Part shown: piece by piece, positions 1 to 31,611 of the stretch
How the letters are laid out: every line of letters starts with the position of its first letter
How positions within the stretch are numbered: position 1 is the first letter of the stretch
IMG/VR virus record: IMGVR_UViG_3300004369_000081
Location: 1-31,611 of that record
Source of the DNA: a virus
Strand: one strand, 5' to 3'
DNA: 31,611 bases
Made by a program: the position numbers and the translations under genes
Notes under the pieces: model-generated
What the model was told of the DNA's origin: nothing
What the model saw: only the letters and a program-made list of their open reading frames with translations
The model's database searches: none

Positions 1-1
1 T

Positions 2-1879
2 GATATATTAGCGTATAATACGTTATATACAACCTACAACATCAATATGGCTTCTAACGAGTTAAATCTCGATACTGCCGTTCTCAGAGATAATATTGTT
101 TCTCACGCAAAAAAACTGGGATATATTCCTGGATCTTATACTTCTTCTAAAGCCGCAATTGACATTACGGTATCAAATTTATCAGCTTTAAATATTGATA
201 GAATTTCTTTAAAATCTGGTCCTATACTATCGACAACATACCAGAAAAAAAATTATACTTTTGTCTCTAAAGAGCCAGTAAATCTTACAGTTGCTTCTGG
301 ACTTAATGAAATAACATTCCGAGACATTGAAGTTGTAGAAGGAACAATATTTACAATTTCTTATACTGTTGATACTTCTAATGAAAATCAGAGATTTATT
401 ATCCCCAACAATTATATTGATGCAGACAGTGTAAAAGTTTCTGTAAAAGCTGATGCATCTGCAACTACCTCCGTTTCTTACCAGAGAAAAAATACAATTG
501 TTGGCATTTCCCAATCCGATACAGTATTTTTTGTAGAAGAAATTCAAGATCAAAAATATGAAGTTATTTTTGGTGACGATGTTATTGGTAGAAAGTTACA
601 AAATGGGGAAATCGTAACCATTGAGTATATAATAACAGCAGGTGGAAATCTTAATAATGTAAAAGAGTCTGCGTTAAAATTTATTGGCACAGTTGAATAT
701 ATTGATAATAATAATGTAGTTGGTAAAATTAGTCTAAGTGATATTAATTTCAGTTTAAACACCGAATTTACTGATGGTGGTTCTGAGTTTGAAAGTATTT
801 CTTCAATCAAATATAGAGCACCAAGATATTACGCCGCACAAGGAAGAGCAGTAACTATTAGTGATTATGAATCACTAATTATGCAATTATATGGTAATGC
901 TGATTTGGTTAAGGTTGTTGGCGGAGAAACTTTAACTCCTCCTCAGTACGGTAAAGTTTTTATTACAATCAAACCAAAAGTCGGTGAAGTTGTAAGCGCA
1001 TCTGAAAAAGCAAGAATTATTACAGAATTGAAAAGTTATATTGTAGGATCTATTACACCAGTAATTAGAGATCCTAGAAAATATAAAATTCTATTGAGTC
1101 CATATTTGGTATATGATAAAAATAAAACCAGAAAAACAGTAGTTGGCTTACAAAAATTAGTAAGAGACTTAATTGTAAACTTTGAAAATTCTGATAAATT
1201 TAAGAATTTTGGCGGAGTATATTCCCAGTCTAGTCTAGTATCGGATATTCAAAATATTGATGAATCAATTACATTTGCAAATATAAAGGTAAAACTTTGT
1301 GTAGAAATTCCACTGGAAATTAATAACAAAATAGAGACCTTATATAAAGGATCCTTTTTCACCAAAATTAATCCAAAGGTTAACGGAAGATATTCGGCAG
1401 TTTCTGATTATTTTTGTGTTCCTGGTTATTCAAAACCTCTATTCCTTGGGGTCCTTTCTTTTGGTAATAGTAATTGTACTATTGATGAAAATATCTACTT
1501 GATTGATGAATCTGGTAACATAATCAGATCTGTTGGTACAATTGATTTTGATACTGGAAATTTCTCATTTTCTGTATCATCCTGCCAAGATACTCCAATA
1601 AATATTTGTGCTATACCTGAAACACCAAATCTAGATGTAGATGAGGAAACTTATCCAGACATCGTGATTGATCAAGTTAGTATTATTGACTTTGGCGATG
1701 AGGATCCAGAAGATCTTGGTCCATTTACAGAAGTTCCTCTTTCTGACCCAACAGGGGTTGATGGAGATCCTGAAGTTCCAGCTGACGGAGATGTTACAGA
1801 TACAATTACTGATGATCCAAACAATATTATTACGATTAACGATTTCACTCCAGAAACAGATCCCAATAAGTGCTCATGA
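2..1879 (+). CDS. 6: Baseplate wedge protein gp6 (5' end outside window)
   Basis: This is the C-terminal part of the T4 gp6-type baseplate wedge protein, which forms the ring around the baseplate hub. The frame is open to the left edge; translation from base 2 reads DILAYNTLYTTYNINM and then ASNELNLDTAVLRDNIVSH, a continuous gp6-like stretch. The first ATG at 47 is therefore internal and the true start lies upstream. About 625 residues are visible. A conserved block around 814-960 (YRAPRYYAAQGRAVTISDYE, then PPQYGKVFITIKPK) fits the baseplate J/gp6 family. The last roughly 85 residues are very rich in Asp and Glu with a single Lys, a tail I do not know from T4 gp6. The stop overlaps the next start (ATGA at 1876-1879), implying translational coupling. 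Identification is confident; the role of the acidic tail is unknown. Confidence 0.9.
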   Translation, partial: DILAYNTLYTTYNINMASNELNLDTAVLRDNIVSHAKKLGYIPGSYTSSKAAIDITVSNLSALNIDRISLKSGPILSTTYQKKNYTFVSKEPVNLTVASGLNEITFRDIEVVEGTIFTISYTVDTSNENQRFIIPNNYIDADSVKVSVKADASATTSVSYQRKNTIVGISQSDTVFFVEEIQDQKYEVIFGDDVIGRKLQNGEIVTIEYIITAGGNLNNVKESALKFIGTVEYIDNNNVVGKISLSDINFSLNTEFTDGGSEFESISSIKYRAPRYYAAQGRAVTISDYESLIMQLYGNADLVKVVGGETLTPPQYGKVFITIKPKVGEVVSASEKARIITELKSYIVGSITPVIRDPRKYKILLSPYLVYDKNKTRKTVVGLQKLVRDLIVNFENSDKFKNFGGVYSQSSLVSDIQNIDESITFANIKVKLCVEIPLEINNKIETLYKGSFFTKINPKVNGRYSAVSDYFCVPGYSKPLFLGVLSFGNSNCTIDENIYLIDESGNIIRSVGTIDFDTGNFSFSVSSCQDTPINICAIPETPNLDVDEETYPDIVIDQVSIIDFGDEDPEDLGPFTEVPLSDPTGVDGDPEVPADGDVTDTITDDPNNIITINDFTPETDPNKCS

Positions 1880-4800
1880 AATTCTTAGTAGACAAAACTG
1901 TAGATCTATCTAATCTTATCGAGAACCAATTTCCTCAATTTGTGAGGGAAGATAGTTCTACTTTTATTGAGTTCATTAAGTCTTATTACCAATCTCAGGA
2001 ATTAAAAAATCAACCTCTTGATATTGCTGAGAATTTAATTGAGTATTATAACGTATCTCATTTTCGAAAATCTGAGTTAATTGAAAACACAACTCTGTCG
2101 GTTAATATTACAGAGACAGATACTACTATTACTGTAGCTGATACAACTGGATTCCCCGAGAAAGGTTATATTCAAATTGATTCCGAAATAATTTACTATG
2201 CTAGTAAAACTAGCACTACATTTGTTAATTGTGTTAGGGGAACTTCTGCCCTTGTATTGGAAAGTATTCCATTTTCTGAAGTACTCTTAAAATCTTCTGT
2301 ATCAGATGTTCATGAAAGTGGTGTCAGTGTAGTCAATATTGCATATGCTTATACCAGTGAGTTTTTAAGAAGAATTAAAACTGAAATTGCTGTAGGTATA
2401 CCAGAAACTTTAGTTGAAGAATTAGAAATCTCTACATTTCTAACCAATGTTAGAACTTTCTATTCTTCCAAGGGTAGTTTAAATTCCCATAGAATTCTTT
2501 TTAGAATTTTATTTAATGACAAAAAAATTCGATTTAAAATTGAGAATAGGGGATCTGGTGCTACTTTAAAAGTAATCAATTTTGACGGAGCTATCGGAAA
2601 CGCTCAAGTTTTATCGGGCGGAAGTGGATATGATGATAGAACAAATCAAAATGGTGACTTATTAAATCCTCCTATTGTAGAAATATTTGGTAGTGGGAAT
2701 GGAATTAATATCGCAAACAAAACAGCGGTAATCAAAGTAACAAAAATTATTAATGGTCGGATTCCAATAGGTTCTACCATTGATTCTTCTTATAATGGTA
2801 TCACTATTACTGATGCTGGACTAAATTATGTTGGTCCAATTACAGCTTTTGTTAGGGAAAAAGATTTTGGTGAAGAAGAGTTAGTTACTACAGTTTCTGG
2901 TAATGGTAGTGGTATTGTAGAGAGCTGGGATTTTAATACAAACGAGTTAACATTAACTAACATCATTGGGTTTTTTAACAACAATGATGAATTGGTATCT
3001 TCTTCTGGAGAGCAAGCGAGAGGATATGTAGATTACTTCGAATTCGTATCTCAAGACCCAGATATAGAATTTCCAAAGGATTATCTTCTCAAGCCATCTT
3101 CTTCTAATTTTGTAGGTAAAAAAATTGCCAGACTAGAAGTAATTTCTGGTTCTCTGGATGAGATCGAAAATGATAAAATCACACCACCAAGTTATCTTAC
3201 TTTAATCCAAAAACAAGATACAATTTTTGGTCTTAAAAATGTATCGATTGAAAGTGGTTCAATTTCAAAAATTGATAACATTGGATATGCTGGTTATGAA
3301 ATTGACATCGATATTAATGACGATTTCAATAACTTATATTTACCAGCATCGACTCAATTAACACATGAATATACTGTTGGTGACACAAAAGTAACGGTCA
3401 ATGATGCTACTGGATTCCCAGTTACCAATGGAATAATTTATATCGATGGATTTTTAGTAGAATATAAAGAAAGAACAGCAAATCAGTTTTTAGATTGTAT
3501 TACGACACAAACGAGCGGTTCTAAGATTGTAAATACAGAAGTAGTGTCTTATGGAAGATATAAGACAAGAAGGCAATATTCTTTATCTGAATATGTAAAA
3601 TCTGGACAACAAAGATATTATGGAGATAACTTATATGAGTCTAAGACAACTGGTAAAACTTCCAGTGTAGATTATCCAACACATAAAATCGGAACCAGAA
3701 AAGTAGGTAGTATTGAATGGAATTATATCGGTGATAGTAAAGTAGATTATTTCCTAACAGCTTTTGTTGGTACTCCAAATGTTACAGCGACTGGTGAGGA
3801 AGGGGATTTATATATTTTTGTTGATAGTGCAAGAAAACTTTCTGTTGGTCAAAGTATTATTGGATCTGGAATTGCTACTGATGCAAAGATTTCATCTATA
3901 AATGGTAAAAAAGTTACACTATCTCTTCCTAATGTCTCCAAAGTTTCTGGTGGATGTATTGCCTCAATTGCTACTGTCAGAGTAGTAGGACTTGTAGAAA
4001 ACATTAATATTGAAAAATCTGGTTCTCTATTCACGGAACAGATCTATGAGTTAGATGATAAAAACTACAAAGATTTTGAAGGAATTGAATATTCCTCTTG
4101 GAATATCAACAGTAATCATATTCTTGATGCCGATGGTGATTATATTGGTGTAACTTCTGTGTATGACAATACAGAAAATAATAATCAGGGAAATGTTTAT
4201 GTATCTTCTTCTGGAATTCCTCCTTATACATCAGCAAAGAATAGAACTTTAAATAATGTTTTTGATGGATATACAAATGCATTTTTAACCAACATAACAG
4301 CACCAATTGACATTGATAGTCTGTTTATCTTTAGAAACGCAGTCATTCAAGATTCTCTGTCAGACTTTAGCATCATAAATGATGTTCTAAACTTTACTAC
4401 AGTTCCTTTACCACAAGAAGAACTTTACATCAGGTACTTTAGTACTCCAGGTCAAGTTGACAGAATTTCTGTATCACAAGGATCTACTACATCTGAAGTT
4501 GTTTTATCTACTACGAATAGTCTAAGTAGAGATGAAATTTTTGTATTTCTCAACGGAGTGCTTCAGGTAGGAAATTCCTTTACTTGGAATGATACTACAA
4601 AAGTAGCAACTTTTGGTTCGCAGATAGTAGATGTAACTACAGATGATATTATCGTATTTTCTATTAATGGTGCTAATGTTTTAGATTCAATCACAACATC
4701 ATCTTCCTTAACTTATACACTGCAAGATGGTGGATCTAATTTTACATCAGCAACTACTGACAGTGTAATTGTTGCGATTAATGGTGTTGTACAAAGACCA

Positions 4801-7800
4801 AACTCTTCATATACTATATCTGGTTCTACCCTTACATTAACAGAAGTTAATTCTGGTGTTGAGTTAACTGTAATAGAAGTTGGGTCTGGTGTTGTTCTAA
4901 CAACCTTATCAACATTAAACGGAATCAATCTAGACAGAAATAACTATAAACTGCAGAAATTATTTAAGAGGATTCCATATCCATCCAGTATTATTAACGA
5001 TAATATAATTAGAAAATCTAAATCTCTAACCCCAGTAGAGACAAAGAAAGCCCTTGGTATTACAATTGATGGTATTCAGTATCAATCTCTAAAAGGTAAC
5101 TCTACTGAATATGGTGCAGTAGAATCTTTAACTATAGGAAATGGTGGAAATTACTTTATTCCATACACAAATTCTGGATCTTTTGATAAATCGAACTATC
5201 CTCAAGTAATCCTGAAGAAAAATGGTGGCGAACAGTCGGATATAGTTATCACAGAAAATATTATTGAAATTGCTGGATCTATAACTAAAATTAATTTTAA
5301 TCTATTTGAACAATCAATTATTTCGAATCTTACTGGATTTACATCAAAACCAAAGATTGAAGTTATAAACAACAACCCATCGAATTCTATAACATCTGCA
5401 GAATTTAGATCTGCTGTATTAGATGTTGGATTTAAAAATGGTAATATTGATAATATTTTAGTATTAGATCCTGGATTTGGATATGTTGAGTCTCCAACAA
5501 TAAGAATATCTGGCGGCGGTAAGTTCACCACATATGATTTACCATTTGTAAATTCTGGTAATGGAGAAATCTTGGTTCAAATGTCTGGACCTATTATTTC
5601 ATCTAAGAGTTCTAGTAATACAATCATATTAACTAATGAACTTGGATCTCAGTTTACTTCAAACCCACTTGTAAGTATCGATGATGGTTCTGAGGCTGTT
5701 ATTACAGTTACTGTTTCTAATGGAAAAATAGTTGCCACTCAAATCTTAAATCCTGGCAAAAATTACCACATTGAACCAGAACTGCAAATCACATCTACCA
5801 ATTTACTTGGCAGCGGTGCTGTCTTGCGTCCAGTTTTAAGTAATGGTCAAATTATTGATGTTATCATCATTAACCCTGGCACTGGTTATATTATACCCCC
5901 GACTATAATTGCAAAAAATATTTCCGTAAATTCTGTTGTTTCTTCGCAACTTAAAAAGTGGACTTTCAATATTGCTAATAGATTTATAACTGGTGTTGAT
6001 ATTTTTGGTGGTTATGTTTTCGACGAACAATTCGGTGACAATTATACTGTAGAATCTTTTACGCCAGATTCTTTGGTTATTAAAGAGACCTTCACTGTCA
6101 ATGATATTGTTGTTGGTATGGAAGTTACTCACCCAAGAATTCCAGTTGGTACTTTTGTTTCTCGGGTCGATGTTGCGACCAGAACAGTCAATCTGTCTAA
6201 ATCTGGATTGAATGTAAATACCGATTTTCTTTTGATTGGTGATAAAGTAAGCATTTTACAAGGTGATAATAGAATCAGAGGTTCTTTAAAAGTTGCAGAA
6301 GTTCTACCAACAACTTTCCCAGAATCTAGATTAAAGTATCAATATTTACAATTAACAAATACCAAGAATTTTGAAAATCACTACGGTATTGTTAGCACAG
6401 AACATTCGAAAATCGTTGGGTGGTCTTATGATGGACATCCAATCTATTGTAAATATGGATATACAAACGCTCTAGACAAAACCTCTGGTATTTCCGAACA
6501 AACATCATCATATAGATTAAAAGGTCTCAGAACAAATGGACCTTCTTTGGTCGATTATCCCATGGGTTCATTTATAGAAGATTATGAGTATATTGAAGGA
6601 CTTGGCACATTAGATCAATATAACGGTAGATTTTCTGTAACCCCAGAATTTCCTAACGGCGCTTATTGTTACTTTATGGTAAGTGAGTATCCTTTTGTGA
6701 TTGGTCCTACTTATTTCTCCGATCCTGATTGCTATAATCTTGGACAGAACAGAACAAATGATAAAATTCCAAGTATACTAACATTAGTTAATGATCCAAA
6801 TAATGATCAATTCCCAGAACAAATAAAGAACGTCAATAAGACATTATTGAAAACCAGTGTCCTGAGAGGTGGTAGTGTAGATTCTATCTATGTTGAAAAT
6901 AAAGGTTCTAATTATAAAACTGGCGACTATTTGGTCTTTGATAATTCCGAGACTTCTGGTTCTGGTGTAGTTGCTTATGTTAGCTCTGTCGAGTCTCCAC
7001 CAGTCATTTCTTCTACAGTTGATAATGACAAAAAAGAAATAACATTTAATTTCTCTGGACCTCATAATGTATCCGAAAATGATGTTATTTACATTGATAT
7101 TAAAAAAGCAAGCTCTAATACTATTATCAATCTTGATCTTCTAACTACGCCCATTTCTACATTAAATAATAAACCAATTTATAGTCTGGTATTAGATAAG
7201 AGTAAATTATATAGATTAGAATTTGGTAGTGCTAGAAAATATAATTTGTCATTTGACAGTCTAAACTTTAATCCATATCACCAAGAGAATATTGTTCTTG
7301 GCAGTGATCACTTCATCATCGATCCAGAAAAAATACCAAGTAAATTATTTGTCCACACAAATACTCTTATTATTGAGTTGAGTGTGGTTACTTCACCTTT
7401 AGTTTCTAGATATGTAGTAAAATCTTCAACTACTAATAGTTTTGTACTTCCTTTAAATGAGAAGATAACTTCTGTTCCTATTAATAGTTTAGATTTTGGT
7501 ATTCGTTCTAGAGGTGCTACAGGACCAATCAAGACCATTAACATAGTTAATGGTGGTTCTGGGTATAAAAAGTTGCCAGCAGTTGTTGGAGTTGATTCTG
7601 AAACTGGTTCTGGTGCTATTTTATCCGCTTCTTCGGAGACAATTGGTTCTATAAAGAGAATTTCTTACGTTTCTTATGGTGATCAATTCTATGGATCTAG
7701 AAATGCCAAAAATTATGTTAAACTTCCAATAACGGTCAAGGTAAAATCCAATTTTACCATAAAAAATATTAAAGTTAAAGACGCTGGTCAAAATTACTTC

Positions 7801-10800
7801 TTAAATCCATATTATAGAATTAATGGACAATCAAATTTAGCTGATTTATCATTTAGATATAGTATTGGTGAAGTGGTAGAGGTTAACGTTAATGATGGTG
7901 GTAGTGGATTTTCTTCTACGCCAACACTAGAATTGTTTAGTCAAAATGGTGGATCTGGCGCTACATTTGACATAGAAATTGAAAGAAGATCTTTAATTGT
8001 TGGTGACACTGTAAGCTCTGGATCTTCCACAGCAAAAATTCTTAATATAGATATAGCATCATCAACTATCGAACTACTTGTTACCAGTGGTGCATTTAAA
8101 GTTAATGACGTTCTATTGAGTTCTGACAACCGTCAGTACGGCACGATTGTGGAAGTTAATACTGCACGTGCTTATGCGAAATCTTCTCCCTATGGAAATA
8201 TTAGTGAAAAATTTATCGGTACAGTTGGTTTTATAAGTGATGACTATCAGAAAATAGAGGATAATCTTTATTATCAAGATTGGTCCTATTCTATTGTAAA
8301 CCAAAGAAATACTAAAGAATGGGGAAAGGAAGTATTAGAAAATACACATCCATCTGGATTTAGATTATTTGGTAAACAAAGACTCCACAGTAGAAAATCT
8401 CTTCTTGGAAGATCTCAGAACATTGTTAGAAGTGCTGTAACTTTCAAGGCTTCTATTTCTAGTTTACTTAACGCATCGGTTAAAACACCTCCATGTAAAA
8501 AACAAATAATTTGGATTGATACATCTCCAAATCCTTATGTTTTATATGATATCATTTATGGTAATCAAAGCGAGGCGTTAGGTCTTGTCATTGAAGTTGG
8601 TGAAAATTACATTATTGTTGATCTTTATGATAAAGAGGTTGAAATTAATGAATTTATTATTAATGTACTAAGAGTTCTACCAATATCTACTACAAGTTCT
8701 ACAGATAAACTTCTTTTGAATGTAAATGGTATCTTACAAGAACCATTTACTAGTTATACAGTAAGCGGTTCAAATATTGAACCATCTTTCCCACCATTCC
8801 CATTAGATGAAATAACCTCTTATAGTTTAACAACTCCATTTACTGATATTACTTCATCTGGTGTTAATTCTGGAAATAGGATTAACTTAACTGTTGACGG
8901 AAATCCTTATAGTGTTTCTGATAGAAATAAATTATTGGTTTCTCTGAATGGAGTCATTCAAAGAAATACAAATCTCACTATTGTTGGTACGAATAATAAT
9001 ATTATTGAATTTGGTACTAGTATTCAAGATACACCAAATTTTGTTTTATATCATCCACAGTTAACTCCTCTATCTTTTACTGGTTCTGCTGGTACTACAT
9101 TTGATCTTGGATTCACACCAGCTGATGATTGCCAATTGTTAATCTTTTTTGTTGGTGTAAATCAGTCTCATTTATTAACAGATTATAGTATTAGTGGTAG
9201 TACAATAACATTCCCCAGCAGTGTTGATCAATCTGAAATTTTTGGGTGGTACATTGACGAGACAGTTGTTTGTGAAAAAATTTCTGTCAGCGGAGTATAT
9301 GACCAACAGGTAAAGGGTAAGAAATTAATTTGTAATGCCGAGAAAAATGTAACTCTCAAGATTTTCTCCGATAATGTCAAAAAACCAAATGGATTCTTTG
9401 AATTAGAAAAAGAAAATCTTGATGGAACTTTATATGTTGACGGAAATAAAGCATATGGTTTTGGATCTAGATTTAAATATTCCAACCCAGAATATTCGAC
9501 AAGTTATGTTGAGGTAATCAATGATATTTCTGGTCAATTCAATGGCTCTACAACCACCTTTGACCTAACTATTAATGCCGTAGATCCATATATCCCAAAT
9601 GATGGCGAAGACTCCTTAATGGTAACACTAGATGGAGTCATCATACAGAAATCTCAATATAGTATTACTGGGTCTCAAATTAATTTTGTAACTGCGCCTG
9701 CTAACGGGGTTGAGTGTTCTATCAGAGATTTTGTTGGTGCATATCAAGCAAACTACAGTACTCGATTGGGAGCAGAGTTAGATCAATTTAATATTTTCAA
9801 TGGTTCTAGAACCAGATTCAATTTATCTGATAATGGAGTTCCAGAAACTATTAATAATAATACAGATGTATTTACTGTTAAAAACAATGTTCTTTTGAGA
9901 CCAGATGTACATCTAAATGCAATCGATTCTAGAACAAATGTACAGCTACAAATTGTATCACAAAATAAAATTGATTATACAGTTCCACCAATAACTACAG
10001 ATGTTTATAAACTAATGTCTTTTAACAGACAGTTAGTTCCTGAAAACCACAGAAACTGGGTTCTAGACAGAAATGAACACTTTGATGGCGTTAGAACTAC
10101 GTTTACTTTACTCCATAGTTTTGACGCAGATTGTGATGATCTGGTCGGTGAAGATCCAAGAGTTGAGAGTTTGATTGTTATCAGAAATGGTGTTTATCAA
10201 TATCCAACAACAGACTACACTCTAATTGATCCAGTAGATCCTAATGATATCAACAGTGGAAGTGGATCTTATAGAATTCAATTCGTCGATCCACCAAGAT
10301 CAACTGAAGATGTATTCATTCTATTCACTGAGGACACTGCTAATTTCCAAGACAGAACAGATGAACTAACTCAAACCAGCTCTACGGTTTTATCTTATAC
10401 TACTGCAATTGCTAATCCATCGACAATGGTTCCATTTGTCTATGTTGATGGTGTATATCAAGATCAAAACTCTTATGTTTGGGACGGTGCCGCAAACACA
10501 TTAACTTTTGTTGGCACTAATTTACCTACACTCGCAACTGATCAGGTTGAGTTTCATGCAAAACTTGGTACTCTCAGACCACAAAATGTTTACACTGACA
10601 TTCTAAATGCCTGGTTGGTTGTACTACAAAGAAATAATCACAATGAAGTTCTTGTACCAACTGTAAATAATACATTTACAGTAACTCAAAGATCTGGTTC
10701 CACAACTATTTCTGGTACTGATGTAGTCAATATTGTCCAACGCAGTGGCACACTGACGATTGGATCTAATCACTACAGAATCACCAATCTAGATCTAAAT

Positions 10801-12897
10801 GCATTTGTAATGCATGATGATCCAGCGAATACTTTCGTTGCATTTGATGGTGTAGTTCAAGAACCTGGAGTTGCTTACGATCATAGTGGCGCTGGAAGTG
10901 CAATTCCTTCATCTACTCTTGGAAACGGACTAACATATGACAATATGTCAATTCCTATGGGAGTTGGATACCTTGCTGCGATTGATATTGTCGAGTTTGA
11001 CGATGAACTCAATAGACAGTATTCCACTGATGAGATCAATCAAGTTTACGATGGATCTAGAACTAGATTCAGACTTCAATTGGATGGAATCAAGTATACC
11101 AACTACACTGCTCATGAAGATATTATCGTGTCTAAGAACAATGTTCTTCTACACCCAGGAGTTGATTATACTGTAACAAATCCAACTGGAGTATTGTCCG
11201 ATCCAACAAAGGGATGTATCGATTTCACCGTTGCTCCTGTAGCAAATGATGATATCTGGATGGTTGGTATGCATGATAATGAACTAATTACCTTAACACC
11301 AGTAACTACACAGATTTACAACACCAGTAGAGCACTTAGTGCTGCAGAACAGGAGTCGATTATCTTTGTTCAGAACGATCATACAAAGTATGGTCTTGCA
11401 AGAGGTGCAGAATTTACTTCTACAACTCAGATGAACTTTGATACCGCAACTACAACGGGTACTCCATTCGCTATTTTGACAACTACGGGTAAAGTTTTGG
11501 ATAGAATCCATACACCATATGATAATTCCAGAACAGAGTTTAATCTCTTCTTGGATGAAGAAAACTTCATTCCATCTGGTTCTTTTGCAAATGATTCTAT
11601 CATAGATCCAAGAAACTTATATGTAACCAAGAACGGTATTATTCTTACTCCGATTATTGATTACAATCTAACTGGAACCATTGACTCTAGAATTATTTTT
11701 ACAACTCCACCAGCACCATCAGACAACATTTTCATTGAAACACATGGTTTAATAAAACAATTAGATTCTGTTGTTGGTAATGGATCTACAACATATAATC
11801 TTACCGATTCTTCTAGTACTTATTATCCAGATGCTCTAATTGGAAGACCAAGAGAACTAGAGAACCAGATTATTGCTGTTAGAAACGGTTTGATTCTAGA
11901 TCCTCTTAAAGATTACTATGTTTACAATGATAAGATTGTATTTACATCTTCCCAAACTGCATCGGATACTATCAGACTTTATGATCACATGAGTCTTGCG
12001 TCTGATATTGAGGTTGAATCTTATAGTCAACAAGTTGATGTTGGTGAATATATTCAGATTCCAGGGGAATCTGAAAGAAGACAGGTTACAGCTGTACATT
12101 CTCCAACCGTTATGGAAGTAACAACTCCAGCCGGTTTGGTTTCTCCATCTGGATTGTCCGCAACGCCAACTATATCCAATGGCAATTTGACTGGAGTTAC
12201 AGTAACTTCTGGTGGTCGTGGTTATCCAAGAAGAATGAAGTTCCGTACATATGGAATTGGTAATAGTGCTTCAGCAAACTCTTATATCGATCCTATTAAG
12301 GGTGGTGAAATTAAAACCAACGTTGTTGTTGATTATGAGGGACACAATCTTGCAAATACGACATTAGTACCAACTTATGAAACTTATGTTGTTAGAGATG
12401 TAGTTTTAAGTTCTAGTAATGTATGTTTTGGAACTAAACTGTCGTCAAATATCTCTGATTCTGATACAACAATTCCTGTTTATGGGACCAGCATGGCATT
12501 TGCAAGTAACATCACTATTACAATTACTTCCACTGGTGGTGCTGGTGCTATTTTACAGCCTTTCGTTGTTAACGGAAGATTGGTCAATGTTGATATTGAA
12601 AATGGTGGGTCTGGATACAATGATTTAGATATAGTATTAACTGTAAATGATGGTGGTGGTAGTGGTGCCGTATTGGAACCAACACTAGATGCTAATGGAA
12701 CTATTACTAATATCGAAATCACCAATGAGGGTATTGGATATGACTCATTTAGAGCATTTATCAACAATGAAGTAATTGAGTATACCACCCACAATTCCAC
12801 AGAATTGAAAGGTGTTTCTAGGGGTATTGCAAGTACATCACCAGCAGCTGCTTCCTCTGATGATAGAGTGTTGTTTGCAGATTGTGAACAACCATAA
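1876..12897 (+). CDS. Giant virion structural protein in the T4 gene 7 slot (about 3673 aa)
   Basis: A single open frame of about 3673 residues between gp6 and gp8, where T4 carries gene 7 (gp7 is about 1030 aa). I chose ATG 1876, which makes an ATGA overlap with gp6, over the in-frame GTG at 1870. The N terminus (QFPQFVREDSSTFIEFIKSY, then FYSSKGSLNSHRILFRILF near residues 195-215) resembles large structural proteins of marine T4-like phages. Visible modules: a 'DTTI-GFP-RG' beta module near residues 78-125 and 499-545 and, split, at the C terminus; about 13 GGSGY-type repeats; a YHYH-like domain near 1515-1612; and about 13 'NG(V)xQ...DY.ISG' modules between residues 888 and 3365. No membrane segment or catalytic motif was recognised. 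From position and composition it is probably an extended baseplate wedge or wedge-to-fibre protein; that role is inferred. Confidence 0.8.
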   Translation: MKFLVDKTVDLSNLIENQFPQFVREDSSTFIEFIKSYYQSQELKNQPLDIAENLIEYYNVSHFRKSELIENTTLSVNITETDTTITVADTTGFPEKGYIQIDSEIIYYASKTSTTFVNCVRGTSALVLESIPFSEVLLKSSVSDVHESGVSVVNIAYAYTSEFLRRIKTEIAVGIPETLVEELEISTFLTNVRTFYSSKGSLNSHRILFRILFNDKKIRFKIENRGSGATLKVINFDGAIGNAQVLSGGSGYDDRTNQNGDLLNPPIVEIFGSGNGINIANKTAVIKVTKIINGRIPIGSTIDSSYNGITITDAGLNYVGPITAFVREKDFGEEELVTTVSGNGSGIVESWDFNTNELTLTNIIGFFNNNDELVSSSGEQARGYVDYFEFVSQDPDIEFPKDYLLKPSSSNFVGKKIARLEVISGSLDEIENDKITPPSYLTLIQKQDTIFGLKNVSIESGSISKIDNIGYAGYEIDIDINDDFNNLYLPASTQLTHEYTVGDTKVTVNDATGFPVTNGIIYIDGFLVEYKERTANQFLDCITTQTSGSKIVNTEVVSYGRYKTRRQYSLSEYVKSGQQRYYGDNLYESKTTGKTSSVDYPTHKIGTRKVGSIEWNYIGDSKVDYFLTAFVGTPNVTATGEEGDLYIFVDSARKLSVGQSIIGSGIATDAKISSINGKKVTLSLPNVSKVSGGCIASIATVRVVGLVENINIEKSGSLFTEQIYELDDKNYKDFEGIEYSSWNINSNHILDADGDYIGVTSVYDNTENNNQGNVYVSSSGIPPYTSAKNRTLNNVFDGYTNAFLTNITAPIDIDSLFIFRNAVIQDSLSDFSIINDVLNFTTVPLPQEELYIRYFSTPGQVDRISVSQGSTTSEVVLSTTNSLSRDEIFVFLNGVLQVGNSFTWNDTTKVATFGSQIVDVTTDDIIVFSINGANVLDSITTSSSLTYTLQDGGSNFTSATTDSVIVAINGVVQRPNSSYTISGSTLTLTEVNSGVELTVIEVGSGVVLTTLSTLNGINLDRNNYKLQKLFKRIPYPSSIINDNIIRKSKSLTPVETKKALGITIDGIQYQSLKGNSTEYGAVESLTIGNGGNYFIPYTNSGSFDKSNYPQVILKKNGGEQSDIVITENIIEIAGSITKINFNLFEQSIISNLTGFTSKPKIEVINNNPSNSITSAEFRSAVLDVGFKNGNIDNILVLDPGFGYVESPTIRISGGGKFTTYDLPFVNSGNGEILVQMSGPIISSKSSSNTIILTNELGSQFTSNPLVSIDDGSEAVITVTVSNGKIVATQILNPGKNYHIEPELQITSTNLLGSGAVLRPVLSNGQIIDVIIINPGTGYIIPPTIIAKNISVNSVVSSQLKKWTFNIANRFITGVDIFGGYVFDEQFGDNYTVESFTPDSLVIKETFTVNDIVVGMEVTHPRIPVGTFVSRVDVATRTVNLSKSGLNVNTDFLLIGDKVSILQGDNRIRGSLKVAEVLPTTFPESRLKYQYLQLTNTKNFENHYGIVSTEHSKIVGWSYDGHPIYCKYGYTNALDKTSGISEQTSSYRLKGLRTNGPSLVDYPMGSFIEDYEYIEGLGTLDQYNGRFSVTPEFPNGAYCYFMVSEYPFVIGPTYFSDPDCYNLGQNRTNDKIPSILTLVNDPNNDQFPEQIKNVNKTLLKTSVLRGGSVDSIYVENKGSNYKTGDYLVFDNSETSGSGVVAYVSSVESPPVISSTVDNDKKEITFNFSGPHNVSENDVIYIDIKKASSNTIINLDLLTTPISTLNNKPIYSLVLDKSKLYRLEFGSARKYNLSFDSLNFNPYHQENIVLGSDHFIIDPEKIPSKLFVHTNTLIIELSVVTSPLVSRYVVKSSTTNSFVLPLNEKITSVPINSLDFGIRSRGATGPIKTINIVNGGSGYKKLPAVVGVDSETGSGAILSASSETIGSIKRISYVSYGDQFYGSRNAKNYVKLPITVKVKSNFTIKNIKVKDAGQNYFLNPYYRINGQSNLADLSFRYSIGEVVEVNVNDGGSGFSSTPTLELFSQNGGSGATFDIEIERRSLIVGDTVSSGSSTAKILNIDIASSTIELLVTSGAFKVNDVLLSSDNRQYGTIVEVNTARAYAKSSPYGNISEKFIGTVGFISDDYQKIEDNLYYQDWSYSIVNQRNTKEWGKEVLENTHPSGFRLFGKQRLHSRKSLLGRSQNIVRSAVTFKASISSLLNASVKTPPCKKQIIWIDTSPNPYVLYDIIYGNQSEALGLVIEVGENYIIVDLYDKEVEINEFIINVLRVLPISTTSSTDKLLLNVNGILQEPFTSYTVSGSNIEPSFPPFPLDEITSYSLTTPFTDITSSGVNSGNRINLTVDGNPYSVSDRNKLLVSLNGVIQRNTNLTIVGTNNNIIEFGTSIQDTPNFVLYHPQLTPLSFTGSAGTTFDLGFTPADDCQLLIFFVGVNQSHLLTDYSISGSTITFPSSVDQSEIFGWYIDETVVCEKISVSGVYDQQVKGKKLICNAEKNVTLKIFSDNVKKPNGFFELEKENLDGTLYVDGNKAYGFGSRFKYSNPEYSTSYVEVINDISGQFNGSTTTFDLTINAVDPYIPNDGEDSLMVTLDGVIIQKSQYSITGSQINFVTAPANGVECSIRDFVGAYQANYSTRLGAELDQFNIFNGSRTRFNLSDNGVPETINNNTDVFTVKNNVLLRPDVHLNAIDSRTNVQLQIVSQNKIDYTVPPITTDVYKLMSFNRQLVPENHRNWVLDRNEHFDGVRTTFTLLHSFDADCDDLVGEDPRVESLIVIRNGVYQYPTTDYTLIDPVDPNDINSGSGSYRIQFVDPPRSTEDVFILFTEDTANFQDRTDELTQTSSTVLSYTTAIANPSTMVPFVYVDGVYQDQNSYVWDGAANTLTFVGTNLPTLATDQVEFHAKLGTLRPQNVYTDILNAWLVVLQRNNHNEVLVPTVNNTFTVTQRSGSTTISGTDVVNIVQRSGTLTIGSNHYRITNLDLNAFVMHDDPANTFVAFDGVVQEPGVAYDHSGAGSAIPSSTLGNGLTYDNMSIPMGVGYLAAIDIVEFDDELNRQYSTDEINQVYDGSRTRFRLQLDGIKYTNYTAHEDIIVSKNNVLLHPGVDYTVTNPTGVLSDPTKGCIDFTVAPVANDDIWMVGMHDNELITLTPVTTQIYNTSRALSAAEQESIIFVQNDHTKYGLARGAEFTSTTQMNFDTATTTGTPFAILTTTGKVLDRIHTPYDNSRTEFNLFLDEENFIPSGSFANDSIIDPRNLYVTKNGIILTPIIDYNLTGTIDSRIIFTTPPAPSDNIFIETHGLIKQLDSVVGNGSTTYNLTDSSSTYYPDALIGRPRELENQIIAVRNGLILDPLKDYYVYNDKIVFTSSQTASDTIRLYDHMSLASDIEVESYSQQVDVGEYIQIPGESERRQVTAVHSPTVMEVTTPAGLVSPSGLSATPTISNGNLTGVTVTSGGRGYPRRMKFRTYGIGNSASANSYIDPIKGGEIKTNVVVDYEGHNLANTTLVPTYETYVVRDVVLSSSNVCFGTKLSSNISDSDTTIPVYGTSMAFASNITITITSTGGAGAILQPFVVNGRLVNVDIENGGSGYNDLDIVLTVNDGGGSGAVLEPTLDANGTITNIEITNEGIGYDSFRAFINNEVIEYTTHNSTELKGVSRGIASTSPAAASSDDRVLFADCEQP
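4540..11965 (+). repeat. About 13 NG(V)xQ beta modules in the giant protein
   Basis: A recurring pattern 'FdGsrT.F.L ... V..NGV.q.P..dY.isG..I.F..aP...D.i' is seen around 4543, 4766, 8720, 8938, 9148, 9617, 9880, 10180, 10435, 10837, 11130, 11625 and 11878. Examples are FLNGVLQ, AINGVVQRPNSSYTISGSTL, TLDGVII, RNGVYQ, KNNVLLHPGVDYT and KNGIILTPIIDYN. The copies are divergent in DNA, so this is an old protein repeat. Between 8700 and 11965 they form a nearly continuous array, probably an elongated beta shaft (inference). Confidence 0.7.
6400..6720 (+). other. YHYH-like domain inside the giant structural protein
   Basis: Residues about 1510-1615 of the giant protein contain GWSYDGHPIYCKYGY, then SSYRLKG, then LDQYNGRFSVTPEFPNGAYC and YFMVSEYPFVIGP. 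This order (DG-PIY-YGY, then LD..NGR, then the aromatic YHYH-position motif, here AYCYF) is what I recall of the YHYH domain, which occurs in bacterial secreted proteins and in marine phage structural proteins. The His positions of the name-giving motif are replaced here. Its function in phages is not established. Confidence 0.6.
12487..12774 (+). repeat. GGSGY repeat pair splitting the C-terminal module of the giant protein
   Basis: The giant ends with a module that begins SDSDTTIPVYGTSMAFASN and resumes at FINNEVIEYTTHNSTELKGV. Between them lie two GGSGY-type units (DIENGGSGYNDLDIVLTV and ITNEGIGYDSF). Elsewhere in this same protein, and in the 2041-aa protein, the DTTI and EI.Y...RG halves are much closer together. 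The arrangement therefore looks like repeat units inserted into another module. Confidence 0.5.
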
Positions 12898-12902
12898 GTC
12901 GG

Positions 12903-12910
12903 TATAAATA
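12903..12910 (+). promoter_or_regulatory. Late promoter TATAAATA before gp8
   Basis: TATAAATA lies in the 44-bp gap between the giant gene and gp8, 31 bp before the gp8 start. It is an exact match to the T4 late-promoter box and the NATAAATA motif of T4-like cyanophages. A Shine-Dalgarno-like GGAAAG (12932-12937) follows. Confidence 0.75.
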
Positions 12911-12941
12911 ACAATAAACAACATAACTATCGGAAAGTATA

Positions 12942-14498
12942 ATGCCATCACTAGTTTCTGACAATTTTAGGGTATTTGCTGCTGAGCAGTTTATGGAATC
13001 CCTAGAGGAACCTCTTGATACTGCTGGTAATGCTCTTAGTGATTCCTCTACGGAAGCTTTAAGGGATAGAAGTAAAATTTATCTTTTTATTGGTCGTTCC
13101 CAAACTTGGAATTCTGAAAGATATATTGGACAAGGATTTAACGATATCGATCAAATTCCAACTCCAACCGACTCCTTTGATGAGTTGAGTGAAATATATG
13201 ATGATATGATCGCAATGAAAAGAATTACTAGAGGTGATGTAACTCAAGTAATTCGAAAAAGAACTTGGTCTGTTAATACTCGTTATGACATGTATAAACA
13301 TAATTATACATCGTCAAATCAATCAGCAACAGGTGCAAATAAGTTGTATGACTCGCAGTTTTATGTGATGAATAGCAACTATGATGTCTATAAGTGTATC
13401 TACAACGGAGAGACTCCATCAAATCCAAATGGAGTCATTTCCACCGTAGAACCAACTGGACAACCAACTGCTATCTTTACCACGGCTGATGGTTATAGAT
13501 GGAAGTACATGTATACACTTGGTATCAATGATTTTGTCAAATTTGTTTCCAGTGATTTTATGCCAGTAAAAACTGACGGAACAGTACAAGCTGCTTCTGT
13601 TAATGGCACAATTGAACAAGCAATCGTCCAAAACGTTGGATCTGGAATTACACCTGGAATCTATTATTCACCTGTTTTAGGTGATGGTAGTGGAGCAATT
13701 GTTACATTTGAAATTTCTTCTACAGCACCCACATCTGGTACTATTCTTCCAGATACTGTTGCTTTGTCTGTGGTTGGTAGTGGATATACATTTGGTACAG
13801 TAAACCTCTCTGAATGTTATACAACGCTTTCTGCTGCTCAAGCAAGAACTGCAACCCCAGTTAACTTGAATCAAGGATCTCCATCTATCGAGGCAATTAT
13901 TTCACCCCCAGGTGGACATGGTTCCAATGTGGTTAGAGAATTGGGTGCTTATCGTGTCATGATCAACAAAGCTGTCGAATTCCTCGATGGTTCTGGTGAC
14001 GTTCCTGTTGATATGGAATTTAGAAGATTTGGACTAATTTCCGATCCACAGACAGGAGGTACTGATCTCACATCCAATACTGTTTCTGTGTGTAAGTCGA
14101 TTAAATTTGCTAGTTCGGTGAATGTAAATTACAGTTCTGGGGAAGAAATTACCCAATCTACTACTAATGCAAAGGGTAAAGTAATTCATTGGGATTCTGT
14201 TAATAAGATTCTCAGGTATTACCAAAATGAATATATCTCCGCATCGCAAACCGGCAATCAACAGTACACCCAAGTAAATTTTTCTGGTAGTTCGACCATT
14301 ACTGGAACATCTTCTGGAACTTCTTTACAACCAGACACAACTTATTCTAGTTCCTTAGCTGGAATTACATTTGCGAATGGTTATGCACCTTCTGAAGTAG
14401 ATAAATTTAGTGGAGAAATTCTATACATCGAGAATAGAAAAACCATTATTAGATCCGATGACCAGATTGAGGACATCAAACTCGTTATTGAGTTCTAA
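12942..14498 (+). CDS. 8: Baseplate wedge protein gp8
   Basis: This is the gp8-type baseplate wedge subunit, which as a dimer in T4 joins gp10, gp7 and gp6 in each wedge. The N-terminal part carries KIYLFIGRSQTWNSE near residue 45, matching the T4 gp8 'ITFGRSEPWSS' region, followed by VIRKRTWSVNTRYD. The last 30 residues (SGEILYIENRKTIIRSDDQI and then EDIKLVIEF) align well with the T4 gp8 end (SGEMIYMENRPPIIMAMDQT). At 518 aa it is much longer than T4 gp8 (334 aa). Part of the excess is a central beta region with GSG and GSGY units (about 13630-13790) resembling repeats in the giant and in gp14. A late promoter lies just upstream. Confidence 0.9.
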   Translation: MPSLVSDNFRVFAAEQFMESLEEPLDTAGNALSDSSTEALRDRSKIYLFIGRSQTWNSERYIGQGFNDIDQIPTPTDSFDELSEIYDDMIAMKRITRGDVTQVIRKRTWSVNTRYDMYKHNYTSSNQSATGANKLYDSQFYVMNSNYDVYKCIYNGETPSNPNGVISTVEPTGQPTAIFTTADGYRWKYMYTLGINDFVKFVSSDFMPVKTDGTVQAASVNGTIEQAIVQNVGSGITPGIYYSPVLGDGSGAIVTFEISSTAPTSGTILPDTVALSVVGSGYTFGTVNLSECYTTLSAAQARTATPVNLNQGSPSIEAIISPPGGHGSNVVRELGAYRVMINKAVEFLDGSGDVPVDMEFRRFGLISDPQTGGTDLTSNTVSVCKSIKFASSVNVNYSSGEEITQSTTNAKGKVIHWDSVNKILRYYQNEYISASQTGNQQYTQVNFSGSSTITGTSSGTSLQPDTTYSSSLAGITFANGYAPSEVDKFSGEILYIENRKTIIRSDDQIEDIKLVIEF

Positions 14499-14506
14499 AT
14501 AATACC

Positions 14507-14514
14507 CATAAATA
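14507..14514 (+). promoter_or_regulatory. Candidate late promoter CATAAATA
   Basis: CATAAATA sits 8 bp after the gp8 stop and 24 bp before the next start, in a 40-bp gap. It fits the NATAAATA late motif with a non-T first base. The overlapping TATAAAGA (14513-14520) is a poorer alternative. The nearest Shine-Dalgarno-like sequence is GAAAGGA at about 14519-14525, farther from the start than usual. Confidence 0.5.
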
Positions 14515-14538
14515 TAAAGAAAGGACTTTTATTCGGCA

Positions 14539-17500
14539 ATGCAAAAGACCAACCTAAAACTGGCGCCATATTTTGATGATTTTGATAAGTCAAAGAATTA
14601 CCATAAAATACTTTTTAAACCTGGGCTTCCAGTTCAAGCTAGAGAGTTAACACAAGTTCAATCTGCATTGCAAAATCAGATTGAAGAATTTGGAAATCAT
14701 ATTTTTAAAGACGGATCTGTAGTAATTCCTGGACAGGTTGGTTATGATTTAGAGTATCATGCAGTTTTGGTACAAAATTTAGTTAATGGTATTGAAGTAG
14801 AAACATACAGAGCGTCTTTGGTCGGAAAGACACTTGTAGGTCAAATATCTGGGGTAGAGGGTGTTGTAGTTAATACAATCAGTGTTGCCGAATCTGAAAA
14901 GTCAACCCTAACGTTATATGTAAAGTATACAAAGAGTGGAGTATCTAGTACAGGCAATCAGAAAACCAGATTTGATAATAATGAGATTCTTGTGCAAAAA
15001 GGAACAACAACTCCTTTAGCTATTACAACCCTACAAAATGCGTCAGCTTATACTGGTAGTATTGCTTATATAACTTCTGGTGTCTATTATATTCGTGGAT
15101 ATTTTGTTCAGGTAGATGACCAATTTGTCATTCTTGATCAGTATAATAATAAACCATCGTATAAAATTGGTTTAACTGTAACTGAAGAAATTGTTTCTTC
15201 CAATGAAGACTCAACTCTGTTTGATAATGCAAATGGATCTACTAACTTTGCCGCTCCTGGAGCTGACAGATTAAAAATTTATACAACTCTGTCTAAAGAT
15301 ATTACGTCTTTTTCTGATAATGGTAACTTTATTGAGTTACTTAGACTTAAAGATGGCAATTTAGAAGAAATAGTAGAATCTAGTGTATATAATGAATTAG
15401 AAAGAAATCTAGCAAGAAGAACTTATGATGAGTCTGGTGACTATACAATCAATGACTTCACTATTAAAGTGAAAGAAACTTTAGATGATGGAGAAAATGA
15501 AGGTGTTTATCCAGTAAATTCTGTATTGGAAGATGGTAGAACAGTTTTAAATAGAGTTCCAACTACCACAGATCCAGAAAACTCAATTAATGGTAAGGAT
15601 TACTATACTATTGAGGTCTCTCCTGGTAAAGCATATGTCAGAGGATATGAAATTAATAATGTTGCTAAAAAATATGTTACTGTTCAAAAACCAAGAACAA
15701 GTGTAGATATTAATAATAAAGCAGCAAATATTGATATTGGACAATATTTAACATTTACATCTGCTGTAGGATCTGTAGATACCAATGAACTTCTTTCTTT
15801 AAGAAACTCTAGTAACACAAATATTGGTAAGGCGAAAGCGGTAACAATAACAGGATCTAAACTTTATATTACAGATTTAACAACTTATACATCGATAACT
15901 GTACCAGGAACAACCACTGGTTTGGTTGAAGGAGATTTTATTTTTTCCACCAAAGGGTCTAGAGGTGTAGTTAATAGTGCTTCTGTAAGTGGAAGTAATA
16001 CTATTATTGTTTTGAGACAAACTACTGGTAAATTCCAACAAAATGATGTAGTATCAAATAGCAGAAATAGTATCACATATACCATTTCTGCTGCTACAGA
16101 TTATAATATTAGTCAAATTTCTAATATTATCAACGGTTCTGGATTTACAGCGAACTTTAGTTCACCAAAACTACAGTCACAAAACAAAGACTTATTTGTA
16201 ACTGCTTCAGAACTTCCTGTAAATACTGCATCGGATTTTTCCTATGTTAAGGTTGATAAGGTTTCGAAAATAGTTTCGAACAATGAAGTAACAATCAGTG
16301 CCACAAATAATTTTACTCCTCTAACTAGTGGGTTTACAATTTTATCTTCTGCTGGACAACATACAGCAACAGCGTCAATTAACGGAAATACTTTAGTACT
16401 GTCAAATATCAGTCCAGTTGTAACTGGTTCGGTTGATATTTACTACAAGTTAAGAGTAAATAACACCACAACCAGAGAAAAGGAGAATAAAAAATATAAC
16501 TTCCTTTCGTTACCAAATAAGAAAGATTCTACATTTACAGTCTATGGTAATAGACTGGATGATAAAGAAATCAATTTGAAATTCCCAGATGTATATAAAG
16601 TACATAGAGTACATGAAGCTATCGTACCTGGGGTATCAGACAATGATATGTTTGATAGAGTTTTAATTAATGATGTTAATGGTATTGTAACTGGTGATAT
16701 TTTAAAATTAAATAATGTTGTTGCAAAAGTAATCAGTATTGATGGAAACACATTACATGTAATTTATATCAGCAGTGTTAAGTTTACCGAGGGAACAAAT
16801 TTAACAACACAAGTTGTAGTAATATCTAATCCATCTCTAGTTGGTAGATTTTTAACTGAGGTAGTCCATGGTCAGTATAAAGACATTACTACTAATTTTG
16901 CTCTGAACAAAAATGATACCGATGAAACTTATAGAATTTCTAAGTTAACAAGACTGGGGAATAGACCAACTCCACAAAATAAAGTAACTGTTGTATTTGA
17001 CTATCTTTCCCATTCCCAGACAAATAACGACTTTTTCTCGGCAAATTCTTTTGACTATACTGAAATAGAGTATAAAAATATTCCAAATACCTATAACGGA
17101 TATTCATATACCAATATCTTTGATTTTAGACAATCTGTCACACCTACACAATCAACTGGATTGGGGTCTGTAACTGCTCCATTTGTGTGCAGTAATCCGC
17201 TGTCTGCGTTTGACTTATATTCAAATACAAAATCAGCTGCTCCGTTCCCATATCCATCCGAATATATTAGTTATGACTATAATTATTATTTGGGTAGAAT
17301 TGATAGATTATTCTTGGATAAGAGTGGAGAATTTAAAGTTTCTGTAGGTGCATCTTCTGTATCACCAAACATTCCTATTAACATTTCCAACGCATTGTTG
17401 CTTTTTACACTAAATGTACCAGCGTACTTAAAAGATGTAAAAACTGTAAAAACTACTGCTGAGAAAACAAAGAGATTTACGATGAAGGACATCGGAAATC

Positions 17501-20500
17501 TTGAAACTAGAATTGATAATATTGAATACTATACCACACTGAGTTTGTTGGAATCCGATACTAACAATTTGAGTATTTTAGATTCTAATGGAAATGATAG
17601 ATTTAAAAATGGTTTCTTAGTAGATAATTTTAGGTCTGATAATTTTGCAGCTACAAACAATATTGATTATAAGGTTTCTATCGATACCAATAATGGTTTA
17701 GTTAGACCTTATCCATATATTAATAATATTGGATTAGATTATGATGTTACATTATCTGGTTCCAACGAAACTGTTGGAGAGTTAAGGAAGAAAGGAGACT
17801 TTTTACTACTACCTTACACAGAAGTAACTTATGCTTCTAACCAATATGCAAGTAGAGTAGTAAATCTAAATCCATTTAATACGATTACTTGGGTTGGTGA
17901 TTTCCAAATTTCTCCATCTAGAGATGTTTGGTATGACACACAAAGAACAATTCCAGAAAATGTACCAGAGATTGATTTAACTGGACCAATCAAGTTCCTT
18001 TATGATCGAAGTGGTGCTGATGGCAATCAGTGGGGAAGTTGGAATAATACTGGTTCTGCAAGAACAGGTGGTGGAACAAATATTTTCCAACAAAGAAATG
18101 GTGTAAATAATGAATTTAGTTCTGTAACTCAGAATATTGATGTTGGTGATAGAATTAATTCTTTAGAAAGCATTACATTTGCTAGATCTATAGTAATTGA
18201 TTGTTTATCTTCAAGAATGAAACCAAATACAGAATTGTATTTCTTCATTGATGGTAGAGATTCTAATGGATCAATTTATCCAAAACTCTTTAGGAATGTA
18301 ACAAGAACAGTAAACAGCACCTCTTTTGTTGTTGGAGAAACTATTACATTAGAACCTTTTGATAATTCTAATACAGCATCTTTAAGAAGATTATCCGCAA
18401 CACTAGTCTCCCCTGCTGATTATGATTCCACATTATCATCTTCTTATAGTTCTGCATCTACTGTAATTGCAATCAATAATGTACAGGTTGAAGATGGTAC
18501 GATATTAAATCCCACAAGTCTTGGTAGTAAAATTAAATTTACTGGACAAACATCTGGTGCTATTGCCGAAGTAGAATTAACAAATCCAAGAATCACCACC
18601 GATGATGAGGGTATTGTCAGGGCATTTATTCTATTACCACAAGATACAATTGAAACTGGTCAATCCAGATTTGTACTGACAGATCAAGTTACCAATACTA
18701 CAATTTCTGGTATTTCTGATACTAATGCAGTAGCTTCTTACGATTCGGAAGGTACTCTCTTGGACATTACAAGTTTGAGTCTAGACTTTAAGTTGCCAGT
18801 TATCACAACGACACCAATTAGTGAGACTAGAACGGTCTTTATCCCAGATCCCCCACCACCACCACCTCGTCGTGGAGACCCACTAGCACAATCTTTCTAT
18901 GTTGATCAGCCTGGTGGTATGTTCATCAGTTCTATCGATTTATATTTCCAAAGTAAGGATGATACTGTTCCCGTTACAATGGATATCAGAACTATTGAAA
19001 ACGGACAACCAACAGAAAATATTCTTCCATATAGTACAAAAACTCTAAAAGCATCAGAAGTTTCAACATCTGCAAATGCTACAAGTGTAACAACATTTAC
19101 TTTTGATACTCCTGTATATGTAGCTGAAGGAAATGACTATGCATTTGTTGTCAGGACTAGATCTTTAAATTATAAAATTTGGGTATCCAGATTGAATGAA
19201 GTTGATGTAACTACAAATCAAGTTATTAATAAACAACCCTATCTCGGAAGTTTGTACAAATCTCAGAATATGAGTAGTTGGACCGCTGATCAATTCGAAG
19301 ATATTAAATTTAATATCAATAGGTCTGAATTCTCTGTCGGAACCTCATATAAAGCATCTCTGAAGAATCAAAAAATTTCTACTATTAATCTACCAGCAGA
19401 CTCACTTTTCATGACATCTAATAGTACAACTATTAGAATTTTACATCCTAATCATTGTATGCATACAATCCAGAATTATGTTGATATTTCTGGCGTAGTC
19501 TCTACATCACCAAACGTAAAACTCGTTACCAATATGGGTAATACCCAGACTACTGCGGATACAGTAATTACTTTGAGTGATGGCACATATGTTCCAACAC
19601 TAGTTAATAATACAAATATCAGTGATACAAACTTTGGATATCTCAAAATCGATAATGAAATTGTTTCCTATAAATCAGTAAACGGTAATACGGTTACAAT
19701 TCCTGCTGGTGGTCGCGGATTAAATAATACTGCTATTACAGCACACAATACAAATTCCATAGTCCAAATCTATACGTTAAATGGAATTCCACTGACACAA
19801 ATCAACACCAGACATAAATTGACAAATGTCATTGATATGGATAGATTTGAGATCAGTACCCAGTCAAAAGCAAATAGTACATTGCAGACTGGTGGTGATT
19901 CTATTTTCTCGTCTAGAAATCTACAATACGAGAGTATTACTCCAAGAATTAACAATATTGTTCTCTCTGGAACATCTCTCAATTATAAAGTTAATACTAT
20001 CACTGGTTCTAGTATTTCACAGAAAACAACTGGTACATTTGTGAAATCTGGTGGTTTATCGGTATCCAATTTAGAAATTAATGAATTAGATTCTTCGAAA
20101 GTAATCCTTTCCGAACCAAACCAAACAAATTATTATGGCAGCGATCCTTCTTTCGAATTGGAAGTAGAAATGTCTACTACAGTTTCTTCTATTAGTCCAC
20201 TAATTAATATTTCTGGATCATCTGTCATCACAGCAATGAACAGGATTAATGCAATTAGAGATAATGATGGGGAAGTTGATGTAAACCTGTCTAAGGATTT
20301 AGAACCATCTGGCAGTTCACATGATGCTGTTTATGTAACTAAGAAAGTTAGACTTGAAAATTCTGCAACTTCTGTGAAAGTACTTTTCGATGGTATCAGG
20401 AAACAGGGAGTAGATATTAAAGTATTCTTAAAATATAAGAGAGATGATGAAATTGAAGACTTCAACCTAACAGAGTATGTTGAAATTCCATCTGTAAATT

Positions 20501-20664
20501 ATCCTCTTTCGCCAATAGATGGTAAAACCTTCAGGGCGTTTGAATATGAAATATCCGATCTAGAACAATTTAAGGAATTTGCCGTAAAAATTGTGATGAT
20601 TGGAGATGATCAAAGTAATGTTCCTTTGATTAAAAACCTTAGATCTATCGCTCTCGCAGTTTGA
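14539..20664 (+). CDS. DUF4815-type virion structural protein (2041 aa), gp9/gp10 slot
   Basis: A 2041-aa protein placed where T4 has genes 9 and 10. The N terminus (LAPYFDDFDKSKNYHKILF, then KPGLPVQARELTQVQSALQN and FKDGSVVIPGQVGYD) fits the DUF4815 family of large phage structural proteins. Near residues 1437-1443 is a run of six prolines followed by RRGDPLAQSF. This opens a beta-sandwich-like region (ISSIDLYFQSK, VTMDIRTIENGQP, then VAEGNDYAFVVRTRS) that I recall from marine-phage baseplate/fibre-connector proteins. Residues about 1671-1754 hold a DTVI...NEIVSYK...GGRG module like those of the giant protein. It probably links baseplate wedges to fibres or binds the host surface; this is inferred from position and family. 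Its stop overlaps the next start (TGATG, 20662-20666). Confidence 0.75.
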   Translation: MQKTNLKLAPYFDDFDKSKNYHKILFKPGLPVQARELTQVQSALQNQIEEFGNHIFKDGSVVIPGQVGYDLEYHAVLVQNLVNGIEVETYRASLVGKTLVGQISGVEGVVVNTISVAESEKSTLTLYVKYTKSGVSSTGNQKTRFDNNEILVQKGTTTPLAITTLQNASAYTGSIAYITSGVYYIRGYFVQVDDQFVILDQYNNKPSYKIGLTVTEEIVSSNEDSTLFDNANGSTNFAAPGADRLKIYTTLSKDITSFSDNGNFIELLRLKDGNLEEIVESSVYNELERNLARRTYDESGDYTINDFTIKVKETLDDGENEGVYPVNSVLEDGRTVLNRVPTTTDPENSINGKDYYTIEVSPGKAYVRGYEINNVAKKYVTVQKPRTSVDINNKAANIDIGQYLTFTSAVGSVDTNELLSLRNSSNTNIGKAKAVTITGSKLYITDLTTYTSITVPGTTTGLVEGDFIFSTKGSRGVVNSASVSGSNTIIVLRQTTGKFQQNDVVSNSRNSITYTISAATDYNISQISNIINGSGFTANFSSPKLQSQNKDLFVTASELPVNTASDFSYVKVDKVSKIVSNNEVTISATNNFTPLTSGFTILSSAGQHTATASINGNTLVLSNISPVVTGSVDIYYKLRVNNTTTREKENKKYNFLSLPNKKDSTFTVYGNRLDDKEINLKFPDVYKVHRVHEAIVPGVSDNDMFDRVLINDVNGIVTGDILKLNNVVAKVISIDGNTLHVIYISSVKFTEGTNLTTQVVVISNPSLVGRFLTEVVHGQYKDITTNFALNKNDTDETYRISKLTRLGNRPTPQNKVTVVFDYLSHSQTNNDFFSANSFDYTEIEYKNIPNTYNGYSYTNIFDFRQSVTPTQSTGLGSVTAPFVCSNPLSAFDLYSNTKSAAPFPYPSEYISYDYNYYLGRIDRLFLDKSGEFKVSVGASSVSPNIPINISNALLLFTLNVPAYLKDVKTVKTTAEKTKRFTMKDIGNLETRIDNIEYYTTLSLLESDTNNLSILDSNGNDRFKNGFLVDNFRSDNFAATNNIDYKVSIDTNNGLVRPYPYINNIGLDYDVTLSGSNETVGELRKKGDFLLLPYTEVTYASNQYASRVVNLNPFNTITWVGDFQISPSRDVWYDTQRTIPENVPEIDLTGPIKFLYDRSGADGNQWGSWNNTGSARTGGGTNIFQQRNGVNNEFSSVTQNIDVGDRINSLESITFARSIVIDCLSSRMKPNTELYFFIDGRDSNGSIYPKLFRNVTRTVNSTSFVVGETITLEPFDNSNTASLRRLSATLVSPADYDSTLSSSYSSASTVIAINNVQVEDGTILNPTSLGSKIKFTGQTSGAIAEVELTNPRITTDDEGIVRAFILLPQDTIETGQSRFVLTDQVTNTTISGISDTNAVASYDSEGTLLDITSLSLDFKLPVITTTPISETRTVFIPDPPPPPPRRGDPLAQSFYVDQPGGMFISSIDLYFQSKDDTVPVTMDIRTIENGQPTENILPYSTKTLKASEVSTSANATSVTTFTFDTPVYVAEGNDYAFVVRTRSLNYKIWVSRLNEVDVTTNQVINKQPYLGSLYKSQNMSSWTADQFEDIKFNINRSEFSVGTSYKASLKNQKISTINLPADSLFMTSNSTTIRILHPNHCMHTIQNYVDISGVVSTSPNVKLVTNMGNTQTTADTVITLSDGTYVPTLVNNTNISDTNFGYLKIDNEIVSYKSVNGNTVTIPAGGRGLNNTAITAHNTNSIVQIYTLNGIPLTQINTRHKLTNVIDMDRFEISTQSKANSTLQTGGDSIFSSRNLQYESITPRINNIVLSGTSLNYKVNTITGSSISQKTTGTFVKSGGLSVSNLEINELDSSKVILSEPNQTNYYGSDPSFELEVEMSTTVSSISPLINISGSSVITAMNRINAIRDNDGEVDVNLSKDLEPSGSSHDAVYVTKKVRLENSATSVKVLFDGIRKQGVDIKVFLKYKRDDEIEDFNLTEYVEIPSVNYPLSPIDGKTFRAFEYEISDLEQFKEFAVKIVMIGDDQSNVPLIKNLRSIALAV

Positions 20665-20876
20665 TGAAAAATATAAAAGTTGATGGCCATCCAGATTTGG
20701 CGAGAGATGCTAAATCTGGTGCCATCATTAATGATAATGGTTATAGCTACCAAAAGTATATGGAAAGCTATAAATTAAGAAAAGAAAAGGAAGAAAGACT
20801 TGACAAAATTGAAGAAGATATTCAAGAATTAAAAGATCTTCTCAAAACTTTTCTCAAAAATAACTCATCTACTTAG
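20664..20876 (+). CDS. Small coiled-coil protein (70 aa)
   Basis: Unrecognised small protein. I start it at ATG 20664, sharing bases with the upstream stop, rather than at TTG 20661. The N half reads IKVDGHPDLARDAKSGAIIN with little predicted helix. The C half (residues about 32-65) is rich in Lys and Glu with regular hydrophobic spacing (LDKIEEDIQELKDLLKTFL), typical of a coiled coil. Tight coupling to the large structural gene suggests an assembly or virion role, for instance a chaperone or small baseplate component, but nothing in the sequence proves it. Confidence 0.7.
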   Translation: MKNIKVDGHPDLARDAKSGAIINDNGYSYQKYMESYKLRKEKEERLDKIEEDIQELKDLLKTFLKNNSST

Positions 20877-20882
20877 TTCTTT

Positions 20883-20890
20883 TATAAATA
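20883..20890 (+). promoter_or_regulatory. Late promoter TATAAATA (first of a tandem pair)
   Basis: An exact TATAAATA 57 bp before the start at 20940, within the 63-bp gap after the coiled-coil gene. Its last three bases belong to the left arm of a hairpin (20888-20913). Confidence 0.65.
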
Positions 20891-20913
20891 CTTGAGAGAC
20901 ATACTCTCAGTAT
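20888..20913 (+). other. Hairpin between the two late promoters
   Basis: Left arm ATACTTGAGAG (20888-20898), loop ACATA, right arm CTCTCAGTAT (20904-20913). These give ten base pairs with one bulged T. There is no T-run after it, so it is not a standard intrinsic terminator. The arms overlap the end of the first TATAAATA and the start of the second. Only read-through RNA from upstream would contain the whole stem. Confidence 0.55.
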
Positions 20914-20918
20914 AAATA
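20911..20918 (+). promoter_or_regulatory. Late promoter TATAAATA (second of a tandem pair)
   Basis: A second exact TATAAATA starting 28 bp after the first and 29 bp before the start at 20940. That spacing is similar to the gp8 promoter. It is the better placed of the two to drive the adsorption cassette. Confidence 0.75.
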
Positions 20919-20939
20919 AAGGTAAGTGGTAAAACCTCA

Positions 20940-21272
20940 ATGGCAGCAGTACATAATTTGTATATCGACCAAGGTGCTGACTTTTCCGCAGAAATTGCTC
21001 TATATGATGACAACAATGCGGTTTGGGATTTGACTGGCTATTCAGCCGAGGCAAAGATCAAAAAGTCATACTACAGTTCGAATTCCACTAATTTCATTGC
21101 CAATGTTAGTGGTACTGATGCTGGTACTGTGAATCTTTCATTAAATGCCTCCACAACATCAACTTTAGAAGCCGGAAGGTATCTTTATGATGTTGTTGTG
21201 ACCTCCGCAGGAGGAACTAAAACGAGAGTGATCGAAGGTATTGTAACAATCAATCCAGGAGTCACGAAATGA
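20940..21272 (+). CDS. BppU-N-like small beta structural protein (110 aa)
   Basis: The sequence (LYIDQGADFSAEIALYDDNN, WDLTGYSAEAKIKKSY, then LEAGRYLYDVVVTSAGGTK and VIEGIVTINPGVT) has the order of strands seen in BppU N-terminal-like and related Ig-like domains of phage baseplate or fibre-attachment proteins: 'G.d......l.d.dg...DLTG....a.i', then 'l.aG.Y.Ydv...........l.G...i'. No signal peptide or membrane segment. It begins the unit driven by the tandem late promoters and overlaps the next gene by ATGA, so it probably works with the 69-aa protein and the large fibre. Specific function is inferred. Confidence 0.65.
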   Translation: MAAVHNLYIDQGADFSAEIALYDDNNAVWDLTGYSAEAKIKKSYYSSNSTNFIANVSGTDAGTVNLSLNASTTSTLEAGRYLYDVVVTSAGGTKTRVIEGIVTINPGVTK

Positions 21273-21478
21273 AAACCAAGGTCACTGTTTCTAACACACC
21301 AAAAGTCGTAACCGTCAATACTTCGGGTGCTGGCGGAACATTATCATCTCTAAATGATGTTAATTTAAACAGCGCTGGAGATGGTGCCGTATTGCAGTAT
21401 GATCTTGCAACACAAACGTGGGTAGCAAGAAATGTTCTTGAAAATCCTGGTCTTACGATCAACGCAGGATTCTATTAA
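21269..21478 (+). CDS. Small fibre-like protein (69 aa)
   Basis: Starts at ATG 21269 in an ATGA overlap, with GGAG at 21258-21261 seven bases upstream, a well-placed ribosome binding site. The middle (LSSLNDVNLNSAGDGAVLQY, then DLATQTWVARN) is the 'L.DV.......G.VL.Yd..t..W' motif common in phage tail fibres, where it often sits near an attachment or shaft region. Being only 69 aa and directly before the 936-aa fibre, it could be a fibre connector or the remnant of a once longer fibre. I cannot tell which. Confidence 0.65.
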   Translation: MKTKVTVSNTPKVVTVNTSGAGGTLSSLNDVNLNSAGDGAVLQYDLATQTWVARNVLENPGLTINAGFY

Positions 21479-21500
21479 TTCTTTCTACTAGGAAACAACA

Positions 21501-24311
21501 ATGAGCACGTTCTTAAAGATCAAAAGATCTAGTACTTCACCAACAGCAGTACCAACTAACCTACGCAATGGTGAACCAGCGTATAGTTATGGTCTTGGTT
21601 CATATCCCGACAAGGTAACTGCTGGTGGTGGTTCTTCGGTCAATGCTGGTGGTAAACTATACATCGGTCAAGGTACAGAAGATGTAAACGGCCACGCCGC
21701 GAATAGAGATATTGTTGGTGGTAAGTATTTCACCGACATGATGGACCATCAACATGGTACTCTGACGGCAAACTCTGCATTAATTATTGACCAGGATTCT
21801 AAGATTGATATTTTTAATGTCGATAACCTGAGATTTGATGCAAACACCATTTCTTCTACTAATGCTAATGGTGACATCATCCTAGATCCAGCTGGTTCTG
21901 GTGAAATCAATATTGTAGATGACACATTCCTCTCGTTCGGTTCTGATAAAGACGCAAAAATTGAGTACGACGAGAATGGAACAGACCGTGTTCAAGTAAC
22001 TGGTGCTAATTGGACTTTTACAACTGATATTTCCGTCACTGGTAACCTTTCCGTTACTGGTACTCAGTCTTTCTCTATCCCAGATAATACTGCTAACGCT
22101 TACCAACTTTTTGAGGGTGGTAATGTTTACTTCAATGTTACTACTACAGATAACGCTGAACTAACCACACTAGGTAATAGTTTAACCAGTGTAAACGTAG
22201 TTGTAGAAGATAATGTTGCAAATGCTTTCCTTGTTAAGGAAGGTACTTCCGAGTATATCGCTCTTGACACAACAAATGGTTCTGAACTAATTACGTTTAG
22301 CACTGGTGATGTTGATATCGACAATGATCTTAATATTGATGGTGGAGATCTAACTACCAATCAGACATCATTTAATCTTCTCAATACCAACGCTACTACA
22401 GTTAACTTTGCTGGTGCAGCTACCTCAGTTGAGATCGGTGCTGCAACTGGTACAACGAATGTCAACAATAATTTAGATGTTGACGGTGATGTAAATATCG
22501 ACGGTGGCGACCTCACAGTTTCTACTGCAACATTTAATCTTGTTAATACAACTGCAACTACAGTTAATTTTGCTGGTGCGGGTACAGATATTCAAATTGG
22601 TGCCTCTACTGGTACTACAAACGTTAATAATAACTTAGATGTAGATGGTGATGTAAATATTGATGGTGGAGATTTAACTGTTTCTACGGCAACATTTAAT
22701 CTTGCTAATACAACTGCAACCACCGTTAATGCTTTCGGTGCTGGAACTGCAATTGATATTGGTGCTACGACTGGCACCACAAGTATTAATAATAACTTAG
22801 ATGTTGATCTTGACTTAAATGTTGATGGTGGAGACATCACTACCAATCAAACATCCTTCAATCTTCTCAACACTAATGCAACTACCGTTAATGCTTTCGG
22901 TGCTGCTACTACTGTTGAGATCGGTGCTGCTACTGGTACTACTAATGTCAATAATGACCTTGACGTTGATGGTGATGTAAATATCGATGGTGGTGACCTA
23001 ACAGTATCCACAACAACCTTCAACCTTGCTAATTCGACTGCAACTACAGTCAACGCATTCGGTGCTGCAGCAACCATTAATATGGGTGCTTCTGGTGGTA
23101 CAATGACAGTTGCAAATGATGTAGTTGATTTGGATGGTGATCTGAATGTTGATGGCGCAGATATTACTACCAATCAAACTACATTCAATTTACTTAATAC
23201 AAATGCAACTACGGTCAATGCATTTGGCGCAGCGGCAACTGTAAATCTTGGTGCTTCAACTACGATTCTAGATCTTGGTCATATTCGTATCCAAGGTGCT
23301 ACGATTTCTACAGACAACACCAATGCTCAAGACCTTGTTCTTGATCCATTCCCCGATGCAGGTGATGCAGGTGGTAACGTAATCATCCGTGGTAACCTTC
23401 AAGTTTCTGGTACTACCACAACTGTCAACTCGACTGAGATGTCGGTTAATGATCCAGTCTTCACGATTGGCGATACAGTTTCCTCGAAAACAATCACCGC
23501 AAATGCTTCCTCTGGTGTAAATGCACTTCAGGTTGATAATCCTGCTTCTATTGTAGAGGGTGCTACAATTACTGCTACTGGTATTCCTAATGGTACAACC
23601 ATCAGTAACGTAGAGATTGCATTTAACGTATCTGCAAACTTCTCCTCTGCTCCAACTGCAGGTGACACAATCTGGTTCTTTGATGGAACAAGTTTTGCTG
23701 AGATCGGTACTTTTGTTTCTCAGACTGCATCTCTTGTAACCATTGATCTTGCATCGAACATTTCTGTTCGTGGTGATGATTTCTACAATGGAAATTCTTT
23801 ATCCACTGTAGGAACTGGTACTCCAACTGGCGGACAACTTGCATCTGTTACCAAGGTAAATACTAAGGTATTCAATACAACAACCTTAGAACTATCGGCA
23901 AATACAACCGCTGGTTTCTCTGTTGGTGATGAAGTCACAATCAGTCAGGCATCTGACGACAACATGGACCGTGGTATCCAATTCAAGTATCTTGATGGAA
24001 CCACTTCTACTCTAGGTTTCTTCGGTTACGATGAATCCACAACCACTGAAGGTGAAAAGTATTTCACCTATATCCCAGATGCAACTAATAATGCTAACGT
24101 GTTCTCTGGAACCAGAGGTGCTGCATACTTTAAGACCGTCAAACTAGATGATGGTATCTTAAATGGTGTTGCTTTCTTTGATCAATTCAAGAGACTCACT
24201 AGAACAGTAGCTGCCGGTACATCCGATGCAGATACATCCAACCAAATTCTGACCGTTAATGGATCTGGTGTTCCAGTTTGGACCACTACTTTTGATGGCG
24301 GAACATACTAA
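21501..24311 (+). CDS. Repetitive tail fibre protein (936 aa)
   Basis: Probable adsorption fibre. The N terminus (FLKIKRSSTSPTAVPTNLRN, GEPAYSYG, then GGKLYIGQG and DHQHGTLTANSALIIDQDSK) is the attachment-type region found in marine T4-like phage fibres. Two 'NAY/F..EG...Y' units follow near 22090 and 22215. Bases about 22324-23265 encode six beta repeats of about 48-54 residues. After these come a region around 'NLQVSGTTTTVNSTEMSVND' and a C-terminal domain ending PVWTTTFDGGTY. AGGAAA (21490-21495) is a good ribosome site. No chaperone-like cleavage domain was recognised. The C-terminal part is the most likely receptor-binding tip, by analogy only. Confidence 0.8.
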   Translation: MSTFLKIKRSSTSPTAVPTNLRNGEPAYSYGLGSYPDKVTAGGGSSVNAGGKLYIGQGTEDVNGHAANRDIVGGKYFTDMMDHQHGTLTANSALIIDQDSKIDIFNVDNLRFDANTISSTNANGDIILDPAGSGEINIVDDTFLSFGSDKDAKIEYDENGTDRVQVTGANWTFTTDISVTGNLSVTGTQSFSIPDNTANAYQLFEGGNVYFNVTTTDNAELTTLGNSLTSVNVVVEDNVANAFLVKEGTSEYIALDTTNGSELITFSTGDVDIDNDLNIDGGDLTTNQTSFNLLNTNATTVNFAGAATSVEIGAATGTTNVNNNLDVDGDVNIDGGDLTVSTATFNLVNTTATTVNFAGAGTDIQIGASTGTTNVNNNLDVDGDVNIDGGDLTVSTATFNLANTTATTVNAFGAGTAIDIGATTGTTSINNNLDVDLDLNVDGGDITTNQTSFNLLNTNATTVNAFGAATTVEIGAATGTTNVNNDLDVDGDVNIDGGDLTVSTTTFNLANSTATTVNAFGAAATINMGASGGTMTVANDVVDLDGDLNVDGADITTNQTTFNLLNTNATTVNAFGAAATVNLGASTTILDLGHIRIQGATISTDNTNAQDLVLDPFPDAGDAGGNVIIRGNLQVSGTTTTVNSTEMSVNDPVFTIGDTVSSKTITANASSGVNALQVDNPASIVEGATITATGIPNGTTISNVEIAFNVSANFSSAPTAGDTIWFFDGTSFAEIGTFVSQTASLVTIDLASNISVRGDDFYNGNSLSTVGTGTPTGGQLASVTKVNTKVFNTTTLELSANTTAGFSVGDEVTISQASDDNMDRGIQFKYLDGTTSTLGFFGYDESTTTEGEKYFTYIPDATNNANVFSGTRGAAYFKTVKLDDGILNGVAFFDQFKRLTRTVAAGTSDADTSNQILTVNGSGVPVWTTTFDGGTY
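22324..23265 (+). repeat. Six-copy repeat in the tail fibre, two unit types (A-B-B-A-B-A)
   Basis: Units of up to 54 aa (162 bp) start near 22324, 22465, 22627, 22790, 22945 and 23112. Each has 'D-DGGD/AD', then 'TFNLxNTxATTVN', then 'GA.T.v.iGA'. Type A has TTNQTSFNLLNTNATTVN (units 1, 4, 6); type B has TVSTATFNLVNTTATTVN or close variants (units 2, 3, 5). This is a coding repeat, probably a triple-stranded beta shaft. Confidence 0.85.
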
Positions 24312-24326
24312 TAAACTGAGGTAATT

Positions 24327-24497
24327 ATGAATCCTGATGAAGCAAATGCACTCATGCAAGTCATGAGTAATAAAATTAATCAACTCACACAACAAAATCT
24401 AATGTACGAGTCTAAGATTTTATATCTTAATAAACTCGTACAGGATTTACAAAAACAACCTGAAAAACAACCCGAAGAACTCGACGGTGAGGAATAA
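24327..24497 (+). CDS. Mini-gene: 56-aa coiled-coil protein
   Basis: A short open frame filling the gap between the fibre and gp13. It begins at ATG 24327 with GAGG (24318-24321) as ribosome site, and its TAA shares bases with the gp13 start (TAATG, 24495-24499). The product begins MNPDEANALMQVMSNKINQL. It continues with a helix having leucines and other hydrophobics at heptad-like spacing, then a polar QKQPEKQPEELDGEE tail. The complete fill of the gap, both ribosome sites and the stop-start overlap argue that it is real. Function unknown; a small assembly factor is possible. Confidence 0.7.
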   Translation: MNPDEANALMQVMSNKINQLTQQNLMYESKILYLNKLVQDLQKQPEKQPEELDGEE

Positions 24498-25342
24498 TGG
24501 CAAAACCAAGTAGTAGAACTGAATTAAAAGAATACTGCTTGAGGCAGCTAGGAAAGCCTGTCATTGAGATCAACGTTGACGAAGATCAAATTGAAGATCT
24601 CATTGATGACACCATTCAACTCTTTAATGAGAGAGCATACAATGGTGTTGAAAGGATGTACTTAAAGTACAAACTCACCGAAGATGATTTGGAAAATGGT
24701 GGCGGGGGCAGCGGAACTCCTGGAAGAAATACTACTACCACTGCAACAGATAATAATGCTGGTGCAGCAGGAACTTCTAGGACTCTTAATTTTGAAGAAG
24801 GTAGAGGTTATTTAACTCTACCCGATCATATTATTGGCGTGGAAGGAATCAAAAAAGTTTCTAACTCCATGGTCAATAATATGTTTGGTTTTAGATATCA
24901 GTTTTTCTTAAATGATTTCTATAACTTTTATTCATATGATATTTTGAACATGGAGATTACTCTCCAGTATCTAGAAACATTAGATTTTCTCATTGAAGGA
25001 AACAAAGATATCAGATACAATAAAGTACAAAATAGATTATTCATCGATATTGATTGGGATCTTGCTCAAAAAGATGACTACATCATCATTGATTGTTATA
25101 GAGCACTCGATCCAAACGACTTCACCAAAATCTATAATGAAATTTTTGTTAAAAAATATTTAACTTCACTGATCAAGAAACAGTGGGGACAAAACCTAAT
25201 CAAGTTCCAAGGAATTAAAATGCCTGGTGGAGTGGAATTCAATGGTAGACAATTGTATGATGATGCCGTACAAGAACTACAGGCTATAGAAGAAAAAATG
25301 ACCACGACATACGAACTTCCACCTTTAGATTTTGTAGGATGA
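24497..25342 (+). CDS. 13: Neck protein gp13
   Basis: This is the gp13-type neck protein, which with gp14 closes the filled head and makes the site where the tail joins. The N-terminal sequence (TELKEYCLRQLGKPVIEINV, then DEDQIEDLIDDTIQLFNERA and KYKLTEDDLENG) is typical of marine T4-like gp13. The length, 281 aa, is close to T4 gp13 (309 aa). Position directly before gp14, gp15 and gp16, as in T4, supports the call. A Gly/Thr/Asn/Ala-rich low-complexity stretch (GGGGSGTPGRNTTTTATDNN, residues about 71-90) looks like a flexible loop. The ribosome site GAGGA (24489-24493) lies inside the end of the mini-gene. Confidence 0.85.
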   Translation: MAKPSSRTELKEYCLRQLGKPVIEINVDEDQIEDLIDDTIQLFNERAYNGVERMYLKYKLTEDDLENGGGGSGTPGRNTTTTATDNNAGAAGTSRTLNFEEGRGYLTLPDHIIGVEGIKKVSNSMVNNMFGFRYQFFLNDFYNFYSYDILNMEITLQYLETLDFLIEGNKDIRYNKVQNRLFIDIDWDLAQKDDYIIIDCYRALDPNDFTKIYNEIFVKKYLTSLIKKQWGQNLIKFQGIKMPGGVEFNGRQLYDDAVQELQAIEEKMTTTYELPPLDFVG

Positions 25343-25343
25343 T

Positions 25344-26927
25344 ATGGCTAAGAACGTATATTTTACTCATGGCACCAGTTCAGAGCAAAGACTCTATGAA
25401 GATTTAATCATAGAGTCTTTGAAAATATATGGGCATGATGTTTACTATCTACCCAGAGAGATGGTAACAACTGATAGGTTGTTCCGTGAAGACGTTCTTT
25501 CTAAATTTGATGAGAATTATCTCATTGAAATGTACCTATTAAATTATGAAGGTTTTGAGGGAGATGGTACTCTCCTAACTAAATTCGGTGTCAGAATTGC
25601 AGAAGAAGCAACATTTATTGTATCAAGAAGAAGATGGGAGTACTTAGTACAATCAGAGTCTAACAATTTGGTCAGCAACGAAAGACCAAATGAAGGAGAC
25701 GCAATTTATTTCCCATTAACACAACAATTATTCCAAATTAAATTTGTAGAGAACGAAAAACCACTGAGACAGTTAGGTGACGTTCCTACATACAACCTAG
25801 TTTGCGAACTCATGGAGTACGCTGACGAAAGACTTGAAACTGGAGTCGATGAGATCGATAAGATTGCAGCGGAACAGTCATACTCAATTGTCCACAAATG
25901 GGTTCGTGGTATTAAGTATATCAACGTCACAAATGGTGGATCTGGTTATGGTGGAAACACGACAGTTACATTATCACCTGTAACGGGAGCATCTTCGCCG
26001 ACAACAATTGTACCAACTATTACAAATGGTGCAGTATCTGCGATCAAGATATCCAACCCTGGCCAGGGGTACACAACTACAGCACCAGTAGTTACTATTA
26101 CTGGTACTGGATCTAACGCATCAGCAGAAGTAATTCTGAGTTATGGTGGTACATTCGAATTTGGTGAAAGAGTTCATGGTACTAGATTTACAGCAGATGT
26201 AATTTCAGATGGAATAACATCCAGTTTTGCTTTGGATGGAAATTTCACAATTAGAAAATCTGGAACTGGATACACAACAGTACCATTCGTAAAAATTGGA
26301 AAACCAGATGCAACTCAAGCGTCTGGAACTGCTGTTTTAACCAATGATGTAGTTACTTCAGTTACAATAACTTCCACTGGCACTGCATACAGTTCAATTC
26401 CAACGGTTACTTTCTCAGCGCCAGATTCTGGCACAACTGCAACTGGTACAGCTGTATTGACTAATGGTGTTGTTTCTTCTATTACTATTACTGATGGTGG
26501 ATCTGGTTATACATCCGCCCCAACAGTTTCGATTGATGAACCAACAAAAACACAGGCAACTGCTTTAACTACAATCTCGAACGGAACATTAAGTGCGGTA
26601 ACTATTGTGGGTGCTGGTGCTGGTTATTCAACTGCACCAAGAGTAACTATTTCTCCTTCCCCAAGTGAACCATCTGGTAAAGTAGCTAGATATGACGTAA
26701 CTAACAAAGAGCTAGAGCTTATAGATATAATAGGAACATTCACAGATGATGATTCTCTAATTGGAGAAACTAGTGGTGCTGAAATTGTTATTGATAGTTT
26801 CAGTTCCATTGAAAATGAAAACTCTCTTGCTGGAGAGAACAAATACTTTGAGGATCAAGCCGATAGTATTTTGGATTGGACGGAATCAAACCCATTCGGT
26901 GAATTTGGAAATAAAGGAGTCTTCTAA
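25344..26927 (+). CDS. 14: Neck protein gp14 with a large internal repeat insertion
   Basis: The first roughly 190 residues (NVYFTHGTSSEQRLYEDLII, YGHDVYYLPREMV, FGVRIAEEATFIVSRRRWE) are a clear gp14 neck protein. The C terminus (residues about 505-525, ADSILDWTESNPFGEFGN) also fits the family. T4 gp14 is 256 aa; this one is 527. The difference is roughly accounted for by residues about 191-443, an array of GGSGY-type beta repeats like those in the giant protein. The gene starts 2 bases after gp13 stops, and its TAA overlaps gp15 (TAATG). In T4, gp14 acts with gp13 at the head-tail joint. Here the added array could form an outward decoration (inference). Confidence 0.88.
   Translation: MAKNVYFTHGTSSEQRLYEDLIIESLKIYGHDVYYLPREMVTTDRLFREDVLSKFDENYLIEMYLLNYEGFEGDGTLLTKFGVRIAEEATFIVSRRRWEYLVQSESNNLVSNERPNEGDAIYFPLTQQLFQIKFVENEKPLRQLGDVPTYNLVCELMEYADERLETGVDEIDKIAAEQSYSIVHKWVRGIKYINVTNGGSGYGGNTTVTLSPVTGASSPTTIVPTITNGAVSAIKISNPGQGYTTTAPVVTITGTGSNASAEVILSYGGTFEFGERVHGTRFTADVISDGITSSFALDGNFTIRKSGTGYTTVPFVKIGKPDATQASGTAVLTNDVVTSVTITSTGTAYSSIPTVTFSAPDSGTTATGTAVLTNGVVSSITITDGGSGYTSAPTVSIDEPTKTQATALTTISNGTLSAVTIVGAGAGYSTAPRVTISPSPSEPSGKVARYDVTNKELELIDIIGTFTDDDSLIGETSGAEIVIDSFSSIENENSLAGENKYFEDQADSILDWTESNPFGEFGNKGVF
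25914..26670 (+). repeat. GGSGY beta-repeat array inside gp14
   Basis: Six motif copies occur near 25933 (NGGSGYG), 26056 (NPGQGYT), 26257 (KSGTGYT), 26373 (STGTAYS), 26494 (DGGSGYT) and 26611 (GAGAGYS). Spacing is about 116-123 bp except one gap of about 200 bp. Each is followed by 'T.P.V.I' and then 'A.L.NG.V..I.I'. The larger gap contains FEFGERVHGTRFTADVI, which may be a displaced piece of the original gp14 fold. Confidence 0.75.
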
Positions 26928-27991
26928 TGTTAGGAACACATTTTTATCACGAAATTATTAGAAAAACAATTATCGGTTTTGGAACCCTGTTCAATAATGT
27001 TGAACTACAAAGAACCGATAGCGGAGGGAATGTAGTTCAAACTACAAAAGTTCCTCTGAATTATGGACCAAGAGAAAAATTTCTTGCTCGCATCGAAGCA
27101 GAACCAGATCTAGATGGTCGTGCAGACGTTCAGATTACTCTGCCAAGAATGACTTTCGAAATGAAAGGTATTCAATATGATCCTAGTAGAAAACTGGGTC
27201 CAATTCAAATTTGTAGATCACCCAAGGATGGAGATACTGAAAAGTCTTATCAAACCTATTCTCCAGTTCCATATAATTTAGATTTTGAATTAAATATTCT
27301 CAGCAAAAACAATGAAGATTCTGTACAAATTTTAGAGCAGATTCTCCCTTATTTCCAACCAGTTTTTAATATTACGATTAATCTTATTACATCGATGAGT
27401 GAGAAAAAGGATATTCCTATTATTTTAAATAATGTTGGCATTTCTGATGATTATGAAGCAGACTTTACTACAAGAAGAACTTTAATCCATACGCTAAACT
27501 TTACTGCAAAGACATATCTATATGGCCCTGTTTCCACAGCGGAACAAATTCGCAAGGTCAATGTCGATATCAGCGCAGCATTGGAAACAGGTTCGAGATA
27601 TGTTCGATACAGCACAACTCCAGCTGCAAAAATCGATCTCACCGAAGATGGAACTTCAATTCCATTCACAGACTTCAATACTTCAAGTAATACCGTTACA
27701 CTTGCATCACACGGATTTATTACTGGGGATAAGGTTACTTACAATCAAGATGCATCAGGTTCTGCTCCAACAGGATTAGTTGATCGTACAAATTATTATA
27801 TTATTAAAATTAATGATGATACTTTCAGACTTGCAAAATCTAAGTCTTATGCAAGACAAGGATTTTCAATTGATATCTCATCCCAAGGAACAGGTAACGA
27901 TCACAAGTTCTCTGTAATTAATAATGCCGATCACGCTCTAATTGAATCCGATGATGATTTTGGTTTCAATGATTCCTTTACTATTTACTAA
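26927..27991 (+). CDS. 15: Tail completion / sheath terminator protein gp15 with C-terminal extension
   Basis: The gp15-type protein caps the tail tube and sheath and joins the tail to the neck. EQILPYFQPVFN at residues 137-148 matches T4 gp15 EQILPYFQPHFN, and the N terminus (MLGTHFYHEIIRKTIIGFGT) aligns with T4 MFGYFYNSSFRRYATLMGDL. The length is 354 aa against 272 in T4. Residues from about 240 are an added module (NTVTLASHGFITGDKVTYNQ, then YYIIKINDDTFRLAKSKSYA) of the 'HGF.tGD.V.Y ... Y.i..iddtf.LA.s' type that I recall from marine phage and bacterial surface proteins. AAAGGAG (26913-26919) lies seven bases before the start. Confidence 0.9.
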   Translation: MLGTHFYHEIIRKTIIGFGTLFNNVELQRTDSGGNVVQTTKVPLNYGPREKFLARIEAEPDLDGRADVQITLPRMTFEMKGIQYDPSRKLGPIQICRSPKDGDTEKSYQTYSPVPYNLDFELNILSKNNEDSVQILEQILPYFQPVFNITINLITSMSEKKDIPIILNNVGISDDYEADFTTRRTLIHTLNFTAKTYLYGPVSTAEQIRKVNVDISAALETGSRYVRYSTTPAAKIDLTEDGTSIPFTDFNTSSNTVTLASHGFITGDKVTYNQDASGSAPTGLVDRTNYYIIKINDDTFRLAKSKSYARQGFSIDISSQGTGNDHKFSVINNADHALIESDDDFGFNDSFTIY

Positions 27992-27993
27992 TC

Positions 27994-28407
27994 ATGTCCG
28001 ACCCTTTTGATAAATTAAATCAAGCTTTTAATGTAGAAGCGGAGATTGTACCTGAATCCAAAAAACCAGAGATAGAAGTAAAAGAAAAGAAAGACAGAGA
28101 TATTACAGATGATTACGAATATAGCAGGGCCCAACTTTACAATCTCGTAGAGAAGGGTCAGGAAGCGATCCAGGGCGCGTTGGAGGTTGCTCAGAGTAGT
28201 GATCACCCAAGAGCGTATGAAGTCGCTGGCAACCTCATTAAACACGTCGCAGACATCACAGAAAAACTTCTAGACAACCAGAAAAAACTCAAAGAAATCG
28301 AACAAGAAAAAACACAGAAAGGACCATCTACAGTCAACAATGCAGTATTCTTTGGTTCTACTTCTGAACTTCAAAAAATGCTTAAACAACAGTTATCTGA
28401 TAAATAA
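27994..28407 (+). CDS. 16: Small terminase subunit gp16
   Basis: Probable small terminase, which in T4 binds DNA and stimulates the gp17 packaging motor. It is 137 aa (T4 gp16 is 164). A charged, probably disordered N terminus (KKPEIEVKEKKDRDITDDYE) leads to a helical core (YSRAQLYNLVEKGQEAIQGA, SSDHPRAYEVAGNLIKHVAD, then LLDNQKKLKEIE). The 'pRAyEV...Li' block is a known gp16 signature of T4-like phages. It starts 2 bases after gp15 stops, as expected for the 13-14-15-16 order. The large terminase gene is not seen in the remaining 3.2 kb. Confidence 0.85.
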   Translation: MSDPFDKLNQAFNVEAEIVPESKKPEIEVKEKKDRDITDDYEYSRAQLYNLVEKGQEAIQGALEVAQSSDHPRAYEVAGNLIKHVADITEKLLDNQKKLKEIEQEKTQKGPSTVNNAVFFGSTSELQKMLKQQLSDK

Positions 28408-28415
28408 AAATAAAA
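28397..28415 (+). promoter_or_regulatory. Copy 1 of a 19-bp element with GATAAATA
   Basis: CTGATAAATAAAAATAAAA spans the gp16 stop and the short gap before 28422. It contains GATAAATA (28399-28406), which fits NATAAATA. The same 19 bases recur at 29250-29268 in a different reading frame relative to the upstream gene. This points to conservation as DNA, probably a late promoter. Confidence 0.55.
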
Positions 28416-28421
28416 GGAAAA

Positions 28422-28673
28422 ATGGAACTTAGCAGCTGGGGAAAACTAAAGTTACAAGTTCAAGAAGACTTTGAACTTTGGACAGAAGCAAAATGTAAAG
28501 GTAAAGACAAAGAAAAATATTGTCGTCTTTGCGAAAAGAGAGAAAAGCGTTCTGTCTGTGGATATGGTGGTGCTATGTGGGATAAGTATACTGTTGATGA
28601 TGTGAGTGACGAAGAAAGAACAGAAGCAGCTGAAGAATCTGGTATTATCGGAGGTTCTGAAGGTGGAGAATGA
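28422..28673 (+). CDS. Small four-cysteine protein (83 aa)
   Basis: I do not recognise this protein. It has cysteines at residues 25, 34, 37 and 46, a regular C-x8-C-x2-C-x8-C spacing within a very basic stretch (CRLCEKREKRSVC), so it may hold one zinc ion. The N-terminal 20 residues look helical (KLKLQVQEDFELWTEA), and the C-terminal 25 are acidic and Gly-rich. AAAAGGA (28412-28418) is close upstream of the ATG, and a candidate late promoter lies just before it. Its end overlaps the next gene by 11 bases. It is the first gene of the block placed between gp16 and where gp17 would be expected. Confidence 0.65.
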   Translation: MELSSWGKLKLQVQEDFELWTEAKCKGKDKEKYCRLCEKREKRSVCGYGGAMWDKYTVDDVSDEERTEAAEESGIIGGSEGGE

Positions 28674-29253
28674 AAATTTACAGGAGAAGGCAGTCTCCAA
28701 AAAACAACAAAGATTCTTTGGGATGGTTAGAGCGGCTCAAAAGGGGGAGATGGATTCCCCCTCGACTGAGGTTGCCAAAGCTGCGTCCTCCATGTCCAAA
28801 TCCGACGTAAAGGATTTTGCATCAACAAAACACAAAGGACTTCCAACAAAAAAGAAAAAAACCTATGAACAATTCATGGGTGAATGTCTAGAAGTTTTAG
28901 ACGAGAAAAAAGGTCTTTGGGATAATATTCACGCTAAGCGTAAACGTGGGGAACGTCCTGCTAAAAAAGGAGAAAAGGGATATCCAAAAACATTAGATAT
29001 TGAAGAAGGAGCTGCTTGGACAAAAAAGTCTGGTAAGAACTCCGAGGGAGGTTTAAATGAAAAAGGACGTAAGTCCTACGAACGTGAAAATCCTGGTTCT
29101 GACCTTAAAGCACCAAGCAAGAAGGTTGGAAATCCCCGTCGTGCATCTTTTTGTGCTCGAATGAAAGGCATGAAAAAGAAATTAACTTCCAAGAAAACTG
29201 CATCTGATCCAGATAGCAGAATTAACAAGTCTCTTAGAGCTTGGAATTGCTGA
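28663..29253 (+). CDS. Basic DUF3008/DUF6321-like fusion protein (196 aa)
   Basis: The N-terminal part (SKKQQRFFGMVRAAQKGEMD, then MSKSDVKDFASTKHKGLP) is a clear DUF3008-type domain. The C-terminal part (GLWDNIHAKRKRGE, EGAAWTKKSGKNSEGGLNEK, NPRRASFCARMKGMKKK, then DPDSRINKSLRAWNC) matches what I recall of the strongly conserved DUF6321-type phage domain. Both have unknown function. The protein is highly basic, so nucleic-acid binding is possible. I choose GTG 28663: GGAGG at 28650-28654 is eight bases before it, and the protein then begins near the usual DUF3008 start. An upstream in-frame GTG at 28606 would add 19 residues read from within the previous gene. Confidence 0.8.
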   Translation: MENENLQEKAVSKKQQRFFGMVRAAQKGEMDSPSTEVAKAASSMSKSDVKDFASTKHKGLPTKKKKTYEQFMGECLEVLDEKKGLWDNIHAKRKRGERPAKKGEKGYPKTLDIEEGAAWTKKSGKNSEGGLNEKGRKSYERENPGSDLKAPSKKVGNPRRASFCARMKGMKKKLTSKKTASDPDSRINKSLRAWNC

Positions 29254-29268
29254 TAAATAAAAATAAAA
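29250..29268 (+). promoter_or_regulatory. Copy 2 of the 19-bp element with GATAAATA
   Basis: The same 19 bases as at 28397-28415, again across a stop codon and directly before a gene (29273). GATAAATA lies at 29252-29259. No Shine-Dalgarno sequence is visible between it and the ATG. Confidence 0.55.
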
Positions 29269-29272
29269 AACC

Positions 29273-29539
29273 ATGGCACTAAAACCACTATCTCTACCAG
29301 TAGACATCGCTGTTCCAGACGATGTAAACACTGCATCTGTTGTTTCTGTAATCAACACTAACAATACTGCAATTAGAGTGCTAGTTGCAGAAGGAACTCC
29401 AGTAGCAGTATGGATTGCTGCTGGTGAAAGAGTTTCCATCGAAAAAACTCCTGCAGTTGCTATTTCTGCAGATGATGGCGCAGGAACTCCTGCAACCGCA
29501 GCTACCGTATTTGCAACTCAAATCGCATACGGTAACTAA
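29273..29539 (+). CDS. Small probable structural protein (88 aa)
   Basis: Unrecognised. The 88 residues are Ala/Val/Thr-rich with alternating hydrophobic residues (NTASVVSVINTNNTAIRVLV, then TPVAVWIAAGERVSIEKTP), which suggests a compact beta protein such as a capsid or tail decoration protein. It has few charges, no cysteines and no membrane segment. It lacks a visible ribosome site; the bases before the ATG are A-rich. The next gene starts 2 bases after its stop, so the two are probably made together. A virion role is inferred from composition and late-promoter context. Confidence 0.65.
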   Translation: MALKPLSLPVDIAVPDDVNTASVVSVINTNNTAIRVLVAEGTPVAVWIAAGERVSIEKTPAVAISADDGAGTPATAATVFATQIAYGN

Positions 29540-29541
29540 TT

Positions 29542-30351
29542 ATGGCACAGTGGAATAAAGATACTCAGTCTTACAGAGCTCAAGACACTACAAACTTTGA
29601 GGTTTTTATCTGTGCCGATGAACACGGTAATATTGGCGCATGTGGATCTTCACTGAATAATGAAATCAACATTTCTGCTGGGTTAACTCCTGGTATGGCA
29701 AATGTTCACAAGTTTGGTGCGGTAAGTACAACATCAGCAACATATGATACTGTGTGGTCAAAAGGTGGTGCATATGCATTTCCATCAAGTGCATCAGTAG
29801 TTACTGTTGCATCTAGTTCTGGTACAGATAGTGATACAGCAAACACTGGTGCTGAAACTATTACTATTCAAGGATTGGATGGTAGTTACAATGAAGTAGA
29901 AGAAACTCTATCCTTAAATGGTTCTACTGGTGTAACTGGAAACCAACAGTTTTTAAGAGTACACAGAGCATTTATTGCTTCTGGTGTTACCAATGTCGGT
30001 AATATCGATATCAAACACGGTTCTACGGTTATCTGTTATATCAGTGCAGGAATGGGTCAAACTCAGGTTGCATACTACACAGTTCCTGCTGGTAAGACTG
30101 CATATCTAAAAGCATTTGCTGCAACACAAAATAAGAATCAAGAGAACTCTGTAAGAATGTTCCAAAGACCTTCTGGTGGAGTATTCCGAGTTGTTAGTGA
30201 ATTGAATCTATATGGAAATAACATGCATACTCTGTTTACGATTCCAATCAGATTCACAGAAAAAACTGACATTGATGTAAGGACATACACTGGTTCCAAC
30301 TGCACAGTGTCTGCTATGTTTGATCTACTGATAGTAGATAATACTCCGTAA
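29542..30351 (+). CDS. Probable virion structural protein (269 aa)
   Basis: I recall similar conserved hypothetical proteins in marine T4-like phages but cannot name one. The sequence is beta-rich. It starts WNKDTQSYRAQDTTNFEVFI, has a Ser/Thr-rich middle (VTVASSSGTDSDTANTG), and then VHRAFIASGVTNVGNIDIKH and AYYTVPAGKTAYLKAFAATQ, which resembles a jelly-roll or fibre-head fold. It ends with a strand-rich segment (FTIPIRFTEKTDIDVRTYTG). No signal peptide or membrane segment. It follows the 88-aa gene by 2 bases and is the last large gene before an inverted repeat, so it probably closes a late transcription unit. Confidence 0.7.
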   Translation: MAQWNKDTQSYRAQDTTNFEVFICADEHGNIGACGSSLNNEINISAGLTPGMANVHKFGAVSTTSATYDTVWSKGGAYAFPSSASVVTVASSSGTDSDTANTGAETITIQGLDGSYNEVEETLSLNGSTGVTGNQQFLRVHRAFIASGVTNVGNIDIKHGSTVICYISAGMGQTQVAYYTVPAGKTAYLKAFAATQNKNQENSVRMFQRPSGGVFRVVSELNLYGNNMHTLFTIPIRFTEKTDIDVRTYTGSNCTVSAMFDLLIVDNTP

Positions 30352-30355
30352 TTAT

Positions 30356-30410
30356 TGTTACAGAATTAATATTTAGTACAGATTTCCTTAATACAAATTA
30401 AACTGTAACA
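30356..30410 (+). other. Perfect 8-bp inverted repeat after the 269-aa gene
   Basis: TGTTACAG (30356-30363) and its exact complement CTGTAACA (30403-30410) enclose 39 AT-rich bases and start five bases after a stop codon. A T-run (30424-30429) follows 13 bases later. It could be a weak terminator stem or a binding site. The stem is short and the loop long, so the role is uncertain. The whole gap 30352-30468 holds no gene. Confidence 0.4.
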
Positions 30411-30447
30411 TAAATTTACACTATTTTTTACTAAATAGGTTATACTG

Positions 30448-30462
30448 GTATCAGGTTGATAC
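30448..30462 (+). promoter_or_regulatory. Tight hairpin just before the 30469 start
   Basis: GTATCA-GGT-TGATAC is a perfect six-base inverted repeat with a three-base loop, ending six bases before the ATG at 30469. The only AGG near this start lies in the loop region. The structure could hide or present the ribosome site, or be an operator-like palindrome. No clear late promoter box is present here. Confidence 0.4.
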
Positions 30463-30468
30463 TTTCCT

Positions 30469-30687
30469 ATGTACGGTGCCTATTTTGTTGTAATATTCTT
30501 TCTTATCCTGGTTGCATACGCAGGATATGAGGAAACTATGAAATTATTTGCTTTCGCAGATTTGCAAATTCGATATGCATTTATCCGATTGCAAATGAAG
30601 TTTATGGAAAGGAGGCTCAAGAGGCAGCTCGTTAAGGATACAACCGAGTTTGAAAAGTTCCTTAAGGAGTACAAAGATGAACGATAG
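30469..30687 (+). CDS. Small membrane protein with basic coiled-coil tail (72 aa)
   Basis: Unrecognised. Residues about 4-20 (AYFVVIFFLILVAYAGY) form one membrane-spanning segment. The rest is a charged helix rich in Arg and Lys (RLQMKFMERRLKRQLVKDTT, then EFEKFLKEYKDER), so the tail probably faces the cytoplasm. It is the first of a run of tiny overlapping genes and overlaps the next by 11 bases. Its position after a gap with inverted repeats suggests a separate transcription unit. Confidence 0.65.
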   Translation: MYGAYFVVIFFLILVAYAGYEETMKLFAFADLQIRYAFIRLQMKFMERRLKRQLVKDTTEFEKFLKEYKDER

Positions 30688-30922
30688 AGAGCTGTCCGAT
30701 CTTTCTGTTGAAAGAAAGGAATGCCCTAAATGTAGTGCATTGTGGATCAACGGACAACACTATTGGTCTGGGACAGGAAAGAAAGGAAATGAGTTGGATC
30801 TTGCTGGTTTGGTGTGTAATCGCCTTGGTGATGACACTTGTATCAATCCATGCGTAGGCAAGGAAGGTGGTGTTACTTGGGAAAAAAGACTAACTGAGTT
30901 AGAACAGGACTATCCAGAATGA
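30677..30922 (+). CDS. Zinc-ribbon-like small protein (81 aa)
   Basis: I start it at ATG 30677 because AAGGAG (30664-30669) lies seven bases upstream; an in-frame TTG at 30650 would read nine extra residues from inside the previous gene. Cysteines at 16, 19, 47, 55 and 59 (ECPKCSALWINGQHYWSGTG, then GLVCNRLGDDTCINPC) suggest a zinc-binding fold. I recall this 'CPKC..LWI.G.HYWSGTGK' protein as a conserved hypothetical of marine T4-like phages; no function is known to me. It overlaps the next gene by ATGA (30919-30922). Confidence 0.75.
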   Translation: MNDRELSDLSVERKECPKCSALWINGQHYWSGTGKKGNELDLAGLVCNRLGDDTCINPCVGKEGGVTWEKRLTELEQDYPE

Positions 30923-31128
30923 ACCCCATAATCTTAGTTGGATGTTTCACACCACTCATCATCATCTTCATCGTGATGAAACTTTCTGTATGGATTGAAG
31001 CCGTCAACGCCGAATCGGATTATGTCAGAGAAGATTCCAAACGACCACACGGACCATATGTGGCAAATCCATATGCAGACGTTGACGAAGAGGAAGAGGA
31101 ATATGGAGATCGCACAGACTATAGATAA
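30919..31128 (+). CDS. Small membrane protein with acidic tail (69 aa)
   Basis: Unrecognised. Residues about 3-27 (PIILVGCFTPLIIIFIVMKL and following) are a membrane segment. The tail is polar and ends in a strongly acidic stretch (YADVDEEEEEYGDRTDYR). It begins in an ATGA overlap, with AGGA (30906-30909) upstream. The DNA of the acidic stretch (GAGGAAGAGGA, 31090-31100) doubles as the ribosome site of the next gene. Confidence 0.6.
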   Translation: MNPIILVGCFTPLIIIFIVMKLSVWIEAVNAESDYVREDSKRPHGPYVANPYADVDEEEEEYGDRTDYR

Positions 31129-31249
31129 CGCTTTGTTTGAATGGTATTCAGAGAGAGGATTGGAAGTTCCTGACTGGAAAATAAAAAAAGATCCACAGTG
31201 GTGGATTGATTACCTAATTAGTTTAGGAATTGATCCAAACAATCCATGA
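31103..31249 (+). CDS. Small Trp-rich protein (48 aa)
   Basis: I start this at ATG 31103 directly after the purine-rich GAGGAAGAGGA; the longer in-frame reading from 30995 would lie almost wholly inside the previous gene. The product (MEIAQTIDNALFEWYSERGL, then DPQWWIDYLISLGIDPNNP) has four Trp in 48 residues and looks helical. Function unknown. Its stop overlaps the next start (ATGA, 31246-31249). Confidence 0.6.
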   Translation: MEIAQTIDNALFEWYSERGLEVPDWKIKKDPQWWIDYLISLGIDPNNP

Positions 31250-31464
31250 ATCTTTTACTTCGCCCACTAGAAGACGTTACTGATGTAACATGGAGTATCA
31301 TTATTTCTATGATACTCCTTTTATTTGGAGTCGCATTTTACATATATATTATTATGCAATTAGCATATAAGGAGTTAGAAAATGGCCAAGTCCGCGAACA
31401 AGGGCAAGAAGGGTCAATCGCAATCGAAACAGAATCAAGGGAACGCAACAGCGAAGAAAGCTAA
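31246..31464 (+). CDS. Small membrane protein (72 aa)
   Basis: Unrecognised. Residues about 15-38 (TWSIIISMILLLFGVAFYIY) form a membrane segment, followed by a charged tail (ENGQVREQGQEGS...). It is coupled to the previous gene by ATGA. Its last 83 bases overlap the 34-aa gene at 31382 in another frame, so the tail after residue 45 may be constrained mainly by that gene. Confidence 0.55.
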   Translation: MNLLLRPLEDVTDVTWSIIISMILLLFGVAFYIYIIMQLAYKELENGQVREQGQEGSIAIETESRERNSEES

Positions 31465-31486
31465 AAACGGTGGTAAGAAAAAATAA
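31382..31486 (+). CDS. Lysine-rich 34-aa peptide gene
   Basis: A short frame of 34 codons. AAGGAG (31369-31374) sits exactly seven bases before the ATG, one of the best ribosome sites in the window. The peptide starts MAKSANKGKKGQSQSKQNQG and ends NGGKKK. It contains almost only Lys, Asn, Gln, Gly, Ser, Thr and Ala, and no acidic or aromatic residues. The codons are more GC-rich than the surroundings, although it overlaps the end of the preceding membrane protein. It ends three bases before the start of a probable ATP-grasp gene. It may be a small nucleic-acid-binding protein or a peptide acted on by the ligase (inference). Confidence 0.6.
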   Translation: MAKSANKGKKGQSQSKQNQGNATAKKAKNGGKKK

Positions 31487-31489
31487 TAT

Positions 31490-31611
31490 ATGAAACTTTG
31501 GATGCTTGGTAATCGTCTCACTACTGAGATGTATGAACGTGAAAGATTTATTGAAGAAGCAGATAAATATAGTATCGATTTTAATTTAGTCTTTGCCGAC
31601 GAAATCGATCT
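31490..31611 (+). CDS. Start of a probable ATP-grasp ligase (RimK/glutathione-synthetase-like), cut by window end
   Basis: Only 40 residues are visible: MKLWMLGNRLTTEMYERERF, then IEEADKYSIDFNLVFADEID. This looks like the N-terminal pre-ATP-grasp strand-helix-strand of RimK-type carboxylate-amine ligases ('MK.W.L..R......R..EEA......'), which occur in marine T4-like cyanophages. RimK adds glutamates to the C terminus of ribosomal protein S6 in bacteria. The ATP-binding part lies outside the window, so the call is tentative. The gene starts three bases after the lysine-rich peptide gene and has only a weak ribosome site, suggesting coupled translation. Confidence 0.45.
   Translation, partial: MKLWMLGNRLTTEMYERERFIEEADKYSIDFNLVFADEID

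Follow-up and report, generated by a model that had tools for sequence, protein, structure and literature searches.

Why should one GGSGY-type repeat unit recur in virion proteins that belong to unrelated families, and what might it do there? Marine T4-like phages rank with the most abundant of all viruses, and most of their very large virion proteins lack annotation. The window analysed here, meaning the whole stretch of 31,611 nucleotides, is a 31.6-kb segment of a marine T4-like myovirus held as an IMG/VR record. A sequence-only reading of it had noted the unit about 13 times in a giant protein, six times in gp14 and again in gp8, and had suggested that a repeat without a described name invades surface loops of virion proteins.

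The window opens with gp6 (2-1879), which is followed by the giant protein (3675 aa; 1870-12897, plus strand) in the T4 gene 7 slot, with gp6 on one side and gp8 (12942-14498) on the other. The giant's counterpart in the same gene slot of phage Syn19 is Syn19_088. Next come a VrlC homologue of 2041 aa (14539-20664), fibre-type proteins, gp13 and the 527-aa neck protein gp14 (25344-26927, plus strand; PF11649, E 1.2e-28), and after gp14 lie gp15 (26927-27991) and other genes. The closest isolate to the gp14 core in a search of a phage collection was Methylophilales phage Melnitz-3, at 51%.

Three of the neighbouring genes deserve mention for their own sake. The VrlC homologue is 43% identical to Syn19_092 across its N-terminal part. 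VrlC has been read as a replacement for gp7 in a paper on pelagimyophages (PMC7029224); since the homologue adjoins gp8 here, VrlC and the giant of the gp7 slot are separate genes in the window. One fibre-type protein (21501-24311) contains six DNA repeats of 162-165 nt at 22314-23261, which are 67-79% identical and encode a unit of 54-55 aa (NNLDVDGDVNIDGGDLTV). The third, gp15, carries at aa 210-348 a C-terminal module running from NTVTLASHGFITGDKVTY to YYIIKINDDTFRLAKS, which is lacking from T2 gp15 and also matches the baseplate proteins of phrog_2885 and phrog_32294; judged by these matches, it is a second module common to virion proteins.

The repeat unit and its copies in the window

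The unit has the form GxVxxIxVxxxGxGYxxxPxVxIxxxxxxGAxAxA, with a period of about 38-39 aa. Two units make up a domain: the functional domain is a pair of ~38-aa units, about 76 aa in all, and a single GGSGY repeat is half of it. We detected copies with two profiles. The first was built solely from the six gp14 copies and reached up to 10.0 bits on the giant protein, against 1.4 bits for the best of 100 shuffles and no score at all on reversed proteins. The second drew on 606 units, taken both from relatives and from outgroups, with the window left out. It recovered all six gp14 copies, as they had been counted from the sequence, at 23-46 bits. In the giant it found 14 stretches, which score between 3.3 and 22.9 bits; the highest of 200 shuffles came to 6.0 bits, a level that ten stretches surpass, and three or four are marginal. 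Across the unit profiles, reversed proteins gave at most about 3 bits. The earlier figure of about 13 giant copies was thus a fair one, and the nine giant positions that had been named all fall on GGSGY-type units. An unguided search for DNA repeats independently grouped five giant copies with two gp14 copies in one family, D3, at 61-70% identity over 44 nt.

The giant copies, all on the plus strand, are scattered along the protein. A worn pair lies at 2587-2838, with marginal units at 2587-2643 (3.3 bits, containing an exact GGSGY) and 2797-2838 (4.1 bits). Four units follow at 5440-5910, namely 5440-5523 (22.9 bits), 5644-5691 (5.9 bits), 5722-5817 (8.8 bits) and 5845-5910 (15.2 bits), and a single unit of the GxNYxxGD type lies at 6871-6963 (11.0 bits); both stretches contribute to D3. 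Three more occupy 7528-7965, at 7528-7617 (10.2 bits), 7756-7824 (7.0 bits) and 7867-7965 (16.7 bits), and a partial unit, GNLTGVTVTSGGRGY, is found at 12181-12225 (6.3 bits). Some of the worn copies may be mere structural filler.

The last giant pair, within 12502-12750, is nested in another beta module (units 12574-12669 at 7.9 bits and 12697-12747 at 9.8 bits). This host module, recognizable by DTTITV..GYIQID..VNCVRG, is uninterrupted at giant aa 85 and 506, and only its third copy, at the C-terminal end, is split by a GGSGY pair. Read directly from the sequence, strands two and three of the unit come first in the insert and strand one comes last, so pairs also occur in a shifted register. 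Two other features of the giant were seen along the way: a YHYH domain (PF14240, E 4e-32) at aa 1507-1611, nt 6388-6702, and several copies of a second repeat type, NGVxQ..xYTVSGSxIxF.

The gp8 pair (aa 222-290; 13605-13811, plus strand) is divergent, too worn for the 606-unit profile, which missed it in a single-sequence search. Compared profile to profile with hhalign, gp8 and gp14 pairs match at E 5e-7 to 2.7e-9 over 58 columns, and phrog_438, the PHROG profile of gp8, matches the gp14 repeats at aa 190-266 (E 1.5e-8), which bears out the copy read there by eye. The pair sits between parts that can be aligned with T4 gp8 (aa 41-193 and aa 480-518). It has the identical site in all gp8 relatives examined, and no empty site was seen among the close ones. 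More widely, PHROGs of several structural genes (gp14, gp8, gp5 and tail fibre) include the repeat, though it had gone unrecognized in them, and match one another via it, and the shared pair explains such false links between families.

Glycine-rich beta repeats with low-complexity G/S/T composition might come to resemble one another by chance, with no common origin, and the window does hold other beta repeats. We consider this highly improbable: shuffled sequences stay below the scores of the better copies, reversed proteins score next to nothing, the match with gp8 is position-specific, and whole pairs are inserted in tail tube and sheath proteins (see below) at 32-45 bits. Convergence is largely refuted by these comparisons for gp14, the giant, tube and sheath, and for gp8 the argument rests on the profile evidence. 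Homology thus extends across gp14, the giant, gp8, tube and sheath, and the observation that the unit crosses unrelated gene families holds. The definition of the domain as two units with a period of about 38-39 aa fits all six gp14 copies and the ten giant copies above the shuffle maximum.

Gain and loss of pairs in gp14

The window gp14 consists of a T4-like core (aa 1-185), two insertion sites and a conserved C-terminal tail; T4 gp14 aligns solely to its aa 5-166. Site 1 holds one pair (25905-26144, plus strand; units 25905-26027 and 26028-26144). Site 2, between GTFEFGERVHGT and GKVARYDVTNKELEL, holds two (26235-26705, plus strand; units 26235-26345, 26346-26465, 26466-26582 and 26583-26705).

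Relatives with 70-88% core identity form a ladder of lengths: ~292 aa with no pair, 366-374 aa with one, 443-447 aa with two and about 530 aa with three, and some hold further inserts beyond the pairs. We used this ladder because local matches in gp14 end early, which makes the parity of unit counts taken from them unreliable. Counted as units at site 1 plus site 2, the combinations 0+0, 2+0, 0+2, 2+2 and 2+4 all occur, and the sites are therefore filled independently: neither is filled in L076, site 1 only in L070 and L039, site 2 only in L043 and L054, and both in L077, L030 and L037. Site 2 contains one pair in most relatives. At the DNA level, L060 has the site 1 block that L043 and L054 lack, in genes that are otherwise readily aligned. 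On the tree of gp14 cores, site 1 requires two changes, site 2 one and the total copy number seven, and the loss of site 1 in L041-L065 falls inside a clade of carriers. Comparison of these sequences indicates that gp14 gains and loses whole pairs, with clean empty sites left in relatives. The earlier reading had named two outcomes that would count against it, copies no more alike than random beta repeats and identical copies at identical sites in all relatives. Neither was observed: the copies score well above shuffled or reversed sequence, and in gp14 the relatives differ in both copy number and site. The giant and gp8 copies stay in the same places in close relatives.

How recent is this spread? 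An active mobile coding element, such as a homing or retro-type cassette now moving among structural genes, would account for the many unrelated genes that serve as carriers and for the existence of both empty and filled sites. The divergence of the copies argues strongly against it. Between the window and L008, L006 or L015, gp14 units at the same position share 65-90% identity, whereas mean unit identity is 37% within gp14, 30% within the giant and just 28% between gp14 and the giant. DNA identity between genes is confined to the 44 nt of D3, and the giant units stay in register in a relative, L086, that is 71% identical over 3312 aa. In the window, neither a nuclease nor a reverse transcriptase happened to be noticed. 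The contrast between 28% across genes and 65-90% at orthologous sites, together with giant and gp8 copies kept in place, shows nothing that would point to a recent transfer of copies from gene to gene. We rejected the active element as scarcely credible, the copies being old and divergent. On the sequence comparisons, the spread is best described as old, occasional domain shuffling, with occasional gain and loss.

Carriers in other phages and in bacterial genomes

The clearest insertion elsewhere is in a lambda-type tail tube. In Pseudomonas phage PseuP_224, this protein is 241 aa long and contains a pair at 35 and 45 bits; set against the 165-aa tube of SC_8_H2H8, to which it is ~79% identical where alignable, it has a clean insertion of ~76 aa. 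In T4-type sheaths, those of Stenotrophomonas phage Smp14 and Xanthomonas phage X1 have a pair at one site and no insert at the site of domain I, and the sheaths of DLP_6 and Mosig show the opposite pattern. No copy was found in an IMG/VR set of sheaths near Mosig. Further carriers include jumbo phage Atu_ph07, which has an array, and a YadA-type phage protein.

Distribution differs from phage to phage. In Syn19, just three genes have units, each of them encoding a virion protein (Syn19_088, Syn19_090 and that of the YadA type); every unit lies on the sense strand, and gp14 has none. Pelagibacter phage Mosig has units in gp15, where they flank another inserted stretch, and not in gp14. We observed in the same Mosig gp15 (L172, 15945-17543) that the two GGSGY units are split by an insert of ~210 aa, concanavalin-like (LamG) by eye. 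The T2 region from gene 3 to alt contains no copies.

Bacterial genomes were scanned with the consensus sequence of the pair as the query. Of the first 585 candidate stretches, 258 encode a relative, and these are spread across many phyla. Exactly two units were present at 43 of 80 loci, a count that the query favours, being itself a pair. The carriers, named from reading their sequences, include SusD-like lipoproteins (L267, L320, L336) and secreted proteins. Some carrier contigs are prophage or phage, and by the same means we recognized the pair in a P2-type sheath (L264), lambda-type tubes (L265, L306, L330), a T4-type gp8 (L314) and a VrlC-like protein (L304). No copies were found in the plasmids searched. 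The pair is not specific to virions, for bacteria from many phyla have it in SusD-like or secreted proteins. The proposal that a repeat invades virion surface loops therefore stands as regards insertion, with clean empty sites; current mobility, restriction to virions and a single unit as the inserted element do not stand.

A proposed decoration domain and comparable known systems

AlphaFold modelled gp14 aa 181-480 with pLDDT 90-97 and three strands per unit, and the gp14 core poorly; the gp8 pair is beta-rich at a pLDDT of about 90-95. The pair is accordingly predicted to be a compact, six-stranded beta domain. From these models and from relatives, we expect it to be exposed on the window virion. 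With moderate confidence we propose that the pair is an accessory, outward decoration domain for surface contact, its fold and exposure being predicted and its binding role argued by analogy with gp18 domain I and with the Ig-like domains of tail tubes. An accessory role agrees with the finding that close relatives may either have the pair at a given site or lack it there.

Under this proposal, each pair would have entered an exposed loop as a whole and left the fold of the host protein undisturbed. Pairs would decorate the neck (gp14), the baseplate wedge (gp8) and the giant protein of the gp7 slot in the window phage. There they might bind weakly to cell-surface or extracellular glycans, dock the fibres of the phage itself, or do both, and the effect of each contact would be multiplied by the symmetry of the carrier, 6-fold or higher in copy number.

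The pair might instead be a structural spacer or cement that stabilizes neighbouring virion subunits and binds nothing outside. It occurs in several load-bearing rings (neck, sheath and wedge), the constancy of the gp8 site is what a structural part would show, and a review offers stabilization as one role for added sheath domains (PMC9230969). We judge such a role unlikely, though worth keeping in mind, as gp14 relatives function with neither, one or both sites filled and bacteria have the domain too, in SusD-like and secreted proteins, which are not parts of any virion.

If the pair is a decoration domain, its placement at a non-essential site opens a direct test of what such domains do for a phage. 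As one inserted domain, it accounts for much of the length variation of gp14 and for part of that of gp15, the gp7-slot protein and the sheath. Its profile is an annotation aid absent from current libraries: no family in Pfam or NCBIfam covers the repeat, and a literature search for GGSGY or GGSGYT found nothing. A sequence search of the PDB gave no useful match for the gp14 repeats and noise only for the consensus pair. The earlier statement that the unit has no described name is thus upheld in these sources, with the addition that at least one probable relative has a solved structure (PMC13317679).

Among known systems, VrlC and the two-layer baseplate of marine T4-like phages (PMC7029224) concern the same region of the virion. 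VrlC is a whole protein, whereas the pair is an inserted domain, found in the neighbours of VrlC and in the VrlC-like protein from a bacterial genome.

Another likeness is to T4 gp18 domain I, which takes no part in contacts within the sheath, projects from it and binds the retracted long tail fibres (PMC3004832). Fold searches were made with whole-protein models. Domain I (PF22639; 3fo8) was the sole PDB match to the gp14 repeat region among the matches listed, and those listed for the gp8 model were T4 gp8 and unrelated barrels. Residues 191-266 of the gp14 model superpose on 99-187 of the gp18 chain (Z 4.9, within the range of common arrangements; 73 residues, rmsd 2.6), and the profile comparison pairs gp14 residue 192 with residue 100 of T4-type gp18, which is the register of the fold match. 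The profile score was 16.7, and of 200 profiles with shuffled columns, two came out as high. Among the collected ORFs, the domain I profile scored best in the Atu_ph07 array (E 5.5e-4), with several of the next matches in gp14 units. The Pfam model of domain I stayed below its cut-off, reaching E 0.05 in one of 23 members, and the Mosig-type sheath domain I showed no relation to the pair (P 0.39), though the T4-type one aligns. Both domains are inserted and, going by the model of the pair, six-stranded, domain I protruding and about 90 aa long; domain I differs in having an extra helix, and its sequence relation to the pair is weak. The evidence is suggestive of a relative, less certain than the following one.

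Domain D3* of Dpo31, the tailspike of marine podovirus Carin-1 (residues 434-536; PDB 28lx, 28mg, 8ck1), is described as inserted, protruding and Ig-like, and as distantly similar to sugar-binding domains in a DALI comparison (PMC13317679). Both GGSGY-type units that we found in Dpo31 lie inside it (E 0.036 in a search of the whole PDB; 20.2 and 9.1 bits on two printed stretches), and by this sequence likeness D3* is probably a relative of the pair. The parts of that paper drawn on here label the domain Ig-like, mention neither the repeat nor its wide spread, and concern a single podovirus tailspike.

Promiscuous domains added to virions are already known, and the present sequence family appears, within the scope of our searches, to be undescribed. 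The Ig-like domains of phages (Big_1, Big_2, FN3) occur on unrelated virion proteins, are exchanged between phages and are present or absent among relatives (PMC8718954; for sheaths, PMC9230969); on tubes they protrude, and weak contact with carbohydrates has been proposed for them (PMC8718954). The pair resembles them in being variably present on several unrelated virion proteins. It differs in consisting of two nearly equal units marked by a GGSGY/P.V.I signature and in being usually internal rather than C-terminal, and none of the Ig-family models (a class that includes Big_1, Big_2, FN3 and I-set) run on 23 members scored above its curated cut-off (best Big_7, E 0.0096 in one of the 23, and Big_12, E 0.22). 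We can only tentatively suggest a wider view, in which one two-unit superfamily, including gp18 domain I and Dpo31 D3*, has moved between cellular surface proteins and virions and forms a second, non-Ig class of promiscuous decoration on neck, sheath, tube, baseplate and tailspike. The best reading of the comparison is that the pair works like the promiscuous Ig-like domains of phages, yet belongs to a separate sequence family.

Follow-up and report, generated by a model that had tools for sequence, protein, structure and literature searches.

Bacterial RimK glutamylates the C-terminus of ribosomal protein S6, and glutamate is the terminal residue of acceptors such as LysW. Phages also make small basic proteins late in infection, of which the T4 internal proteins and those with protamine-like or histone-H1-like tails are examples. 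In Pseudomonas, the available text of two reports describes the addition of glutamates by RimK to the C-terminus of RpsF and a glutamate chain in the crystal that contacts several arginines (PMC10092738, PMC7343187); the enzyme holds this acidic chain through residues that include R64, R189 and N262 (PMC10092738, available text). The hyperplastic region of cyanomyoviruses lies between g15 and g18 and, in the portions available of the two papers describing it, carries variable cargo upstream of terL, including RimK (PMC2984593, PMC6722890). In the RIM8 hyperplastic region, RimK is the variable gene C18, and variation in gene content accompanies recombination (PMC6722890, available text). The locus studied here resembles this arrangement in its position and cargo, but differs by a mini-gene that is not mentioned in the available portions of PMC2984593 and PMC6722890.

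The window, i.e. the whole stretch of viral DNA that was analysed, is 31,611 nucleotides long (IMG/VR record IMGVR_UViG_3300004369_000081), and the features that matter are listed in the table below. The earlier note on this sequence had described a 34-residue peptide gene with a good ribosome site, ending 3 bp before the next gene, and we find the open reading frame, the AAGGAG motif and the 3-nt gap between the stop codon and the next ATG (31490) all to be present. The peptide contains 11 lysines in 34 residues, has a net charge of +11 and lacks Asp and Glu altogether. Among the 107 short ATG-initiated ORFs (25-60 aa) of the window, it is the only one with at least 30% lysine; this, together with its recurrence in many phages and the strong purifying selection described below, argues that the ORF is not a chance occurrence. 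The 72-aa ORF in front of it would encode a membrane-like protein, judging from the sequence itself. In a different frame, the final 83 nt of this ORF also code for the mini-protein, a computed overlap that the earlier note does not mention. The mini-gene fills the exact space from a ribosome site, itself within the membrane-ORF tail, to the start codon that follows. Going upstream on the same strand, the first TAAATA is met at 30432, before all the small genes of the cluster. Taken by itself, this motif is weak, since TAAATA is not enriched across the window (44 found vs. 51 expected).

Features of the window discussed in the text (positions are those of the 31,611-nt stretch)
Feature	Position	Strand	Details
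Small-terminase-like gp16 gene, bordering the hyperplastic region on its left	27994..28407	+	S-PM2 gp16 match, -3388..-2993 from peptide start
TAAATA, perhaps the core of a T4-like late promoter for the small genes from 30469 to RimK	30432..30437	+	31 nt before ATG 30469
72-aa hypothetical protein	30469..30687	+	phrog_1181
81-aa hypothetical protein	30677..30922	+	phrog_484
69-aa hypothetical protein	30919..31128	+	phrog_2832
Small ORF (MEIAQTIDNALF...)	31103..31249	+	just upstream; neighbour in several relatives
72-aa ORF, one hydrophobic stretch and acidic tail	31246..31464	+	phrog_10723 (6.7e-24), phrog_814, phrog_25130
AAGGAG, mini-gene ribosome-binding site	31369..31374	+	7 nt upstream of ATG; read directly
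34-aa lysine-rich mini-protein gene	31382..31486	+	ATG start; peptide = MAKSANKGKKGQSQSKQNQGNATAKKAKNGGKKK
RimK-family ATP-grasp ligase gene, 5' end	31490..31611	+	40 aa visible, open at window end; 80-90% identity to cyanophage RimK

The right-hand gene is cut off at 31611, where the record stops, and the ATP-grasp domain of its product would lie beyond the window. At 80-90% identity, the 40 residues that can be read have counterparts in 17 cyanophage records, among them proteins of S-RIM32, S-RIM8, S-RIM12 and S-CAM8; most are annotated as 'ribosomal protein S6 glutaminyl transferase', and one (S-RIM12_WH_05_0310) is covered over 14 residues only. In this last isolate (locus L007, near 4001-4042), RimK has apparently been deleted except for its first 14 codons, with the same neighbours as in the intact S-RIM12 isolates. 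The full-length cyanophage relatives are 296 aa long and match PF08443 with E-values of about 1e-50 to 1e-54; four of them score 236.8-244.2 bits on TIGR00768 (RimK-family alpha-L-glutamate ligase, cut-off 143.4). The membership of the window gene in the RimK family rests on its identity over 40 residues to these relatives, and bears out the proposal of the earlier note that this gene encodes a RimK-like ATP-grasp ligase. Two of the relatives fall into phrog_2599 ('ribosomal protein S6 glutaminyl transferase'), and the solved structures closest to the phage proteins are alpha-L-glutamate ligases and RimK. Full-length relatives (E-value 1e-40 or better) occur in 16 of 50,697 phage records, all of them cyanophages.

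The RimK gene varies in genome position, being found also after gp23, and after psbD and before purC. On the S6-specific RimK equivalog model NF007764, the relatives score 156.9-162 bits, below the cut-off of 331, and S6 as the substrate is for this reason a matter of family resemblance. In an alignment read by eye, the RimK of S-RIM32 has R, R and N at the positions of Pseudomonas R64, R189 and N262; the S68 position is not conserved, and S7 and R8 fall outside the local alignment. The phage gene would be a sporadic auxiliary gene that occupies several genome sites, and its product most likely glutamylates the ribosomal protein S6 of the host at the C-terminus. A short peptide gene adjoining an ATP-grasp gene is also reminiscent of graspetide/MvdC systems. 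However, the phage ligases score 30.0-39.4 bits on TIGR04185 (cut-off 425), the window peptide lacks acidic acceptors and the two genes do not obligately co-occur. Peptide composition, model scores and gene distribution led us to reject a graspetide/MvdC system, in agreement with the remark in the earlier note that a macrocycle through the peptide's own Asp or Glu is impossible.

The mini-gene is a member of a family found at several genome sites, with at least 120 IMG/VR stretches matching one N-terminal pattern; this sample is arbitrary, and 119 of the stretches were used, L210 being omitted since it contains only the first bases of the peptide. The same pattern gave no match when 84,980 bacterial and archaeal species were scanned, each represented by a single genome, which speaks against a host origin of the peptide within the reach of a single N-terminal pattern that could miss more divergent host relatives. 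Members of the family start with MAKSANKGKKG, continue with a middle that varies through in-frame length changes and finish with KQNxGNATAKKAKNGGKKK; the invariant ends (MAKSANKGKKG and GNATAKKAKNGGKKK) are both basic, and a second form starts with MGKPKNKKGK. The peptide has no acidic, aromatic or aliphatic core. When all loci were scanned more loosely, 167 occurrences turned up that represent 56 distinct strings, with Asp and Glu absent from 55 of the 56; these strings were picked by tail motifs, which partly conditions their tails, and a few are frame or edge artefacts (L117, L079).

Selection on the family was strong, with a pN/pS of 0.02-0.065. Over the last 19 codons, pS was 0.68-0.72 and pN 0.014-0.045 in three genomic settings, and over the last 8 codons pN was 0, 0 and 0.005; these C-terminal codon tables are not conditioned on the search pattern, in contrast to those for the first 11 codons. 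Free change at synonymous positions combined with fixed residues indicates that the mini-gene is translated and that purifying selection on it is strong. The near-identical N-terminal DNA seen in the membrane-ORF setting might have suggested a DNA element conserved for its own sake, such as a packaging site, but synonymous change is free in the other settings, and the identity in the membrane-ORF setting is accounted for by dual coding.

The peptide matched no Pfam or PHROG family, and we found no publication containing the string NKGKKG or dealing with a lysine-rich cyanophage mini-protein. The mini-protein is therefore new as a described family, while the gene arrangement around it is ordinary. 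The records of S-RIM8 RW_01, S-RIM4, S-H35, S-SRM01 and DSL-LC03 give it no separate CDS, and that of DSL-LC02 lists it as a hypothetical protein. A T4 portal was found in 3 of 17 peptide contigs, all of which are fragments. In S-SRM01 (L307:2951-3139), a protein annotated as 'histone H1' is encoded about 2 kb from the peptide gene. The clamp-loader subunit gene of S-RIM8 (KX349285 125652-126056), and also those of S-RIM4 and S-H35, ends in LNKGGKKK, a peptide-like tail that is perhaps there by chance; this unrelated gene is matched by the C-terminal pattern with 2 mismatches and was excluded from the peptide counts.

When 134 copies were sorted by setting, 38 overlapped a membrane-like ORF as in the window, 57 followed a same-strand gene at -1 or -4 nt, the setting of the phrog_721-type cluster of 59 described below, and 39 stood alone, about 8 of these last being possibly misclassed. 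Some stand-alone copies are located after the small terminase gene (gp16) or gp23, or adjoin an opposite-strand psbA. A single membrane-like family with an acidic tail (phrog_721 and relatives) accounts for 59 of 131 upstream neighbours, and the peptide gene overlaps the preceding phrog_721-type gene by 1 nt in 55 of these 59 cases. Some of these proteins have a long acidic proline-rich tail (L098, L110, L170, L013:3585-3947 and similar ones) and could be partners of the peptide encoded directly behind them. Downstream, a small gene starting with MPREW (e.g. L009:4147-4422) is often next after the peptide (26 of 133 neighbours).

The sequence NATAAATA is reported as the late promoter of cyanomyoviruses in the text available of PMC2984593. 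Of the 35 distinct regions upstream of stand-alone copies, 27 have a TAAATA motif at a distance of 12-60 nt, its last base lying 19-25 nt before the ATG, compared to a control rate of 2.9% at 6,882 positions. Of the 8 regions without the motif, 7 resemble the phrog_721-tail setting by eye and L183 does not clearly do so. In six stand-alone copies (L100, L128, L129, L133, L153, L307), the distance from motif to ATG is seemingly only about 20 nt. A Shine-Dalgarno-like string is present in 6 of the 35 stand-alone regions and mostly absent. In the phrog_721 setting, TAAATA is found exactly 25 nt before the phrog_721-type gene in 18 of 41 distinct regions, and anywhere between -120 and +60 in 25 of 41. 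Stand-alone mini-genes, then, carry a motif resembling the T4-like late promoter. The membrane-ORF setting to which the window belongs has TAAATA within 60 nt of the peptide in just 1 of 30 cases, and the window copy would consequently be late by analogy. We infer its expression, like the biochemical functions of both products, from relatives and from composition.

The two genes of the window would be separate genes lying side by side in the hyperplastic region (g15/g16 to g17/g18) of a T4-like cyanophage. In S-RIM8 A.HR5 and S-RIM32, the membrane ORF runs directly into the start of a gene for an endonuclease. The peptide is found right behind the same ribosome site in S-RIM4, S-RIM8 RW_01 and several metagenome loci, where it is followed, with or without cargo, by the endonuclease; in the window locus, the endonuclease would lie past the window end. 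The cargo after the peptide is the MPREW small gene in S-RIM4, and RimK in the window and in loci L027, L041 and L063. The window RimK follows the mini-gene, whereas that of S-RIM8 RW_01 precedes it, in the order RimK, membrane ORF, peptide, endonuclease.

Complete genomes may have either gene alone. S-RIM4, S-H35, DSL-LC02, S-SRM01 and DSL-LC03 have the peptide without RimK, and S-RIM32, S-RIM12 and S-CAM8 have RimK without the peptide, as judged by two patterns that could miss a very divergent form; S-RIM8 RW_01 has both, and S-RIM8 A.HR1 and A.HR5 have neither. In 80 IMG/VR RimK loci, the peptide adjoins RimK in 12, in both orders, and occurs elsewhere in the stretch in 3 more. RimK was adjacent to the peptide in 0 of the 119 peptide-selected loci, among the matches listed, and present in the stretch of one, 3.5 kb away and on the opposite strand; another of the 119 (L133) shares its contig with a distant RimK locus (L092). 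Among 80 loci selected by the endonuclease, 18 had the peptide, 3 had RimK and none had both. The C-terminal peptide pattern was found in 4 of 15 long RimK contigs, and RimK in 1 of 17 peptide contigs, absences that count as weak evidence since all these contigs are fragments. The co-occurrence across phages that the earlier note had proposed to look for was thus largely lacking, five isolates having the peptide alone and three RimK alone.

The earlier note had proposed, from adjacency, that the peptide and the ligase are partners; in such a tagging pair, RimK would add one or more glutamates to the C-terminus of the mini-protein or to its lysines. Adjacency in both orders is what one would point to in its favour, as is an enrichment of the pair at the endonuclease/terL site, where the peptide is present in 12 of 19 RimK-bearing loci vs. 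17 of 65 RimK-free loci (p=0.005), or in 10 of 15 vs. 15 of 56 clusters once near-copies are collapsed (p=0.006), phylogeny being incompletely corrected for in both comparisons. The peptide-adjacent state, when mapped on a RimK tree with 84 rows, requires 6 changes for 'before' and 4 for 'after', so adjacency arose more than once. Given the independent distribution of the two genes, a partnership is not supported, although the residual enrichment at this one site keeps us from dismissing it outright. The lysine-rich C-terminus of the peptide is the same with or without RimK, with nearly invariant last 8 codons at the protein level in every setting, and a KKK end that is identical in both situations is unlikely to be a dedicated acceptor. 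Almost all peptide strings lack acidic residues, and yet the phage enzyme keeps the R, R and N of the acidic-chain site (PMC10092738, available text). We consider a tagging pair quite improbable; the mini-protein and RimK are probably not precursor and enzyme, and a weak functional link between them may still exist. A better account, and one that we think fairly likely as part of the best explanation, is that the pair came together only through recombinational exchange of blocks in the hyperplastic region, giving linkage without function. The presence of both genes in one S-RIM8 isolate and their joint absence from two others, the co-localisation of variable genes with recombination in this region (PMC6722890, available text) and a peptide-RimK junction that is identical in the window, L027 and L063, otherwise different loci, all agree with such an exchange. 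By itself, this leaves the enrichment of this particular pair unexplained, the pair being the only cargo so tested. We read the enrichment at the terL site as block recombination, but count it on the side of partnership.

The mini-gene could also be a translated leader or coupling element that delivers ribosomes to the next gene, with an incidental peptide sequence. It does sit directly on a ribosome site and end at or within a few nucleotides of the next start in several loci, and many copies overlap the preceding gene by 1 nt, as in the phrog_721-type cluster. Purifying selection at the protein level amid abundant synonymous change makes such a leader very unlikely, and stand-alone copies are headed by a late-promoter motif of their own and followed by a variety of genes. 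The main alternative as to function is a protein partner, since acidic-tailed membrane neighbours recur: the mini-protein might act on small membrane proteins with acidic tails, in lysis or membrane control, and not on nucleic acid. Both the phrog_721-type neighbours, mostly with their 1-nt overlap, and the copies lying within the acidic-tail region of another membrane-like ORF fit this idea. Conversely, the stand-alone copies, even allowing for those misclassed, include some after gp16 or gp23 or beside psbA with no such neighbour directly before them, and the acidic tail of the overlapped ORF may be no more than what lysine codons give in a different frame. We regard a membrane partner as unlikely. 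The reading we prefer, with a probability of roughly 0.7, is that a conserved, late, disordered and polycationic mini-protein has been inserted beside an independent RimK auxiliary gene, whose dedicated substrate it is not.

According to this preferred reading, the mini-protein would belong to a mobile, strongly conserved and late-expressed family. Most probably it would be an intrinsically disordered polycation that appears late in infection and has a polyanion as its target. Its composition is what suggests polyanion binding, and the candidates are RNA, the acidic tail of a protein, and DNA, either as it is packaged or inside the virion. We tentatively favour nucleic acid as the polyanion, at rather less than even odds, on the basis of composition, the late-promoter motifs and the absence of a hydrophobic core. 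As they are generally described, the small basic late proteins of phages are similar in being small, basic and late; the mini-protein differs in being much shorter and in matching no Pfam or PHROG family. It is conceivable, if doubtful, that this mini-protein is the first to be described from a family confined to phages, whose members would be mobile polycations of about 32-40 residues, expressed late, and would serve cyanophages as protamine-like condensers or assembly factors. Such proteins would have escaped notice because many gene callers miss genes of this length and because their high lysine content does not suit tryptic proteomics.

A true peptide-ligase pair would have meant a phage peptide-modification system, and the evidence points elsewhere. 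What emerges is a mini-gene that is very strongly conserved in many cyanophages and for the most part goes unannotated. It has late-promoter motifs, shows a pattern of insertion as a single gene, and can be tested in culturable phages. The S-RIM8 isolates with and without the block, together with S-RIM4 and S-H35, which have the peptide without RimK, form a natural comparison set. Elsewhere in the window, two very long ORFs of 3,675 and 2,041 aa (1870-12897 and 14539-20664) probably encode virion proteins, and a 936-aa ORF (21501-24311) contains repeated DVDGDVNIDGGDLT-like units.
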